Assembly: GCF_013408685.1 (NCBI RefSeq)
Contig: NZ_JACBZY010000001.1
Location: 930,001 to 994,000, forward strand
Direction of reading: 5' to 3'
DNA from: Schumannella luteola
Lineage (GTDB): Bacteria; Actinomycetota; Actinomycetes; Actinomycetales; Microbacteriaceae
Length of the DNA: 64,000 nucleotides
The position numbers were made by a program, and so were the translations under genes. Positions 1-64,000 of the stretch are shown one piece after another. The notes below the pieces were generated by a model. That model was not told the DNA's origin. It saw only the letters and a program-made list of their open reading frames with translations, and searched no databases. Every line of letters begins with the position of its first letter. The first letter of the stretch is position 1.

Positions 1-948
1 CGTGACGTCGTCGACCCGCACATCCACCTCGACCGCGATCCCGGTCTCGCGCTCGAAGCGCTCGGCGAGGCGGCGCATCGCCGGGGCGAGACCGCCCTCG
101 AGTGTCGGGGATGCGGTGCTCGCGACGAGCGCGCGGGCCTCGCCGAGCGCGGCGCGGGCGGCGTCTTCGAGAGCGTCGAGGCGGGCGAGCCCGGCGGCGA
201 GAGCCGGCGCCGGGCTGGCAGAACCGGCAGAACCGGCGGAACCGGCAGAACCGGCGGCATCGGAATCCGGACCGGCGGTGCCGCGCTCCAGCTCACGGCG
301 GGTCTGCTGGGCGAGCAGCACGAGCCCGGTCAGGTCCTGCGCGACTGTGTCGTGGATCTCGCGGGCCAGCCGCTCGCGCTCGCTCGCGACCCCGGCATCC
401 CGGTGCGCCGCGGCCAGCGCATCCTGTGTCGCCCGCAGCTCGTCGAGCAGCACCCGGCGCTGCTCGCTCTGGTCGGCGATGCCCGAGATCCAGAGTCCGA
501 AGACGACGGCGAAGCCGAACGAGATCGCCTGGATCGAGATCGCGCCGACCACGAAGTCGGGCCACGCCATCGCGAGCCCGACCGCGACCGCGAGCACCGC
601 GCTCGCGACGATGGCGGGACGGCGGCTGGGCGACGCCATCCAGATCAGCGGGAAGGCGAGGCACTGCACGCTCGCGAGCGAGGGGTTCATCCACGTCGCG
701 GCGGCCGCCCAGAGGATCGCGACGGCGACCAGCAGCGGCGCCAGCCGCGGCCGCGTCTCGCAGTCGCGCCCGAAGGCGAACCACGAGGTCAACAGCACAA
801 GGGATGCGGCGAGGCTCACGAGTCCGCGCAGTGCGAGGCCGCCGACACCGGCGGCGAGATCACCCGAGCTGATGAGCACCAGGGCGGAGACGACCGCGGT
901 GGCGCCGACGATCAGCGCGACCGCGATCGTCCACCCGACGTGCCTCAT
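1..948 (-). CDS. Sensor histidine kinase, NarL/DesK type, partial (3' end outside window)
   Basis: The minus-strand frame opens with ATG at 948-946, directly after the stop codon of the ABC permease (TGAATG junction), and stays open to base 1, giving 316 codons without a stop. About six hydrophobic segments lie between residues 5 and 155. A HisKA_3 dimerisation/phosphoacceptor helix follows with the motif EIHDTVAQ (His199). The HATPase domain should lie beyond the window. Kinases of this type sense the envelope and phosphorylate a LuxR-type response regulator, which is probably the next gene off the left edge. Co-orientation with an upstream drug-exporter ABC pair suggests it controls or is gated by that exporter, as in LiaS- and BceS-like modules; this is inference. 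An odd feature is a Gly-Ser-Ala repeat (residues about 231-244) between the two helices of the phosphotransfer domain. Confidence 0.85.
   Translation of the reverse strand, partial: MRHVGWTIAVALIVGATAVVSALVLISSGDLAAGVGGLALRGLVSLAASLVLLTSWFAFGRDCETRPRLAPLLVAVAILWAAAATWMNPSLASVQCLAFPLIWMASPSRRPAIVASAVLAVAVGLAMAWPDFVVGAISIQAISFGFAVVFGLWISGIADQSEQRRVLLDELRATQDALAAAHRDAGVASERERLAREIHDTVAQDLTGLVLLAQQTRRELERGTAGPDSDAAGSAGSAGSAGSASPAPALAAGLARLDALEDAARAALGEARALVASTASPTLEGGLAPAMRRLAERFERETGIAVEVDVRVDDVT
218..253 (-). repeat. 9-bp tandem repeat inside the histidine kinase gene
   Basis: Four consecutive 9-nt units (GGCAGAACC with one G variant) are seen on the plus strand. On the coding strand they give repeated Gly-Ser-Ala triplets. 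The unit is a multiple of three, so copy-number change would not shift the frame. They lie between the two helices of the HisKA_3 domain. Confidence 0.75.
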
Positions 949-1851
949 TCAGCCATCCTCGCGGATCCAGCGGAAGGTGAGGCGGCAGAGCACCAGACCG
1001 GCGACCAGCCAGATGCCGCAGACGAGGGCGACCTCGGGCAGCTGCCAGCTGCCGCCCTGCTCGAGCGACTCGAAGCTGTCGGGCAGGAACACCGACCGCA
1101 TCCCCTGCGCCAGCCACTTCAGCGGGAACACGCTCGCCGTGTTCTGCAGCCACTCCGGCAGCTGCGAGAACTGCAGGTACACGCCCGAGATGAACTGCAG
1201 CACGATCGTCACCGGCACGATCACCGCGGTCGCGCTGCGCCCGCTGCGGGGCAGTCGCGAGATCGCGATGCCGAGCACCGCGCTCGTCAGCACGCCGAGC
1301 AGGAACACCCACGCGAAGGTCAGCCAGCGCCCCGGCTCGGTCGGCAGCTCGACGCCGAACACCAGACGGGCGACGAGGATGAGCAGCGCCGCCTGCGCGG
1401 TCGCGGTCACCAGGGCCTGGCCGAGCTTGCCAATGAAGTAGCTCGCGACCGGCAGCGGGGTTCCGGCGAGACGCTTGAGGGTGCCGTCGCCGCGCTCCCC
1501 GGCGATGTCGACGCCGAGGTTCTGCACGCCGCTGAGCAGGATGCCCGCGGCCAGCATGGCCGGCAGGTAGTAGCGGGCGACGTTCATCTCCGAGCCCGCC
1601 GGCCCGAAGCTGAGGTTCGCGAACGCCGCCGAGAAGATCGACATCATCACGATCGGGAACAGGAACGTGAACACGAGCGCGTCACGGCGCCGGAAGTAGC
1701 TGGCGATCTCGTAGCGCGCCCGCTCGAGGCCGAGGCGCAGGGTGCGCGCGGGGGAGCGGTCGAGGGCGCCGGGGCGGGCTGGGGTTCCCGGGGCGCTCGG
1801 ACTGCTCGGGATGTTCGGGGTGCGGTTCGCGGGAGTGATCGCGGCGCTCAT
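949..1851 (-). CDS. ABC-2 type exporter permease
   Basis: A 300-residue membrane protein with a disordered Pro/Ala-rich N-terminus (about 1-45) and then six hydrophobic segments, beginning at ALVFTFLFPIVMMSIFSAAF. This layout is that of DrrB/YhhJ-like ABC-2 permeases, which form homodimers partnered by one ATPase and export drugs, antibiotics or lipids. Its start overlaps the stop of the upstream ATPase by 4 nt (1848-1851), and its stop abuts the start of the sensor kinase. The three genes are therefore translationally coupled in one operon. The substrate cannot be read from sequence. Confidence 0.88.
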   Translation of the reverse strand: MSAAITPANRTPNIPSSPSAPGTPARPGALDRSPARTLRLGLERARYEIASYFRRRDALVFTFLFPIVMMSIFSAAFANLSFGPAGSEMNVARYYLPAMLAAGILLSGVQNLGVDIAGERGDGTLKRLAGTPLPVASYFIGKLGQALVTATAQAALLILVARLVFGVELPTEPGRWLTFAWVFLLGVLTSAVLGIAISRLPRSGRSATAVIVPVTIVLQFISGVYLQFSQLPEWLQNTASVFPLKWLAQGMRSVFLPDSFESLEQGGSWQLPEVALVCGIWLVAGLVLCRLTFRWIREDG

Positions 1852-2876
1852 GCGAGCACCTCCTCGGGGTCGGTGGTATCGGTATCGGCGTCGGAGCCGG
1901 TATCGGCCTCACCCGGGGCACCCGGGGAGACCGCTGCCGCATCCTCGCGCTCGACCTCGGCGATGAGCTGCAGGTAGATGTCTTCGAGGCTGGGGCGCAC
2001 GACCTCGAGGCCGCGCGGCTCGAGCTCGGTCGCGGCGCGGGCGCTCGACCCGGCCGCCGCATCCCGCGCGAGCTCGCTCTGCAGGTGCGCGACCAGGCCG
2101 GCCGGGCGCTCGGTGCGCTGCTCGTGCAAGGTGCCCGCGGCATCCCGCCAGCGCACGATCGGAACCCGCGCCGCCGCCCCGCCGAGCTCGTCGAGCGGGC
2201 CGAGCGCGCGCATCCGCCCGCCCGCGATCACGCCCGCCCGACTCGCCAGCTGGGCTGCCTCGTCGAGGTAGTGGGTGGTGAGCAGGATGCTCGTGCCCTC
2301 GGCCGACAGCTCGCGGATCAGCCGCCAGAACTGCCGCCGCGCCTCGGGGTCGAAGCCGGTGGTGGGTTCGTCGAGGAAGAGCAGCTCGGGGCGTCCGATC
2401 ACGCCGAGCGCGACATCCAGGCGACGCTGCTGCCCACCCGAGAGCCGCCCGACGCGGGTGTCGGCCTTCTCGTCGAGGCCGACGGCGGCGATCGTCTGGT
2501 CGACGTCGCGCGGGTTCGGATAGAAGGATGCGCGGTGCCGCAGCTCCTGGCGCACGGTTCCGGTGGCCGGCTCGCCCGAGCTCTGCAGCACGATGCCGAG
2601 GCGCGAGCGCCAGTCGAGGCGGCCCCGGCTCGGGTCGACACCGAGCACGCTGACCTCGCCGCCGGTGCGGCGGCGGTAGCCCTCGAGGATCTCGATCGTG
2701 GTCGACTTGCCGGCGCCGTTCGGGCCCAGCAGGGCGAAGGTCTCGCCGCGCTCGATGTCGAAGTCGATGCCGTCGACGGCGTTGCGGTCGGCGTAGCGCT
2801 TCGTGAGTCCGCGCACCCGCACGACCGGGTCGGCGGCGCGGGAGGTGCTGGTGCTGGCGCTGCTCTCTCTGCTCAT
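1848..2876 (-). CDS. ABC transporter ATP-binding protein (DrrA-like)
   Basis: The start is taken at ATG 2876-2874 because it has a G-rich Shine-Dalgarno-like stretch just upstream and leaves the ATPase domain beginning about 13 residues later; a longer reading from 2984 has no support. The 342-residue product has Walker A GPNGAGKS, signature LSGGQQRR, Walker B LLFLDEPTTGFDP and a switch histidine in LLTTHYLDEA. A C-terminal extension of about 80 residues, including the DIYLQLI segment typical of DrrA proteins, ends in an acidic Asp/Thr-rich tail. It powers the overlapping permease. Expression probably starts in the intergenic region 2877-3218. Confidence 0.9.
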   Translation of the reverse strand: MSRESSASTSTSRAADPVVRVRGLTKRYADRNAVDGIDFDIERGETFALLGPNGAGKSTTIEILEGYRRRTGGEVSVLGVDPSRGRLDWRSRLGIVLQSSGEPATGTVRQELRHRASFYPNPRDVDQTIAAVGLDEKADTRVGRLSGGQQRRLDVALGVIGRPELLFLDEPTTGFDPEARRQFWRLIRELSAEGTSILLTTHYLDEAAQLASRAGVIAGGRMRALGPLDELGGAAARVPIVRWRDAAGTLHEQRTERPAGLVAHLQSELARDAAAGSSARAATELEPRGLEVVRPSLEDIYLQLIAEVEREDAAAVSPGAPGEADTGSDADTDTTDPEEVLA

Positions 2877-3218
2877 GCCCCCAGCGTCGCCGCGCGCGCT
2901 CCCGTCGAACAGCCGTGCGCCGGTTGATCGCGCATCCCCCGATCGGTGGATGCGGGAGCTTTGCAGTCGAGCGCTCGCGCGCACGGCGACGTCGGAGGGA
3001 CGGGATCGCGCATCACTGTGCGGCGATCGAGATTCTCAGACGCTTCCGTGCACAGAAACCGGTCGGCAGCACCGCCGAGCCGCATGACGGCTCCGCCGGG
3101 TCGCTGAGCGGCTTCTGTGCACAGCGGAGCGCCTCCGCAGTGCCCGGCCGTTGAGCGACCCCGCTTCCGACGCCCGGCGCCTGGCGCGCGACGCCCGGCG
3201 CGCCGCGCGTCGTCCCGG
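2877..3218. other. Intergenic region holding a 75-nt palindromic element
   Basis: This 342-bp stretch separates the oxidoreductase stop (3219) from the ABC ATPase start (2876), both on the minus strand. I see no convincing gene. Short frames crossing it have no ribosome-binding site and lack conserved features. It should contain the promoter of the exporter operon and the terminator of the oxidoreductase gene. The one clear structure is the hairpin element at 3048-3122. Confidence 0.6.
3048..3122 (+). repeat. 75-nt dispersed hairpin element, copy 1
   Basis: Outer arms GTGCACAGAAACCGGT (3048-3063) and AGCGGCTTCTGTGCAC (3107-3122) pair at 14 of 16 positions. An inner stem GAGCCG/CGGCTC encloses a short loop. 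A second element of exactly the same length and plan lies at 14457-14531. The two share their right end (GGGTCGCTGAG followed by the arm) and differ by changes that keep pairing, which suggests a selected RNA or DNA fold. Confidence 0.7.
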
Positions 3219-4232
3219 TCAGGCGAGCGCCGGGATGACCTCGCGCTCGAAGAGCTCCACGCCCGAGCGGTCGTAGGCCGACTCGGGGAAGTTGTGGATC
3301 GCGTAGCCGAGCCCGCGCGCGGAGGCCGCCTGCAGCTTCTCGACGATCTGCTCGGGCGTGCCCGTCAGCTGCCCGCCGTTCCGCAGCTCGGCGACGTAGG
3401 CGGCGGCGCCGTCATCCCCCAGGTAGGGCTTCACGCGCGCCTCGATGCGGTCGATGCGCTCGCTCACCTCGGCCTCGTTCGCGCCGATCACGGTCTGGAA
3501 GTTCGAGCTGCGCGTGATCGCGTCGAAGTCGGTTCCGACGTTCGCGCAGTGCTCGCGCAGCAGGTTGCTCTTGTGCTCGAAGGTCTCCGCGTCGCCGGCG
3601 AAATTCGTGTACTGGGCGTACTTCGCGGCGATCTTCAGCGTCACCTTCTCGCCGCCGCCGGCGATCCACAGCGGGATGCCGGGTCGGCCGTCGACGACCG
3701 TCTGCAGCGGCTGCGGGCGCACCTTCGCGCCCTCCACCTGGTAGTGCTTGCCGTTCAGGGTCGCCTCGCCGGTCTCCCACGCCTGCTTGAAGATCTGCAC
3801 GCCCTCATCCAGTCGCGCCAGGCGCTCGCCCGCCGACGGGAAGCCGTAGCCGTAGGCGCGCCACTCGTGCTCGTACCAGCCGCCGCCGATGCCCATCTCG
3901 GTGCGACCGCCCGAGACGATGTCGACCGTCGCCGCGACCTTCGCCAGGTAGGCGGGGTTGCGGTAGCTCATGCAGGTGCACATCTGGCCGAGGCGGATGC
4001 GGGAGGTGGATGCCGCGAACGCCGCCATCAGCGTCCACGCCTCGTGCACGGCCTCGTCGGTCGGCTGCGGAACCGGGTGGAAGTGGTCGAAGACCCAGAG
4101 CGACTCCCACGGCCCGGCGTCGGCGGCGGACGCGAGGGAGCTCATGACGTTCCAGTGCTGGGCGGGCTCGATGTCGATGAGGTCGTGACGCCAGCCCTGG
4201 GGGATGAAGATGCCGAATCTCATGCGGCGCAC
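3219..4232 (-). CDS. LLM-class F420-dependent oxidoreductase (Rv1855c-like)
   Basis: A luciferase-like TIM-barrel protein of 337 residues. It opens with MRFGIFIPQG, carries the motif LGQMCTCMSYRNPAYLAK and a Gly-rich stretch GIGGGWYEHEW, and has the IAGGGEKVTL segment found in actinobacterial F420-dependent oxidoreductases of the Rv1855c type. Family members use coenzyme F420 as hydride donor; substrates are usually unknown. The start could be GTG 4232, which has a GGAG four bases upstream, or ATG 4223; the protein differs by three residues. It stands alone between two intergenic regions on the minus strand. Confidence 0.85.
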   Translation of the reverse strand: MRRMRFGIFIPQGWRHDLIDIEPAQHWNVMSSLASAADAGPWESLWVFDHFHPVPQPTDEAVHEAWTLMAAFAASTSRIRLGQMCTCMSYRNPAYLAKVAATVDIVSGGRTEMGIGGGWYEHEWRAYGYGFPSAGERLARLDEGVQIFKQAWETGEATLNGKHYQVEGAKVRPQPLQTVVDGRPGIPLWIAGGGEKVTLKIAAKYAQYTNFAGDAETFEHKSNLLREHCANVGTDFDAITRSSNFQTVIGANEAEVSERIDRIEARVKPYLGDDGAAAYVAELRNGGQLTGTPEQIVEKLQAASARGLGYAIHNFPESAYDRSGVELFEREVIPALA

Positions 4233-4426
4233 GCTACTCCGCGCATCCTGCCGGCCGGTGTCGGCTCAGCCTCTCCGGAGCGACGTGCGCGGGGGCCGGG
4301 CTGGGAGCGGCACCTCATCCGACCCCCGCGAGTCGTGACAGCACCGTAGGCAGGGGTCCGTCGCCAGCGGAAGCGACGGTGACGGGCGGCGGCGCACCGT
4401 GACGGGAGGGGTCGGCGGATGACGCA

Positions 4427-4460
4427 GAACGACCCCGGATGACGTCATCCGGGGTCGTTC
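4427..4460 (-). terminator. Perfect 17-bp palindrome downstream of the acyl-CoA synthetase gene
   Basis: GAACGACCCCGGATGAC is followed immediately by its exact reverse complement (4427-4443 and 4444-4460). It lies 22 nt after the stop codon of the minus-strand acyl-CoA synthetase gene. It lacks a U-tract, as is common for GC-rich actinobacterial terminators. Confidence 0.7.
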
Positions 4461-4481
4461 GAGGTCGCGTCGCGACGCGGG

Positions 4482-6182
4482 TCAGGCGGTGCCGCCGCCG
4501 CGGCCCTCGACGAGCGCGTCGCGCACCTTCTTGCGCAGCACCTTGCCGATGAGCGACTTGGGCAGCTCGTCCCAGATGAAGACCTGGCGCGGCACCTTGT
4601 AGGGCGTCAGCTGCTCGCGGGCCCGCGCGCGCAGCGCATCCTCGTCGACCGTCTCGCCCGGCTTCGGCACGACGACGGCGACGACGTGCTCGCCGTCGCG
4701 GTCGTCAGGGATGCCCACCACGGCGACGTCGGCGACGCCCTCGAAGCTGCGGATCGCATCCTCGACCTCGCTCGGCGACACGTTGAAGCCGCCCGTGATG
4801 ATGAGCTCCTTGGCGCGGTCGACGACCTTGATGAAGCCCTCGGTGTCGATGCGCACGATGTCGCCGGTGCGGAACCAGCCGTCGAGGAACACCTCGGCCG
4901 TCTGCTCGGGCTTGCGGTAGTAGCCCTGGAAGATCTGGGGTCCGCGCACGAGCAGCTCCCCGTCTTCGCCCGCGCCGACCTCGCGCGTCGGGTCTTCGCG
5001 GTCGACGACGCGCACCTCGGTGCTCGGCAGCGGAAGCCCGATCGTGGCGGCCTTGCGGTTGTCGGCGACCGGGTTGGCCGAGATGACCGGCGAGGCCTCG
5101 CTGAGGCCGTAGCCCTCGACGAGGTAGCCGCCCGTGGCCTTCTCCCAGGGCTCGACGACCTTCTCCGACAGCGGCATGGCGCCCGAGATGGAGATCTGGA
5201 TGCCGTCGAGCCCGACCTTCTTGGCGGCGGCCGCGGCGGTCAAACGCTCGTAGATCGGCGGCACGGCCGGCAGGAAGGTCGGCGGGTGCTTCTTGATGAC
5301 CGGCAGCACGAGGTCGGGGTCGAACTTCGGGAACAGCACGAGGCGGGCGCCCATGCTCATCGCGAAGGTGAGGCAGAGCGTGAGTCCGTAGGCGTGGAAC
5401 AGCGGCAGCACCGCGTAGACGACGCAGTCTCCGCGTTCGATCTGCGGAACCCACGCCCGCGACTGGGCCGCGTTCGCGGTGAGGTTGCGGTGCGTGAGCA
5501 CGGCGCCCTTCGGGGTTCCGGTCGTGCCGGAGGTGTACTGGATGACGGCCGTGTCCTCGGCGGTCGGACCCGCCACCGACTTCTTGATGCGCTTGTTGTC
5601 GACGAGGGTCTCCCACGTGACGGTGCCGCGCACCTTCGTGGTGAGGTCGGCGCGGGCGTTGCGCGCCTTCGCGATCGGCAGGCGCAGGGCGGCGCGGGTG
5701 GTCGCCTTCATCGCCCGCGTGATGTCGACCGAGATGATCGTCTCGGCCGTGACATCCACCGGGAAGTCCTGCAGGGTCGCGACCGTCTTGTCCCAGGCGA
5801 TCACGACCTTCGCCTCGTGATCCTCGAACTGGTGGCGCAGCTCGCGCGGCGTGTAGAGCGGGTTGTGCTCGACGACGATCGCGCCGAGCCGCAGGATCGC
5901 GTAGAACGCGACCACGTGCTGCGGGCAGTTCGGCAGCACGATCGCGACCGGGTCGCCCTTGCGCACGCCGAGCTTGCGCAGGCCCTCGGCGGCGCGGTCG
6001 ATGCGGTCGCGCAGCTCGCCGTAGGTGGTCTCGGCGCCGAAGAACTCGAGGGCGGTGCGGTTGCGGAACTCCTTCGCCGAGGAGCGGATCAGCTCCACCA
6101 GCGTCTCGTCGGAGTGCTCGATCTCGTGCGGCACGCCCTCGGCGTACGAGTCGAGCCAGGGTCGCGGCGTGTCGTTGCTCAC
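4482..6182 (-). CDS. fadD: Long-chain fatty-acid--CoA ligase
   Basis: A 566-residue ANL-superfamily enzyme that activates fatty acids to acyl-AMP and then acyl-CoA. Visible motifs in order are the P-loop YTSGTTGTPKGA with the following HRN, the adenine-site motif YGLSEASP, the hinge region GWFRTGDI, and the C-terminal catalytic lysine motif LPKSLIGKVLRKK. The length is normal for the family. It starts at ATG 6182 and is followed by a strong palindromic terminator (4427-4460), so it is probably transcribed alone. It supplies acyl-CoA for beta-oxidation or lipid synthesis in the cytoplasm. Specificity for chain length cannot be fixed from motifs. Confidence 0.93.
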   Translation of the reverse strand: MSNDTPRPWLDSYAEGVPHEIEHSDETLVELIRSSAKEFRNRTALEFFGAETTYGELRDRIDRAAEGLRKLGVRKGDPVAIVLPNCPQHVVAFYAILRLGAIVVEHNPLYTPRELRHQFEDHEAKVVIAWDKTVATLQDFPVDVTAETIISVDITRAMKATTRAALRLPIAKARNARADLTTKVRGTVTWETLVDNKRIKKSVAGPTAEDTAVIQYTSGTTGTPKGAVLTHRNLTANAAQSRAWVPQIERGDCVVYAVLPLFHAYGLTLCLTFAMSMGARLVLFPKFDPDLVLPVIKKHPPTFLPAVPPIYERLTAAAAAKKVGLDGIQISISGAMPLSEKVVEPWEKATGGYLVEGYGLSEASPVISANPVADNRKAATIGLPLPSTEVRVVDREDPTREVGAGEDGELLVRGPQIFQGYYRKPEQTAEVFLDGWFRTGDIVRIDTEGFIKVVDRAKELIITGGFNVSPSEVEDAIRSFEGVADVAVVGIPDDRDGEHVVAVVVPKPGETVDEDALRARAREQLTPYKVPRQVFIWDELPKSLIGKVLRKKVRDALVEGRGGGTA

Positions 6183-6228
6183 CCGCTCACCCTACGAGAG
6201 AACGGGAAACGGCTGGTCGAGGGAGAGG

Positions 6229-6840
6229 TCAGGAGGCGTCGGCGGGGACGCTCGCGGCGCTCGGGTTCGCGGTCGCTCGGGTCGCGGCGTCATCCTTCGC
6301 GGCGGCCTTCGCCTCGCGGGCGGCGCGGCGGCGCTCGCCGTGGCTGCGGGAGAGCGGGAAGCGCGCGTCCAGTCGGGGTTCGAGCACGAGCTGCATGAGC
6401 GCGATCGCGATGATCGTGCCGCCGAACCAGTAGGCGAGCATGATGCCGGTGCCCGCGCCGCCGAGCAGCATGCTGACGAGGGTGATGGTCACGCCGACGC
6501 CGATGTAGAGCCAGCGCCACGCGGAGGTCACGCGGTCGCGCTGCTCCTGCTGACGGGCCGCGCGGGCCTCGAGCGAGTCGAGTCGCTCGCCGAGACGTTC
6601 GCTGAGACCGCCGCGCGCGGCATCGCCGGTGTCGGCTGCGTCGCCGCCGGCGGCACCGGTGGCTCCGGAGGCCGCACCGGCTCCGCGGCCGCCGCCGTCG
6701 CCCGGGGCGGGCGTCGGCGCGAACATGTCGCGGATCGGAACGCGCCAGTCGCCCGCCACCCTGCCGCCGGTGACCCGCCAGCGACCCGTCGGTGTTCTGC
6801 CGCCGCCCCGCCGTCGGCATCCCGCTCGTGGTCTGTTCAC
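6229..6840 (-). CDS. Small membrane protein of unknown function
   Basis: About 203 residues if read from GTG 6840, or about 165 if the start is ATG 6726 (MFAPTPAP). The shorter form is more likely because the first 38 residues are Arg/Gly-rich and the 6840 start lies inside a repeat element. Neither has a good ribosome-binding site. The middle has a predicted coiled-coil stretch (GLSERLGERLDSLEARAAR) and then two membrane helices around LYIGVGVTITLVSMLLGG and an adjacent hydrophobic segment. The tail is basic and then Ala-rich. I do not recognise a family. Confidence 0.6.
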   Translation of the reverse strand: MNRPRAGCRRRGGGRTPTGRWRVTGGRVAGDWRVPIRDMFAPTPAPGDGGGRGAGAASGATGAAGGDAADTGDAARGGLSERLGERLDSLEARAARQQEQRDRVTSAWRWLYIGVGVTITLVSMLLGGAGTGIMLAYWFGGTIIAIALMQLVLEPRLDARFPLSRSHGERRRAAREAKAAAKDDAATRATANPSAASVPADAS

Positions 6841-6948
6841 AATTCAGGACTCGAACCGACGCAATTCAGGATCGGACGCCGGGCGGATGGCGGAATCGCG
6901 CGGGATCGTGGCCCGGTCCTGAATTGGGATGCCGCGGATCCTGAATTG
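6840..6948. repeat. Symmetric four-copy CAATTCAGGA palindromic element
   Basis: Two direct copies, CAATTCAGGAC (6840-6850) and CAATTCAGGATC (6862-6873), are mirrored by two inverted copies, GTCCTGAATTG (6916-6926) and GATCCTGAATTG (6937-6948). Outer and inner copies lie 22 bp apart on each side, so the 109-bp element is symmetric about base 6894. It sits between two minus-strand genes. The plan resembles a REPIN-like doublet of REP sequences or a double operator. No transposase is adjacent. Confidence 0.75.
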
Positions 6949-6977
6949 CGAGGAGGCGATCGTCGCCGGGGGTCCGG

Positions 6978-7060
6978 TCAGTCGGTGCCGGTGCCGGTGT
7001 CGGTGCCGGTGCCGTTGCCGGTGCCGTTGGTGGATGTGGATGCGGATGCGGATGCGTCGG
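6978..7060 (-). repeat. Hexanucleotide microsatellite at the 3' end of the exporter gene
   Basis: Imperfect runs of GGTGCC/GGTGTC and then GGATGC/GGATGT are seen on the plus strand. They code for a Thr/Gly/Asp/Ser/Ala-rich cytoplasmic tail. Being multiples of three, they can vary in length without a frameshift. Confidence 0.65.
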
Positions 7061-8645
7061 TCGCGGCGGCCGCTCGGCCGCGGCTGGCCTGCACGAAGCC
7101 GGCGGCGACGAGCAGGCCGGCGATGAGCGCGAGCGCGCCGCCCCCGAGCTGCACGGCCGTGTGGAACTGCCCGGTCTGCGCTGCCGTCCAGTGCCCGGCG
7201 GTGAGCGAGCCGGTGAAGAGGCCAGCGAGGATCGTGCCGACGACCGCGATGCCGACGCCGTTCGTGACCTCGCCGGCGGTGTCGGCGAGGGCGGCGCCGA
7301 TCGTCGAGCGGCTCTCGGGCAGGCCGCGCATCACGTTCGTGCCGGCGACGACGCCGACCACGCGCATCCCGGCCGCGACGAGCACGAGGGCGAGCGCGAT
7401 GAACGGGTAGCCGAGGTGACCGAGCAGCGCGTAGACGGCGAGGCCGACGACGACGGCTGCGGCGCTCATCCACGCCATGCGGTCGAGTCCGAGACGCTGC
7501 ATGAGCGGACGGATCGCGGCTCCGCCGGCGATCAGCACCACGACCTGCGGCAGCATGCCGAGCGCGGCGAGGGCCGGCGGCCACCCGTAGTCGAGCTGCA
7601 GCTGGAGGGTGACGAGATAGCCGAGGCCGGCGGTGGCGAGGGTCGCGGCGGCCTTGAAGGCGAGGCCGCTCGACACCAGGGGATGCGCGAGCAGGCTCAG
7701 GTCGAGCAGCGGATGCCGGGCGGTGCGCTGGCGCACGACGAAGAGCGCGGCGCAGGCGAGCGCGGCGGCTGTCGCGGCCCAGGGCATCCACGGGGCGACG
7801 GATGAGGCGGCGGCGTGGGCGGCAGCGGCGTGGCCGGACGAGCCGTGACCGGATGACGCGCCCGCCGCATCCACCGGACCGAAGGCGCTGACGAACAGGG
7901 TCGGCGCGACGAGCGCGAGCGTGATCGTGGCGGTGCCGAGCAGGGCGCCGAGCACGTCGATCGGGTCGCGGTGCAGCTCGGCCGCGCGGTCGCGCTCGAC
8001 GCCGAGCAGGATGCCGACGATCGCGAGCGCGGCGACCGGCACGTTGACGAGCAGCAGCACCTGCCACGGCGCGACGCCGAGCACGAGGCCACCGGCGGTG
8101 GGGCCGATGGCGAGGCCGACGAGTCCGACGGTCGAGATGACGTTGATGGCGCGCACGCGCAGGGCGTCGTCGCCGAAGAGGCGGAAGGCGAGCGCCATCG
8201 ATCCGGGCGTGGTCATCGCGGCGGCGACGCCCATCGCGAGGCGCACGGCGATGAGCTCGGCGGGCGTCTGCACGAAGACGGTGGCGAGGCTCGAGAGGGC
8301 GAGCAGCACCAGGCCGATGACCATGAGACGACGGCGGCCGAAACGGTCGGCGACGGCGCCGAAGGCGAGCATGAGCCCGCCGAAGACGACGGCGTAGGCG
8401 CCGGTGACCCACTGCAGGGCGGTGGTCGAGGCGTGCAGCTCGCGGCCGATCGTGGGCAGCGCGACGGTGAGGATCGAGTTGTCGAGCATCTCGAAGAGGA
8501 ACACCGCCGCGAGGCCGGCGAGGGCGATCCAGGCATCGCGCAGGCGGCGCGGGGCGCGGCGGGAGGAGATGGATGCGGCGCTCGCCGCGGCGGCGTCGGC
8601 CGGGGCGTCCACGGCGCCGGTTACGGTGGTCTCAGTGGAGGACAT
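6978..8645 (-). CDS. DHA2-family MFS multidrug exporter (EmrB/QacA type)
   Basis: A 555-residue, probably 14-helix transporter. It has the family signatures LDNSILTVALPTIGREL in helix 1, DRFGRRRLMVIG after helix 2 and a Gly/Pro-rich helix 5 (GLAIGPTAGGLVLG). Proteins of this group expel cationic drugs, dyes or antibiotics using the proton gradient. A His/Ser/Ala-rich loop lies near residues 255-275. The C-terminal tail is a Gly-Thr-Asp repeat coded by hexanucleotide repeats (about 6978-7060). It is divergent from a TetR regulator, and the shared promoter (8652-8680) makes TetR control very likely. The ATG lies only 7 nt after the -10 box, so the mRNA appears leaderless. Confidence 0.9.
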   Translation of the reverse strand: MSSTETTVTGAVDAPADAAAASAASISSRRAPRRLRDAWIALAGLAAVFLFEMLDNSILTVALPTIGRELHASTTALQWVTGAYAVVFGGLMLAFGAVADRFGRRRLMVIGLVLLALSSLATVFVQTPAELIAVRLAMGVAAAMTTPGSMALAFRLFGDDALRVRAINVISTVGLVGLAIGPTAGGLVLGVAPWQVLLLVNVPVAALAIVGILLGVERDRAAELHRDPIDVLGALLGTATITLALVAPTLFVSAFGPVDAAGASSGHGSSGHAAAAHAAASSVAPWMPWAATAAALACAALFVVRQRTARHPLLDLSLLAHPLVSSGLAFKAAATLATAGLGYLVTLQLQLDYGWPPALAALGMLPQVVVLIAGGAAIRPLMQRLGLDRMAWMSAAAVVVGLAVYALLGHLGYPFIALALVLVAAGMRVVGVVAGTNVMRGLPESRSTIGAALADTAGEVTNGVGIAVVGTILAGLFTGSLTAGHWTAAQTGQFHTAVQLGGGALALIAGLLVAAGFVQASRGRAAAATDASASASTSTNGTGNGTGTDTGTGTD

Positions 8646-8651
8646 GCCACT

Positions 8652-8680
8652 AAGTTAAGTCAGTAAGCATAGTGAGTCAA
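8652..8680 (-). promoter_or_regulatory. Promoter and candidate TetR operator of the MFS exporter
   Basis: On the minus strand, -35 TTGACT (8680-8675) and -10 TAACTT (8657-8652) are separated by 17 bp, followed 7 nt later by the ATG. The spacer holds an imperfect palindrome TCAGTAAGCATAGTGA (8660-8675, 12 of 16 positions symmetric), the usual size for a TetR half-site pair. Binding there would occlude RNA polymerase. Confidence 0.7.
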
Positions 8681-8784
8681 GAAGTTCGACGATCTCGTCG
8701 TGCGTATCCGCTCGCTCGTCCCGATCTGCGGGACGCGCTCTGGCGACGCATCCCGTTGCGGCGGGGGAGAGCGAGGAGTCCCGG

Positions 8785-9441
8785 ATGCCCAGAACCGCAC
8801 CCCGCGGCGGACCGCAGACGCGCGTGAAGATCGCCGAAGCCGCCTCCCCGCTGTTCGCCGAGCGCGGCTTCGACGACGTGACGGTCGCCGAGATCGCCCG
8901 CGCGGCCGGGGTCTCGAGCGTGACGGTGTTCAAGCACTTCCCGCGCAAGGAGGACCTGTTCTTCGACCGCACGATCGACGCCGAAGAGCTGCTGCGCGAT
9001 GCGGTGCGCGGCCGCGCCGAGGGTGTCGCCGCGGTCGATGCGCTGCGGGATGCGCTGCTCGCGATCGCCGACGCGCGCGCCCCGCTCTCGGGCCTGGCCC
9101 ACGGATCACCCGGCTTCTATCGCACGGTCGCCGAGTCGCCCGCGCTGCAGGCACGTGCCCTCGAGATCGCTGCGTCGCTGCAGGCCCAGCTCGCGGCCGA
9201 GCTCGCCGCCGACGCGCGCTTCGAGGGGGACGCCGTGCTGCTCGCCGCCTTCTTGCTGCAGGGCTACGCGAGCGTCATGGTGGGCACGGCGAAGCGCTTG
9301 CTCGCCGCGGACCTGCAGACCGGGCCCGACGGCTTCGCCATCGCGACGGAGCGCGAGACGGAGACGATCGCCGCCGACCATCGCGCCCGCATCGAGGCCC
9401 TGTTCGCCGCGATCGTCGAGGGCGTGCCGGCGCGCGGCTGA
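8785..9441 (+). CDS. TetR-family transcriptional regulator
   Basis: 218 residues with the TetR helix-turn-helix near the N-terminus (about 15-60): FAERGFDDVTVAEIARAAGV followed by VTVFKHFPRKEDLFF. The C-terminal ligand-binding half is helical and Ala-rich. The start is fixed by GAGGAG six bases upstream of ATG 8785. It is divergent from the DHA2 exporter with 139 bp between the two starts, the classic arrangement for a repressor that releases an efflux gene when it binds the exported compound. Confidence 0.9.
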   Translation: MPRTAPRGGPQTRVKIAEAASPLFAERGFDDVTVAEIARAAGVSSVTVFKHFPRKEDLFFDRTIDAEELLRDAVRGRAEGVAAVDALRDALLAIADARAPLSGLAHGSPGFYRTVAESPALQARALEIAASLQAQLAAELAADARFEGDAVLLAAFLLQGYASVMVGTAKRLLAADLQTGPDGFAIATERETETIAADHRARIEALFAAIVEGVPARG

Positions 9442-9485
9442 GCGCGCTTCGTGGACGACCTCGTGCCTCGTGCGACAGTGAGCGC

Positions 9486-10532
9486 ATGACCGACGCCGCT
9501 GCCGCTCAGCCCGCCGCGACTCGCCCCGCCGCGACGCACCCCGACGCACCCGGCCCCCTCGACGTGCTCGTGGTCGGCTCGGTCAACCTCGACACCGGGT
9601 TCGTGCTCGACCGGCTTCCGCGCGACGGCGAGACGATCGAGAGCCGCGATGCGCAGCGCAGCGGCGGCGGCAAGGGCGCGAACCAGGCGCTCGCCGCGGC
9701 GCAGCTCGGGGCGCGCACGGCGCTGCTCGCGGCTGTCGGGCGCGACGCCGACGAAGCCCTGGCCGACCTGGTGGATGCCGGGGTCGACCTCGCGACGCTC
9801 GTTCGCATCCCCGACGCCCTCACCGGAACGGCCGTGCTGCTCGTGACCCCGGCCGACAACGCGATCGTGATCGCACCCGGCGCGAACGCGCTGCTGTCGG
9901 CGGACCACGTGCGGGCCCTCGACGAGCCCGCGGCCGCCGCGCCGAGGGTCGTCGCGCTGCAGCACGAGGTGCCGGCCGAGGTTGTCGCGGCGGCGGTCGA
10001 GCGGTGGGCCGGACGGTCACTCGTGGTGCTGAACCCCTCGCCGTGGCGTGCCGTCGCACCCGAGCTGCTCGCGCGGATCGACGTGCTCGTCGTGAACCGG
10101 CTCGAGCTCGGTGAGCTGCTCGGCATCCCCGAGCCCGCTGACCGCGCCGCCGCCGAGCGGGCGCTCGCCGACTCCGCCTTCGGAGCGCCGGGGGGATCCT
10201 CGGCCGGAGCTCCCCGGCACGTGATCGTCACGCTCGGCTCCGGCGGCGTGCTGCTGCGCACCGGCGGCGCGACCGCGCACCTGCCGGCCTTCGAGGTGGA
10301 TGCGGTCGACACCGTCGGCGCCGGCGACGCCTTCCTAGGAGCGCTGGCGGCGGGGCTCGCCGCAGGCGCATCCGGCTCTCGCGGGCAGGACGCCGCATCC
10401 CTCGACCTCGCCGCGCTCACCGCCGCCGCGCGCCGCGCGACCGCGGCGGCGGCGCTCGCGGTCACGGTGCGCGGCGCCCGCAACCCGTCGCTCGCGGCAC
10501 CCGTGGTCGACGCGCTGCTCGCCGACGCCTGA
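9486..10532 (+). CDS. rbsK: PfkB-family carbohydrate kinase, ribokinase-like
   Basis: 348 residues from ATG 9486, chosen because the kinase fold begins about 25 residues later ([10 protein letters not shown]). PfkB signature 1 is present as [17 protein letters not shown], and signature 2 with the catalytic aspartate as [16 protein letters not shown]. The family phosphorylates ribose or related sugars and nucleosides with ATP; ribokinase is the closest reading but other PfkB substrates are possible. It starts 44 nt after the TetR gene stop, so it may be read from the same transcript, although no functional link is obvious. It is followed by a hairpin at 10539-10564. Confidence 0.85.
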
Positions 10533-10538
10533 CCGAAG

Positions 10539-10564
10539 CGCCGCCGCGCGCCGTGCGGGCGGCG
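10539..10564 (+). terminator. GC-rich hairpin after the PfkB kinase gene
   Basis: CGCCGCC (10539-10545) pairs with GGCGGCG (10558-10564) seven nt after the stop codon. No T-tract follows. This is a plausible but weak terminator. Confidence 0.45.
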
Positions 10565-10710
10565 GAGAGCTCACCCTCGGGTCGCCTGTGCGCGGGGTGC
10601 TCGGGAATCGCGCGCGGCGCATGCACGGGTCTAACGTGTCTTCACGGCTCACCCGAAGCTCCGAACGGCCCGTCCCTCCGGCGGGCCCATCCCTGCAGAG
10701 AGGACCCCGC

Positions 10711-12393
10711 GTGACCGACGAAGACAGAGGCTCTGGCGTGCCCGGAAACGGCGCCGGAGCGAACGGCGCCCCCGGTGGCGTGCCCAGCGGCACCTCCGGC
10801 CCGGCGAGCACGCCCAGCCCCGAACGGCACCGTGACGTGGAGGTCGCCGACCTCGCCGACCGCCTCGAGAACGAGCGCGAGACGACGGGCGACCGCGGCC
10901 ACGCCGAGCACGAGTTCGACAGCGAGGATGCGGGTTACCACAAGTCGCTCAAGCCCCGGCAGATCCAGATGATCGCCATCGGCGGCGCGATCGGCACCGG
11001 CCTGTTCCTCGGCGCCGGCGGACGCCTGCACGACGCCGGCCCCGCGCTCGCGATCGTCTACCTGGTCTGCGGCTTCTTCGCGTTCCTCATCCTGCGCGCG
11101 CTCGGCGAGCTCGTGCTGCACCGCCCCTCGTCGGGCTCGTTCGTCAGCTACGCCCGCGAGTTCTTCGGCGAGAAGGTCGCCTACGGCGCCGGCTGGCTCT
11201 ACTTCCTCAACTGGGCGACGACCGCGATCGTCGACGTGACCGCGGTCGCGCTCTATGTGCAGTTCTGGAAGATCTACCTGCCGTGGCTGGCCGACTTCCC
11301 GACCTGGATCACCTCGCTCGTAGCGCTCGCACTGGTGCTCGGCCTCAACCTCGTCTCGGTGAAGGTCTTCGGCGAGATGGAGTTCTGGTTCGCGCTCATC
11401 AAGGTCACCGCGCTCATCGCCTTCCTCGTGGTCGGCATCGTGTTCCTGATCTTCGTCGGCAAGACGGATGTCGGCCCGACCGGTATCAGCGTGATCTCCG
11501 AGAACGGCGGGTTCTTCCCGCTCGGAGCGATACCGGGAGTACTCGCCATCACCGGCGTCGTCTTCGCCTACGCCGCGATCGAGCTCGTCGGCACCGCCGC
11601 GGGCGAGACGAAGGAGCCGGCGAAGGTCATGCCGAAGGCCGTCAACACGGTCATCGTGCGCATCGCGATCTTCTACGTCGGCTCGGTGCTGCTGCTCTCG
11701 TTCCTCCTGCCCTACACGCAGTACGGCGCGAACGAGTCCCCCTTCGTCACGTTCTTCTCGCACGTCGGCGGCAAGGAACTCAGCAATACGATCGCCTCGA
11801 TCATGAACTTCGTCGTGCTGACGGCAGCTCTGTCGAGCCTCAACGCGGGGCTCTACTCGACCGGACGCATCCTGCGCTCCATGTCAGCCAACGGCTCGGC
11901 ACCGAAGTTCACCGGAGTGATGAACAAGGCGGGCGTGCCCTACGGCGGCATCCTGCTGACCGCGGGGATCGCGCTGCTCGGCATCGGCCTCAACGCCTGG
12001 CTGGGTGCGAGCGAGGCGTTCAAGGTCGTGCTCGACGTCGCCGCGCTGGGCATCATCGGCGGATGGGCCACGATCATGATCTGTCAGATCCAGCTGCAGA
12101 GGTGGTCGAAGCAAGGCAAGGCGACGCGGCCGCACTTCCGGCTGTTCGGGGCGCCGTTCACGGCCTACCTGACGCTCGCATTCCTCGCCTTCGTGCTGGT
12201 CAGCGAGGCGTTCAGCGAGTCCGGACGCTGGGTGCTCGCGTCGCTCGTGGTGCTCATCCCGCTGCTGATCCTCGGCTGGTTCCTGCAGCGCAAGCGCATC
12301 CTGGAGGCCGCGCGTATCCGTGAGGGCTACACGGGTGCGTTCTCGGTGCGCGCCGAGCGTCCCAACTTCGACGCCACGCGCGACAAGCGCTGA
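10711..12393 (+). CDS. Amino-acid permease of the APC superfamily (AAT family)
   Basis: 560 residues from GTG 10711, preceded by GAGAGGA at a good distance. A hydrophilic Gly/Glu-rich leader of about 75 residues precedes the transporter. The first helix carries the APC signature [14 protein letters not shown] after [12 protein letters not shown], and helix 6 region has the conserved [17 protein letters not shown]. About 12 helices are visible. The AAT family imports amino acids such as asparagine, GABA or aromatic amino acids by proton symport; the AnsP/GabP-like pattern is suggestive but the substrate is not fixed. It is a stand-alone gene ended by a hairpin at 12426-12453 that faces a convergent gene. 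Confidence 0.9.
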
Positions 12394-12425
12394 CGCTCGA
12401 CGGCCCGCCTCGGCGGAGTCGGATG

Positions 12426-12453
12426 GGGGCCCGGATCGATCGACCCGGGCCCC
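12426..12453. terminator. Terminator hairpin between convergent genes
   Basis: GGGGCCCGG (12426-12434) and CCGGGCCCC (12445-12453) form a perfect 9-bp stem with a 10-nt loop. It lies between the permease stop (12393) and the stop of the minus-strand VanZ gene (12457), so it may serve both. Confidence 0.75.
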
Positions 12454-12456
12454 TCG

Positions 12457-13095
12457 TCATGCGCCGGTGCGGGTGGCGGCGGATGTGGATGCGGCGGCCG
12501 CCGCAGCGGGCGCGCTCGTCGTCGCACCCGCAGCCGCGGCGGTATCCGGCCAGGCCAGAGCCGCCGCCATCCGCCCGATCGCGGGCACTCGCGTCGCGAG
12601 GCGGAACGCCCCGAGCCCGAGCGCCGCGCCCACGGTGTTGCCGATGAGGTCATCGAGCTCGAAGATGCGGCCGGTGCTGATGGTGAGGTCGCCGAGCAGC
12701 TGGGTCAGCTCGATGCCGAGGCTCAGCGCGAAGGCGACGAGGATCACGCGCGCCGCCGTCGGGCGCCGCAGCACGAGCGGCAGCAGCACGCCGGCGGCCG
12801 TGAACATCAGGATGTTGAGCAGCATCCCGCTCGGATCGGCCGGCACGTCGACGAACGGCACGAGGTTCACGAGCACCGCGATCGGCGGGAGGTCGTGGCG
12901 GGCCGAGCCGATGACGATGTCGGCCGGAAGCAGCGTCGAGCGCAGCACGCCGGTGCCGTAGACGACCAGCGCGGCCGCCAGCACGGCGCGCGGGACGGTC
13001 ATCCGACCGCCGCGCCGAAGCCTCCCGAGCAGCAGCGCGAACACGATCGCGCCGAGCGGCACGAGCACCGGCATCGCCGGGATCTCGAGAGTCAT
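12457..13095 (-). CDS. VanZ-family membrane protein
   Basis: 212 residues with about five hydrophobic segments and the VanZ-like landmarks NLVPF, the NILMFTAAGVLLPL helix, SLGIELTQLL, and FELDDLIGNTVGAALG. VanZ proteins are membrane proteins of poorly known chemistry. The founding member raises teicoplanin resistance, and many actinobacterial ones are of unknown role. The C-terminus (about 180-212) is an Ala/Thr-rich low-complexity tail. It starts at ATG 13095. The 224 bp upstream (13096-13319) holds low-complexity GACCGG/GACCAG repeats and no gene. Confidence 0.85.
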   Translation of the reverse strand: MTLEIPAMPVLVPLGAIVFALLLGRLRRGGRMTVPRAVLAAALVVYGTGVLRSTLLPADIVIGSARHDLPPIAVLVNLVPFVDVPADPSGMLLNILMFTAAGVLLPLVLRRPTAARVILVAFALSLGIELTQLLGDLTISTGRIFELDDLIGNTVGAALGLGAFRLATRVPAIGRMAAALAWPDTAAAAGATTSAPAAAAAASTSAATRTGA

Positions 13096-13319
13096 GCGCG
13101 GAGTGCCGCGGCCGCAAGCCGAGTCGTCGAGGTCATGCCCCGATTCCAGCGGACCGGTGCGCGGTGTGCGTCAGCGCACAGGATGACGCGGCGCGCCCGG
13201 AGGATGATCCGGCGTCCGGTACTCCAGCGGGGCTCGATCGACGACCGGCGCGACCGGTGGACCAGCGCGACCGGGCGACCAGCGCGACCCGACGCGACGC
13301 CCGCGGGCGAACCCCCGAC

Positions 13320-14420
13320 CTACGCCCCGAGCTCCTCGCGCACCGCCGCGACGAAGCGGTCGATGTCGGCCTCGGTGGTGTCCCACGCGGTCATCCAGCG
13401 CACCTGGCCGAGCGAGCGGTCCCAGTCGTAGAAGCGCACCTTCTCGCGGATGCGGTCGGCCGACTCCGGCGCGAGCTCGGCGAACACCGCGTTCGCCTGC
13501 GTCTCCTGGCTGAAGCCGAGGCCCCGGATCGAGCCGTCGGCGACGCCCGCATCCAGCTTCGACCGCAGCAGCGCCGCCATCGCGTTCGCGTGCTTCGCCG
13601 AGCGGATGCCGAGCGAGTCGCCCGAGCCGTCGCCCGCATCCTCGAACAGGGCCAGCAGCTGCGCGCTCGCGAAGCGCATCTTGCTGCTCAGCTGCATCGA
13701 CAGCTTGCGCAGGTACTTCAGGCCGGTGCCGGCCTGCGGGTCGATCAGCACGATCGCCTCGACGCCGAGCAGTCCGTTCTTGGTGCCGCCGAGGCTGAGG
13801 ATGTCGACGCCGGCCTCGCTCGTGAACTCGCGGAACGGAACGCCCAGGGCGGCGGCCGCGTTCCAGAGCCGCGCGCCGTCCATGTGCACGGCCATGCCGT
13901 TGCCGTGCGCGTAGTCGGCGACCGCGCGCACCTCCTCGGGCGTGTAGACGGTGCCGAGCTCGGTCGACTGGGTGATGCTGACGGCGAGCGGCTGCGCGCG
14001 GTGCTCGTCGCCCCAGCCCCACGCCTCGGTCGCGATGAGCTCGGGGGTGAGCTTGCCGTGCGGAACCGGCACCGGGTAGATCTTCACGCCGGCGATGCGC
14101 TCGGGCGCGCCGCCCTCGTCGGTGTGGATGTGCGCGTTCGCGGTGCCGATCACGGCGCCCCACGGCGGCAGGATCGACTTCAGCGACACGACGTTCGCGC
14201 CGGTGCCGTTGAACACCGGGAAGACCTCGGCGTCGTCGCCGAACTCGCGGCGGATGACCTCGCCGAGACGCTCGGTGTAGACGTCTTCGCCGTAGGCGAC
14301 CTGGTGGCCCTCGTTGGCGGCGGCGATGGCCACCAGCACCTCGGGGTGGATGCCCGCGTAGTTGTCGCTGGCGAATCCGCGGTAGTCGGGGTCATGCAGG
14401 CGCTCGGTCACGGCATCCAT
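13320..14420 (-). CDS. ltaE: Low-specificity L-threonine aldolase
   Basis: 366 residues from ATG 14420 (MDAVTERLHD). A longer reading to 14531 runs through a palindromic repeat and is rejected. The protein is a PLP-dependent aldolase that splits L-threonine or allo-threonine into glycine and acetaldehyde. Motifs are SDNYAGIHPEV at the N-terminus, HMDGARLWNAAAALG (the Asp binds the PLP pyridine nitrogen) and SLGGTKNGLLG (the Lys forms the Schiff base). The length is typical. It appears to be a single-gene unit, with the 75-nt hairpin element just upstream. Confidence 0.9.
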   Translation of the reverse strand: MDAVTERLHDPDYRGFASDNYAGIHPEVLVAIAAANEGHQVAYGEDVYTERLGEVIRREFGDDAEVFPVFNGTGANVVSLKSILPPWGAVIGTANAHIHTDEGGAPERIAGVKIYPVPVPHGKLTPELIATEAWGWGDEHRAQPLAVSITQSTELGTVYTPEEVRAVADYAHGNGMAVHMDGARLWNAAAALGVPFREFTSEAGVDILSLGGTKNGLLGVEAIVLIDPQAGTGLKYLRKLSMQLSSKMRFASAQLLALFEDAGDGSGDSLGIRSAKHANAMAALLRSKLDAGVADGSIRGLGFSQETQANAVFAELAPESADRIREKVRFYDWDRSLGQVRWMTAWDTTEADIDRFVAAVREELGA

Positions 14421-14456
14421 CCTGGCATCGCGAGGCGCGGCGGCATCGTGTGCGGC

Positions 14457-14531
14457 GTGCACGGAAACGGCTGTGCGCGGGGGTCGAGGCGCAATATCGC
14501 TTCGCGGGGTCGCTGAGCCGCTTCCGTGCAC
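14457..14531 (+). repeat. 75-nt dispersed hairpin element, copy 2
   Basis: Arms GTGCACGGAAACGGCT (14457-14472) and AGCCGCTTCCGTGCAC (14516-14531) pair at 15 of 16 positions. The inner stem is GAGGCG/CGCTTC. It matches the element at 3048-3122 in length, plan and right-hand sequence. Relative to that copy, one outer pair changes from A-T to G-C and one inner pair from C-G to G-C. It occupies the upstream region of the threonine aldolase gene. Confidence 0.7.
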
Positions 14532-14601
14532 GGGGTCAGTCGGCGGCGTCAGGTGGGCGGGCCGATCGGCGCGGTCAGGTGCGGCGGGTTCGCCGGCGAG
14601 G

Positions 14602-15006
14602 TCAGGCGGTGATGCGGATGACGGCGCGCGGCTTGTTCGCGCCGAGTCCGCGCGCGAAGAGCCGCTCGATGAACATCACGACGTGGTATTCGGCGCCGTA
14701 CTTCGCCCGCACGGCGGCGGTCGCTCGCTCGACGTCGCCCGGCTCCGAGCTGACGGTCGCGCGCGCCTCGACCAGCGGGGCGTCCGGCTTCACCGTGCCG
14801 CTGCGCCCGCACGGCTGCACCGTCACCCGGCCGTCGTTGCGCAGCCGCTTGAGCTTGCCGGTGCCGAGCGGGGTGATGACGACCAGCGCATCCTCGTCGC
14901 GCGCGATCCACACCGGGGTCGACACGCCCTCCCCGTTCTTGCGGAACGTCGTCAGCGCGACGAACGGGGTCGAGGCGAGCGACAGCAGCGGCGAGGATTC
15001 GGGCAC
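14602..15006 (-). CDS. PPOX-class F420-dependent oxidoreductase-like protein
   Basis: 134 residues from GTG 15006 (start VPESSPLLSLASTPFVALTT). A longer reading to 15090 would run through the hairpin at 15013-15060 and is rejected. It is a small split-barrel protein with the pattern KNGEGVSTPVWIARDEDAL and TGKLKRLRNDGRVTVQPC, as in actinobacterial PPOX proteins of the Rv2061c type, which bind F420 or flavin. Its role is probably a low-specificity reductase. It lies downstream of an ABC exporter pair on the same strand, separated by a strong hairpin. Confidence 0.8.
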   Translation of the reverse strand: MPESSPLLSLASTPFVALTTFRKNGEGVSTPVWIARDEDALVVITPLGTGKLKRLRNDGRVTVQPCGRSGTVKPDAPLVEARATVSSEPGDVERATAAVRAKYGAEYHVVMFIERLFARGLGANKPRAVIRITA

Positions 15007-15012
15007 CCCACG

Positions 15013-15060
15013 AACATAGGTGGATGCGCGCCCGAAGCCGAGCGCGCATCCGCCTATGTT
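15013..15060 (-). terminator. 19-bp hairpin after the ABC permease gene
   Basis: Arms at 15013-15031 and 15042-15060 match at 18 of 19 positions around a 10-nt loop; on the plus strand the left arm starts AACATAGG and the right arm ends CCTATGTT. It lies between the permease stop (15094) and the PPOX start (15006), and probably ends the ABC transcript. Confidence 0.7.
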
Positions 15061-15093
15061 CCGTCGCTGTTCGTCACGACGAACGGACACCGC

Positions 15094-16233
15094 CTACTTG
15101 CGCAGCGCGTCCTTCCACTCGACGCGGGCGCCGAGCTTGAGCAGCGAGTTCTCATAGATGCGCGATCCGATCGCGAGCACCACGAGCGTCGACGCGATCA
15201 GCACGACCAGGGCGATCAGCGGCTCCCACCACTGCGCGTCGCCGAGGAAGAGCCGCAGCGGCATGCCGATCGCGGCCGAGAACGGCACGTACGACATCAC
15301 GCTCACGACGAGCGCGTTGCTGTTGAAGAAGACGATCGCGAAGTACGGCAGCATCACGAGCATCGTCACCGGGGTCGTGGTCGAGCCGATGTCCTCCTGA
15401 CGGGAGACCATCGCGCCGGTCGCCGCGAACAGGGATGCCAGCAGCACGAAGCCGAAGACGAAGAACACCACGAACCACACCAGCGGAGCGCCGAGCAGCT
15501 GCAGGATCTCGGTCTGACCCGTCACGGTCAGCCCGACCACCCCCGCCGCGGCGATCAACGCGATCTGCCCGAAGGCCAGCACCGACGAGCCGAGCACCTT
15601 GCCCGCCATGAGGGCGCGAGCCGGCACCGCGGCGACGAGGATCTCGATCACGCGCGTCGACTTCTCTTCGACCACCGACTGGGCGATCGTCTGCCCGAAG
15701 GTCATCGCGGCGGAGAAGAACACGATGCCGAAGGCGAGCGCCACGAGGTAGCGCAGGTTGCCGTCCTTCGCATCGGGATCGAGCAGCGTCACCTTCGGCG
15801 TCACGCTGAGCTGCTGCACGAGCGAGCCGGGCGCCTCGTCGTTCGCGACGATGGTCAGTTTCGTCGGCGAGGTCGCGTCAGGCACGATCGCCGCATCCAC
15901 CTCGCCCGACTCCACGAGCTTCTCGGCGGCGGCGCGGTCGGCGGCATCCGTGACGGCGAGGCCCTTCTGCCCGTCGAGCAGCTGCTGCGCCTGGCCGACG
16001 ACGGCGACCTTGGTCGGACCGGCGTTCGCGCCGATCAGGTTGCTGGCGATGATGCCGCCGAGCACGAGCAGCAGCAGGATGCCGGTCGAGATCAGGAACG
16101 CCTTGCTGCGCAGGCGGGCGCGGATCTCGCGGCCGGCGACGAGGCCGGCGGCCTGCGCGAGGCTCGGGGAGGAGGGCGCCCGGCCGGGGCCGGCGGCTGC
16201 GGGGCGGGCGGGGGATGCGGTGGCGGTGCTCAC
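15094..16233 (-). CDS. ABC-2 family permease (NatB/YhaP-like)
   Basis: 379 residues, GTG start at 16233 overlapping the ATPase stop by four bases. After a Pro/Ala-rich leader and one membrane helix (FLISTGILLLLVLGGIIASN) comes an extracytoplasmic domain of about 110 residues. Then come about five more helices, including the motif VVEEKSTRVIEILVAAVPA, which is characteristic of ABC-2 permeases of the NatB/YhaP type. These export sodium, peptides or toxic compounds. The substrate is unknown here. The ATPase and a two-component system lie upstream on the same strand. Confidence 0.87.
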   Translation of the reverse strand: MSTATASPARPAAAGPGRAPSSPSLAQAAGLVAGREIRARLRSKAFLISTGILLLLVLGGIIASNLIGANAGPTKVAVVGQAQQLLDGQKGLAVTDAADRAAAEKLVESGEVDAAIVPDATSPTKLTIVANDEAPGSLVQQLSVTPKVTLLDPDAKDGNLRYLVALAFGIVFFSAAMTFGQTIAQSVVEEKSTRVIEILVAAVPARALMAGKVLGSSVLAFGQIALIAAAGVVGLTVTGQTEILQLLGAPLVWFVVFFVFGFVLLASLFAATGAMVSRQEDIGSTTTPVTMLVMLPYFAIVFFNSNALVVSVMSYVPFSAAIGMPLRLFLGDAQWWEPLIALVVLIASTLVVLAIGSRIYENSLLKLGARVEWKDALRK

Positions 16234-17114
16234 TGGATGACCTCCTTGAAGATCTGCGCGAGGGAACGCTGCTGGCGGGCGAAGGTGACGACATCCCCGC
16301 GGCTGACCGCCTCGCGCAGCACGGTCTGCACGGCCGCCTCGCTGTCGGCGTCGAACACGGCGAAGCCGGCGTCGAACTCGACGACGTGGATGCCGGGCTG
16401 CTCGCGCAGCCAGCCCGCGTCGGCCGATCCGAGCAGCTCGTAGCGCAGCCCGGAGTGCTGCTGGCGCAGCTCGGCGGTCGAGCCGGAGGCGCGGATCGTG
16501 CCGCCGGCGATGATCACCAGGTCGTCGCAGAGGCGCTCGACGATGTCGAGCTGGTGGCTCGAGAACAGCACGGGAACCCCGGCCTGCGCGCGATCCTTGA
16601 GCACGCCCACGACGGTGTCGACGGCGAGCGGGTCGAGGCCCGAGAACGGCTCGTCGAGGATCAGCACCTCGGGCCGGTGCACGAGCGCGGCGGCGATCTG
16701 CGCGCGCTGCTGGTTGCCGAGGCTGAGCTTCTCGATCTCGTCGTCGCGGCGCTCGCCGAGCCCGAGCTGGTCGATCAGCTCGTCGGCGTTGTGCTTCGCG
16801 CCGGCGGGGTCGAAGCCGTGCAGCCGTGCGAGGTAGACGAGCTGCTCGGTGAGCTTCATCTTCGGGTAGAGGCCGCGCTCTTCGGGCATGTAGCCGAAGC
16901 GGCGGCGGTCACCCGCACCGAGACGGGCGCCGTCGAGCGCGACCGTGCCGGCATCCGCATCCAGCACACCGAGGATGATGCGCATCGTCGTGGTCTTGCC
17001 GGCGCCGTTGCCGCCGACGAAGCCGGTCATGCGGCCCTCGACCACATCGAATCCGACGTCGTCGAGCACGGTGCGGCTTCCGTACCTCTTCTGGAGTCCT
17101 CTGACTTCGAGCAT
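16230..17114 (-). CDS. ABC transporter ATP-binding protein (NatA/YhaQ-like)
   Basis: 294 residues. Walker A is GGNGAGKTT, the signature is LSLGNQQRAQIAAAL (the Q-N variant typical of the YhaQ/NatA group), Walker B is VLILDEPFSGLDP, and the switch is LFSSHQLD. The C-terminal ~80 residues form the small domain common in these exporters. It overlaps its permease start by GTGA, so the pair is translationally coupled. Its promoter should lie in the 387-bp region 17115-17501. Confidence 0.9.
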   Translation of the reverse strand: MLEVRGLQKRYGSRTVLDDVGFDVVEGRMTGFVGGNGAGKTTTMRIILGVLDADAGTVALDGARLGAGDRRRFGYMPEERGLYPKMKLTEQLVYLARLHGFDPAGAKHNADELIDQLGLGERRDDEIEKLSLGNQQRAQIAAALVHRPEVLILDEPFSGLDPLAVDTVVGVLKDRAQAGVPVLFSSHQLDIVERLCDDLVIIAGGTIRASGSTAELRQQHSGLRYELLGSADAGWLREQPGIHVVEFDAGFAVFDADSEAAVQTVLREAVSRGDVVTFARQQRSLAQIFKEVIQ

Positions 17115-17501
17115 GCTTCGACGCTACGGATGTCGGGTGCCTCGCGCCTCAGCCCTGGGTCGGGTCTCTCGCCCGAGCGCGCCCCGGGGTCTCTCCCCCT
17201 CAGGGGGGAGGCGCGGGGCACGGTTCGCGCGGGTGCGCCTCCCCGCCGCCGGCACCGGTGGGTGGGGATGAGCGCGGGCGGGAGTGGGGGATGAGTGCGG
17301 CGATCGCGTGGGTGGCCATGAAGTGCACGCGACACGCCGGGCGGGCGTGTGTTCTCTGGCCACCCAGCGCCGGGGACGGGCGTGGGTGGCCACGAAGTGC
17401 ACGCGACACGCCGGGCGCACGTGTGCTTTCTGGCCACCCAGGTCGGAGATGTTCGCGGGTCAGGGTGGACGCTGGTCAGGCGACTCGCGGGGCGGGGGCG
17501 G
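17115..17501. other. Intergenic region with two tandem palindromic units
   Basis: 387 bp without a convincing gene, between the response-regulator stop and the ABC ATPase start, both minus strand. It should hold the 3' end signal of the two-component operon and the ABC promoter. Its main content is the 61-nt repeat pair at 17307-17441; the rest is G-rich low-complexity sequence. Confidence 0.6.
17307..17441. repeat. Two tandem 61-nt palindromic units
   Basis: Units at 17307-17367 and 17381-17441 differ at about five positions and start 74 bp apart. Each begins CGTGGGTGGCCA, ends TGGCCACCCAG and contains AAGTGCACGCGACACGCC, so each can fold into a hairpin closed by GGGTGGCCA/TGGCCACCC. A role as a terminator pair, REP-like repeat or small-RNA locus is possible; none is shown by sequence alone. 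Confidence 0.75.
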
Positions 17502-18410
17502 TCAGGCGGACGGCGCGACGAAGCCCGAGTCGTAGGCCCAGACGACAGCCTGCACGCGGTCGCGCACGCGGAGCTTGAGCAGCACGTTCGACACGTGCGT
17601 CTTCACGGTCGCCTCGCCGACCACCAGCTCGGCCGCGATCTCGGCGTTCGAGAGTCCGCGGGCGACGTGCCCGAGCACCTCCGCCTCGCGCTCGGTGAGC
17701 AGGGCGGCCTCCGGCGGCAGGACGGTGGATGCGCGAGGCGCGTCGGCGCCGGCGTGGGCGTCGGCGTCGGGTCCGGCGCTCGGCCGCGTCGCCTCGCGTC
17801 CGTCGCCCGGTGCGACCGCGTCCGGCCCTACCGCGCCCGGCCCTGCCGCGCCCGACCCGGCCAGCTCGGCCGCTCCGGCGCCGAACCGACCTCCCGCCGC
17901 ATCCGCCCCGCCCGCGCGGACGCCCGCGCCGAAGCGCTCGATCACCCGCCGGGTCACCTCGGGCGAGAGCAGCGCATCCCCGGCCGCGAGCACGCGCACG
18001 GCCTCGGCCAGGTGCTCGGGCCGCGCGGTCTTGAGCAGGAACCCGCTCGCGCCCGCGGCCAGGGCCCGGAACAGGTAGTCGTCGCTGTCGAAGGTCGTGA
18101 GCACGAGGATGGCGGCGCGCGACCCGGCGTCGACGATGCGGCGGGTCGCCTCGAGGCCGTCGATTCCGGGCATCTGCACGTCCATGCAGATCACGTCGGG
18201 GTCGAGCTCGGCGGCGGCGCTGACGGCCGCGATCCCGTCGCCGGCCTCGCCGATGACCTCGACGCCGGGCTGCGCCGACAGGATCGCGCGGAATCCGGTG
18301 CGCACGAGCTCCTGATCATCGACGAGCAGCACGCGCACGGCGCTCGAGGCGGGCGGGGCGGATGCGGCGGGCGGCGTGGATGCGGCAGGTGCGGTCACGG
18401 GGTCGCTCAC
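17502..18410 (-). CDS. NarL/FixJ-family response regulator with an expanded linker
   Basis: 302 residues. The receiver domain (about 25-145) has DD at 31-32, the phosphoacceptor Asp77 in CMDVQMPG, and Lys127. The LuxR-type helix-turn-helix (about 235-298) has LTEREAEVLGHVARGLSNAEIA. NarL proteins are usually 210-230 residues; here an Ala/Gly/Pro/Asp-rich linker of about 70 residues (about 161-232) separates the domains. The GTG start overlaps the kinase stop by four bases. It is the output partner of the adjacent kinase and may regulate the ABC exporter that follows on the same strand (inference). Confidence 0.92.
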   Translation of the reverse strand: MSDPVTAPAASTPPAASAPPASSAVRVLLVDDQELVRTGFRAILSAQPGVEVIGEAGDGIAAVSAAAELDPDVICMDVQMPGIDGLEATRRIVDAGSRAAILVLTTFDSDDYLFRALAAGASGFLLKTARPEHLAEAVRVLAAGDALLSPEVTRRVIERFGAGVRAGGADAAGGRFGAGAAELAGSGAAGPGAVGPDAVAPGDGREATRPSAGPDADAHAGADAPRASTVLPPEAALLTEREAEVLGHVARGLSNAEIAAELVVGEATVKTHVSNVLLKLRVRDRVQAVVWAYDSGFVAPSA

Positions 18411-19816
18411 GGTCGGCTCTCCGTCGGCTCGGGGGTGGATGCGCTGGGCCCGGTGGGTGCGGCGGAGGCCTCGCCGCTGGATGGAGCGGTGCCGTCAACC
18501 GGGGAGGCGGAAGGGCTTCCCACGACCGGCGCCCCGCTCGCGACCGGCACGACCGCCCGCACGAGATACCCGCCGCGCGACCGCGGCCCCGCCTCGAGGA
18601 AGCCGCCGCTCGCGGCGACGCGCTCGCGCATCCCGATCTGGCCGAGTCCGCCGGTCGACCGACGAGCGGCGACCGAGCCGGTGTTGCCGATCTCGAGCTC
18701 GATGGTCTCGGGCAGGTAGCGCAGTCGCACGTCGGCGGTCGCCTCGGGCCCGGCGTGCTTGCGCACGTTCGTCAGCGACTCCTGCGCGATGCGGAACAGG
18801 TTCAGGCTCACGACCGCCGGCAGCGACCGCGGTGCGCCCACGACCTCGAAGACGGTCGGCAGTCCGGTCGTCGTCGACTCCTCGACGAGCGCGGGGATGC
18901 CGCCGACGCCGAGCGCCGAGGGGGCGGTGCCGACCGCGCCGCCCACCGCATCCACCGGACCGGTGTCGCTGTCGCGCAGGGTCGTGAGCATCTTGCGCAG
19001 CTCGTCGATCGCGGTGCGCGAGGTGTCTTCGACCACGCCGAGCGCCGCGCGGGCCGCGGTCGGATCGGCGTCGAGCGTCACGCGCGCCGCCCCCGCCTGG
19101 ATGCCCATGACCGACACGTGATGCGCCACCACGTCGTGCAGCTCGCGGGCGATGCGCACCCGATCGAGCGCGACCGCCTGCGCGGCCGTGCGCTCGCGCT
19201 CGCGCTCCAGCTCGGCGGTGCGCTGCTCGAGGTCGGATCGCTCGCGGGCCGAGATCCAGGCGCGCTCGCCGAAGAGGTAGGCGCCGCCGAAATAGAGGAT
19301 GTTCGTGATGATCTGCAGCAGCGAGAACGCCACCAGCGGCGACAGCGCGCCGACCCGTGAGAAGCCGGGCAGGGCCGTCGGATCGGTCGCCGTGATGAAC
19401 AGCGACACGACCAGCCAGATCAGCATCCCGGCCGTGATCACCAGCCGCGACAGCATCGCCGCGCGCCGGTTCGCCGACCATGCGCCGACCGAGCAGATCG
19501 CCAGGAACAGCGCGATGTTGCCGATCAGCGCCTCCGGCACGTGCAGCAGCTGCCCGCCGATGAACGCGACCGCGATCACGACCGCGACGAGGACGGGCCA
19601 CTTGCGCCGCGCCGCCAGCGGCACCGTCACCACGACCATCCAGATCGTCGACAGCCAGCCGGGCGCGGGCTCGGGGTAGAGGCCGGCGACGGCGTAGAGC
19701 CCGACGCTGAGCGCGCAGGCGACGAGCAGCCCCAGCGCGACCGCGGCGTCGATCCGCAGGTCGGCGCGTGTCGGCGCGGGCCGCCGCCAGCCGGACTGAT
19801 CGGGAGTGTCGCTCAC
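18407..19816 (-). CDS. Two-component sensor histidine kinase, NarL/DesK type
   Basis: 469 residues with about six membrane helices (25-180), a short coiled coil (190-215), the phosphoacceptor motif RIARELHDVVAHH (His227), and an HATPase domain with NVRKHAGPEA as N-box and GGLGQIGMRERV as G-box. The C-terminal ~45 residues are Ser/Pro/Ala-rich and disordered. It forms a coupled pair with the response regulator. The lack of a large extracytoplasmic sensor loop suggests intramembrane sensing, as in kinases that monitor envelope stress or an ABC exporter. Confidence 0.92.
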   Translation of the reverse strand: MSDTPDQSGWRRPAPTRADLRIDAAVALGLLVACALSVGLYAVAGLYPEPAPGWLSTIWMVVVTVPLAARRKWPVLVAVVIAVAFIGGQLLHVPEALIGNIALFLAICSVGAWSANRRAAMLSRLVITAGMLIWLVVSLFITATDPTALPGFSRVGALSPLVAFSLLQIITNILYFGGAYLFGERAWISARERSDLEQRTAELERERERTAAQAVALDRVRIARELHDVVAHHVSVMGIQAGAARVTLDADPTAARAALGVVEDTSRTAIDELRKMLTTLRDSDTGPVDAVGGAVGTAPSALGVGGIPALVEESTTTGLPTVFEVVGAPRSLPAVVSLNLFRIAQESLTNVRKHAGPEATADVRLRYLPETIELEIGNTGSVAARRSTGGLGQIGMRERVAASGGFLEAGPRSRGGYLVRAVVPVASGAPVVGSPSASPVDGTAPSSGEASAAPTGPSASTPEPTESRP

Positions 19817-19913
19817 CTCACCAGGGTAGGGAGGGCGGATGCGCGGCGCCTCCCTCTCGCGGCGGAGCCGGTGGCATTCCGGGCCTCGATCGATCGGGGG
19901 GTGTGCACGGCGG

Positions 19914-20879
19914 TCAGGTGCGCAGCGCCGCGAGGGCGGCGCTCGCCGCGGCGGCGATCAGCGCGTCGTCGTAGTCGGCGTCGGGGTCGCCGGTCGCGTC
20001 GCGCGAGCTGAGCACCGCGATCACGATCGGGGCGGCCCCGTTCGGCGGATGCACGACCGCGAGGTCGTTGCGCGTGCCGTAGCCGGCGGCACCGGACTTG
20101 TCGCCGGCCGTCCATCCCGCCGGCAGCCCGGCGCGGATCAGCGTCGATCCGGTCTGCGAACGGTCGAGCCAGCCGAGCAGAGCCGCGCGCTCCGGCTGCT
20201 TCAGCGCGGCGCCGCGTCCGCCGAGCGTGAGCGCGCGCAGGTCGGCCACGAGCGCCCGCGGCGTGCTCGTGTCGCGCGGATCTCCCGGCGTCGCCGTGTT
20301 CAGCTCGGGCTCGGTGCGGTCGACGCGCGTCGTGCGGTCGCCGAGCTTCCGCAGCTCGCGCTGCAGCGCATCCACTCCGCCGAGCCGTTCGAACAGCAGG
20401 TTGCCGGCCGTGTTGTCGCTCAGCTCGACGGCCGCCGCCGCGACCTCGCCGAGGGTCATGGTGCCGCCGGCGTGCTGCTCGGTGACGGGGGAGTAGTCGA
20501 TCAGCGGAGCGGACGGGATCGCGACCGGGTCATCGAGTGCCGCGACACCCTCGCGCCGCAGCACGAGTCCGGCCGCGAGCGCCTTGAGCGTCGAGGCGTG
20601 CGCGAAGCGGGCGTCGGCGTTCCAGGTGACGGAGCGTCCGGTGGCGGTGTCGGTCGCGATCACGCCGAGCCGGGCGCCGTACCGCTGCTCGAGTGCCGCG
20701 AGGTCGAGTGCGGTCGCGCGGCCGTGCTGCTCGGTCGAGCCCGTCGAGTCGGCGGCGGCCGTGGATGCGCGACTCGCGTCCGCCGCCGGCGTCGCATCCG
20801 CCGGCGCGGCCGTCGCACATCCCGCCAGCAGAGCAACGAGCACGGGTGCGGCGAGAAGGGCGGAGCGGTGGTGGCGCAT
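19914..20879 (-). CDS. bla: Class A beta-lactamase, predicted lipoprotein
   Basis: 321 residues. An N-terminal signal ends in lipobox LLAGC (Cys21), so the enzyme is probably anchored to the outer face of the membrane. All class A landmarks are present: SxxK as STLK (Ser96, Lys99), SDN (154-156), the omega-loop glutamate in EPELN (Glu190), and KSG (261-263) followed by GYGTRND. It should hydrolyse penicillins and possibly cephalosporins; the spectrum is not readable. A Thr/Ala/Ser-rich tether of about 35 residues links the lipid anchor to the catalytic domain. It is a monocistronic minus-strand gene with no BlaR/BlaI or AmpR-like regulator beside it. The 97 bp after its stop hold a weak AGGGAGG/CCTCCCT hairpin (19828-19855). 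Confidence 0.93.
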   Translation of the reverse strand: MRHHRSALLAAPVLVALLAGCATAAPADATPAADASRASTAAADSTGSTEQHGRATALDLAALEQRYGARLGVIATDTATGRSVTWNADARFAHASTLKALAAGLVLRREGVAALDDPVAIPSAPLIDYSPVTEQHAGGTMTLGEVAAAAVELSDNTAGNLLFERLGGVDALQRELRKLGDRTTRVDRTEPELNTATPGDPRDTSTPRALVADLRALTLGGRGAALKQPERAALLGWLDRSQTGSTLIRAGLPAGWTAGDKSGAAGYGTRNDLAVVHPPNGAAPIVIAVLSSRDATGDPDADYDDALIAAAASAALAALRT

Positions 20880-20963
20880 CCCCCATCCTCAGCACGCCCA
20901 CCTCCGCGCCACCCGACAGCCGCCATCGGCGTGAGTGGGGCCACGACGGCACCGCCCGCACAG

Positions 20964-21122
20964 CCGAATCCGGCGCCCCGACTGCCGGGGCCCGAATCCG
21001 GCGCCCCGACTGCCTGCACCCGAATCCGGGCTCCCGTCTCCCGTCTCCCGGGCCCGGCCCACATCCCGAGCACGGAAGCTCCTCAGCCGCTCAGCTCCTC
21101 AGCCGCTCAGCTCCTGAGCCCC
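20964..21122. repeat. Minisatellite-like tandem repeats between beta-lactamase and MerR genes
   Basis: A perfect 23-nt duplication (20964-20986 and 20992-21014, each beginning CCGAATCCGGCG) is followed by a partial third copy. Then a 16-nt unit AGCTCCTCAGCCGCTC is repeated at 21077-21092 and 21093-21108 with a degenerate third copy to 21122. The stretch lies in the 250-bp gap 20880-21129, which holds no gene that I can support. Confidence 0.75.
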
Positions 21123-21129
21123 CAACCGC

Positions 21130-21753
21130 TCAGCCGCGCAGCGGCCCCGTCTCGCCGAAGCGCTCGCCCGAGACGACCTGCTCGGCCAGGCGGCGCAGGG
21201 CGAGCAGCAGCGGCTCGACCAGCACGGTGCCGAGCACGACGTAGCGCACGGCGGCCTCGGCCGATTCGGTCGGGATGCCGTCGATCTCCGCCTGCGCGAT
21301 GTCGCGGGCGGCGCGGCCGTAGGCGTCGAGCACGCCCGGTGCAAGGTCGAAGCCGCCGTCGCGCAGCCCTTGCAATCCCGCGGCGACGGCGCCGAGCACG
21401 GCCGGGTCGCAGCTCTCGGTGTGCCAGCCCCATCCGCTCGTGATCGCGCGCACCTCGTCGACGTCGGCGGACGCATCCAGCGGTGGAGTGATCGCGTTGT
21501 GCGCCGTTCCGAGCAGGTCGATCGCGGCCGGCGGCTCGTCGATGGCGGCGAGGATGGCGCGCGCCTGCGCGATGCTCACGCCGCCCGCCCCGAGCAGCGC
21601 GCGCACGAGCCGCAGCCGTGCGACGTGACTGTCGTCGTAGAGCGCCTGCGTCGCGGCCGTGCGCTCGCCCTCGTGCAGCAGCCCTTCGCGCAGGTAGTAC
21701 TTCACGGTCGCGACGGGCACGCCGGATGCGGCGGCGAGCTGCGAGATGCGCAT
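21130..21753 (-). CDS. MerR-family transcriptional regulator
   Basis: 207 residues from ATG 21753 (MRISQLAAASGVPVATVKYY), supported by AGGAG five bases upstream. A longer reading to 21807 would cover the -35 region of the divergent promoter. The winged-helix domain (about 1-70) is classic MerR: YYLREGLLHEG and then LRLVRALLGAGGVSIAQARAIL. The C-terminal ~110 residues are helical with no cysteine-rich metal site, which points to an organic ligand. It is divergent from a DUF4188 gene and faces tandem palindromic operators (21794-21837), so autoregulation and control of the neighbour are likely. Confidence 0.88.
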   Translation of the reverse strand: MRISQLAAASGVPVATVKYYLREGLLHEGERTAATQALYDDSHVARLRLVRALLGAGGVSIAQARAILAAIDEPPAAIDLLGTAHNAITPPLDASADVDEVRAITSGWGWHTESCDPAVLGAVAAGLQGLRDGGFDLAPGVLDAYGRAARDIAQAEIDGIPTESAEAAVRYVVLGTVLVEPLLLALRRLAEQVVSGERFGETGPLRG

Positions 21754-21787
21754 CCACGCTCCTGGGATCGGGACGGAACCGGGGGTC

Positions 21788-21837
21788 TTGACATTGGAGA
21801 GTAGCACTATCCATTATTGGAGAGTTCAACTATCCAA
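21788..21837 (+). promoter_or_regulatory. Tandem palindromic operators in a MerR-type promoter
   Basis: -35 TTGACA (21788-21793) and a -10-like CATTAT (21812-21817) are 18 bp apart. The spacer is filled by the palindrome TTGGAGAGTAGCACTATCCA (21794-21813). A second palindrome of the same design, with arms TTGGAGAGT and ACTATCCAA (21817-21837), follows 23 bp further on. A long spacer carrying a dyad is the hallmark of MerR-activated promoters, in which the regulator twists DNA to realign the boxes. It reads towards the DUF4188 gene. Confidence 0.75.
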
Positions 21838-21944
21838 TCGGATGCGGCGCCGCGCGGCACCGCGCGACACTGCGCAACGCCACGCGAGGCACCGCCGCGT
21901 GACTCGCCGCATCCACCCGTCATCGCTCGACCAGGAGGCGCGAG

Positions 21945-22439
21945 ATGCCGAAGATCTTCCCGGGTCGCATGACCCACCACCACGAAGGCGAGCTCGTCGT
22001 CTTCCACATCGGGATGCGCATCAACAAGCTGTGGCGCCCCGACCTCTGGCTGCCCGTGCTGCGCGCGATGGGGCCGATGCTGATCGAGCTGTCGAAGGAT
22101 CCCGACTCGGGCCTGCTCGGCTTCACGCCGCTGTTCGGCCGCAACGGGCCCTACATCGTGCAGTACTGGAGCAGCATCGAGAAGCTCTACGCCTACGCCT
22201 CGAACCAGGATGCGGCGCACCGCCCCGCCTGGACCGCCTTCAACGCGAAAGCGCGCAAGGCCCCGGCCGCGGTCGGCATCTGGCACGAGACGTTCCACGT
22301 GGAACGCGCCGAGACGATGTACGTCGGCATGCCGAAGACCGGGCTGCCCGCCGCGACCGAGCACGTAGCGGTCACGCCGCGCGGCAACCGCGCGCGCGAC
22401 CGCTACGCCGTCGGCCGCACCACGGGCGCGGCCGGCTGA
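21945..22439 (+). CDS. DUF4188-family protein (monooxygenase-like)
   Basis: 164 residues from ATG 21945, with AGGAGG at an ideal distance. The sequence MTHHHEGELVVFHIGMRINK, followed by GLLGFTPLFGRNGPYIVQYW, has the look of DUF4188 proteins, which resemble small dimeric alpha-beta-barrel monooxygenases; the catalytic reaction is not established. It is the apparent target of the divergent MerR regulator. The pair therefore looks like a stand-alone, ligand-inducible detoxification unit (inference). Confidence 0.7.
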   Translation: MPKIFPGRMTHHHEGELVVFHIGMRINKLWRPDLWLPVLRAMGPMLIELSKDPDSGLLGFTPLFGRNGPYIVQYWSSIEKLYAYASNQDAAHRPAWTAFNAKARKAPAAVGIWHETFHVERAETMYVGMPKTGLPAATEHVAVTPRGNRARDRYAVGRTTGAAG

Positions 22440-22443
22440 CGCG

Positions 22444-23862
22444 TCAGGCGGTGGTCGCCGTGATGCCGCGGGTCGACTCGATCACGTCGGTCATCTTCTT
22501 GTTCAGCGCCTCGTAGAACATCGAGAGCGGGAACTCGTCGTCGAGCACGGCGTCGGTGTAGCCCTTGGGCGCGCCGGCGAGGATCTCGTCCGACAGGCCG
22601 CGGGCCCAGGCGGATGCGGGGTTCGGCGTGAGCGTGCCGCGCACGAGCTCGTAGGCGGCGAGCCAGTGCACCGTCTTCGGGCGGTCGATGCTGCGCCAGT
22701 AGAGCTCGTTGATCGCATCCGACAGCGCGATGACCGCGGCCGGCAGGGCGACCCAGTCGATCGCGAGCTGCGTGTCGGTCCAGTGCAGCACGCCGCGCTG
22801 GTGCAACCAGGCGAACAGCAGCTGCCCGCCGAGTCCGTCGTAGTTGCGCACCCGCGAGCCGGTCAGCGGGAAGCGGAAGATGCGGTCGAACAGGATCGCG
22901 TGCTGCACGCGCACGGCCTGGTCGCGGATCTCGGCGGCATCCTCACCGAGTTCGGCGTCGTCGGCCTCGCCGAGGCGCACGCTCTCGCGGAACGCGGTCA
23001 GGTCGCAGCGCAGCTCCTCGAGCGAGTAGAGGAAGAACGGCATGCGCTGCTTGATCATGAACGGGTCGAACGGCAGGTCGCCGCGCATGTGCGAGCGATC
23101 GTGGATGAGGTCCCACATGACGAAGGTCTTCTCGGTCGCGGCCTGGTCGTCGAGCATCGCGGCGTCGAGCGGGGTGAGCTCGAGCTTGGTGATGTCGGCG
23201 GCGGCGCGAGTGACGCGGCGGTAGCGGGCGGCCTCGCGGTCCTGGAAGATCGCGCCCCAGGTGAACGCGGGGATCTCGCGCATCGCGACGGTCTCGGGGA
23301 ACAGCACGGCCGAGTTGGTGTCGTAGCCGGCGGTGAAGTCGATCAGGCGCAGCGACAGGAACAGCTTGTTCGTGTACGTCTGCTCGAGCCGCGCGATGAA
23401 CTCGGGCCAGATGACCTCGACGATCAGCGCCTCGACGTGGCGCTCGCTCGAGCCGTTCTGCGTATACATCGGGAACACGACGAGGTGGCGCAGGCCGTCG
23501 ATGCGGTGCTGGGCGGGCTGGAAGGCGACCAGCGCATCCAGGAAGTCGGGCACGCCGAAACCGCCGTCGACCCAGCGCTCGAAGTCGACGATCGCGGCGT
23601 CGAGGTAGGCGGCGTCGTGCGGGAAGGCGGGAGCGAGTGCGCGGATGCCGGCGATCAGCCGGGCGACGGCGTCGCGGGCGGCGGGGTGGTCGCCGGCCTC
23701 GGGGATCGAGCCGTCTTTGATCTGCCACTGCTGCAGCTCGGTGGCGGCGGCCTTGAGCTGGAGCCAGGCGGCGGAGGTCTCGGCGATCGAGGCGTCTTCG
23801 ACGACCTCGGGCTCTCCGATGACGGGAGTGGTGCTGTGGGTGGATGCATGGGCGATCGACAT
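22444..23862 (-). CDS. DUF6421-like protein of unknown function
   Basis: 472 residues from ATG 23862, with AGGAGG seven bases upstream; a much longer reading further upstream has no support. The protein is soluble, mixed alpha/beta, rich in aromatic residues, and carries stretches such as DLIHDRSHMRGDLPFDPFMI and KTVHWLAAYELV. It resembles the actinobacterial DUF6421 family, but I hold this loosely. No signal peptide or membrane segment is seen. It converges on the DUF4188 gene, with only four bases between the stop codons. The HDRSHMRGDLPFDPF region, rich in His and Asp, could be a metal site (speculative). Confidence 0.65.
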   Translation of the reverse strand: MSIAHASTHSTTPVIGEPEVVEDASIAETSAAWLQLKAAATELQQWQIKDGSIPEAGDHPAARDAVARLIAGIRALAPAFPHDAAYLDAAIVDFERWVDGGFGVPDFLDALVAFQPAQHRIDGLRHLVVFPMYTQNGSSERHVEALIVEVIWPEFIARLEQTYTNKLFLSLRLIDFTAGYDTNSAVLFPETVAMREIPAFTWGAIFQDREAARYRRVTRAAADITKLELTPLDAAMLDDQAATEKTFVMWDLIHDRSHMRGDLPFDPFMIKQRMPFFLYSLEELRCDLTAFRESVRLGEADDAELGEDAAEIRDQAVRVQHAILFDRIFRFPLTGSRVRNYDGLGGQLLFAWLHQRGVLHWTDTQLAIDWVALPAAVIALSDAINELYWRSIDRPKTVHWLAAYELVRGTLTPNPASAWARGLSDEILAGAPKGYTDAVLDDEFPLSMFYEALNKKMTDVIESTRGITATTA

Positions 23863-24014
23863 GATGACGCCTCCTCTCGCTTCCAGGCTAGGAAGAGAGG
23901 CCGCCATCGCGTCGGGCGTCGCGCGCTGAAAACCTGCGTCTGATTCGGCTCCGGCGCAGTTAAAGCGCGCCCCAGTCGCCCCCACGCGCGATGTCGGCCG
24001 CGCGAGCCTGCCGG

Positions 24015-24821
24015 TCAGTCGCGCGAGGCGCGCGGGATCACGAGCGGCGTGCCCGTCTCGGGATCGGGGATGACGACGCACGCCAGCCCGAACACCTCCT
24101 CGACGAGCTCGGCCGTCACGATCTCGCGCGGGGCGCCCTCGGCGACGACCCGGCCGTCCTTCATGGCGATGAGGTGCGTCGCGTAGCGCGCCGCCTGGTT
24201 GAGCTCGTGCAGCACGGCGACCACGGTCGTGCCGTCGCGGTGCAGTCGCGCGAACAGGTCGAGCAGCTCGACCTGGTGCGCGATGTCGAGGAAGGTCGTC
24301 GGCTCGTCGAGCAGCAGGATCGGCGTCTGCTGCGCGAGCGCCATCGCGGCCCACACGCGCTGCCGCTGACCGCCGGAGAGCTCGCTGACCTGCCGGTCGG
24401 CGAGCGCATCCACCTCGGTCGCGACCATCGCCTGCTCGACGGCGTGCTCGTCGGCGCTCGTCCACTGCCGGAACAGGCCCTGGTGCGGGTAGCGCCCGCG
24501 CGACACGAGGTCGCTGACGGTGATGCCGTCGGGCGCCGTCGAGCTCTGCGGCAGCAGGCCGACCACGCGCGCGGCCTCCTTCGGCGCGTAGCTCGCGATC
24601 GCCTTGCCGTCGAGCACGACCTGGCCCGAGGTCGGCGTGAGCAGCCGTGACAGCGCGCGCAGCAGCGTCGACTTGCCGCAGGCGTTCGGGCCGACGATCA
24701 CGGTGAACGAGCGGTCGGGGATGTCGACGGCCAGGTTCTCGGCGATGACGCGGCGGTCGTAGGCGAGGGTCACGTCGCGCGCCTGCAGCCGGGCGGCGGA
24801 GGTTGCGGTGGTGTCGGTCAT
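24015..24821 (-). CDS. Iron-siderophore ABC transporter ATP-binding protein (FecE-like)
   Basis: 268 residues from ATG 24821, which overlaps the permease stop by ATGA. Walker A is GPNACGKST, the signature is ELSGGQRQRVWAAMAL, Walker B is ILLLDEPTTFLDI, and the switch is VLHELNQAAR. The DEPTTFLD form and ARYATHLIAM segment are typical of FepC/FecE proteins that energise ferric-siderophore import. It is the last gene of a three-gene minus-strand operon. Confidence 0.92.
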   Translation of the reverse strand: MTDTTATSAARLQARDVTLAYDRRVIAENLAVDIPDRSFTVIVGPNACGKSTLLRALSRLLTPTSGQVVLDGKAIASYAPKEAARVVGLLPQSSTAPDGITVSDLVSRGRYPHQGLFRQWTSADEHAVEQAMVATEVDALADRQVSELSGGQRQRVWAAMALAQQTPILLLDEPTTFLDIAHQVELLDLFARLHRDGTTVVAVLHELNQAARYATHLIAMKDGRVVAEGAPREIVTAELVEEVFGLACVVIPDPETGTPLVIPRASRD

Positions 24822-25873
24822 CGGCGTCGCGCCTCCCGGATGAGCAGCCAGATCAGGTACCCGCCGCCGACGCACACCGTGACGACGCCGACCGGAACCC
24901 CGGGCAGCGCGTTCTGTGCGACCTGGTCGGCGCCGAGCAGCAGCACCGCGCCGAGCAGGGCGCTCGCGGCGAGGGGGATGCCGGGGCCGCGGGTGAGACG
25001 CGCGGCGATCTGCGGCGCGGCGAGGGAGATGAAGGCGATGGGGCCGGTCACGGCGGTCGCGACGGCGGTGAGCGCGACGCCGATCGCGACGAGCGCGAGC
25101 CGGGAGGGCTCGACGCGAAGGCCGTGCGCGCGGGCCGAGTCGTCGCCGAGCTCGAGCTGGCGCAGGCGCGGCGCGAGCATGACGACGGCGACGCCGAGCA
25201 GGGCGAGGATGACGACGGCCGGCACGAGGTGCGCCCAGTCGACGGTCGAGAGCGAGCCGGCGCCCCACACCGACGCGGCCATCGCGACCTCGGCCTTCGC
25301 GCGCAGCCGGATCCACACGTTGATCGCCGCGAGCACTCCGGTCACGCCGATGCCGACGATGATCAGCCGGAAGCCGTCGATGCCGCGGCGGAACGCCAGC
25401 AGGTAGACCACGAGCGCGGTGACGAGTCCGCCGGCGAGGGCGCCGAACTCGACCGGCACGAGGCCGCCGAGCACGATCGTCACGATCAGCGCACCCGTGT
25501 ACGAGCCGGTCGAGAAGCCGATGATGTCGGGGGAGCCGAGCGGGTTGCGGCTGAGGGTCTGGAAGATCGCGCCCGAGACCGCGAGCGCGGCCCCGAACGC
25601 GAGCGCGGCGATCGTGCGCGGCATCCTCCACTCGACGACCACCTGGTGGTCGAAGCTCTCGCGGTCGCCGAACGCCTGGATGACCTCGAGCGGCGTGAGC
25701 TGGTAGCGGCCGAGGCAGATCGCGAGCACGAAGCCGACGACCACGACGACGGCGAGCACGAGGATGATCGCGCGGCGTCGCGTGCGCAGGCGGGCTCCCG
25801 CGCGGCGAGCGGGGCGCTCCTGCGCGGTCGGCGTCGTGGGGCGGCCGGGCCGACCGGTCGTCGCCGCGCTCAC
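24818..25873 (-). CDS. Iron-siderophore ABC transporter permease (FecD-like)
   Basis: 351 residues, about ten membrane helices after a basic Pro/Arg-rich leader. FecCD-family landmarks are RMPRTIAALAFGAALAVSGA, FQTLSRNPLGSPDIIGFSTG (the conserved NPLxxPxxLG-type motif), and the cytoplasmic loop ATAVTGPIAFISLAAPQIAA. It should pair with the neighbouring permease to form the heterodimeric import channel. Its GTG start overlaps the upstream permease stop by four bases. Confidence 0.92.
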   Translation of the reverse strand: MSAATTGRPGRPTTPTAQERPARRAGARLRTRRRAIILVLAVVVVVGFVLAICLGRYQLTPLEVIQAFGDRESFDHQVVVEWRMPRTIAALAFGAALAVSGAIFQTLSRNPLGSPDIIGFSTGSYTGALIVTIVLGGLVPVEFGALAGGLVTALVVYLLAFRRGIDGFRLIIVGIGVTGVLAAINVWIRLRAKAEVAMAASVWGAGSLSTVDWAHLVPAVVILALLGVAVVMLAPRLRQLELGDDSARAHGLRVEPSRLALVAIGVALTAVATAVTGPIAFISLAAPQIAARLTRGPGIPLAASALLGAVLLLGADQVAQNALPGVPVGVVTVCVGGGYLIWLLIREARRR

Positions 25874-26949
25874 AGGCTGCTCATCCGTCGCGAGCGGGCG
25901 ATGCCGATGAGCACGGGGGCGCCGAGGACGGCGGTGACGATGCCGACCGGCAGCTCGCCCGGGTAGAGCGCGACGCGGCCGAGAACATCCGCCGCCAGCA
26001 GCAGCACGGGGGCGAGCACGAGCGTGTAGGCGAGGATCCAGCGCTGGTCGGGGCCGGTCACGAAGCGCGCCGCGTGCGGCACCATGAGCCCGACGAAGGC
26101 GATGGGCCCGGCGATCGCGGTCGCGCCGCCGGCGAGCAGCGTGACGGCGGCGATCGACAGGCCGCGCACGAGGGCGACGTTGGCGCCGAGCGAGCGGGCG
26201 AGGTCGTCGCCGAGCGCGACCGCGTTGAGCGGGCCGCCGAGGGCGAGGGCGAGGATCGCGCCGACCGCGAGGAACGGCAGCACGGGCAGCAGGTCGGGCC
26301 AGTCGCGGTCCTGCAGCGAACCGGCGTTCCAGGCGCGCAGCACGTCGAATGTCTTCGGGTCGAGCAGCGAGAGCGCCGTGATGACGCCGATGAGGATCGC
26401 GCTGAGCGCCGCGCCGGCGAGCGTCAGCCGGGCCGGATCGATCGCGCCGGGGCCGCCCGCGCCGATCAGGTACACCGCGACGGTCGTGAGCAGCGCGCCG
26501 CCGAGCGCGAACCAGACGTACGAGCCCGAGCCCTGGATGCCGAGCACCGCGATGCCGAGCGCGATCGCGAAGCCCGAGCCGTAGGTGACGCCGAGGATGC
26601 CGGGGTCGGCGAGCGGGTTGCGCGTCACCGCCTGCACGAGGGCGCCGGAGAGCCCGAGCGCGATGCCGGCGGCGATGCCGATCGCGGTGCGCGGCAGGCG
26701 CGACTCGACGACGACGCTCGCCTCGGTTCCCGCCGGGGGCTTGCCGTCGAACAGGTCCTGCAGCGCCTGGAGCACGTGGTCGAGCGGGATGCCGCGCGAG
26801 CCGACGGCGAGACTCAGTGCGATCGCGACGGCCAGCGCGACGATGCCGATGAGCAGCCCGAGCAGCCGCACGGTGGCGGGCCGCATCCGGGCGCGCCGAG
26901 CCGCGAGGCGCTGCTCGGCGGTCTCCTCGACGGCTCGGGTTGACGTCAC
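25870..26949 (-). CDS. Iron-siderophore ABC transporter permease (FecC-like)
   Basis: 359 residues with the FecCD family plan: SRLPRTAIGIAAGIALGLSG, VTRNPLADPGILGVTYGSG and AGPIAFVGLMVPHAAR, and about ten helices. It is the first gene of the operon. The GTG start at 26949 lies one base from the iron box, and a -10-like hexamer TAGCCT inside the box suggests a leaderless or very short-leader mRNA that is shut off by an iron-loaded DtxR/IdeR repressor. Confidence 0.92.
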   Translation of the reverse strand: MTSTRAVEETAEQRLAARRARMRPATVRLLGLLIGIVALAVAIALSLAVGSRGIPLDHVLQALQDLFDGKPPAGTEASVVVESRLPRTAIGIAAGIALGLSGALVQAVTRNPLADPGILGVTYGSGFAIALGIAVLGIQGSGSYVWFALGGALLTTVAVYLIGAGGPGAIDPARLTLAGAALSAILIGVITALSLLDPKTFDVLRAWNAGSLQDRDWPDLLPVLPFLAVGAILALALGGPLNAVALGDDLARSLGANVALVRGLSIAAVTLLAGGATAIAGPIAFVGLMVPHAARFVTGPDQRWILAYTLVLAPVLLLAADVLGRVALYPGELPVGIVTAVLGAPVLIGIARSRRMSSL

Positions 26950-26969
26950 GAGAGCTTAGGCTAACCTAA
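26940..26969 (+). promoter_or_regulatory. Iron box (DtxR/IdeR site) in a bidirectional promoter
   Basis: The core TTAGGCTAACCTAA (26956-26969) equals the last 14 bases of the classical IdeR/DtxR consensus; over the full 19-bp site (26951-26969) I count 16 matches. The plus-strand promoter reads -35 TTGACG (26940-26945), 16-bp spacer, -10 TAACCT (26962-26967), with the box covering spacer and -10. The minus strand has TAGCCT within the same box. One repressor site can thus switch off both the permease operon and the binding protein. Confidence 0.85.
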
Positions 26970-27079
26970 GTCCGCGCCCCGCCCGCTGAGGGCGTCGCAC
27001 CGCGCCGCGACAGCATCCGCCGCGCACCCCTGCACCCGGCTCACGCCGCTTCGTCATACCCGGAAGACACCACACGCTC

Positions 27080-28075
27080 ATGAAGAGAACCCCTCTGCTG
27101 CTCGCCGCCGCCGCGGTCATCGCGGTCGTGCTCAGCGCCTGCTCGACCGGCTCCGGCTCGGCCGGCGGATCCGACTCCGGCTCCGACGCCGCCGGCTCGT
27201 TCCCGGCGAAGGTCGCCACCAAGTTCGGCACCATCGAGGTCAAGGAGGCGCCGAAGCGCGTCGTCGCGCTCGGCTGGGGCGACGCCGAGACCGCGCTGAG
27301 CTTCGGCGTCAAGCCGGTCGGCGCGAGCGACTGGCTCGGCTTCGGCGGCAAGGGAGTCGGCCCCTGGGCCGAGAAGCTCTACGGCTCGGTCAAGCCCGAG
27401 ATCATCAAGACGCTCGAGCCCGACTACGAGCAGATCGCGAACCTCAAGCCCGACCTCATCCTCGACACCCACGGTCTCGGCGACGAGAAGCGCTACAACA
27501 AGCTCAAGTCGATCGCCACCACGATCAGCGTGCCGAAGGGCGGCGAGAACTACCTCACGACCCTCGAGCAGCAGACGACCATGATCGGCGAGGCCCTCGG
27601 CCAGCCCGACAAGGCGAAGCAGCTGCTCGACACCGTCGAGAAGAACGCCAAGGCCGCCGCCGACGCCCACCCCGAGTGGGCCGGCAAGAGCGCGACCGTC
27701 GCCGCCTACACGAGCGAGGGATGGGGCGCCTACGTCGACGGCGACGCCCGCCTCGCCTTCCTGCAGCGCCTCGGCTTCGTGCAGAACCCGACGATCGCGG
27801 CGATGAAGGCCGACAGCTTCTCGGTGTCGATCTCGTCAGAGCAGCTGGACCTGCTGAACGCCGACCTCGTCGTCGCCTTCCCGATCTTCATCGAGGCGTC
27901 GAAGATCACCGAGCAGCCGCTGTGGAGCAAGGTGGCCGCCGTCGAGGCCGGCCACAGCATCGTGATCACCGACCAGGACATCCAGTCGGCGTTCTCGAGC
28001 GGCACCCCGCTCGCGCAGGACTACCTGCTGAAGAACTTCGTCCCGCTGATCGAGAAGGCCGTCCCGGCCAGCTGA
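27080..28075 (+). CDS. Iron-siderophore substrate-binding lipoprotein (FecB/FepB-like)
   Basis: 331 residues. A signal peptide ends at lipobox LSAC (Cys21), then a Gly/Ser-rich tether, then a class III periplasmic-binding-type fold with PKRVVALGWGDAETALSFGV and PDYEQIANLKPDLILDT, the hallmark start of ferric-siderophore binding proteins. It hands iron-siderophore to the permeases coded divergently. Its leader is about 105 nt if transcription starts just after the -10 box. A 16-bp perfect hairpin terminator follows. Confidence 0.93.
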   Translation: MKRTPLLLAAAAVIAVVLSACSTGSGSAGGSDSGSDAAGSFPAKVATKFGTIEVKEAPKRVVALGWGDAETALSFGVKPVGASDWLGFGGKGVGPWAEKLYGSVKPEIIKTLEPDYEQIANLKPDLILDTHGLGDEKRYNKLKSIATTISVPKGGENYLTTLEQQTTMIGEALGQPDKAKQLLDTVEKNAKAAADAHPEWAGKSATVAAYTSEGWGAYVDGDARLAFLQRLGFVQNPTIAAMKADSFSVSISSEQLDLLNADLVVAFPIFIEASKITEQPLWSKVAAVEAGHSIVITDQDIQSAFSSGTPLAQDYLLKNFVPLIEKAVPAS

Positions 28076-28090
28076 TCCGCTGACGAGAAC

Positions 28091-28128
28091 GACGGAGCCC
28101 CGGTGGATGCGCCCACCGGGGCTCCGTC
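28091..28128 (+). terminator. Strong hairpin terminator after the binding-protein gene
   Basis: GACGGAGCCCCGGTGG (28091-28106) pairs perfectly with CCACCGGGGCTCCGTC (28113-28128) across a 6-nt loop, 15 nt after the stop codon. No U-tract follows. Confidence 0.85.
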
Positions 28129-28160
28129 GCGTCCGGCGCCGCGCGAGACGAAGTGACGGG

Positions 28161-29378
28161 TCAGGGGCGGCGGCGTCGCTGTCCGACCGGAGGGACCTCC
28201 AGGATCGGCACCGCCCGCTTCATGAATTCGTCGAAGTCGGGCACCGTGAAGGCGGCGTAGCCGTGTTCGGGCGTGTAGAGGAGTCCCATCTCGATGAGCT
28301 CGGCACGCGTGGGGCCGAGCTGGGTCGATGTTCGGTCGAGCAACGCGGCGACATCCGACGCCTTCTGCGGGGCCGACCCGAGTTCAGCCATCGCCCTCAT
28401 GTACGCGGTCTGCAGCGGCGTAGCCCGATCGAGTCGAACGCGGAAGAACGAGCCGTCGAGCTTGGCTTCGTACGCCCCCTTCGCGAGTTCGATGTGCTCG
28501 GCCGAGATCCTGTTGTTCTCCGCGACCGTCCAGACCTGATAGCCGAGTTCCTGGATGAAGTACGGGTAGCCGTGAGTGATCTCGATCGCTGCCTCGACCG
28601 CGCCGGGTTCGTAGATCGCACCCTCTGCGGCGGCCGGCTCGACGAGTGCCAGCCGGGCGTCTTCGTCGCCGAGCGAACCGATGCTCGGGAACTTGAAGAG
28701 CCGCTCGGCGTAGGACTTCGCATCGCCGGCGAGCTCGGCGATCTGCGGCAGGCCGGCCCCAACGAAAGTGACGGGCAGGCTGCGCTGAACGGTCTTGTGG
28801 ATCGCCTGGATGAGCGATTCGAGCTGCGGAGTCTCGAGGAACTGCACTTCGTCGATGAGCAGCGCGAGTCCTCGTCCGTGTTCGGACGCCGCCTCTCCGA
28901 TGGCGACCAGCACGTCGGTCAGGTCCATGGCGAGGTCACCATGGTCGGCGATCCCCTCAGCTGGCGGGATGTCCCATCCGATCGACCAGGTTCCGGTCGA
29001 GTCGACCGAGGCGGAGAAAGCGCTGAGCGCCTCTGCGGCGCGACGGGCTCGATCCGACCATCGAGCCCGCGGCGACATCCGGAGCAGTGATGCCTTGAGC
29101 TGCGAGGCGAGGGTCTGGCGGAAACGGTTCTCGCCGTGTTTGACGGCTTCGAACTCGATGACCTCCCACCCCTCTTCCTGCGCGATCGTGCGGAACGAGT
29201 TGAGCAGCACCGTCTTGCCGACGCCACGGAGGCCGGTGATGATCATCGACTGCTCGGTTCGTCCACGCCGGAGGCGGCGGAGCAGAGTGCGGAACGCCTG
29301 CGTCTGCTCATCGCGTCCGATCAGGATCTCGGGACGAGCTCCTGCGTTCGGCGTGTAGGGATTGTCGACGGCGTCCAC
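28161..29378 (-). CDS. Orphan AAA/STAND-type ATPase
   Basis: 405 residues, GTG start at 29378. A P-loop ATPase with Walker A GLRGVGKT (49-56), Walker B LALLIDEVQF (Asp176-Glu177), a sensor-like VTFVGAGLP, and a C-terminal winged-helix-like region (about 320-390). It resembles Orc1/Cdc6-like or MoxR-distant ATPases called AAA_16 that are common on mobile DNA and in actinobacterial accessory regions. Its codon use is visibly less GC-biased than its neighbours, and its promoter is AT-rich, both consistent with horizontal acquisition. No nuclease or effector gene is adjacent, so a defence or regulatory role is only a guess. Confidence 0.75.
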   Translation of the reverse strand: MDAVDNPYTPNAGARPEILIGRDEQTQAFRTLLRRLRRGRTEQSMIITGLRGVGKTVLLNSFRTIAQEEGWEVIEFEAVKHGENRFRQTLASQLKASLLRMSPRARWSDRARRAAEALSAFSASVDSTGTWSIGWDIPPAEGIADHGDLAMDLTDVLVAIGEAASEHGRGLALLIDEVQFLETPQLESLIQAIHKTVQRSLPVTFVGAGLPQIAELAGDAKSYAERLFKFPSIGSLGDEDARLALVEPAAAEGAIYEPGAVEAAIEITHGYPYFIQELGYQVWTVAENNRISAEHIELAKGAYEAKLDGSFFRVRLDRATPLQTAYMRAMAELGSAPQKASDVAALLDRTSTQLGPTRAELIEMGLLYTPEHGYAAFTVPDFDEFMKRAVPILEVPPVGQRRRRP

Positions 29379-29386
29379 GCGCTCAG

Positions 29387-29434
29387 TTTAGGAGATTTAG
29401 TGCGCTTTAGCCGATCTGGATAAAAACGCCTAAA
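29387..29434 (-). promoter_or_regulatory. AT-rich promoter with spaced TTTAG repeats
   Basis: TTTAG occurs at 29387-29391, 29396-29400 and 29406-29410 (9-10 bp apart), and inverted as CTAAA at 29430-29434. This is the only AT-rich patch for many kilobases and lies directly upstream of the AAA ATPase start. About one helical turn between copies suggests a protein-binding array, possibly autoregulatory. Confidence 0.5.
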
Positions 29435-29474
29435 GCTAGCAATCCCTTGCGCTCAGCAATGCCAGACTGGACCT

Positions 29475-30404
29475 GTGCTGGGGGCGCTGACGGGATTCGC
29501 GATCATCGCGGTCATCATCGCCGTGGGCTACCTCATCGCGCGGCTCGAGGTGCTGCCCGACGGCGCCGGGCTCGTGCTCAACCGCACCGCCTTCTTCGTC
29601 GGCAGCCCGGCGCTGCTGTTCACGGTGCTCGCCCGCGCCGACCTGTCGACGGTGTTCTCGCCGTTCCTCGTCGCCGCGTTCGTCGGCGCCCTCGTCGCCG
29701 CGCTGCTGTTCGTGCTCGCGTCGCGCCTGCTGTTCCGGATGCGCTTCGGCGACACGGTCGTCGGCGCCGCGGCATCCGGCTACGTCAACGCCAACAACAT
29801 CGGCCTGCCGGTCGCGACCTACGTGATCGGCAGCACCCAGTACGTCGCCCCGGTGCTGCTGTTCCAGCTGCTGGTGTTCGCGCCGATCGTGCTGACGCTG
29901 CTCGATGTGACCGCGCGGGGCACGGTCTCGCTGAAGAGCGTGCTGCTCGGGCCGATCCGCAATCCCATCCTCATCGCCTCCGTCATCGGCGTGATCGTCG
30001 CGGCGACCGGCGTCGAGCTGCCCGACCCCGTGATGGCGCCGTTCGACCTCGTCGGCGGCCTTGCGATCCCGGCGATGCTCATCGCCTTCGGCATGTCGCT
30101 GCGCGGGCAACGGCCGTTCGCGGCCGGCTCGCCGCGGCGCGCGGTGCTCGTCGCCACGGCGATCAAGACGATCGCCATGCCCGCGATCACCTGGGTCATA
30201 GCCGCGCTCGTGCTGCACCTGCCCGCGGCCGAGGTCGCCGCCGCGACGGTCGTGGCCGCGCTGCCGGCGGCGCAGAACATCAACACCTACGCCGTGCGCT
30301 ACAACCAGGGCGTGATGCTGGCGCGGGATGCGGTGCTGTTCTCGACGCTCGCGTCGCTGCCGGTCATCCTCGTGATCGCGCTGCTGCTGCACCCCGCCGG
30401 CTGA
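29475..30404 (+). CDS. AEC-family transporter (auxin efflux carrier superfamily)
   Basis: 309 residues, GTG start at 29475, about ten hydrophobic helices arranged as two halves. Conserved features include ANNIGLPVATYVIG in the first half and the charged LRGQRPF turn before the second. The family exports or imports small organic acids such as malate or malonate in bacteria. It is transcribed divergently from the ATPase gene. The substrate is not evident. Confidence 0.85.
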   Translation: MLGALTGFAIIAVIIAVGYLIARLEVLPDGAGLVLNRTAFFVGSPALLFTVLARADLSTVFSPFLVAAFVGALVAALLFVLASRLLFRMRFGDTVVGAAASGYVNANNIGLPVATYVIGSTQYVAPVLLFQLLVFAPIVLTLLDVTARGTVSLKSVLLGPIRNPILIASVIGVIVAATGVELPDPVMAPFDLVGGLAIPAMLIAFGMSLRGQRPFAAGSPRRAVLVATAIKTIAMPAITWVIAALVLHLPAAEVAAATVVAALPAAQNINTYAVRYNQGVMLARDAVLFSTLASLPVILVIALLLHPAG

Positions 30405-30443
30405 CGAACCCTGCCGGCTGCCGAGCCGCGCCGGGTGGGAGGT

Positions 30444-31043
30444 TCAGACCGTCGAGTTCGACCGCACCCGGATCCAACGGCCGATGCCGCGCTCGAGCGC
30501 CTCGCTCATCCGGTCGTAGGCGGGGCCGTCGACGTCGATCAGCTCGGGAGCCTCGTTGCCGCGCTGAACCGCGACCAGGCCGAGCCGGTCGGCATCCGCG
30601 GTCCAGATCTGCACGCGCAGCTGCCCGCGATTGAGGTGGCCGTCGGGCATCGGCGCGTGCTGCGCGGGGTCGCCGCTGCGGAATCGCGCGACGACGTCGT
30701 CGACGGCGGCGGAGCCGCCGTCCGGGTAGGCGACCGAGTGCCGACGTCGCAGCGGGGAGCCGGTCGCCGAGCGCACGATGCGCTTGCTGCGCACGATCGC
30801 CATGACGACGCGGCCGATGCCGAACAGCGTGATCAGTGCGACGATCAGCCACACCACGACGGCGTTCTCGCCGAGCAGGCTCGGCACGAGCGCCAGCAGC
30901 GCTGCGACGGCGAAGGTGAGCAGCGCGGTGATCAGCCAGATCGCGGTGTCGCGGGGATCGCGAGCCCAGCGGTAGCCGGGCAGCCCGGCGAGAGTTCGCT
31001 CGGCGGGGTAGTAGGTCCACATCGTCGGCAGGAAGAACTCCAC
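30444..31043 (-). CDS. Two-helix membrane protein of unknown function
   Basis: 199 residues from GTG 31043, or 192 from ATG 31022; ribosome-binding sites are weak for both. Two hydrophobic helices (about 34-55 and 60-82) are followed by a basic stretch (SKRIVRSATGSPLRRR) and a cytoplasmic domain of about 110 residues. The soluble part contains GDPAQHAPMPDGHLNRGQLR and VDGPAYDRMSEALERG. I do not recognise a family. It lies 34 bp downstream of the exonuclease III gene on the same strand and could be co-transcribed. Confidence 0.7.
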   Translation of the reverse strand: MEFFLPTMWTYYPAERTLAGLPGYRWARDPRDTAIWLITALLTFAVAALLALVPSLLGENAVVVWLIVALITLFGIGRVVMAIVRSKRIVRSATGSPLRRRHSVAYPDGGSAAVDDVVARFRSGDPAQHAPMPDGHLNRGQLRVQIWTADADRLGLVAVQRGNEAPELIDVDGPAYDRMSEALERGIGRWIRVRSNSTV

Positions 31044-31077
31044 GAAGACGAGACCAGTTCGCCTCCCGCCGCCGACG

Positions 31078-31923
31078 TCAGAAGATCATCGGGCGGTCGT
31101 CGTCATCCTCGTCGTCGGCACCCAGGTCGAGGTCGACGACGACGGGCACGTGGTCGCTCGGGGCGTCGCCCTTGCGCTCGTTCCGGTGGATGCCCGCCCC
31201 CGCGACCAGGTCGGCGAAGGGCTTCGAGCCGAGGATGAAGTCGATGCGCAGGCCCTCGTTGCGCGGGAAGCGCAGCTGCTTGTAGTCCCAGTAGGTGTAG
31301 CCCTCGGGCACGAGCGGGCGCACGACATCCGTCAGCCCGCTGTCGAGCAGCGCCTGGAAGGCGGCGCGCTCCGGCGGCGACACGTGCGTCGAGACGCCCT
31401 CGATGATCGTCGGGTCGCCGTTGTCGGCGTCGGTGGGGGCGATGTTGAAGTCGCCGGTCAGGGCGATGGGGCCGTCGGGGTTGGCGCGCATCCAGTCGGC
31501 GGTCGAGCTGCGCAGCGCCTCGAGCCATTCGAGCTTGTAGGTGTAGTGCGGGTCGGTGAGGCCGCGGCCGTTGGGAACGTAGAGGCTCCACACCCGCACG
31601 CCGTTCACGGTCGCGCCGAGCGCGCGCGGCTCGAGCGGCAGATCCGGACCCTCGCTGCCCTTGAGGAAGCCGGGCATGCCCTCGAAGGTGTTCGCCACAT
31701 CCTCGAGCCCCAGGCGGCTCGCGATCGCGACGCCGTTCCACTGGTTGAGGCCGTGCGTCACGACCTCGTAGCCGGCGGCCTCGAACTCGGCGTGCGGGAA
31801 CTGCGCGTCTTTGCACTTGATCTCCTGCATCGCCAGCACGTCGACCTCTTCGCGGCCGAGCCAGTCGACGATGCGGCCGACCCGCGCGCGGACCGAGTTG
31901 ACGTTCCAGGTGGCGATGCGCAT
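31078..31923 (-). CDS. xthA: Exodeoxyribonuclease III
   Basis: 281 residues of the exonuclease-endonuclease-phosphatase fold. Motifs are RIATWNVNSVRAR, LAMQEIKCKDAQFP (metal-binding Glu), GDFNIAPTDAD, LRIDFILGS and the terminal SDHVPVVVDL catalytic His. It removes 3' blocking groups and cleaves abasic sites in base excision repair. The C-terminus is very acidic (Asp/Glu run) before the end. The length is a little above the usual 260-270. Confidence 0.94.
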   Translation of the reverse strand: MRIATWNVNSVRARVGRIVDWLGREEVDVLAMQEIKCKDAQFPHAEFEAAGYEVVTHGLNQWNGVAIASRLGLEDVANTFEGMPGFLKGSEGPDLPLEPRALGATVNGVRVWSLYVPNGRGLTDPHYTYKLEWLEALRSSTADWMRANPDGPIALTGDFNIAPTDADNGDPTIIEGVSTHVSPPERAAFQALLDSGLTDVVRPLVPEGYTYWDYKQLRFPRNEGLRIDFILGSKPFADLVAGAGIHRNERKGDAPSDHVPVVVDLDLGADDEDDDDRPMIF

Positions 31924-31960
31924 GCCCCAACGCTAGCGGCGGCGGGCGACAGAGGCGGAT

Positions 31961-31980
31961 GGGCGGCGCGGGCGCCGCCC
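31961..31980 (-). terminator. GC-rich palindrome after the yefM-yoeB operon
   Basis: GGGCGGCGC and GCGCCGCCC form a 9-bp stem with a 2-nt loop, 11 nt after the stop codon of the minus-strand toxin gene. It probably ends the toxin-antitoxin transcript. Confidence 0.6.
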
Positions 31981-31991
31981 ACCGGTGGGGC

Positions 31992-32264
31992 TCAGTCGTC
32001 GTAGTGGTAGCGCGCCTGCAGGACCTCGACGTGGGTCGCGGTCACCCGGTAGACGAGCCGGTTGGTCTCGTCGATGCGTCGTGACCAGCACCCGGCGAGG
32101 GCGTGCTTGAGCGCCTCCGGCTTGCCGATCCCGGTGAAGGGGTCGTCGGTGAGCACATCCCGGATCAGGCTGTTGATGCGCTTCAGGGTCTTGCGGTCCT
32201 GGCCCTGCCAGTAGAGGTAGTCCTCCCAGGCCTCGTCGGTGAAGCTGACCTGCCGGGCTGTCAC
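31992..32264 (-). CDS. yoeB: YoeB-type toxin (Txe family), ribosome-dependent mRNA endonuclease
   Basis: 90 residues with typical YoeB pattern: FTDEAWEDYLYWQGQDRKTL, GIGKPEALKHALAGCWSRRI and the C-terminal VYRVTATHVEVLQARYHYDD, which supplies the catalytic Glu, Arg and His residues and the final Tyr/His tail. YoeB cleaves mRNA on the ribosome when freed from its antitoxin. Its GTG start overlaps the antitoxin stop by GTGA, so it is produced only with YefM. Confidence 0.95.
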   Translation of the reverse strand: MTARQVSFTDEAWEDYLYWQGQDRKTLKRINSLIRDVLTDDPFTGIGKPEALKHALAGCWSRRIDETNRLVYRVTATHVEVLQARYHYDD

Positions 32265-32509
32265 TCGTCGATCAGGTCGCGTTCGCGAGCATCACCGGCT
32301 CGCGCCTGCTCGAGCGACGACAGCAGGCGGCGAGCGTTGGCCGGCGACTTGAGCAGGTAGCTGGTCTCCACGAGTGCGTCGTATTCGTCCTGCGACAGGA
32401 TCACGGCGTTGCCGCGCTTGGAGACGACGACGACCTCGGTCTGGTCGAGGTTGACGCGCTCGATGAGGCCGAACAGGTCGCGGCGCGCTTCGCTGGCGGT
32501 GATGCTCAT
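32261..32509 (-). CDS. yefM: YefM-type antitoxin (Phd/YefM family)
   Basis: 82 residues from ATG 32509, with GGAGG seven bases upstream. The N-terminal DNA-binding fold starts SITASEARRDLFGLIERVN, and the sequence continues VVVVSKRGNAVILSQDEYDAL, which is diagnostic for Phd/YefM. The C-terminal tail wraps around and blocks the toxin. With YoeB it represses its own promoter through the GTACC sites at 32526-32543. Confidence 0.95.
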   Translation of the reverse strand: MSITASEARRDLFGLIERVNLDQTEVVVVSKRGNAVILSQDEYDALVETSYLLKSPANARRLLSSLEQARAGDARERDLIDE

Positions 32510-32525
32510 GGGTGGACCTCCACTT

Positions 32526-32543
32526 GTACCAGAAACGGTACCA
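32526..32543 (-). promoter_or_regulatory. Candidate YefM/YoeB operator
   Basis: GTACCA is repeated at 32526-32531 and 32538-32543 with 12-bp spacing, and the site also reads as inverted GTACC/GGTAC. YefM repressors of enterobacteria are known to bind TGTACA-type hexamers, so this placement 17 bp upstream of the antitoxin start fits an autoregulatory operator. It lies in the short region shared with divergent pyrE. Confidence 0.65.
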
Positions 32544-32584
32544 CTCGGATGATGGCACCGCCCTGCCATGTGGAAGAAAGTAGA

Positions 32585-33145
32585 GTGACCGCCGTGACCG
32601 ACGCGCGCCAGCAGCTCATCGACTACATCCGCTCCGACGCCGTGTTCCACGGCGACTTCACGCTCACCAGCGGCAAGAAGGCCAGCTACTACGTCGACCT
32701 GCGTCGCGTGAGCCTCGACCACCGCGTCGCCCCGCTCATCGGCCAGGTCATGGTCGACCTGATCGCCGACATCCCCGAGGTGGATGCGGTGGGCGGCCTG
32801 ACCATGGGCGCCGACCCGATCGCGGCCGCGGTTCTGCACCAGGGCGCCGCGCGCGGTCTGAGCTATGACGCGTTCGTCGTGCGCAAGGAGCCCAAGGACC
32901 ACGGCCGCGGCCGTCAGGTCGAGGGCCCCGACCTCGCCGGCAAGCGCGTGATCGTGCTCGAAGACACCTCGACCACGGGCGGCTCGCCGCTGCAGGCCAT
33001 CGCCGCGCTCGAGAAGGTGGGCGCCGAGATCGCCGCCGTCGCGGTGGTCGTCGACCGCGCGACCGAGGCGAAGGCCCGCATCGAGTCGGCCGGCTACCCC
33101 TACTACTCGGCCATCGGCCTGGAAGACCTGGGCCTGGCTCCGTGA
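32585..33145 (+). CDS. pyrE: Orotate phosphoribosyltransferase
   Basis: 186 residues from GTG 32585, with GGAAG upstream; GTG 32594 is an alternative. The PRPP-binding motif is VIVLEDTSTTGGSPL, and the catalytic loop region is VRKEPKDHGRGRQVEG. It converts orotate and PRPP to OMP in pyrimidine synthesis. It is divergent from the toxin-antitoxin operon and overlaps the following proline-rich gene by GTGA, so the two are co-translated. Confidence 0.94.
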   Translation: MTAVTDARQQLIDYIRSDAVFHGDFTLTSGKKASYYVDLRRVSLDHRVAPLIGQVMVDLIADIPEVDAVGGLTMGADPIAAAVLHQGAARGLSYDAFVVRKEPKDHGRGRQVEGPDLAGKRVIVLEDTSTTGGSPLQAIAALEKVGAEIAAVAVVVDRATEAKARIESAGYPYYSAIGLEDLGLAP

Positions 33146-34083
33146 GCTCCGGCGGCGGGCTGAGCGATGAGCAGCGGAAGCGGCTGAGCGCCGCGCCGCC
33201 GCCGTCGCCCGGCTCGGCCGCTCCCGACGGTGTCGAGCGGCCCGTGCCGCCACCGGTTCCGCCGCCCCTCGTCGAGCCGCCGGCCCCGCCGCTGCGGGCC
33301 GCGCCGCAGTTCGTCGAGCCCGACGCCGGTGACGCCCGACCCGATCGGACCGCTCGACCCACTCGGCCGGCTCCCGCGGCCCCGCCGATCGAGCGGCGCA
33401 CCGAGCCGCCGATCGACACGGGTGCCCTGCCCGGCACGGAGCCGATCGCCGCAGTCGAGCAGCCGGCCCGGCATCCCGCCGAGCCGTCGATCGACACCGG
33501 AGCGTTGCCCGGCACCGAGCCGATAGCCGCGGTCGAGCAGCCGCGTCGGCGTCGCGCCGAGCTGCCCATCGATACCGGTGCCCTGCCCGGAACCCAACCG
33601 ATCGCCGCCGCCGCCGCCGAGCCCTCGATCGACACCGGCGCGCTACCCGGGACCGCGCCGATCGCCGCCGCCGACCTCGCGCACACCGACCCCACGACGC
33701 TGCCGCCCGAGCTGCACCTGCAGTCGGCGCTCGCGTTCGAGAGCCCGCCCGGAACCGTCCCGCAGGCCGAGAGCTCGGCGCTGCTCGACGAGCTCTTCGC
33801 CCCCGAGCGCTTCGTCGAGTGGCAGGACGGCGCCGTCACCAGCCCGCGCGCGCCTGACCGCGCCGGCCCGCCGACGCAGGGGCACATCCCCTCGGGCCTG
33901 ACCGGACCCCAGCCGGCGCACGACCCGTGGGCGCGCACGAAGGCCGCGCTCGCGGCGGCGCAGGAGGCCGACGAGCGCGCGCTCGCGCGGGGCGCCCGCT
34001 TCGGCTGGACGGGTCAACCGGGGCATGCGGCCGGTGCGTCCGGCGCCGCCAGCGGCCCCCCCCGCCGGCCTCGACACGGGTGA
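33142..34083 (+). CDS. Proline-rich repeat protein, probably the 5' half of a split gene
   Basis: 313 residues beginning at a GTG that overlaps the pyrE stop. It is disordered, Pro/Ala-rich, with the motif IDTGALPGT at residues 91-99, 117-125, 143-151 and 163-171. It ends at 34083 just after a run of eight C (34056-34063). If the run had seven C, the frame would continue as AGLDTGDHAPMSRTQRSLL into the next open frame. That continuation keeps the IDTG-like motif, so a single ~525-residue protein is likely: cytoplasmic repeat tail, one membrane helix, extracytoplasmic domain. Sequencing error, pseudogene and slippage regulation are all possible. Confidence 0.65.
   Translation: MSSGGGLSDEQRKRLSAAPPPSPGSAAPDGVERPVPPPVPPPLVEPPAPPLRAAPQFVEPDAGDARPDRTARPTRPAPAAPPIERRTEPPIDTGALPGTEPIAAVEQPARHPAEPSIDTGALPGTEPIAAVEQPRRRRAELPIDTGALPGTQPIAAAAAEPSIDTGALPGTAPIAAADLAHTDPTTLPPELHLQSALAFESPPGTVPQAESSALLDELFAPERFVEWQDGAVTSPRAPDRAGPPTQGHIPSGLTGPQPAHDPWARTKAALAAAQEADERALARGARFGWTGQPGHAAGASGAASGPPRRPRHG
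33412..33675 (+). repeat. Four in-frame repeats coding for IDTGALPGT
   Basis: Four units, spaced 26, 26 and 20 codons apart, code for IDTGALPGT followed by E/Q/A-P-I-A-A. Codon choice differs between copies, so the protein sequence rather than the DNA is being kept. A fifth degenerate copy (LDTGDHAP) appears just beyond the C8 tract in the other frame. Confidence 0.75.
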
Positions 34084-34093
34084 CCACGCCCCG

Positions 34094-34720
34094 ATGTCGC
34101 GCACCCAGCGCTCCCTGCTCGCGGTCGCTGTCGCCGTCGTGAGCGTGCTCGCACTGCTGTCGCTCTTCCTGCTCGGGAGTCGCCTGCCGGTCGCCGGAGC
34201 GGACCCGGATTCGGGCGGCTCCGCGCAGTCGGACGGCGGGGGAGCGAAGTCGGCCCCGAGCGCCGTGCCGAGCGGACCGGTGAAGGCGGGCGCGCATCCC
34301 TGGTCGGCTCTTGCCGGCGGCGAGTGCCTGGCCGACTTCAGCGACCCGTGGGCGGAGACGTTCACGGTGGTCAGCTGCGCGCGCGACCACGACGCCCAGC
34401 TCGTGCTGCGCGCGCCCGTGCCCGATGCGACGAAGCGCTACCCCGGCGTCGAGGCCCTGCAGGGCCGGCTCACCGAGCTCTGCGCGGCGTCCGGCGTCGT
34501 CGACCTCGCCGCCGCCGGGCAGTACACCGACCTGCAGCTCTCGGCCGCCTTCCCGGCGACCTCGGCGCAGTGGTCGAGCGGCCCGCGCGACTACTTCTGC
34601 TTCGTGACCCGGTCGAGCGGCAAGCCGATCGGCGAGAGCCTCCAGGGCGCCGCGCAGGCCGGCGTCTGGGCCGCGCAGAAGGCGGCCGTCAGCTCGGCAC
34701 CGCCGAAGAGCGACGGCTGA
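34094..34720 (+). CDS. Membrane-anchored septum-formation-like domain protein, probably 3' half of a split gene
   Basis: 208 residues if read alone from ATG 34094, which has no clear ribosome-binding site. A membrane helix (about 8-28, LLAVAVAVVSVLALLSLFLL) is followed by a Ser/Gly-rich linker and a domain with GGECLADFSDPWAETFTVVSC and RDHDAQLVLRAPV. That pattern (GxCL, PW, C, H-x-A-Q) resembles the actinobacterial septum-formation domain family. Three cysteines in the outer domain could form disulfides. The frame joins the upstream proline-rich gene if one C is removed from the C8 run at 34056-34063. Confidence 0.65.
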   Translation: MSRTQRSLLAVAVAVVSVLALLSLFLLGSRLPVAGADPDSGGSAQSDGGGAKSAPSAVPSGPVKAGAHPWSALAGGECLADFSDPWAETFTVVSCARDHDAQLVLRAPVPDATKRYPGVEALQGRLTELCAASGVVDLAAAGQYTDLQLSAAFPATSAQWSSGPRDYFCFVTRSSGKPIGESLQGAAQAGVWAAQKAAVSSAPPKSDG

Positions 34721-34736
34721 TCGGCGAGCTCAGAGC

Positions 34737-35534
34737 TCAGAGCTCGGTCTCGGCCGGCCCGACGAGCAGCTCGTGCACGCCCGCGATGACCTCGTCGGGG
34801 CGGAAGGGGTACTTCGCGATCTCCGCTTCGTCGCTGATGCCGGTCATCACGAGCACCGTGTGCAGCCCCGCCTCGATGCCGGCGACGATGTCGGTGTCCA
34901 TGCGGTCGCCGATCATGCCGGTGTTCTCGCTGTGCGCGCCGATCTTGTTCATCGCCGAGCGGAACATCATCGGGTTCGGCTTGCCGACGACGTAGGGCTC
35001 GCGGCCGGTCGCCTTCGTGATGAGAGCCGAGATCGCGCCCGTCGCGGGCAGCACGCCCTCCTGGCTCGGGCCGGTCGCATCCGGGTTGGTCGAGATGAAG
35101 CGGGCGCCGTTGTTGATGAGGCGGATGGCCTTGGTGATCGCCTCGAAGGAGTAGTTGCGGGTCTCGCCCACGACCACGTAGTCGGGGTTCGTCTCGGTCA
35201 TCACGAAGCCGGCCTCGTGCAGCGCGGTCGTGATGCCGGCCTCGCCGATCACGAATGCCGAGCCGCCCGGCATCTGCGAGCGGCAGAAGTCGGCGGTGGC
35301 GAGCGCGCTGGTCCAGATGCGGTCTTCGGGAACGTTGAGTCCGCTCGAGCGCAGGCGGGCCGCGAGGTCGCGCGGCGTGAAGATCGAGTTGTTCGTCAGC
35401 ACGAGGAACGGGGTGCCGGCGTCGAGCCACTGCTGGATGAGCTCGGGGGCGCCTGGCAGGGCATGATTCTCGTGCACGAGCACGCCGTCCATATCGGTCA
35501 GCCAGGCCTCGACCTCGGTGCGCGCATTCGCCAT
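34737..35534 (-). CDS. HAD-superfamily IIA hydrolase (NagD/PNPase-like)
   Basis: 265 residues. HAD motif I is WLTDMDGVLV (Asp14, Asp16), motif II is FLVLTNNS, the lysine is in VVGKPNPMMFRSA, and motif III is MIGDRMDTDIVAG. The class IIA cap domain lies in the middle. The family dephosphorylates small phosphoesters such as UMP, GMP, 2-phosphoglycolate or p-nitrophenyl phosphate. It converges on the septum-like gene, with 16 bp between the stop codons made of GAGCTC repeats. Confidence 0.9.
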   Translation of the reverse strand: MANARTEVEAWLTDMDGVLVHENHALPGAPELIQQWLDAGTPFLVLTNNSIFTPRDLAARLRSSGLNVPEDRIWTSALATADFCRSQMPGGSAFVIGEAGITTALHEAGFVMTETNPDYVVVGETRNYSFEAITKAIRLINNGARFISTNPDATGPSQEGVLPATGAISALITKATGREPYVVGKPNPMMFRSAMNKIGAHSENTGMIGDRMDTDIVAGIEAGLHTVLVMTGISDEAEIAKYPFRPDEVIAGVHELLVGPAETEL

Positions 35535-35687
35535 GGCCCGATGGTACCGAGTCCCCCGAACGCCCCTCTGAACACGGGGATTCGCGGCGCCTGCAGGCGA
35601 TGCAGAAATGCCGGATCCGACTGCGAATCATCGGTCCGAGCGAGGGAATCCGCAGGCCGAACCCTGGCAAGGCCGTGTGAATCGTCG

Positions 35688-35748
35688 TGTACCCCGGGGG
35701 TACAGTTCTTGGCTTGTCGAGGGTCGACGGGCTGCACAACCCGCCGAC
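35688..35748 (+). promoter_or_regulatory. Palindrome and leader hairpin upstream of the first MHS transporter
   Basis: TGTACCCC-G-GGGGTACA (35688-35704) is a perfect 8-1-8 palindrome about 100 bp before the GTG start, the size of a dimeric repressor site. A second hairpin, GTCGACGGG/CCCGCCGAC (35723-35731 and 35740-35748, 8 of 9 pairs), follows in the likely leader. The 271-bp gap 35535-35805 holds no gene. Confidence 0.5.
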
Positions 35749-35805
35749 GCCGGCATCACCAAGGCGATCCGACAGCCCGAGGGACCGCCGGAAAGAGACA
35801 AGAAC

Positions 35806-37383
35806 GTGAGCTCCAGCAACCCCAGTCATACCCAGCCGTCCTCGGCAGAACGCGCTCCGCGCGGACGCCGCGGACGGCGGCTCCGTGTCGGCGACATCAC
35901 CGTCGTCGACCGGTCGATGATGCGGCGCGCGATCAGCGGCACCATCGTCGGCAACACCATGGAGTGGTACGACGTCGGCGTCTACGGCTACCTGGCCGTG
36001 ACCATGGGAAAGGTCTTCCTGCCGACGGCCGCCCCGACCATCCAGATCCTCTTCAGTCTCGGCGTCTTCGCCGCGACCTACATCGCCCGCCCGCTCGGCG
36101 GCATCGTCTTCGGCCGCCTCGGCGACAAGCTGGGTCGGCAGAAGATCCTCGCGACGACGCTCATCATGATGGCGTCGTCGACCTTCCTCATCGGCGTGCT
36201 GCCCGACTACGCCCTCGTCGGCGCCCTCGGGCCGATCCTGCTCGTGCTGCTCAAGCTCGTGCAGGGCTTCTCGACCGGCGGCGAGTACGCCGGCGCGACG
36301 ACCTTCATCAGCGAGTACTCGCCCGACCGCAAGCGCGGCTTCTTCGCCAGCTTCCTGGATGCGGGCAGCTACACCGGCTTCGCGCTCGGCGCCGCCGTGG
36401 TGTCGCTGCTGCAGGTGCTCGCCGGCTCGGAAGCCATGGTCGAGTGGGCCTGGCGCATCCCGTTCCTCGTCGCCGGACCCGTCGGCGTGATCGCGATCTA
36501 CTTCCGACTCCGCATCGAGGAGTCGCCGGCCTTCCAGGCGACTCAGGATGCCGCAGCGTCGGCCAGCAGCGAGATCGCCGACCTGCAGGGCCGCCCGCGC
36601 AGCGTGTGGCAGCTCATCGCGCGCCACTGGCGCCCGCTGCTGCTGGCCATGGCGATCGTGGCGGCGTCGAACATCGTCGCCTACGCGCTCACCAGCTACA
36701 TGCCGACCTACCTGACCGACACGCTCGGCTACGACCCGCTGCACGGCACGCTGCTGACCATCCCGGTGCTGATCTTCCTCGCGGTGATCATGCCGTTCGT
36801 CGGCCGCATCTCGGATCGCGTCGGCCGCCGCCCGGTGCTGCTCACCGGCGCGATCGTCACGATCGTGCTGACGATCCCGGCGTTCCTGCTGATCGGCGTC
36901 GGCACCATCGCCACGACCCTCGCGGGCCTGTCGCTGCTGGCGATCATGGTCGCCCTGTGGGTCTCGAACCAGGCGTCCGCTTTGCCGGCCATGTTCCCGA
37001 CCTCGGCGCGCTACGGCGCGATGGGCATCGCCTTCAACGTCGCCATCGCGATCTTCGGCGGGACGACGCCGCTCATCATCCAGTTCCTCATCGAGGTCAC
37101 GAAGAACGACCTCGCCCCGGCCTGGTTCCTGATGGGCGCCAGCGTCGTCGGCGCGATCGGGCCGATCCTCATGAAGGAGTCGGCGAAGCGCCCGCTGCCG
37201 GGCGCCCTCCCCGCCGTCGAGACCGAGGAGGAGGCCCGCGACCTGGTCGAGCACCAGGACGAGAACCCCTACCTCGACCTCAGCACCATGCCCCTCGAGC
37301 AGCTCGACGAGGCGCACCAGGCTCGGCTCAAAGCCGACGCCGAGCGCGCGACGCGCGAGCCCGCCGACAGCGGAGCGCGCTGA
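35806..37383 (+). CDS. MFS transporter, metabolite:proton symporter (MHS/ProP-like) family
   Basis: 525 residues from GTG 35806, preceded by GGAAAGAG. Twelve helices are expected. MHS-family marks include GNTMEWYDVGVYGYLAV in helix 1, ARPLGGIVFGRLGDKLGRQK, the GFSTGGEYAGATTFISEYSP helix 5 region, and RISDRVGRRPVL between helices 8 and 9. MHS proteins import osmolytes (ProP), citrate, 2-oxoglutarate or shikimate. A conserved acidic C-terminal tail, VETEEEARDLVEHQDENPYL, is shared with the next gene. Possible roles are uptake of betaine or a dicarboxylate. Confidence 0.88.
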   Translation: MSSSNPSHTQPSSAERAPRGRRGRRLRVGDITVVDRSMMRRAISGTIVGNTMEWYDVGVYGYLAVTMGKVFLPTAAPTIQILFSLGVFAATYIARPLGGIVFGRLGDKLGRQKILATTLIMMASSTFLIGVLPDYALVGALGPILLVLLKLVQGFSTGGEYAGATTFISEYSPDRKRGFFASFLDAGSYTGFALGAAVVSLLQVLAGSEAMVEWAWRIPFLVAGPVGVIAIYFRLRIEESPAFQATQDAAASASSEIADLQGRPRSVWQLIARHWRPLLLAMAIVAASNIVAYALTSYMPTYLTDTLGYDPLHGTLLTIPVLIFLAVIMPFVGRISDRVGRRPVLLTGAIVTIVLTIPAFLLIGVGTIATTLAGLSLLAIMVALWVSNQASALPAMFPTSARYGAMGIAFNVAIAIFGGTTPLIIQFLIEVTKNDLAPAWFLMGASVVGAIGPILMKESAKRPLPGALPAVETEEEARDLVEHQDENPYLDLSTMPLEQLDEAHQARLKADAERATREPADSGAR

Positions 37384-37557
37384 CCTGACCCGGGGTGCGC
37401 GGTGGGGTCTCTTGTCTCTTCCTCGCCGCGCATCCCGACCCTCCCCTGAGAAGAGACGACCGACGCCGCACCGCCGCACCACAGCACGACGAACAACCAC
37501 TGCACGCCCACACCAGGCAGACGCTCGATGACGAGCCCGCCGAAGAGGAGAACGACC

Positions 37558-39153
37558 GTGAGTTCCGCCAGTCCTGCCCATTCTCAGCCGCCGTCGTCAG
37601 AAGCGCCCGCCGGCGCCTCCGCCGGCGGCAAGCCCACCCGCCGGCAGCGCAAGCTGCGCGTCGGCGACGTGAACGTCGTCGATCGGTCGATGATGCGTCG
37701 CGCGATCAGCGGCACCATCGTCGGCAACACCATGGAGTGGTACGACGTCGGCGTCTACGGCTATCTCGCCGTGACCATGGGAAAGGTCTTCCTGCCGACC
37801 GCCACCTCCTCGGTGCAGATCCTGTTCAGCCTGGGTGTCTTCGCGGCCACCTACGTGGCCCGCCCGCTCGGCGGCATCGTCTTCGGGCGCATCGGCGACC
37901 GCATCGGCCGCCAGAAGGTGCTCGCGACCACTCTCATCCTCATGGCGTCGTCGACGCTGCTGATCGGCGTGCTGCCCGACTACGCCCTCGCCGGTGCGCT
38001 CGCTCCGGTGCTGCTCGTGATCCTCAAGCTCGCCCAGGGCTTCTCGACCGGCGGAGAGTACGCCGGCGCCACGACGTTCATCAGCGAGTACTCGCCCGAC
38101 CGCAAGCGCGGCTTCTTCGCCAGCTTCCTCGACACCGGCAGCTACATCGGCTTCGCGCTCGGCGCCGGCGTCGTGTCGGCGCTGCAGCTCACCGTCGGCC
38201 AGGAGGGTCTCGAGGCGTGGGCGTGGCGCGTGCCGTTCCTGATCGCCGGCCCGATCGGCGCCGTCGCGATCTACTTCCGCCTCAAGATCGAGGAGTCGCC
38301 GGCGTTCCAGGCGACCCAGGACGCGCAGGAGCACGCGAGCGCCGAGATCGCCGAGGCGCAGGGCCGCCCGCGCAACATCTTCGCGCTCATCGCGCTGCAC
38401 TGGCGCTCGCTGCTGATCCTCATCGCGCTCGTCGCCGCATCCAACTCGGTCGGCTACGCGCTGACCAGCTACATGCCGACCTACCTGACGGATGCGCTCG
38501 GCTACGACCCGATCCACGGCACGCTGCTGACGATCCCGGTGCTGTTCCTGCTGGCCGCGCTGCTGCCGCTCACCGGCAAGCTCTCCGACCGATTCGGCCG
38601 CCGCCCGGTCATGTGGACGGGCGCGATCAGCGTGATCGTGCTGTCGATCCCCGCGTTCCTGCTGATCGGCGCCGACTCGATCGGCACGACCCTGCTCGGT
38701 CTCGCACTCGTCGCCGTGATGACGGCGCTGTGGGTGTCGAACCAGGCCGCGTCGCTTCCGGCGCTGTTCCCGACCTCGTCGCGCTACGGCGGCATGGGGC
38801 TCGGTTACAACATCGCGATCGCCGTCTTCGGCGGAACGACGCCGCTCATGATCCAGGGCCTGCTGTTGCTCACCGGCAGCAACCTCGCGCCGGCCTGGTT
38901 CCTCATGGGAACGAGCGTGCTCGGCGCGATCGGCGTCTTCTTCATGAAGGAGTCGTCGCGGCGCCCCATGCCGGGATCCCTGCCGTCGGTCGAGACCGAG
39001 GAGGAGGCCCGCGAGCTCGTCGCCACGCAGGACGACAACCCGCTGCTCGACCTCTCGACGATGCCGCTCGACCTCCTCGACGGAGCCCACGAGGAGCGCA
39101 TCGCCGCCGACCGCGCCCGCCGCGAGGCCGCCGGAACCGCGGCGAAGCGCTAG
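37558..39153 (+). CDS. MFS transporter, MHS/ProP-like family, tandem paralogue
   Basis: 531 residues from GTG 37558, with AGGAG upstream. It is closely similar along its whole length to the preceding transporter, by eye about three quarters identical, including helix 1 (GNTMEWYDVGVYGYLAV), the helix 5 motif and the acidic tail. It is a clear tandem duplicate. The 174-bp spacer holds GTCTCTT and AAGAGAC as an inverted repeat. The N-terminal 30 residues are Ser/Ala/Pro-rich and diverged. It is followed by a 21-bp terminator stem. Confidence 0.88.
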   Translation: MSSASPAHSQPPSSEAPAGASAGGKPTRRQRKLRVGDVNVVDRSMMRRAISGTIVGNTMEWYDVGVYGYLAVTMGKVFLPTATSSVQILFSLGVFAATYVARPLGGIVFGRIGDRIGRQKVLATTLILMASSTLLIGVLPDYALAGALAPVLLVILKLAQGFSTGGEYAGATTFISEYSPDRKRGFFASFLDTGSYIGFALGAGVVSALQLTVGQEGLEAWAWRVPFLIAGPIGAVAIYFRLKIEESPAFQATQDAQEHASAEIAEAQGRPRNIFALIALHWRSLLILIALVAASNSVGYALTSYMPTYLTDALGYDPIHGTLLTIPVLFLLAALLPLTGKLSDRFGRRPVMWTGAISVIVLSIPAFLLIGADSIGTTLLGLALVAVMTALWVSNQAASLPALFPTSSRYGGMGLGYNIAIAVFGGTTPLMIQGLLLLTGSNLAPAWFLMGTSVLGAIGVFFMKESSRRPMPGSLPSVETEEEARELVATQDDNPLLDLSTMPLDLLDGAHEERIAADRARREAAGTAAKR

Positions 39154-39191
39154 CCGTCCGGCCGCGCCGCACCTCTCCTGTGATTCTCGAT

Positions 39192-39256
39192 GAGGGGTCG
39201 CGAAGGCCCCGCCGCACGCCCGGATCGGAGCGCCTGCGGGGCCTTTGCGCCCCCTC
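39192..39256 (+). terminator. Long hairpin after the second MHS transporter
   Basis: Arms at 39192-39212 and 39236-39256 pair at 19 of 21 positions around a 23-nt loop; the left arm contains GAAGGCCCCGC and the right arm GCGGGGCC. It follows the transporter stop by about 40 nt. Confidence 0.8.
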
Positions 39257-39280
39257 ACGGCATGTGTCTACGGTGGGGCC

Positions 39281-39703
39281 GTGACCATCTGGCCCGATCT
39301 GAACGGCGGCGTGGATTCGCTGCTGCAGTCGTGGGCGGCCGTCGCCGGCAGCGGCTTCTGGTTCGTGCTGACCGCCTTCGCGTTCTGGCCCGTGTTCGCG
39401 AAAGCCGACTACCCGCCCTGGCTCGGCTTCGTGCCCATCGTCAACATCTACGTGCTCGTGAAGATCGCCGGATACAGCGGCGTCGCGGTGCTGCTGTTCC
39501 TGGTGCCGTTCGTCAACATCCTGTTCACGATCTTCTGCGCGGTGCGCATCGGCGACGCCTTCGGCCGCAGCGGCTGGTTCAGCTTCTTCCTGCTGTTCCT
39601 GCTCGCGCCGATCGGCTTCTTCATCGTCGGCTGGAGTCGGGATGAGTTCCGCCCGCTCGACGACGCCGGCTTCCGCACCGAGCCGGCGGTGGAGGCGAAC
39701 TGA
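39281..39703 (+). CDS. DUF5684-like small membrane protein
   Basis: 140 residues from GTG 39281, with GGTGGGG upstream. Three or four hydrophobic segments are present. The pattern PPWLGFVPIVNIYVLVKIAG followed by FLVPFVNILFTIFCAVRIGDAFGRS matches small proteins described as DUF5684 or signal-peptidase-associated. The function is unknown. Confidence 0.7.
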   Translation: MTIWPDLNGGVDSLLQSWAAVAGSGFWFVLTAFAFWPVFAKADYPPWLGFVPIVNIYVLVKIAGYSGVAVLLFLVPFVNILFTIFCAVRIGDAFGRSGWFSFFLLFLLAPIGFFIVGWSRDEFRPLDDAGFRTEPAVEAN

Positions 39704-39721
39704 GTCTTCGGCTGCGCCGGG

Positions 39722-40717
39722 TCAGGCCGTGCGTTCGGCGGCGAGTTCCGGCTCAGGCGACGCGGTCGGCAGCTCGGTGCCGTCGACGGTGACCACCCGG
39801 GCCGAGGGGATGCGCTGGCGCATGATGCGCACCGCATCCGGATGCTGGTCGATCAGCAGGGCGCGGCGGCCGAGCTGCGTCGCGACGGCGCCGGTCGTGC
39901 CCGAGCCGGCGAAGAAGTCGAGCACCCAGTCGCCGGGCGCCGAGCTGGCCTGCACGATGCGACGCAGCACGCCCTCGGGCTTCTGCGTGGCGTAGCCGGT
40001 GCGCTCGTGGCCGGAGGTCGGCACGATCGTGTGCCACCACACATCCGTGGGTCGTTTGCCGCGCTCGGCCTGCTCGGGCGTGACGAGGCCTGGCGCCATG
40101 TACGGCTCGCGGTCGACCGCCTCGGCGTCGAAGTAGTAGGAGCGCGGGTTCTTCACGTAGACGAGGATCGTGTCGTGCTTCGCCGGCCAGCGGCGCGCGG
40201 TCTTCGCGCCGTAGTCGTAGGCCCAGATCAGCTCGTTGAGGAAGCACTCGCGACCGAACAGCGCATCCAGCGCGAGCTTCGCGTAGTGCGCCTCGCGGTA
40301 GTCGAGGTGCAGGTAGAGGGTTCCGGTGTCGGCGAGCAGCCGCCAGGCCTCGGCGAGGCGCGGCTCGAGGAACTCCCAGTAGTCGGCGAAGCGGTCGTCG
40401 TAGCGGATGAGCGTGCGCTTGATCGCCGTGTAGTCGCGTCCGCCGAAGCCGCGGCGCAGGATCGTGGAGGCGTCGTCGCCCGTTTCGGCGAGCGGCTCCT
40501 CATCCGTCGACCCCGCGGCGGCAGCGGTCGGGCGCCGCACGGTCGAGATGCTCTGGAAGCGCTGCTCGCGCCCGGTGTTGAACGGCGGGTCGAGGTAGAC
40601 GAGCTGGAACGCTCCGTCGGGCAGCTGCGCGGTCGCGGCGAGGTTGTCGCCGTGCACGATCGTGTCGGGGGAGTCGGCGGTCCACAGCGGCGCGGAAGTC
40701 GTGCGTCGCCGGGCCAT
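39722..40717 (-). CDS. DNA methyltransferase, beta class (N4-cytosine/N6-adenine), apparently orphan
   Basis: 331 residues. The catalytic motif IV is YLDPPFNTG (DPPF at 43-46), well ahead of motif I FFAGSGTTGAVA (269-275), the order of the beta class. The motif GYATQKPEGVLRRI precedes motif I. It transfers a methyl group from SAM to adenine N6 or cytosine N4. There is no restriction endonuclease, specificity subunit or mobile-element gene beside it, so it looks like a housekeeping or orphan methylase that could mark the chromosome for regulation. The target sequence cannot be read. Confidence 0.9.
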   Translation of the reverse strand: MARRRTTSAPLWTADSPDTIVHGDNLAATAQLPDGAFQLVYLDPPFNTGREQRFQSISTVRRPTAAAAGSTDEEPLAETGDDASTILRRGFGGRDYTAIKRTLIRYDDRFADYWEFLEPRLAEAWRLLADTGTLYLHLDYREAHYAKLALDALFGRECFLNELIWAYDYGAKTARRWPAKHDTILVYVKNPRSYYFDAEAVDREPYMAPGLVTPEQAERGKRPTDVWWHTIVPTSGHERTGYATQKPEGVLRRIVQASSAPGDWVLDFFAGSGTTGAVATQLGRRALLIDQHPDAVRIMRQRIPSARVVTVDGTELPTASPEPELAAERTA

Positions 40718-40789
40718 GCCGAGACTTTAACAGCGCCCGCGCATCCGCCCCCGCTGCCCCGCCGCCGACCCCTCAGCGAGAATGTCGGG

Positions 40790-41446
40790 GTGGATGAGCG
40801 TGCCGAGCACGACGAGACGCCCGAGCCCGCCGAGGCGCAGCTCGAGGTCGGCGTCGGCCCGTGGCCCGGCGGTCGCGCGGCGTGGCCCGACGATGCCCGC
40901 CTCGACCCGGAGCTGCTCGAGCTCGGTGACCGGCGCAACGTGGTCGACGAGTTCCGCTACTGGCGGCTCGAGGCGATCGTGGCCGAGCTCGACCGGCGCC
41001 GGCATCCCTTCGAGGTCGCGGTCGAGAACTGGCAGCACGACCTCAACATCGGCTCGATCGTGCGCAGCGCGAACGCCTTCCTCGCGGCCCGCGTGCACAT
41101 CGTCGGCCGGCGCCGCTGGAACCGGCGCGGCGCGATGGTGACCGACCGCTACCAGCACGTCGAGCACCATCCCTCGATCGATGAGCTGGCGGCGGATGCG
41201 CGCGCCCGCGGCCTGACGATCGTGGCGGTCGACAACGTTCCCGGCTCGGTCGGCGTCGACGACTACGCCTTCCCGCCGGCGAGCCTGCTGCTGTTCGGCC
41301 AGGAGGGGCCCGGGCTGAGCTCGGAGGCGATCGCGGCGGCGGATGCGGTGGTCGCGATCCCGCAGTTCGGCTCGACCCGTTCGATCAACGCGGCTGCGGC
41401 GGCGGCGATCGTGATGCACGCCTGGATCCGGGAGCACACCCGCTGA
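40790..41446 (+). CDS. TrmH/SpoU-family RNA 2'-O-methyltransferase
   Basis: 218 residues from GTG 40790. The SPOUT knot motifs are present: NIGSIVRSANAFLAARVHIVG (motif 1), SLLLFGQEGPGLSSEAI (motif 2) and VVAIPQFGSTRSINAAAAAAIVMH (motif 3). It methylates a ribose 2'-OH in tRNA or rRNA. The N-terminal 60 residues are acidic and Pro-rich. A hairpin at 41498-41525 follows. It is divergent from the DNA methyltransferase. Confidence 0.9.
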   Translation: MDERAEHDETPEPAEAQLEVGVGPWPGGRAAWPDDARLDPELLELGDRRNVVDEFRYWRLEAIVAELDRRRHPFEVAVENWQHDLNIGSIVRSANAFLAARVHIVGRRRWNRRGAMVTDRYQHVEHHPSIDELAADARARGLTIVAVDNVPGSVGVDDYAFPPASLLLFGQEGPGLSSEAIAAADAVVAIPQFGSTRSINAAAAAAIVMHAWIREHTR

Positions 41447-41497
41447 CGGCTTCCGTGTCGGGCCTCGGCCACGCGCGGCCCCCGAAATGGGGGCGAT

Positions 41498-41525
41498 CGG
41501 GGGTGACGGCAGATGGTCACCCCCG
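41498..41525 (+). terminator. Hairpin between the RNA methyltransferase and the giant gene
   Basis: CGGGGGTGAC (41498-41507) and GTCACCCCCG (41516-41525) form a perfect 10-bp stem with an 8-nt loop, about 50 nt after the methyltransferase stop. It most likely terminates that transcript, insulating the giant gene downstream. Confidence 0.7.
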
Positions 41526-41536
41526 AGGTAACCCCC

Positions 41537-41586
41537 TTGACAGCGGTGGAGAACCCTTCATCTCGTGACGCAGGTGACCTATGTTG
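41537..41586 (+). promoter_or_regulatory. Candidate promoter region of the giant surface-protein gene
   Basis: TTGACA lies at 41537-41542 without a good -10 at the usual distance. A second reading, -35-like TTCATC (41557-41562), 17-bp spacer, -10 TATGTT (41580-41585), would start transcription near 41592 and leave a leader of about 105 nt before GTG 41698. The leader holds an inverted GTTTG/CAAAC. The second reading excludes use of ATG 41581 as start. Confidence 0.45.
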
Positions 41587-41697
41587 TTTGTCAGAAGCAA
41601 ACGATTTCCATGCCGTGGTCCTGACCAGACCAAACCGTTCAGCATCGGGCGTCGAAGAACCGCAGCAGGCAGCACAGCATCGGGGAGCAGCACCATC

Positions 41698-44600
41698 GTG
41701 TCGACGTGGGGGGAGCCCGCCGACGCGCAGCGACAGAAGTCGCCGCGTCGCGGAGCACGCATTCGCATCTTCAAGAACGAGAGCAACTGGGGCGAGCCCG
41801 GTGCCTCGTACTTCTCGCGATTCGCCCGCATACTCGCTCTGACCCTCGCGGTCGTCGTCGGCGCTCTCAGCGGCGCGGTGCTCCCCACCGCCATCGCGAA
41901 CGCCGTCGTCGTCGAATGGGGCACCAACGGCGGCACCGAGCCGAACTACCAGGCCACCGTCAACGGCGACTTCGTCAATGCCGGCAACGGCGTGCTCGCC
42001 TGCACCTCGATGTACGTGTCGAACGCCGGCAGCTGTGCGAATCTCCACGCGGCCACGGCGCCGTCGACGACGAACCCCAACGTCAACGACTACGCGAACA
42101 TGATCAACAGCAACACGGTGAACGGGTTCACGACGAACTCCTCGAGCGCGACGCTGACGGTGCCGTCGGGGGCCAAGGTGGTCAAGGCGTTCCTGAACTG
42201 GTCGGCCAACACGGGCGTCTACACCGGTGACACCCGTCCGCTGTGCGGCGCCTACGACACGACCAGCTCCCAGGCGACGCTGCCCAGCGGGTCGGCGACG
42301 GGATACCAGACCCGGGCGGTGCAGTTCCGAGTCGGTTCGGGCGCGATCGCCGCGTACGCGCCCGACAGCCTGCGCGAGGATGCGGCGAGCCAGGCCACGG
42401 CGCGCTACTACAGCGCATCGGCTGACGTGACGACCGCGTTCGCGAGCGTCGCCACCGGATCGTCGGTCACCGTCTCGGCCGGCAACCTCTGGGCTCCTCA
42501 GGGCGCCGGATGCTACGCGGGCTGGTCGGTCACCGTCGTCTACGACTACGGCACGTACATCGTCGGCAACGCCAACTCGGTGCCGCACCGCGTCATCTAC
42601 TACGAAGGCCACGTACGCGAGGGTCGCAACGACGCGGCGCTCAGCGTCGACTTCAACGGATTCACCGCCGTCGACAAGGGCACCCGCGCCGGCTTCACGC
42701 TGTACGAGGGCGACCGCGGCATCACCGGAGACGCCGCGTCGTACGCGCGGGCGGGTTCGACGACGTTCACCGAGATCCCGAACAGTGCCGCGCTCGACAG
42801 CGCCGGCAACAACGCCGGCGTCAACGGCAACATCGGCATCGGCCGAGCGAGCGGCTCGGTTCGCTACACGAACACGTCGGACACGAGCGCCTTCACGAAC
42901 CAGAGCGTGGATGTCGCGACCGCCAACCTGACGAACGTCGTGGCCGGCGACTCGAAGGTGACCCTGCGACTCGGCACGAGCGGCGACTCCTACCTGCTGA
43001 CGAACGCGGTGCTGTCGGTCCCGACGGCGGGACTGCAGGTCACCAAGAGCTACAACGGCACCGACGACATCCAGTACCGCACCGCCGGCGAGAAGGCCAC
43101 CTTCACGATCACGATCCAGAACACCGGCGCGGGCATCCTGCAGAACATCAAGGTCGTCGACGACCAGGCCGACTGTTCGCGCACGCTGACCGGGATCACC
43201 CTCGCCCCGCTCGCGACGACGACCTACACGTGCACCGCGACGAACAACACCACAGCGGGCTATACGAGCACCGCGACAGCCACGGCCACCACGGTGGTCG
43301 GCGGCTACCTGGCGGAGGGCGCCGACTCGACCACGGTCGCGAAGAGCAGCATCGCGCTGGCGAAGTCGAGCGCGCTCGCCGCCGGCGCCACCGGCAAGGC
43401 GGGCGACTCGGTCAACTACACGCTGACCGCGACCAACGACGGCTCGGGCCCGCTCACGGGCGTCACGATCACCGATCCGCTGATCACGAACCTCGTCTAC
43501 GGCACCTGGAGCTCGGGAACCAGCGGCACCCTCAACCAGGGCGGTTCCGTCACCGCGACCGGCACCTACGTGCTCAAGCAGTCGGATGTCGACGCCGGAT
43601 CGATCGCGAACACCGCGACCACGACGGGCACCGACGCCGACGGCGGCGTCAAGCCGACCGCGACCGCGGCGCGCACCCAGCCCGTCGCCGCGACCCCGGC
43701 GCTGACGCTGAACAAGACGGGCGCGCTCGCGAGCGGCGCCACCGGCAAGGTCGGCGACACCATCAACTACAGCTTCGTGGTGACCAATACAGGCAACGTG
43801 ACGCTGAAGAGCGTCGGCGTGACCGATCCGCTCTCCGGTCTGTCGGCCATCACCTTCGGCACCTGGAGCTCGGGCACGACCGGCCAGCTCAACCCGGGCG
43901 GTTCGGTCACCGGCACCGCGACCTACACGATCAAGCAGGCCGACGTCGACCGCGGCAACGTGCCGAACACGGCCACCGCGACCGGCACCCCGCCGACCGG
44001 CTCGGCTGTCACGGCCACCTCGTCGCGCACCGTGACGGTGGCGACCGCGGCCCCCGCGATCACGACCACGAAGGCCGCCGCCTACACGACCGGCTCCGGC
44101 GCGGTCGGCAGCGTCGTCACCTACACCTTCACGGCCCGCAACTCGGGCAACGTGACCCTCACCGGCGTCGCGATCACCGACCCGCACGCGGGCCTCTCGG
44201 CACTGACCTACAGCTGGCCGGGCACCGCGGGCACGCTCGCGCCCGGCGCGACCGTCACCGCCACGGCGACCTACACGGTGACGCAGGCGGATGTGGATGC
44301 CGGCACGATCACCAACACCGCGACCGCCGCCGGCACCTCGCCCACCGGCACCGCCGTGAACGCGACCGCGAACGCGACGATCGCCCCGCAGACATCCGCC
44401 CCGAACCTGGTCTTCACCAAGTCGGGCACCGCGAACGGCCAGGCCGCCGGCTCGGTCGTCACCTACACCTTCACGCTGCGCAACACGGGCAACGTGACCC
44501 TGACCGGCGTCGGCGTGACCGACCCGCTCGCCGGCCTCAGCGCGATCACCTACAGCGCCTGGCCGAGCGGCACCGCCGGCCGGCTCAACGTCGGCGACCA

Positions 44601-47600
44601 GGTCACCGGCACCGCGACCTACACGCTGAAGCAGAGCGACGTGGATGCGGGCTCGGTCGCGAACACCTCGACCGCCGTCGCCACCCCGCCGACCGGCGCC
44701 GCGATCAACCGCACCTCGAGCGCGACCGTGCCGGTCGCGCCGACGGGCACCATCGCGGTCACCAAGTCGGGCGCGTACCTCAGCGGCACCGGCGCCGTCG
44801 GCAGCGTCATCCGCTGGAGCATCACCTTCCGCAACACCGGCAACGTGACGCTCTCGGGCGTCACCCTGACCGACTCGCTCGCGGGTCTCGGCACCCCGGT
44901 CATCACCTGGCCGGGCACCGCGGGCACGCTCGCGCCGGGCGCGACCGCCACGGCGACCGCCGACTACACGGTGAAGCAGAGCGACGTCGACACGGGCAGT
45001 GTCGCGAACACCGCCAGCGTCACTGCGCGCACCCCCGGCGGCGGCGCCGTGAGCGGCGCCTCGCCCACCGCGACCGTGCAGACGAGCGCGGCGAACCCGG
45101 GCGTCACGATCGCGAAGACCGGCCAGATCGCCGGCGGCGCGGCCGGCAACGCAGGCAACGTGATCACCTACACCTTCACGCTGCGCAACTCGGGCAACGT
45201 GACCCTCACGAACGTCGGCGTGACCGACCCGCTCGCGGGCCTCGGCACGATCACCTACACCTGGCCCACCTCCACGGCCGGCACGCTCGCGCCCGGCGCG
45301 ACCGCGACCGGCACCGCCAGCTACACGATCAAGCAGAGCGACGTCGACACCGGCAACGTCAAGAACACCGCGACCGTCACTGGCACGACCCCGACGGGCG
45401 GCACCGCGACGAACACGAGCGGCCAGGTGACGACGAACACGGCCGCCGCCGCCCCGGCGATCTCGACCACCAAGGCGGGCGCCCTCGTCGCCGGCTCGAC
45501 CGGCGTCGCCGGTGACACCGTGCGCTGGACGATCACCCTCGTCAACACCGGCAACGTCACGCTGACCGGCGTCAGCGTCGCCGACTCGCTCGCCGGCATC
45601 GGCGCCCTCACCTACACGGGGCTCGGCGCGAACTCCTCGCTCGCGCCGGGCGCCACAGCCACGGCCGTCGGCACCTCGACCCTGTCGCAGGCGGATGTCG
45701 ACTCCGGCTCGGTCATCAACACCGCGACCGGCTCGGGCAGCTCGCCCACCGCGGTGCGCGTCAGCAGCGCCAGCACGGCCACCGTCGTGGTCGCGCCGAC
45801 CGGCAGCCTGTCGATCACCAAGACCCCGAGCGTGACGAGCGGCGCGACCGCCGGCAGCACGATCACGTACACCTTCCTGGTGCGCAACACCGGCAACGTG
45901 ACCGTCAGCACGGCGACGATCACCGACCCGCTGGCGGGCCTCAGCGCCATCACCTACAGCGGCTCGCGCACCCTCGCGCCGGGCGCGACCGTCACCGGCA
46001 CCGCGACCTACACGGTCAAGCAGAGCGACGTGGACGCGGGCTCGATCAAGAACACCGCCGGCGTCAGCGGCACGACGCCGAAGGGGGCCACCGTGACGGC
46101 GTCGTCGGGACAGGTCACCGTCACGACGGTCGCCCCGGCTCCCGCGGTGACCGTCACGAAGACGGCCGCGTACACGAGCGGCTCCGGCGCCGTGAACAGC
46201 GTCATCACCTACACCTTCGTCGCGCGCAACACCGGCAACGTGACCCTGACCGGCGTCGCCGTGAGCGACCCGCACGCGGGACTCTCGACGATCACCTACG
46301 GCACCTGGCCGAGCGGCACCACGGGAACTCTCGCGCCGAGCACGCAGGTCACCGCCACCGCGACCTACACGGTCACGCAGGCCGACGTCGACGCCGGCTC
46401 GGTGCGCAACACCGCCGCCGTCGCGGGCACTCCGCCGACCGGCGCCGCCGTGACCGGCAGCTCGGGCGAGGTCAGCATCGCGACCGCCACCGCGGCTCCC
46501 GCGCTCACCTTCACCAAGACCGGATCGGCCGCGGGCGCGACCGCCGGCTCGACCGTCACCTACACCTTCACCCTGCGCAACAGCGGCAACGTCACGCTCA
46601 ACGGCGTGAGCGCGAGCGACCCGCTCTCGGGCCTGAGCTCCATCACCTACGGCGCCTGGCCGAGCGGCACCGCGAACACGCTGCGCGTCGGCGACCAGGT
46701 CACCGGCACCGCGACCTACACGGTCAAGCAGAGCGACGTGGATGCGGGCTCGATCTCGAACACCGCGACCGCGACCGGCACCCCGCCGACCGGCGCGGCG
46801 ATCACCCGCACCTCGAGCGCGACCGTGCCGCTCGCCGGCGTCGGCGTGCTCAACGTCACGAAGGCCGGTGCGCTCGCACCCGGCGCGACCGGCAAGGTCG
46901 GCGACACCATCACCTGGACGATCGTCGCCAAGAACACCGGCAACGTGACCCTCACCAACGTGGCCGTCACCGACTCCCTCTCGGGCCTCTCGGCGCTGAG
47001 CTACACCTGGCCGACCGGGCAGACCGCGGGCACCCTCGCCCCGAACCAGCAGGTCACCGCGACGGCGACGTACGCAGTCACGCAGGCCGACGTGGATGCG
47101 GGCACCGTCACGAACACCGCGACGACCACCGGGCGCAACCCCTCCGGCGGAACCGTCACCGGCGCGTCGTCGCCGGCGAGCGTGACGCTCGCGGCCTCCG
47201 CCCCGGCGATCACCGTGCAGAAGTCGGGCGCGATCGCGGGCGGCGCGGCCGGCAACGCGGGCAACGTCATCAACTACACCTTCACGATCACCAACACCGG
47301 CAACGTCACGCTGCGCGGCGTCGCGGTCACCGACCCGCTGAGCGGACTGTCGGCCCCGATCTACACCTGGCCGACGTCGACCGCCGGGGTGCTCGCACCC
47401 GGCGCGGTCGCGACCGCCACCGCGACCTACACGATCAAGCAGAGCGACGTCGACAACGGCAGCGTCGCGAACACCGCCAGCGTCACCGGCACCCCGCCGA
47501 CCGGCGCGGCTGTCACGAACACCGGCAGCACGGTCACGAACACCGCGACCGCCGCGCCTGGCGTCGTGGTCACCAAGACCGGCCAGCTCGCGACCGGCGC

Positions 47601-50600
47601 CACCGGCAAGGCCGGCGACACCGTCAACTGGTCGTTCACCGTGCGCAACTCGGGCAACGTCACGCTCACCGGCGTCGTCATCAACGACCCGCTCGTCGAC
47701 ATCTCCGCGCGCACCTACACCTGGCCGTCCGGCCAGACCGCGGGCACCCTCGCCCCGGGCCAGACCGCCACGGCGACCGCGACCTACGTGCTCAAGCAGA
47801 GCGACGTCAACGGCGGCTCGGTCGTCAACACCGCGACCGGCGTGGGCACCACGCCGAAGTCGGGGCCGGCGACGAGCCAGCAGGTGTCGGCGACCGTGAC
47901 CATCCAGAGCTCCGCCTCGCTGAGCCTCACCAAGACCCCCAGCGTCGCCAGCGGCGCCAAGGTCGGCGACACGATCACGTACACCTTCGTGGCCCGCAAC
48001 ACCGGCAACGTCACGCTCACCGCGGTCGCGATCACCGACCCGCACGTCGGCCTCTCGACCATCAGCTACGGCCCCTGGCCCGGCGGCACCGCCAACGTGC
48101 TCGCGCCCGCCGAGCAGGTCACCGCGACCGCGACCTACACGGTCACGCAGGATGACGTGAACTCCGGCCGGGTCAACAACAGCGCCAGCGTCAGCGGCAC
48201 CACCCCGACCGGCGGCACCGTCTCGTCGACGGCCGCGGTCAGCGTGCCCGCCACCCCGGCGGCGCCCGCGATCGACCTGACCAAGACGGCCGCGATCACG
48301 ACCGGCAACGGCGGCGTCAACTCGGTCATCACCTACACGTTCAAGCTCACCAACTCGGGCAACGTCACCGTCACCGGGGCGCGCATCGCCGACCCGCTTC
48401 CGCAGCTCTCCCCGCTGACCTACCAGTGGCCGAACGCGCCCCCGCAGGGAACCCTCAACCCCGGTGACAGCGTGACCGCGACGGCCACCTACACGATCAC
48501 CCAGGCTGACGTCGACCGCGGCTTCGTGCAGAACCGCGCCACCGGCTTCGCCACCCCGAAGATCACCGGCGGCACCGAGTTCTCGACCCAGTCGCCGCAG
48601 GTCACCACCCCGACCGCCGCATCCGCCCCGCGCCTCGCGCTCACGAAGACCGGCTCAGCATCCGGCACCACGGCGGGCTCCACGGTCACCTACAGCTTCA
48701 CCCTCCGCAACACCGGCAACGTGACCCTCACGGGCGTCGGCATCAGCGACCCCCTGCTCGGCGCCAACGGCGTCACCCTCAGCAACTGGTCGGGCGGAGT
48801 CGCCGGCACCCTGGCGCCGAACGGCACCGTCTCGGGAACCGGCACCTACACCGTCAAGCAGAGTGACGTGGATGCGGGCTCGATCGCGAACACCGCGACC
48901 GCGACCGGCACCCCGCCGACCGGCGCCGCCGTCACCACGCAGGGCAGCGCGACCGTGCCGCTCGCCGCGACCGGCGCGCTCAGCCTCAGCAAGTCGGCTT
49001 CGCCCAGCGGCAACGTCAAGCTCGGCGACGTCGTCACCTACACCTTCGTCGCGACGAACACCGGCAACGTGACCCTCAGCGGCGTCACGATCAGCGACCC
49101 GCTCGCCGGCCTCAGCCGCGTCGAGTACGGCACGCAGAGCCGCACCCTCGCTCCCGGCGGAACCCTGACCGGCACCGCGACCTACACGGTGACCCAGGCG
49201 GATGTGAACCGCGGCTCGATCGCGAACACCGCGTCGGTCACCGGGCGCACGCCCGCGGGCCAGAACCCGACCGCCTCCTCGCCGACCGTCACGACCTCGA
49301 CCGTCGCGGCCGCGCCGAGCATCACGACCACGAAGACGGCGGCCGTCTCCGACGGCGGCGTCGTCGGCGACCGCGTGACCTACACGATCACTGCGCGGAA
49401 CAGCGGCAACGTCTCGCTCACCGGCGTCGTGATCAGCGACCCGATGTTCACGCCCGCCCAGATCAACTACGGCGCCTGGACCTCGGGGACCACCGGTCTG
49501 CTGCAGCCCGGGCAGACCGTCACCGCGACGGCCGTGCGCACGGTCACGCAGGCCGACGTCGACAACGGCGGCATCACGAACACCGCGACCAGCACCGGCA
49601 CTCCGCCGACGGGCGCGAACGTGTCGAACTCGGCGACCATCACGACGCCGCTCGCGACCCGGGCCCCGAGCATCCAGCTCGCCCAGACCGGCGCGCTCGC
49701 GCCCGGTTCCACCGGCAAGGCGAACGACACCGTCACCTGGTCGTTCACGATCACCAACAACGGCAACACGACGCTCACCGGAGTGACGCTGTCGCCGACG
49801 CTGGCCGGCATCACCGCGCCCGTCTTCGGCACCTGGCCGAGCGGCACCGCCGGCACCCTCGCCCCCGGGCAGAGCGTGACCGCCACGGCGACCTCGCAGC
49901 TCACCCAGGCGCAGGTGGATGCGCGCAGCGTCACCGACCCGGCGACCACCGCGGGCACCCCGCCGACCGGGGCGAACGTCACGGCCAGCGCGCCGGCGAC
50001 CGTCGCTCTGACGCCGGCCTCGACGATCTCGATCGTCAAGACCGGAACGGCTCCCGCCAACGCGGCCGTCGGCGACAAGATCACCTACGGCTTCACGCTG
50101 CGCAACACCGGCGCGACGACGCTGACCGGCGTCGCCGTCTCCGACCCGCGCCTCGGCTCGACCCCGATCACCTACACCGGACTCGGCACGGGCGCCTCGC
50201 TCGCCCCCGGCGCCAGCGCCACGGCGTCGGCGAGCTACACGATCACCCAGGCCGACATCGACGCGGGCACCGTGACCAACACGGCGACGGTGAACTCCGT
50301 CAACCCGCAGGGCACCGCCGTCACCGGCACCTCGAACTCGGTCACGGTGGCCACCGGCCAGCAGGCCGGCGCCGTCTCGATCGCGAAGAGCGCGAGCCCG
50401 GCGAGCGGCGTCGCCCGCGGCGGCACGATCACCTACACCTTCACGGTCCGGAACACCGGAAACGTGACGCTGACCGGCGTCGCCGTCACCGACCCGATGT
50501 TCCCGGGCGCGAGCGACATCAGCTACGGCACCTGGCCGGGCGGCACCACCGGCACCCTCGCGCCGGGCGCGACCGTCACCGCGACCGCCAGCCACGTGGT

Positions 50601-53600
50601 CAGCCAGGCCGACTTCGACCTCGGCCGCGTCGACAACCAGGCGACCGTCACCGGCAAGACCCCGACGAACATCACGGTCAGCGGCCAGTCCGCGACGGTC
50701 AGCACCACGACCGCCGCCGCGAACCCGTCGATCTCGTTCACCAAGTCGGGCACGCCGACGACCGGACTCAAGCTGAACGACACCGTCGTGTGGAGCTTCG
50801 CCTTCAGCAACACGGGCGACGTGACCCTCAGCGGCATCGCCATCGCCGACCAGCTCGCCGTGACCGGCCTGACCTACACGGGCCTCGGCGCGAACAGCTC
50901 GCTCGCGCCCGGCGCCTCGGGCACCGCGACCGCGAACTACAAGGTCACGCAGGCGGATGTCGACGCCGGCTCGATCGTCAACTCGGCGACCATCACCGCG
51001 AACCCCGCCCGCGGCGCGCAGCTCACGCGCACCGCCACGGCCACCGTCGCGACCTCCGCGCAGCCGAGCATCGCGCTGACGAAGACCGCGGCCATCGACG
51101 GCAACAAGGCCGGCAACGTCGGTGACACGATCACCTACACGTTCACGGCCTCGAACACCGGCAACCAGACCATCACCGGCGTCGTCATCGACGACCCGCT
51201 GGCCCGCCTCGGCACGATCACCTACGGCACCTGGCCGACCGTCACCGCCGGAACGCTGCCGCCCAACACCAGCGTCGTCGCCACGGCGAAGTACACGATC
51301 GCGCAGAGCGACGTCGACGGGCAGTCGATCGTCAACACCGCGACCGTCACCGGCACGGCCTCCGGCACTCCGGTCACGGCGACCGCCGGCCCGGTGACCA
51401 CCGCCGTGGTCGCGGCCGCTCCCGCCCTGACGGCGACCAAGGCCGCGAACGTCACCTCGGGCGCGAAGGTGGGCGACGTCATCCGCTACCGCGTCGTGCT
51501 GGCCAACACCGGCAACCAGACGCTGCACGGCGTCACCGCCGTCGACGCGCACGCCGGACTCGGCGCGATCACCTACACCTGGCCGGGCCAGGCCGGCGTG
51601 CTCGCCCCCGGCGAGAGCGCCACCGCCCGCGCGAACTACACGGTCACCCAGGCGGATGTCGACGCCGGCTCGATCGCGAACACCGCGCACGGCGAGAGCC
51701 TCAACCCGGCCAACACCGCGGTGCGCTCGAACGACTCGGCGCTGACGATCACGACCGACCCGCAGCGCGCGACGATCGCGATCACCGACTCGGGCGCGCT
51801 GCCGGCCGGATCGGCGGGCAAGGCCGACGACATCGTCACCTGGACCTACGTCGTCACCAACACCGGCAACGTCACGCTCTCGAGCGTCGGCGTCACCGAG
51901 TCGCAGACGAACGCGACCGCCCCGCAGTACACCTGGCCGGGCGCCACCGGCGTGCTCGCGCCGGGCCAGAGCGCTCAGGTGACCACGACCTACAAGCTGC
52001 TGCAGGCGGATGTCGACCGCGGCTCGGTCACGAGCAACGTCGCGACCGTCGGCACCCCGCAGACCGGCGCCAAGCCGACCGCGAACGCGACCGCCTCGGT
52101 CACCGTCGCGCCGAACCCGGCCTTCACGGTCATCAAGCGCGCCGAGTTCCGGAACGGCGGCGTCGGCAATGTCGGCGACGTCATCCGCTACTCGCTGGAT
52201 GTCGCCAACACCGGCAACGTCACGCTCAGCAACGCGGCACTCACCGATCACCTGCCCGGTCTCGGCGAGCAGTTCCCGACCTGGCCCGACCCCGCGAAGC
52301 CCGGCGTCATCCCGCCTGGCAAGGGCGCCACCGGCTACGCCGACTACACGGTCACCCAGGCCGACGTCGACCGCGGCTCGATCACGAACACCGCGGGCGT
52401 CTCCTTCTCGACGCCGGCCGGCGCGACGGTGCAGAAGCCGTCGAACACGGTCGTCACCCCGCTCGCGCAGTCGCGCCCCCTGCTCTCGATCACCGAGACC
52501 GGCGTGCCCGACAGCCCGGCGAACGTCGGCAAGAACGTGACCTGGACGGTGACCGTCACCAACAACGGCAACGTCACCGTGAACAACGTCGTCGTCACCG
52601 ACCCGGCGCTGCAGAACCCGGTGCTGAACTGGGGTGCGAACCCGGCCGGCTCGCTCGCGCCCGGCACCAGCGTCACGCTGACCGGTACGACCGTCATCAC
52701 CCAGGCGGATGTCGACGCCGGCCAGGCGACGAACTCCTCGAGCGCGCAGGGCACCTCGGCCCGTGACGGCTCGGCCGTGGGGCCGGTGACGGCGAACGCC
52801 GCCGCCCCGACCGCGACCGCCGGACCGTCGATCGGCATCCAGAAGACCGCCACCAAGGCCGCCGGCTTCACCGACAAGGCCGGCGACACGGTGAACCTCA
52901 CCTACCTGGTCACCAACAACGGCAACCAGACGCTCAGCGGCGTCGCCATCGCCGACACCCTCGCCGACACCACGATCACCTTCGGCGCCTGGCCCGGCGG
53001 CACCGCCGGCACCCTGGCGCCGGGCGCGACGGTGAGCGCCACGTCGACCCACAAGGTCACGCAGGCCGAGGTGGATGCGGGACGCAGCGAGTCGCCGGCC
53101 ACCACGACCGGCACGAGCACGCGCGGCACGAAGGTCACCTCGACCAGCACCGCCGGCGTCGACATCGTGTCCAAGCCGGGGATGACCCTGGTCAAGAAGG
53201 GCACCGTCGGCGGATCCGGCGGCGTGAACGCCCCGATCAGCTACGGCTTCACGATCACCAACACGGGCAACGTCTCGCTGTCGCTGATCTCGCTCGTCGA
53301 CTCGCTCCCGGGCGTCAGCGCCCCGTCGTTCGTCTGGCCCGACAAGACCGAGCCGGGCGTGCTCCAGCCCGGCGAGGTCGCCACCGCGACGTCGTCGTAC
53401 TCGATCACGCAGGCGGATGTCGACGCCGGGCAGGTGACCAACACCGCCACCGCGAGCGGCAAGCCGCCGGTCGGCGACACGATCTTCGTGAGCTCCGGCC
53501 AGGTCATCACGACGGTCGCGCCGGCCGCGCCGAAGATCACCGTCACCCAGACCGCGACGCCGACCACGGGCGTGAAGGTCGGCGACCAGGTCACCTTCAC

Positions 53601-56600
53601 CGTCACCGGCAAGAACGACGGCAACGTGACGCTCGGCAGCGTCACGCTGGCCGACTCCCTGGCCGGACTCGGCACCCCCGTTCCCACCTGGCCCGGCCAG
53701 CAGGGCACGCTCGGCGTCGGGCAGACCGTCACCTGGCAGATCCCGTACACGGTGACCCAGGCCGACGTCGACGCGGGAGCGATCCAGAACATCGCGACGG
53801 TCAGCGGCACCTCCCCGAAGGGCGTCACGGTCTCGGGCGACGCCCCCGCGACCGTCACCCCGACCGTGGCCGGGCCGAAGATCGGCGTGACCGATCAGGG
53901 CGCCCTCGCGCCCGGCGCCACCGGCGTCGCGGGCGACAAGGTCACCTGGTCGTACGTGATCACCAACACCGGCGACGTGACCCTCACCGGCGTCACCGCA
54001 TCCGAGTCGCAGACGAACGCCACCGCCGTCAGCTACGGCGCCTGGCCCGGCGCGACCGGAACGCTGGCCCCCGGTCAGAGCGTCACCGCGACCACCACCT
54101 CCACGCTGACCCAGGCCGACGTGAACCGCGGCACCGTCACGAGCGGCGTCTCGACGCGCGGCACCGGACCGGCGCCCTCGTCGACCGTCGTCACCGCGAC
54201 GGCGCCCGCGACCGTGAGCATCCAGGCCCGCCCGGCGTTCACCAACCTCAAGAGCGCCCGCTTCCTGAACGGCGGCACCGGGCAGGTCGGCGACACGATC
54301 GAGTACAAGCTCACCGTCACCAACACCGGCAACGTCACGCTCTACCGTGCGCAGCTGATCGACCCGCTGCCCGGCCTCGGCACACAGAACCCGACCTGGC
54401 CCGACCCTGCTCAGCCGGGCGTCATCCAGCCGGGGCAGACCGCGACCGGCGTCGCGAACTACGTCGTGACCCAGGCGGATGTCGATGCCGGCTCGAAGTC
54501 GAACATCGCCACGGCGCGGTTCTACTTCACGCCGACCGGCAGCGCGAGCGACCCGCACCTCGACGTGCCCTCGAACGAGGTCGTCACGCCGCTCGCCCAG
54601 TCGCGCCCGTCGCTCTCGATCAACGAGACCGGCTCGGTGCCGCAGCCCGGCACCGTCGGCAAGACCGTCACCTGGACCATCACGGTCACCAACAACGGCA
54701 ACGTGACGGTGAACAACGTCGCCCTGACCGCGGCCAGCACGGCCGGCCTCGCGAACGTGACCACCACCTGGGGCGGCAACCCGGCCGGCACCCTGGCTCC
54801 GGGCACCTCGCTCACCGTGACCGGCACGACCGTGCTCACCCAGGCCGATGTGGATGCGGGCGCGACCTCGCGCACCAGCCAGGCGAGCGGCACGTCCGCC
54901 CGCGACGGCAGCGCCGTCGGCCCGGTGAACGCCGGCGCCACCGTGCCGACGGTCGGCAGCGGCCCCGGTATCGCCGTCACCAAGTCGGCCGCGCTCGCCC
55001 CGGGCGCCACCGGCAAGGCCGACGACCTGGTCGACTTCACCTACACGCTGACCAACAACGGCAACGTGACGCTCACCCAGTCGGCGCTCGCCGATGCGCT
55101 GGGCCTGACCGGCCCGATCGCCTACGACTGGAAGGGCAACCCGGCGGGCACCGTCCCGGTGGGCACCACGATCACCGCGACCGGCACCTACCGCCTCACC
55201 CAGGCGGATGTCGACCGCGGCTCGATCTCGAGCGCCGTCACGGGAACCGGCACGGCGCCGAACGGCACCAAGGTCACCGACAGCGCCACCGCCGGGGTGA
55301 CCATCGCGGCCGCGCCGAAGCTCGTCGTCACGAAGGACGGCACCGTGCGCGGCGGGGGAGTCGGCGCCGTGAACGGCGTGATCGACTACGCCTTCACGAT
55401 CAAGAACGACGGCAACGTCACCCTCACGCTGGTCGACCTCGTCGACTCGCTGGGCGGCGTCAGCACCCCGGTCATCACCTGGCCGAGCTCCGGCCCGGCG
55501 GGCACCCTCGTGCCCGGCGCGACGGCCACCGCGACCGCGAACTACACGATCACCCAGAACGACATCGACAAGGGCAGCGTCGCGAACGTCGCCACCTCGA
55601 CCGCGAAGCCGCCTGTCGGCGACAAGATCAGCCAGTCGTCGAACACCTCGAACGTGACCGTCGGCGGCGCGACCACCGCGCCGAAGATCACCGTGACCGA
55701 GACGCCCACGCCCGCCAGCGGCCTCCGCGTCGGCGACGCCGTGAGCTTCGCGATCACGATCACCAACAGCGGCACCATCACGGTCACCGACACGACCCTC
55801 GCCACGACGCTGCCCGGCATGACCGTGTCGGCGATCTCGTGGCCGGGCGCCGCCGGTGTGCTCGCCCCCGGACAGGTCGCCCGCGCGACCGGCACCTACA
55901 TCGTGACGCAGAGCGACGTGGATGCGGGCAGCATCAGCGACACCGCCTCGAGCACCGCCGTGGGCGTGCGCGGCGGCAACGCACCGCCGGCCTCCGCCTC
56001 TGCGACCGCGACGACCGTCGCGGCCGGCCCGGCGATCACCGCGACCGATGAGGGACGTCTGCAGCCGGGCGCCACCGGCGTCGCCGGCGACGATGTCCAG
56101 TGGCTCTACCGCGCGACGAACTCGGGCAACACCACGCTCACCGCCGTCACCTTCGCCGAGGGACTGAGCGGTTCGGCCGCCCCGATCGTGACCGAGTGGC
56201 CCGACCCGTCGAAGCCCGGCGTGCTGCTGCCCGGCCAGACGGCCATCGCGGTCGGCGACTACACGCTCAAGCAGAGCGACGTCGACGCCGGCACGATCCG
56301 CAGCAACCTGACGGTGACCGGAACCTCGGCATCCTCCGGCTCGACGAAGGTGACCGACGCCGCCACGGCGAACGTGCCGATCGAGGCGCGCCGCGCCCTC
56401 AGCGCGGTCAAGAGCGGCTCGCTCGTCAGCGGCCTCGGCGCCGTCGGCGACACCGTGCGCTACACGGTCGACATCACCAACACCGGCAACGTCACCCTCT
56501 ACCAGGGCACCCTGCTCGACCCCCTGCCGGGTCTGCAGACGCCGACGATCACCTGGCCGACGGCCGAGGAGGGCACCGTGCCTCCGGGCGAGGTCGTGCA

Positions 56601-59600
56601 CGGCGAAGCCGACTACGCGCTGACCCAGGCGGATGTCGACCGCGGCTACATCGACAACACCGCCCACGTCGCCGCCTGGAGCACGAAGACCGGCCAGGCG
56701 GACGCGAACAAGGCCGAGGCCGCGACCAACACGGTGCGCGTCACGACCGAGCAGGCCGTGCCGCAGCTGACCGTCACCAAGGCGGCGAGCGTCGGCGGAA
56801 CCGGCAAGGTCGGCGACACGATCACGTACACGATCACGACCAAGAACACCGGCAACGTGACCGTCAAGGGCCTCGCCGTCACCGACCCGCTGCCGCGCCT
56901 CAGCGGCGTGACGACCACCGGCCTCGCCGCCGACGGCTCGCTCGCGCCCGGCGCGACCGCGACGGGCAAGGCCACCTACGTGCTCGACCAGGCCGACGTC
57001 GACACCGGCAGCGTCACCAACCGCGCCGCCGCGAACGGCACCTCGGCCCGCGACAGCAGCCCGGTCGGCGCGCAGAGCAACCAGCTGGTCACCCCGGTGT
57101 TCGCCGGCATGCCCGCCCTCAGCGTCACCGACGCCGGCGCGCTCAACGCCCCCGACCAGAACAAGGCCGGCGGCGCCGCCACCTGGACCTACGTGGTGAA
57201 GAACACCGGCGACGTCACCCTCACCGGTGTCGCGGTCGCCGACACGCTGCCGATCGGCGCTCCGACCTACGCGTGGACCGGCCCGGCCGGCGTGCTCGCG
57301 CCGGGAGCCTCGGTCACCGTCACCGCGCCCTACTCGCTCACCCAGGGCGACGTGGATGCGGGCGGCCCGATCAGCCAGGTCACCGCCACCGGCACGCCGA
57401 AGGTCGGCGCGAACGCGACCGCCCAGGCCACCGCGACCATCCCGGTCACGGCGAGCCCGACGATCACCGTCGCCCAGACCGCGCAGCTCGACAAGCCCGG
57501 CCAGAACGGCCTCGGCGGCGAGATCGACTACGGCTTCACGATCACCAACACCGGCAACACGACCCTCACCGGCGTGACGCTCGGCAACACGGTCGTGGGC
57601 CTCACGGTGCCGAGCTACACCTGGCCCGACCCGGCGAACCCGGGCGTGCTCAAGCCGGGCCAGTCGGCCACCGCGACCGCCACGCACCAGATCTCGCAGG
57701 CGGATGTGGATGCCGGCAAGGTCGATAACCTCACCACCGTCACCGGGCGCAACCCGGCCGGCGGCACCGTGACCAATCAGTCGGCGCCGACCAGCATCCC
57801 GACCGCGGCCCCCGCCCCGGCGCTCAGCCTGGTCAAGGGCGGTGCGCTGCAGAGCGGCACCGGCAACGCCGGCAGCGTCGTGCGCTTCACCTTCACGCTG
57901 AAGAACACCGGCAACGTGACCCTCAGTGGCCTCGCGGTGCAGGAGCAGCTGCAGGGCGCCGGGGTTCCGACGATGACCTTCCCGACCGGCCAGCCCGTGC
58001 TGGCCCCGGGCGCCTCGGCCACCGGGTACAGCGACTACACGCTGACCCAGGCCGACGTCGACAAGGGCAGCGTCGCGAACACGGCGACCGCGTCCGGCAC
58101 GGCTGCGCCGAACGGCGCCCCGGTGTCGACCACGTCGAACACCTTCACCTTCGACACCGCCACCTCGCGGCCGCGCATCTCGACCACGCAGACCGGCGTG
58201 TTCGAGTCGGGTCAGACCGGCAAGCTCGGCGACACGGTCGACTACACCTTCGTGATCACCAACACCGGCAACACCTCGCTGAGCGGCGTCGACGTCACCA
58301 ACACCGTGGCCGGCCTGCGCGACGCGCAGTACACCTGGCCGGCCGGGCAGACCGCGGGCACCCTCGCGCCGAACCAGTCGGTCACGATCACGGCGAAGCA
58401 CGACGTGACGCAGGCGGATGTCGACGCGGGCGTGATCCGCAACGTCGCCACCGGCAGCGGATCCGACCCGAAGGGCAGCAAGGTCAGCGACGCGGCCCCC
58501 GAGGTCGTGCTGCCGCTGGCGACCGCGACGACGGAGCTCGACCTCACCAAGGTCGGAACCCCGCGTCAGGATGCGCGCGTCGGCGACACGATCGACTACG
58601 CCTTCACGCTCACCAACAACGGCACGCAGACGCTGCACGACGCGACCATCGTCGACGGACTGCCCGGCGTCAGCACGCTGGCCTACGGCACCTGGCCGAG
58701 CGGCACCGCGGGCGTGCTGCGCCCCGGCGACGAGGTCACCGCGTCGGCGACCTACGTGGTCACCCAGGCCGACGTCGACCGCGGCAGTGTGCGCAACACG
58801 GCCTCGGCATCCGCCCTCGACCCGTCGAACACGCGCCTCAGCGCCACCTCGCCGGTGTCGGTCGTCAACACGCCCCCGGCGGCGCCGAAGATCGGCATCG
58901 ACAAGAAGGCGGCGCTCGCGCCCGGCTCGACCGGTCGCGCCGGCGACACCGTGAACTACACGTTCACCGTCACCAACACCGGCAACGTCACGCTCGAGAA
59001 CGTGACCGTCGGCGACCCGCAGCCCGACCTCGGCAACTGGAAGTACACCTGGCCGGGAACGCCGGGCGTGCTCAAGCCGGGCGAGGTCGCCACGATCACC
59101 GCCGAGCACGCGCTCACCCAGCCCGAGGTCGACCGCGGCGTGCTCGACACGGTCGCCGAGACCGGCGGCGAGGGGATGGGCGGAGGTGCTCCGGTGAGCG
59201 CCACTGACGCCGCCCCGGTGGTCATCGCGGCCGGCCCCGCGCTGACGCTGACGAAGACGGCCACGCCGCGCAGCGCCTCGCCGACCTTCGGCACCGTGAT
59301 CGACTACACCTTCGTCGTCGAGAACACCGGCAACGTCACGCTCGAGAGCGTCGCCGTCACCGACCCGCTGCTCGCCGGAACCGAGATCAGCTACGGCTGG
59401 CCCGGCGCCAACGGCCGCCTGCTGCCGGGTGAGACGGTCACCGGCACCGCGAGCTACACGGTCACCCAGGCCGACGTGGATGCCGGAGCGATCGCGAACA
59501 CCGCGACCGCCACCGGAACCGCGCCCGACGGCACGACGCAGCCCACCGCATCCGGCTCGGCGACCGTCGCCGTGCCGCACGGCTCGGCTGTGAAGCTCAC

Positions 59601-60096
59601 GCAGAGCGTGCGCCTCGCCGACGGCGCCGCCGGGTTCGCGGGCGACACGCTGATCTACACCTACGTGATCACCAACACCGGCTCGACCACGCTGCACGAC
59701 ATCGTGCTCACCGACCCGAAGAAGGGCCTCGGCGCCTTCAGCTACGGTCCGTGGCCGGGCGGCGTCGCGGGCGTGCTCGCCCCCGGCGAGAGCGTGACCG
59801 TCACGGCGCCGTACGTCATCCAGCCGGGTGACGAGGGCACGCTCGTGCCGGGCACCTCGACGGTGACCGCGGTCGGACCCGACCCCGACGAGCAGGTCAC
59901 GTCGGCGTCGAGCGCCGACATCCAGCTGCCGCAGCGTCCGGGTGTTCCCGGCATCCCCGGCCTCCCCGGCAACGGAGGCCTCGCCCACACCGGCATCGAC
60001 CCGACCTACCCGGGCCTTCTCGCGCTGCTTCTCCTACTCTGGGGTGGAGCGCTGGTCGGCTGGAACGTCCGGCGCCGACGTAAGGAGAACGCATGA
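41698..60096 (+). CDS. Giant secreted DUF11-repeat surface protein with LAxTG cell-wall sorting signal
   Basis: About 6,132 residues (roughly 0.6 MDa) from GTG 41698, which has GGGGAG upstream; ATG 41581 is an alternative adding 39 residues. Order of parts: long polar N-region; hydrophobic signal core ILALTLAVVVGALSGAVL ending at AIANA; a head of about 400 residues (WGTNGGTEPNYQATVNGD onward, reminiscent of DUF3344-type surface domains); a first divergent DUF11 repeat; 46 regular repeats of ~118 residues; a last degenerate repeat; Pro/Gly linker; LAHTG, hydrophobic helix and RRRRK tail. Each repeat carries NTGNVTL and Q-x-DVDxG boxes of the DUF11 family. Cysteines occur only in the head and first repeat. 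It probably forms a long wall-anchored fibre for adhesion or aggregation, attached by a class E-type sortase that is not in this window. Confidence 0.9.
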   Translation: MSTWGEPADAQRQKSPRRGARIRIFKNESNWGEPGASYFSRFARILALTLAVVVGALSGAVLPTAIANAVVVEWGTNGGTEPNYQATVNGDFVNAGNGVLACTSMYVSNAGSCANLHAATAPSTTNPNVNDYANMINSNTVNGFTTNSSSATLTVPSGAKVVKAFLNWSANTGVYTGDTRPLCGAYDTTSSQATLPSGSATGYQTRAVQFRVGSGAIAAYAPDSLREDAASQATARYYSASADVTTAFASVATGSSVTVSAGNLWAPQGAGCYAGWSVTVVYDYGTYIVGNANSVPHRVIYYEGHVREGRNDAALSVDFNGFTAVDKGTRAGFTLYEGDRGITGDAASYARAGSTTFTEIPNSAALDSAGNNAGVNGNIGIGRASGSVRYTNTSDTSAFTNQSVDVATANLTNVVAGDSKVTLRLGTSGDSYLLTNAVLSVPTAGLQVTKSYNGTDDIQYRTAGEKATFTITIQNTGAGILQNIKVVDDQADCSRTLTGITLAPLATTTYTCTATNNTTAGYTSTATATATTVVGGYLAEGADSTTVAKSSIALAKSSALAAGATGKAGDSVNYTLTATNDGSGPLTGVTITDPLITNLVYGTWSSGTSGTLNQGGSVTATGTYVLKQSDVDAGSIANTATTTGTDADGGVKPTATAARTQPVAATPALTLNKTGALASGATGKVGDTINYSFVVTNTGNVTLKSVGVTDPLSGLSAITFGTWSSGTTGQLNPGGSVTGTATYTIKQADVDRGNVPNTATATGTPPTGSAVTATSSRTVTVATAAPAITTTKAAAYTTGSGAVGSVVTYTFTARNSGNVTLTGVAITDPHAGLSALTYSWPGTAGTLAPGATVTATATYTVTQADVDAGTITNTATAAGTSPTGTAVNATANATIAPQTSAPNLVFTKSGTANGQAAGSVVTYTFTLRNTGNVTLTGVGVTDPLAGLSAITYSAWPSGTAGRLNVGDQVTGTATYTLKQSDVDAGSVANTSTAVATPPTGAAINRTSSATVPVAPTGTIAVTKSGAYLSGTGAVGSVIRWSITFRNTGNVTLSGVTLTDSLAGLGTPVITWPGTAGTLAPGATATATADYTVKQSDVDTGSVANTASVTARTPGGGAVSGASPTATVQTSAANPGVTIAKTGQIAGGAAGNAGNVITYTFTLRNSGNVTLTNVGVTDPLAGLGTITYTWPTSTAGTLAPGATATGTASYTIKQSDVDTGNVKNTATVTGTTPTGGTATNTSGQVTTNTAAAAPAISTTKAGALVAGSTGVAGDTVRWTITLVNTGNVTLTGVSVADSLAGIGALTYTGLGANSSLAPGATATAVGTSTLSQADVDSGSVINTATGSGSSPTAVRVSSASTATVVVAPTGSLSITKTPSVTSGATAGSTITYTFLVRNTGNVTVSTATITDPLAGLSAITYSGSRTLAPGATVTGTATYTVKQSDVDAGSIKNTAGVSGTTPKGATVTASSGQVTVTTVAPAPAVTVTKTAAYTSGSGAVNSVITYTFVARNTGNVTLTGVAVSDPHAGLSTITYGTWPSGTTGTLAPSTQVTATATYTVTQADVDAGSVRNTAAVAGTPPTGAAVTGSSGEVSIATATAAPALTFTKTGSAAGATAGSTVTYTFTLRNSGNVTLNGVSASDPLSGLSSITYGAWPSGTANTLRVGDQVTGTATYTVKQSDVDAGSISNTATATGTPPTGAAITRTSSATVPLAGVGVLNVTKAGALAPGATGKVGDTITWTIVAKNTGNVTLTNVAVTDSLSGLSALSYTWPTGQTAGTLAPNQQVTATATYAVTQADVDAGTVTNTATTTGRNPSGGTVTGASSPASVTLAASAPAITVQKSGAIAGGAAGNAGNVINYTFTITNTGNVTLRGVAVTDPLSGLSAPIYTWPTSTAGVLAPGAVATATATYTIKQSDVDNGSVANTASVTGTPPTGAAVTNTGSTVTNTATAAPGVVVTKTGQLATGATGKAGDTVNWSFTVRNSGNVTLTGVVINDPLVDISARTYTWPSGQTAGTLAPGQTATATATYVLKQSDVNGGSVVNTATGVGTTPKSGPATSQQVSATVTIQSSASLSLTKTPSVASGAKVGDTITYTFVARNTGNVTLTAVAITDPHVGLSTISYGPWPGGTANVLAPAEQVTATATYTVTQDDVNSGRVNNSASVSGTTPTGGTVSSTAAVSVPATPAAPAIDLTKTAAITTGNGGVNSVITYTFKLTNSGNVTVTGARIADPLPQLSPLTYQWPNAPPQGTLNPGDSVTATATYTITQADVDRGFVQNRATGFATPKITGGTEFSTQSPQVTTPTAASAPRLALTKTGSASGTTAGSTVTYSFTLRNTGNVTLTGVGISDPLLGANGVTLSNWSGGVAGTLAPNGTVSGTGTYTVKQSDVDAGSIANTATATGTPPTGAAVTTQGSATVPLAATGALSLSKSASPSGNVKLGDVVTYTFVATNTGNVTLSGVTISDPLAGLSRVEYGTQSRTLAPGGTLTGTATYTVTQADVNRGSIANTASVTGRTPAGQNPTASSPTVTTSTVAAAPSITTTKTAAVSDGGVVGDRVTYTITARNSGNVSLTGVVISDPMFTPAQINYGAWTSGTTGLLQPGQTVTATAVRTVTQADVDNGGITNTATSTGTPPTGANVSNSATITTPLATRAPSIQLAQTGALAPGSTGKANDTVTWSFTITNNGNTTLTGVTLSPTLAGITAPVFGTWPSGTAGTLAPGQSVTATATSQLTQAQVDARSVTDPATTAGTPPTGANVTASAPATVALTPASTISIVKTGTAPANAAVGDKITYGFTLRNTGATTLTGVAVSDPRLGSTPITYTGLGTGASLAPGASATASASYTITQADIDAGTVTNTATVNSVNPQGTAVTGTSNSVTVATGQQAGAVSIAKSASPASGVARGGTITYTFTVRNTGNVTLTGVAVTDPMFPGASDISYGTWPGGTTGTLAPGATVTATASHVVSQADFDLGRVDNQATVTGKTPTNITVSGQSATVSTTTAAANPSISFTKSGTPTTGLKLNDTVVWSFAFSNTGDVTLSGIAIADQLAVTGLTYTGLGANSSLAPGASGTATANYKVTQADVDAGSIVNSATITANPARGAQLTRTATATVATSAQPSIALTKTAAIDGNKAGNVGDTITYTFTASNTGNQTITGVVIDDPLARLGTITYGTWPTVTAGTLPPNTSVVATAKYTIAQSDVDGQSIVNTATVTGTASGTPVTATAGPVTTAVVAAAPALTATKAANVTSGAKVGDVIRYRVVLANTGNQTLHGVTAVDAHAGLGAITYTWPGQAGVLAPGESATARANYTVTQADVDAGSIANTAHGESLNPANTAVRSNDSALTITTDPQRATIAITDSGALPAGSAGKADDIVTWTYVVTNTGNVTLSSVGVTESQTNATAPQYTWPGATGVLAPGQSAQVTTTYKLLQADVDRGSVTSNVATVGTPQTGAKPTANATASVTVAPNPAFTVIKRAEFRNGGVGNVGDVIRYSLDVANTGNVTLSNAALTDHLPGLGEQFPTWPDPAKPGVIPPGKGATGYADYTVTQADVDRGSITNTAGVSFSTPAGATVQKPSNTVVTPLAQSRPLLSITETGVPDSPANVGKNVTWTVTVTNNGNVTVNNVVVTDPALQNPVLNWGANPAGSLAPGTSVTLTGTTVITQADVDAGQATNSSSAQGTSARDGSAVGPVTANAAAPTATAGPSIGIQKTATKAAGFTDKAGDTVNLTYLVTNNGNQTLSGVAIADTLADTTITFGAWPGGTAGTLAPGATVSATSTHKVTQAEVDAGRSESPATTTGTSTRGTKVTSTSTAGVDIVSKPGMTLVKKGTVGGSGGVNAPISYGFTITNTGNVSLSLISLVDSLPGVSAPSFVWPDKTEPGVLQPGEVATATSSYSITQADVDAGQVTNTATASGKPPVGDTIFVSSGQVITTVAPAAPKITVTQTATPTTGVKVGDQVTFTVTGKNDGNVTLGSVTLADSLAGLGTPVPTWPGQQGTLGVGQTVTWQIPYTVTQADVDAGAIQNIATVSGTSPKGVTVSGDAPATVTPTVAGPKIGVTDQGALAPGATGVAGDKVTWSYVITNTGDVTLTGVTASESQTNATAVSYGAWPGATGTLAPGQSVTATTTSTLTQADVNRGTVTSGVSTRGTGPAPSSTVVTATAPATVSIQARPAFTNLKSARFLNGGTGQVGDTIEYKLTVTNTGNVTLYRAQLIDPLPGLGTQNPTWPDPAQPGVIQPGQTATGVANYVVTQADVDAGSKSNIATARFYFTPTGSASDPHLDVPSNEVVTPLAQSRPSLSINETGSVPQPGTVGKTVTWTITVTNNGNVTVNNVALTAASTAGLANVTTTWGGNPAGTLAPGTSLTVTGTTVLTQADVDAGATSRTSQASGTSARDGSAVGPVNAGATVPTVGSGPGIAVTKSAALAPGATGKADDLVDFTYTLTNNGNVTLTQSALADALGLTGPIAYDWKGNPAGTVPVGTTITATGTYRLTQADVDRGSISSAVTGTGTAPNGTKVTDSATAGVTIAAAPKLVVTKDGTVRGGGVGAVNGVIDYAFTIKNDGNVTLTLVDLVDSLGGVSTPVITWPSSGPAGTLVPGATATATANYTITQNDIDKGSVANVATSTAKPPVGDKISQSSNTSNVTVGGATTAPKITVTETPTPASGLRVGDAVSFAITITNSGTITVTDTTLATTLPGMTVSAISWPGAAGVLAPGQVARATGTYIVTQSDVDAGSISDTASSTAVGVRGGNAPPASASATATTVAAGPAITATDEGRLQPGATGVAGDDVQWLYRATNSGNTTLTAVTFAEGLSGSAAPIVTEWPDPSKPGVLLPGQTAIAVGDYTLKQSDVDAGTIRSNLTVTGTSASSGSTKVTDAATANVPIEARRALSAVKSGSLVSGLGAVGDTVRYTVDITNTGNVTLYQGTLLDPLPGLQTPTITWPTAEEGTVPPGEVVHGEADYALTQADVDRGYIDNTAHVAAWSTKTGQADANKAEAATNTVRVTTEQAVPQLTVTKAASVGGTGKVGDTITYTITTKNTGNVTVKGLAVTDPLPRLSGVTTTGLAADGSLAPGATATGKATYVLDQADVDTGSVTNRAAANGTSARDSSPVGAQSNQLVTPVFAGMPALSVTDAGALNAPDQNKAGGAATWTYVVKNTGDVTLTGVAVADTLPIGAPTYAWTGPAGVLAPGASVTVTAPYSLTQGDVDAGGPISQVTATGTPKVGANATAQATATIPVTASPTITVAQTAQLDKPGQNGLGGEIDYGFTITNTGNTTLTGVTLGNTVVGLTVPSYTWPDPANPGVLKPGQSATATATHQISQADVDAGKVDNLTTVTGRNPAGGTVTNQSAPTSIPTAAPAPALSLVKGGALQSGTGNAGSVVRFTFTLKNTGNVTLSGLAVQEQLQGAGVPTMTFPTGQPVLAPGASATGYSDYTLTQADVDKGSVANTATASGTAAPNGAPVSTTSNTFTFDTATSRPRISTTQTGVFESGQTGKLGDTVDYTFVITNTGNTSLSGVDVTNTVAGLRDAQYTWPAGQTAGTLAPNQSVTITAKHDVTQADVDAGVIRNVATGSGSDPKGSKVSDAAPEVVLPLATATTELDLTKVGTPRQDARVGDTIDYAFTLTNNGTQTLHDATIVDGLPGVSTLAYGTWPSGTAGVLRPGDEVTASATYVVTQADVDRGSVRNTASASALDPSNTRLSATSPVSVVNTPPAAPKIGIDKKAALAPGSTGRAGDTVNYTFTVTNTGNVTLENVTVGDPQPDLGNWKYTWPGTPGVLKPGEVATITAEHALTQPEVDRGVLDTVAETGGEGMGGGAPVSATDAAPVVIAAGPALTLTKTATPRSASPTFGTVIDYTFVVENTGNVTLESVAVTDPLLAGTEISYGWPGANGRLLPGETVTGTASYTVTQADVDAGAIANTATATGTAPDGTTQPTASGSATVAVPHGSAVKLTQSVRLADGAAGFAGDTLIYTYVITNTGSTTLHDIVLTDPKKGLGAFSYGPWPGGVAGVLAPGESVTVTAPYVIQPGDEGTLVPGTSTVTAVGPDPDEQVTSASSADIQLPQRPGVPGIPGLPGNGGLAHTGIDPTYPGLLALLLLLWGGALVGWNVRRRRKENA
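43033..59940 (+). repeat. 48 tandem DUF11-type repeats, with a six-unit higher-order period
   Basis: I count a divergent first unit starting at 43033, 46 regular units from 43351 to 59589 (mean 117.7 codons), and a degenerate last unit from 59590. Consensus parts are TKTG, GDT(I/V)xYTF, NTGNVTLTGV, DPLxGLS, YxWPxGTxGTLAPG, TATATYT, QADVDAGSI, NTATxxGTPPTG. Units six apart resemble each other more than neighbours do, for example units 4, 10 and 16, and units 25, 31 and 37. Block starts measured at 44059, 46147 and 48271, and at 51775, 53881, 56035 and 58177, give spacings of 2.09-2.15 kb. Confidence 0.88.
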
Positions 60097-60548
60097 AGTC
60101 CACCGCCCTTCGCACTCTGACCGCACTCGCCGGCGTCGCCTTCGTCGCCGGAGCGCTGGCCGGATGCACGGGAGGTGACGACTCCACCGCGAAGAAGTCG
60201 GCATCGCCGAAGCCGTCGACGGCGCCGTCGCAGGTGACCGAGGTCAGCGACGCGCCGGGCACGGGCGAGGGCTTCGAGGGAGCGCGCAACGACGTCGAGG
60301 TGAAGAAGTGCGAGCCGGCCGACGGCGGCTGGGCGATCTCGGGCACCGTGACCAACTCGAGCGAGGCGACCGCGAACTACCGCATCTACGTCTCGCTGCT
60401 CGACAAGGACAGCGCGACCCTCGGCCTCAAGCAGGTCAACTCGGATGGCGTCGAGGCCGGCAAGAGCGCCGACTGGAACGCCGACATCGCCGTCGACGGC
60501 AAGAACCTGCAGTGCGTGCTGCGGGTGGAGCGCTACCCCGCCTCCTGA
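60093..60548 (+). CDS. Small FxLYD-like lipoprotein coupled to the giant gene
   Basis: 151 residues. The ATG overlaps the stop codon of the giant gene (ATGA), so it is translated by re-initiation in the same operon. A signal peptide ends in lipobox LAGC (Cys25), followed by a Ser/Pro/Lys-rich tether and a small beta domain with KKCEPADGGWAISGTVTNSS and YRIYVSLLDKDSATLG, typical of FxLYD domains. Two cysteines in the domain (CEPAD and LQCVLRV) may pair. It could be a membrane-side partner in presenting, folding or anchoring the giant protein (inference from coupling). Confidence 0.85.
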   Translation: MKSTALRTLTALAGVAFVAGALAGCTGGDDSTAKKSASPKPSTAPSQVTEVSDAPGTGEGFEGARNDVEVKKCEPADGGWAISGTVTNSSEATANYRIYVSLLDKDSATLGLKQVNSDGVEAGKSADWNADIAVDGKNLQCVLRVERYPAS

Positions 60549-60659
60549 CCCGCCGTTCCGACGGATCGCCGACTCGCAAGAGACGTTCTGTCGAATCGCT
60601 CTGGTGCCATGCCGAAACGGCAGGGGATCCCGCGCGCGGGCGCTCCTAGCCTCGACGGC

Positions 60660-61994
60660 ATGAGCCTCACCGTCGAGCCGTCCCTCGCCACCGGCACGTC
60701 AGCATCCACCCCGACCGTCGCCGCTGCCGCGGCACCCGCGCATCCCTCCCCGCTCGTCGACGCGCGCGCCCAGCTGGCCGCCGCCATCGAGCTGCTCGGC
60801 TACGACGAGGGCACCCACGCGATGCTCGCGACCTCGCGCCGCGAGATGACCGTGAGCATCCCGCTGCGGCACGACGACGGACGCATCGAGGTGCTCACCG
60901 GCCACCGCGTGCAGCACAACATCTCGCGCGGGCCCGCGAAGGGCGGACTGCGCTACGCCCCGAACGTCGACCTCGACGAGGTGCGGGCGCTGGCGATGTG
61001 GATGACGTGGAAGTGCGCCCTGCTCGACGTGCCCTACGGCGGCGCGAAGGGCGGCGTCGCCGTCGACCCGCGCGCGCTGAGCACCCCCGAGCTCGAGCGC
61101 GTCACCCGCCGCTACACGAGCGAGATCCTGCCGATCATCGGGCCGCAGCAGGACATCCCGGCCCCCGACATCGGCACTGACGAGCAGACCATGGCGTGGA
61201 TCATGGACACCTTCTCGGTCGCCCGCGGTCATACCGTGCCCGGCGTCGTCACCGGCAAGCCGCTCAGCCTCGGCGGCTCGCTCGGCCGCCCGAGCGCGAC
61301 CAGCCGCGGCGTCGTGCACGTGGCGGATGCGGCGCTGCGCTCGGTCGGCATCACCCCGTCGGGTGCGACGGCGGCCGTGCAGGGCTTCGGCAAGGTCGGG
61401 CGGGGTGCGGCGCAGTTCCTCGCCGAGGCGGGTGCGAAGGTCGTCGCGGTGAGCGACCAGTACGGCGCCGTGTACGCCTCGACCGGGCTCGACATCCCCG
61501 CGCTCGCCGAGCACGTCGACCGCACCGGCTCGGTCGTCGGCTTCGGCGGCAGCTCCTCCGGTGCCGACGAGCTCGACGCGGCCGAGCTGCTCACGCTCGA
61601 CGTCGACCTGCTCGTGCCCGCCGCCGTCGAGGGCGTGCTGCACGGCGGCAACGCCGCCGACGTGCGCGCGAAGGTCATCGTCGAGGGCGCGAACGGCCCG
61701 ACCACCGGCGAGGCCGACCGCATCCTCAACGCCTCGGGTGTGCTCGTCGTGCCCGACATCCTCGCCAACGCCGGCGGCGTGCTCGTGTCGTACTTCGAGT
61801 GGGTGCAGGCCAATCAGGCCTACCGCTGGGGCGCGCAGGAGGTCGAAGACCGGCTCGCGTCGCGCATGAGCGAGGCGTGGATGAACGTGGCCGACCACGC
61901 CCGCCGCCACGACCTGACCCTGCGCACCGCGGCCACCGCGCTCGCGGTGCAGCGCGTCGCCGAAGCCCACAAGCTGCGGGGCCTCTACCCCTGA
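60660..61994 (+). CDS. gdhA: Glu/Leu/Phe/Val dehydrogenase (glutamate dehydrogenase family)
   Basis: 444 residues from ATG 60660 (MSLTVEPSLA). The signature KGGLRYAPNVDLDEV, with the following WKCALLDVPYGGAKGG, is that of Glu/Leu/Phe/Val dehydrogenases, including the catalytic lysine region, and the Rossmann motif is VQGFGKVGRGAA. EGANGPTT is also present. It interconverts glutamate and 2-oxoglutarate plus ammonia with NAD(P). Length and order match the hexameric type. It is a single gene that faces the YhgE gene across a hairpin. Confidence 0.92.
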   Translation: MSLTVEPSLATGTSASTPTVAAAAAPAHPSPLVDARAQLAAAIELLGYDEGTHAMLATSRREMTVSIPLRHDDGRIEVLTGHRVQHNISRGPAKGGLRYAPNVDLDEVRALAMWMTWKCALLDVPYGGAKGGVAVDPRALSTPELERVTRRYTSEILPIIGPQQDIPAPDIGTDEQTMAWIMDTFSVARGHTVPGVVTGKPLSLGGSLGRPSATSRGVVHVADAALRSVGITPSGATAAVQGFGKVGRGAAQFLAEAGAKVVAVSDQYGAVYASTGLDIPALAEHVDRTGSVVGFGGSSSGADELDAAELLTLDVDLLVPAAVEGVLHGGNAADVRAKVIVEGANGPTTGEADRILNASGVLVVPDILANAGGVLVSYFEWVQANQAYRWGAQEVEDRLASRMSEAWMNVADHARRHDLTLRTAATALAVQRVAEAHKLRGLYP

Positions 61995-62010
61995 TCCGCC
62001 GCTTTCCGTA

Positions 62011-62070
62011 TCTCAGCAGCATCCGTTCGTTGTGCCATCGAAGTGGCGGACGCGACGGATGCTGCTGAGA
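62011..62070. terminator. Perfect 16-bp inverted repeat between convergent genes
   Basis: TCTCAGCAGCATCCGT (62011-62026) and ACGGATGCTGCTGAGA (62055-62070) pair perfectly. The 28-nt centre contains a further GCCA/TGGC stem. The element lies between the dehydrogenase stop (61994) and the YhgE gene stop (62104), so it may end both transcripts. Confidence 0.75.
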
Positions 62071-62103
62071 AGCCGAGTGCCGGGTGCCCGGTCAGTCGGC
62101 GGG

Positions 62104-64000
62104 TCAGCCGCCGATCGGCGAGGGGCGCAGCTCGCGCAGCGTGCGGAAGCGCGACTGCTTCGCGGCGCCCGCGATCGACAGCGCCAGCGCCACGACCAGC
62201 CAGATCACCAGGGTGAGCAGCGCGCTCGAGAGCCCGGCCGCACCGCCGCCGTAGAGCAGTGCCCGGATGCCGTCCACGGCGTGCGACATCGGCAGCGCCT
62301 GGTGCAGGGCGGCGAGCGGCGCGGGCAGCGTCTGCCAGGGGAAGGTGCCGCCGGCGGTGACGAGCTGCACGACCATGAGCACGAGTCCGAGGAACTGCCC
62401 GACGCTGCCGAGCCACACGTTCAGCGCCATCACGATCGCCGCGTAGGTGACCGTGACGAGCGCCATGAAGCCGAGCAGCTCGACCGGATGCGCCATCTTC
62501 AGTCCCAGCGGGCCGGCGAGCACCAGGAACAGCCCGACCATCTGCACGACGCCGAGCAGCGCGGGCGTCGCCCAGCCTGCGAGCGCGGTCGAGACCGGAC
62601 GCCGCACCGCCGTCAGCGCGCGCCGCGACAGCGGACGCACGAGCAGGAAGAGCGCGTAGATGCCGATCCACGCGGCTAGGCTGATGAAGAACGGCGCGAG
62701 CCCGGCGCCGTAGTTCTCGGCCTCGGTCTGCGAGGTGCGCTTCACGTTCACCGGATCGGCGACGGCCTTCGCCGCGGCGGCGCGCTGGGCATCCGTCTTC
62801 GACGGGGTCTGCGCGACGCCGTCGACGAGCTTGCCGTGCAGGGTGTCGGCGCCGTCGGCGAGCTTGGTCGTGCCGTCGGCGAGGTCGGATGCTCCGCTCG
62901 CGAGCTGACCCGTGCCCGTCTTCAGAGTACTCGCGCCGCTCGCGAGCTGGGCGGTGCCCGACTTCAGCGCGGTCGCGCCGGTCGCGAGCTGCGCCGTGCC
63001 GTCCTTCAGCGCGGATGCGCCGGTCGACACCTGCGAAGCCCCGTCGGCCACCTGGGCCGAGCCGGACTTCGCGGTCTGCGCACCGGAGGCGAGCGCCGCG
63101 GCGCCGGCCGAGGCGTCGGAGACGGCCTTCTTCAGCGCCGGGGCGGCGGCCGAGAGATCGGCGGCGCCGGCGGCGGCGCCCGCCGTGGCGGTCTGCAGCG
63201 GCGAACCGGTGGCCGTGTCGTCTGCGAGCGCCGCGACCAGGCGCGTCAGCTCGGCCTTGTCGGCGTCGCTGATGGTCGAGCTCGCGAGCGCCGCGGCCAG
63301 CCGCGTCTGGGCATCGGTCGCGGTGCCGTGCAGGGTCGTCACCTGCCCGGCGACGAAGCCGGTGCCCTGGGCGAGGGCGGCCGCAGCGGTCGGCAGCTCC
63401 GCGGTCTTCGCGGTCAGCTCGGCGAGCCCCGTGCTCACGAGGGCGAGCTTGTCGGCGATCGTGCCGATGCCGGTCGACACCGCCTGCGCGCCGGACGCGG
63501 TCGCGGCCGCGCCGTCGGCGAGCTTCGCCGCACCGGACGACGCGCTCGCGGCCCCGTCGGCCAGCTTCGATGCTCCGTCGGATGCGGTCTGCGCACCCGC
63601 CGTGAGCCTGCCGGCCCCCGCATCCACCTCGCTCGCGCCGGAGGCGAGCTTCGTCGCGCCGTCGGATGCGGTGTGCGCTCCGTCGCTGAGCTGCTGGGCG
63701 CCGTCCGCGGCATCCGAGAGGCCGTCGCGCAGCGACTGCACGCCATCGAGCAGCTGCAGCGTCGCCGCGCGCCCGACCTTCTCGACGATCGCCGCGCGCA
63801 CGGTCGTCGTCGCCTGCGTCGCGATCGTCGACGAGAGGTAGCTGTTGGTGTCGCTCGTGATGAGTCCGAGGCGGGCCGGCGCCGGCGCATCCCCCGACGC
63901 GGAGGCGATGCGCGAGCTGAAGTCGGCCGGGAACTCGACCGCGAAATCGTAGGTGCCGTTCTTCACCCCGCGGCTCGCGGCGACCGCGCTGACCTCGTGC
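62104..64000 (-). CDS. YhgE/Pip-family membrane protein, partial (5' end outside window)
   Basis: The minus-strand frame is open from the right edge to the stop at 62104, about 632 codons. The GTG at 63966 is internal, since the frame continues upstream as HEVSAVAASRG into KNGTYDFAVEFPADFS, which matches the conserved N-terminal region of this family. The middle (about 300 residues) is an Ala/Gly/Ser-rich 11-residue repeat of the type LxxGAxxLxxGA, predicted to be a long helical stalk. The last ~200 residues contain five or six membrane helices. YhgE/Pip proteins include the phage infection protein of lactococci and ESX-linked or ABC-2-like permeases. The role here is unknown. Confidence 0.88.
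   Translation of the reverse strand, partial: HEVSAVAASRGVKNGTYDFAVEFPADFSSRIASASGDAPAPARLGLITSDTNSYLSSTIATQATTTVRAAIVEKVGRAATLQLLDGVQSLRDGLSDAADGAQQLSDGAHTASDGATKLASGASEVDAGAGRLTAGAQTASDGASKLADGAASASSGAAKLADGAAATASGAQAVSTGIGTIADKLALVSTGLAELTAKTAELPTAAAALAQGTGFVAGQVTTLHGTATDAQTRLAAALASSTISDADKAELTRLVAALADDTATGSPLQTATAGAAAGAADLSAAAPALKKAVSDASAGAAALASGAQTAKSGSAQVADGASQVSTGASALKDGTAQLATGATALKSGTAQLASGASTLKTGTGQLASGASDLADGTTKLADGADTLHGKLVDGVAQTPSKTDAQRAAAAKAVADPVNVKRTSQTEAENYGAGLAPFFISLAAWIGIYALFLLVRPLSRRALTAVRRPVSTALAGWATPALLGVVQMVGLFLVLAGPLGLKMAHPVELLGFMALVTVTYAAIVMALNVWLGSVGQFLGLVLMVVQLVTAGGTFPWQTLPAPLAALHQALPMSHAVDGIRALLYGGGAAGLSSALLTLVIWLVVALALSIAGAAKQSRFRTLRELRPSPIGG

Follow-up and report, generated by a model that had tools for sequence, protein, structure and literature searches.

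A giant DUF7507 surface protein of Schumannella luteola with 48 repeats and a patterned absence of the predicted isopeptide triad

Introduction

The closest described relatives of the protein studied here are the adhesins covered by a survey (PMC12617251) in which DUF11 (PF01345) is renamed CLIPPER and DUF7507 (PF24346) CLIPPER_2. According to the available text of that source, the solved structure of a DUF11 domain contains an intramolecular Lys-Asp-Asn isopeptide bond and the same bond is predicted for DUF7507. Bonded domains are described there as withstanding proteases and heat, CnaB-type bonds as blocking extension, and CnaA-type domains are proposed to act as shock absorbers; CnaA-like bonded domains are reported to unfold in part under tension (PMC12617251, citing Echelman 2016), and glutamate serves in CnaB folds. 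Isopeptide stalk domains are known; the literature found offers no account of why the bond is absent from some of them. Among giants, the Mobiluncus mulieris TIE adhesin contains 7,651 residues and 51 Ig-like domains (PMC10619420), giant extracellular proteins of 3,000-8,000 residues are described in Apilactobacillus kunkeei (PMC12863079), and huge DUF11 proteins are mentioned only in general terms in the accessible part of PMC11573180. In our partial coverage of the literature, with few subscription journals, no earlier description of DUF7507/FxLYD giants or of a positional pattern of unbonded domains was found.

The gene analysed here lies in a stretch of 64,000 nucleotides (the window, genome positions 930001-994000) of a host genome that consists of one contig of 3.75 Mb. 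Judged from its sequence, the product is of a kind already known, a sortase-E-anchored, fibrillar-adhesin-like protein whose stalk is made of CLIPPER_2 (DUF7507) domains, and carries a new conserved design feature; a sequence-only reading of the window had observed the object rightly and interpreted it incompletely. The domain families are the same as in the CLIPPER/CLIPPER_2 adhesins, as is the tandem stalk flanked by signal peptide and head on one side and by the sorting signal on the other, and the lysine at profile position 8 matches the DUF7507 example of the survey (Lys72 of domain 65-169); unlike here, the available text of the survey describes no bonded/unbonded positional pattern, fixed repeat number, Tyr33 subtype or FxLYD neighbour (PMC12617251). 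With the M. mulieris adhesin, the protein has in common that it is an actinobacterial giant with about 50 crosslinkable Ig-like domains and an LPxTG-type anchor, and that adhesin is also two-zoned, its ester domains lying mostly in the C-terminal half. It combines a thioester domain with ester and isopeptide domains, whereas neither the thioester nor the ester motif occurs here and the repeats are DUF7507; furthermore, 21 isopeptide domains are inserted in it relative to M. curtisii, whereas the 48 repeats reported below are common to four genera (PMC10619420, as far as available). The A. kunkeei proteins are alike in size, belong to a different lineage and are likened by description only (PMC12863079).

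Results and Discussion

The giant gene and its parts

Frame reading from 41698 to 60096 (+) revealed a single uninterrupted gene, as the sequence-only reading had claimed; it has 18,399 nt (6,132 codons and a stop), no internal stop, a sole stop at the end and a GC3 of 0.96 (Table 1). An assembly artefact is unlikely because nine relatives have open frames of 6,009-6,171 aa. An in-frame ATG upstream, at 41581, would give a product of 6,171 aa, 39 residues longer than from the GTG at 41698. The GTG is a plausible start since the frame of the congener L032 opens at its equivalent and that of L033 further upstream. Counted from the GTG, cysteines are confined to the head (four) and the first repeat (two), as had been noticed, and the ATG start adds one. 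The predicted LAHTG signal was found at 59980-59994, followed by a hydrophobic stretch and the basic tail, and the sequence architecture supports the proposed elongated wall-anchored stalk with a distinct head. That anatomy was rightly described; the reading had missed that several genera have the same number of repeats and that a lipoprotein-like FxLYD gene overlaps the end of the giant gene.

Table 1. Positions in the window of the giant gene, its segments and the adjoining FxLYD gene
Feature	Position	Strand	Remark
Gene of the giant wall-anchored fibre (alternative start at ATG 41581, upstream)	41698..60096	+	
N-terminal region including the signal peptide, whose hydrophobic core reads LALTLAVVVGALSGAVLP	41698..41904	+	by eye
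Head domain, four invariant cysteines, without Pfam/NCBIfam match at E 0.01	41905..43017	+	
48 DUF7507/DUF11 (CLIPPER_2/CLIPPER) repeats, mean spacing 117.4 aa	43018..59901	+	
Repeats 2-19, Lys13-Asp50-Asn95 triad in 18/18, putative locked distal zone	43330..49635	+	
Repeats 20-48, triad in 13/29, patterned wall-proximal zone	49651..59901	+	
Repeat 26 (DES), of the Tyr33 subtype, with which the every-third lattice 26/29/32/35/38/41 begins	51754..52089	+	
Repeat 41 (DDS), of the Tyr33 subtype, with which the every-third lattice ends	57103..57429	+	
LAHTG sorting signal, hydrophobic helix and RRRRKENA tail	59980..60093	+	by eye
FxLYD-domain lipoprotein-like gene, start overlapping the giant gene's stop (ATGA)	60093..60548	+	

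Two long antisense open frames face the giant gene, at 48655-59988 (-, 3,777 aa) and 41263-48045 (-, 2,260 aa); they are probably shadows of the GC-rich third codon positions and not genes. Just upstream lie a DNA methylase-like gene (39722-40717, -) and a SpoU-type RNA methylase gene (40730-41446, +). The former was matched in 7/27 relative loci searched, many of these stretches ending before its position.

The head domain

The head gave no match to any Pfam or NCBIfam family at E 0.01, thioester Pfam families included, and its comparison with PDB sequences gave one weak match (E 0.27). A structural model built from 8 sequences reached a pLDDT of 65.5 and a pTM of 0.76. Foldseek returned 970 PDB matches at E 10; the 50 listed, which include viral jelly-roll capsids, PNGase-type proteins and a putative hydrolase, have TM-scores not above 0.24, and no fold is assigned to the head. 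The four cysteines are invariant in 8/8 aligned heads, so the disulfide-stabilised head put forward earlier is plausible, as a bond predicted from sequence. The stalk repeats are those of a fibrillar adhesin, and the protein is probably one; adhesion itself is suggested by the architecture only, since the head has neither a family match nor a convincing structural one. The head was found in 22/299 genomes of the family, and its profile matched in 49/297 genomes of the order, many of these matches being weak. One related-head protein in another family of the order (L080/L081, genome G374) has 8,199 aa and 62 repeat matches.

Anchoring and the FxLYD neighbour

Sortase matches (PF04203) occur in the genome at 712413 and 1680385 only, both outside the window, and a class E sortase is recognised by NF033747 (223.7 bits for a cut-off of 160). 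Both statements of the sequence-only reading, that the window holds no sortase gene and that a class E enzyme is encoded elsewhere, are thereby borne out. Kinase-like genes were seen by eye near the class E gene. A second sortase domain is carried by a 624-aa open frame (L002, 253-2127, +), over the Pfam cut-off and under all NCBIfam sortase cut-offs. The LAHTG motif, the hydrophobic helix and the basic tail, recognised by eye, together with the genomic sortase, characterise a sortase-anchored surface protein; this C-terminus is not among the 30 genome matches of the PF00746 anchor model, a search too noisy for listing co-substrates.

The downstream gene encodes an FxLYD domain (28.6 bits, cut-off 23) behind a lipoprotein-like signal seen by eye. 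Among the 17 fetched loci in which the end of the giant gene is complete, 13 have an FxLYD gene there; it is missing from the diverged L047, L049, L050 and L051. It occurs in 26/299 family genomes, 17 of which are among the 22 with the head (both counts were apparently made on the same draw of 299 genomes). In two of the nine headless FxLYD genomes, G290 and G209, which were examined, a DUF7507 stalk with anchor directly precedes the FxLYD gene, and the N-terminal region is different, propeller-like by eye only and without match to the head profile. Because it also follows stalks with a different N-terminal region, the FxLYD gene seems to be associated with the stalk and not with the head, and on the same basis its product would probably help to export, fold or seat the stalk. 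This neighbourhood appears to be new. The two loci concerned (L093 in G290, L094 in G209) might represent a head exchange on a kept stalk module.

Repeats and predicted isopeptide triads

All 48 matches to PF24346 over its curated cut-off in the genome are located in the giant open frame. A count of 48 was likewise obtained with an HMM trained on the repeats of the window itself, in agreement with the earlier estimate of about 48. Repeats 25-27, of which the middle one is without the triad, were modelled from 69 rows (out of 176 listed triples of the window and named relatives) with a pLDDT of 97.7, a pTM of 0.84 and strands as expected, which supports an Ig-like beta sandwich for PF24346 repeats. 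The top Foldseek matches of this model include beta-sandwich proteins such as integrin alpha chains and cadherins, at query TM-scores not above 0.44 in the 50 listed. Sequence comparison with the PDB gave no match for a single repeat at E 1 or for the repeat-triple profile at E 0.01.

In our alignment the triad columns are Lys13 (Pfam position 8), Asp50 and Asn95. The complete triad is present in 31/48 window repeats, and the remaining 17 are without at least one of the three residues. The DUF11 beta-sandwich stalk of the sequence-only reading was right, and both the predicted isopeptide triads and their patterned absence had escaped it. The thioester and ester crosslinks of the TIE protein were also considered as candidates and rejected, TQxx(hydrophobic)W and HxDxxDxxQ being both absent from the protein.

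The number 48

Repeats were counted with the repeat HMM in 21 proteins, namely the window and 20 fetched loci. Exactly 48 were obtained in nine (window, L032, L033, L034, L036, L037, L038, L040 and L042), which belong to four genera. The other counts are 47 (L039), 39 (L041, L043 and L044), 36 (L035), 34 (L049, and also L045, cut there by a frame change), 9 (L047), 3 (L051) and 2 (L050), while L046 (13) and L048 (25) run off their contigs. L043 is Frigoribacterium faeni AS3.2, L044 Frigoribacterium sp. PhB116 and L045 Arenivirga flava. A universal number of 48 is ruled out by these values and by those of a broader set (9, 14, 34, 36, 39, 47, 62 and about 75).

The arrays of the window and of L032, L034, L036, L037 and L038 align 1-48 to 1-48 without gaps in all five pairs tested, and L039 aligns over 1-47. 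The array of L035 is without window repeats 19-30, exactly 12 fewer. In L095, a further congener broken at a contig end, 40 repeats fit best to window repeats 9-48 (0.542 at offset 8; the remaining offsets between 0 and 12 gave 0.396-0.497). In a head tree of 25 rows (L046 and L051 excluded), a clade of 16 rows (support 100/100) has 48-repeat members on either side of its first fork (larger side 92/89), and 48 is therefore probably ancestral in this clade. The recurrence of 48 in nine proteins of four genera, despite silent sites saturated between genera, appears to be new, and in part of the family this giant surface fibre seems to have a fixed length instead of one that drifts.

An ordinary oversized stalk, whose repeat number and pattern would be frozen accidents because diverged repeats hardly recombine, is an improbable account. 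It agrees with the about 41-49% of residues shared by window repeats at lags 1-18, presumably too little for much unequal exchange, and with the variable numbers elsewhere, but it leaves unexplained the phase signatures and lattice sites, described below, that persist between genera after silent-site saturation.

Patterned absence of the triad

In the window the triad is kept in fractions of 0.92, 0.92, 0.42 and 0.33 of the repeats in the successive quarters. Window and L036 have nine triad-less sites in common (of 15 and 10, respectively; P = 3.9e-5, repeats 1 and 48 excluded), and all 10 pairs among the window, L034, L036, L037 and L038 gave P ≤0.03, uncorrected. Periodicity of the absence was assessed in 11 proteins at 6 periods each. 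In the patterned zone a period of 3 was obtained for the window (P 0.0078), L035 (0.0056), L036 (0.0012) and L039 (0.045), and a period of 2 for L041, L043 and L044 (0.0002 each), L043 and L044 being near sisters; these values are uncorrected. L034, L045, G545 and G374 (4/11) gave no significant period. Since repeats from one tree share their history, the P-values overstate independence; the lineage with every-second absence provides a replicate that is in part separate. The data point to a patterned absence, with an every-third lattice in one lineage and roughly every second position in Frigoribacterium, which appears to be new.

The unlocked zone is not universal and would be dispensable for basic function, as L038, L040 and L042 keep the triad in 43/48 repeats and L049 in 34/34.

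The Tyr33 subtype

Triad absence is coupled to a tyrosine in column 33. In 19 protein groups, 79/82 Tyr33 repeats are without the triad, vs 85/603 other repeats; gapped repeats, the near copies L032, L033, L040, L042, L044 and L095, and also L046, L050, L051, L093, L094 and L096 are excluded from this count. No Tyr33 repeat was counted in 7/19 groups, and the single one of G331 carries the triad. Inside the clade Tyr33 is associated with Ser95 (61/83 vs 30/419); outside it no repeat has both (0/239).

Tyr33 occupies repeats 26, 29, 32, 35, 38, 41 and 48 in the window, L032, L033 and L036, the last from another genus. The sites of L035 (20, 23, 26, 29 and 36) are those of the window after addition of 12, as far as retained, and the sites of L095 (18, 21, 24, 27, 30, 33 and 40) those of the window after addition of 8. 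Repeats 35, 41 and 48 are concerned in L034 and L037, and 41 and 48 in L038, L040 and L042; in L039 the sites are partly different (15, 18, 26, 29, 32, 35, 38 and 46). Repeat 41 has Tyr33 and is without the triad in all nine 48-repeat proteins. Outside the subtype stand 10/17 of the window's non-triad repeats, and some non-KDN repeats could still form a bond; repeat 43, which is KEN, might do so because glutamate serves in CnaB folds.

These observations bear on the idea that constraint is merely relaxed near the wall, the bond serving protease and heat resistance, sheltered wall-proximal repeats losing it freely and the regular spacing being left over from old duplications of DNA units of 6, 3 or 2 repeats. 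We take this idea seriously and consider it doubtful. The concentration of triad absence in the C-terminal half speaks in its favour, as does a higher dN/dS in the second half than in the first (about 0.25 vs 0.17 with L032, 0.46-0.50 vs 0.39 with L033). Within the second half, however, the constraint on non-triad repeats is no weaker than that on triad repeats (0.245 vs 0.255 with L032, 0.459 vs 0.502 with L033); the first-half triad repeats (0.169 and 0.390) are more constrained than both classes. The coupling of the absence to one specific change (79/82) and the unlocking of the same sites in different genera also speak against it, an old duplication being still compatible with later selection. 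Tyr33, often with Ser95, marks a coherent, presumably bond-less subtype, as constrained as the triad repeats of the same half, which appears to be new.

A proposed locked distal rod and extensible base

The explanation that we prefer, at a confidence just short of even, is a sortase-E-anchored fibrillar surface protein with a locked distal rod and a force-extensible wall-proximal half. An Ig domain measures about 4 nm, so that 48 domains would span near 0.2 micrometre. Because the triad repeats would form Lys-Asn bonds, the distal half would act as a protease-resistant, hardly extensible rod. Near the wall, the regularly spaced unbonded domains could unfold and refold under load and so cushion the fibre mechanically, the head meanwhile keeping its hold on a surface or on another cell. 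Anatomy, conservation, pattern, coupling and neighbour are read at the sequence level; bond formation, force response, adhesion and the FxLYD role are what we infer from them. Further points count against this explanation: the reported partial unfolding of bonded CnaA-like domains under tension (PMC12617251) blurs the contrast between rod and spring, and the stronger constraint on the first half fits relaxed constraint near the wall.

A bolder version is possible, though we would not call it likely: the stalk would be a mechanical code in which selection sets the domain number (48), the locked positions, a rod at the tip with a calibrated spring at the base, and a dedicated FxLYD partner, the unlocked Tyr33/Ser95 type, seen here only in one clade, taking up one position in three or one in two near the wall. 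Since different genera leave the same sites unlocked, and the spacing of such sites differs between two lineages, the choice between rod and shock absorber becomes testable with single repeats of one gene.

Higher-order periods and silent sites

The similarity between repeats was analysed for periods in 18 proteins, L047 being too short. All ten 48- or 47-repeat proteins have a period of 3 (z 5.1 to 10.9) and a period of 6; a period of 3 was also found in L035 (z 3.9) and L045 (z 3.8), a period of 2 in L041, L043 and L044 (z 9.2-9.7) and L049 (z 4.3), and none in L048. In four proteins the period-3 signature spans columns 25, 31, 1-3, 11, 13, 17, 33 and 21.

This spread over several columns would suit a packing register, in which the special repeats make contact with other fibres in a lateral bundle, with the wall or with the FxLYD protein, and in which the triad was lost as a side effect when these domains were reshaped; regular spacing and the FxLYD gene accompanying the stalk agree with it. 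Columns 31 and 33 and the triad nevertheless look core-facing from the strand spacing and not obviously surface-exposed, and we give such a register little credence.

Periods of 6 and 3 are also what block duplication would give, and the difference of exactly 12 repeats in L035 goes in the same direction, in favour of relaxed constraint. The silent sites, against it, carry no clear signal of block duplication: four-fold-degenerate sites have no clear lag peaks in 7 proteins and no lag-6 excess within the window, and of the 13 lags compared in L043, lag 2 ranks first by a small amount (0.663 vs 0.605-0.660). A recent block duplication was accordingly rejected as the source of period 6 or 2; the periods may have arisen by ancient duplication.

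Between genera, four-fold-site identity is saturated (offsets 0 vs 1: window-L036 0.556 vs 0.553, window-L034 0.536 vs 0.558), and protein identity is highest at matching positions (0.512 and 0.466, respectively). The silent sites of the congeners are unsaturated (0.778 for L032 and 0.651 for L033 at offset 0). Because silent sites are saturated between window and L036 and show no lag-6 excess in the window, the amino-acid pattern, as read from these sequences, is old and maintained.

In Arenivirga flava, about 75 repeats are divided by one frame change into L045 with 34 and L092 with 41; triad and Tyr33 repeats often follow each other in turn in the second part.
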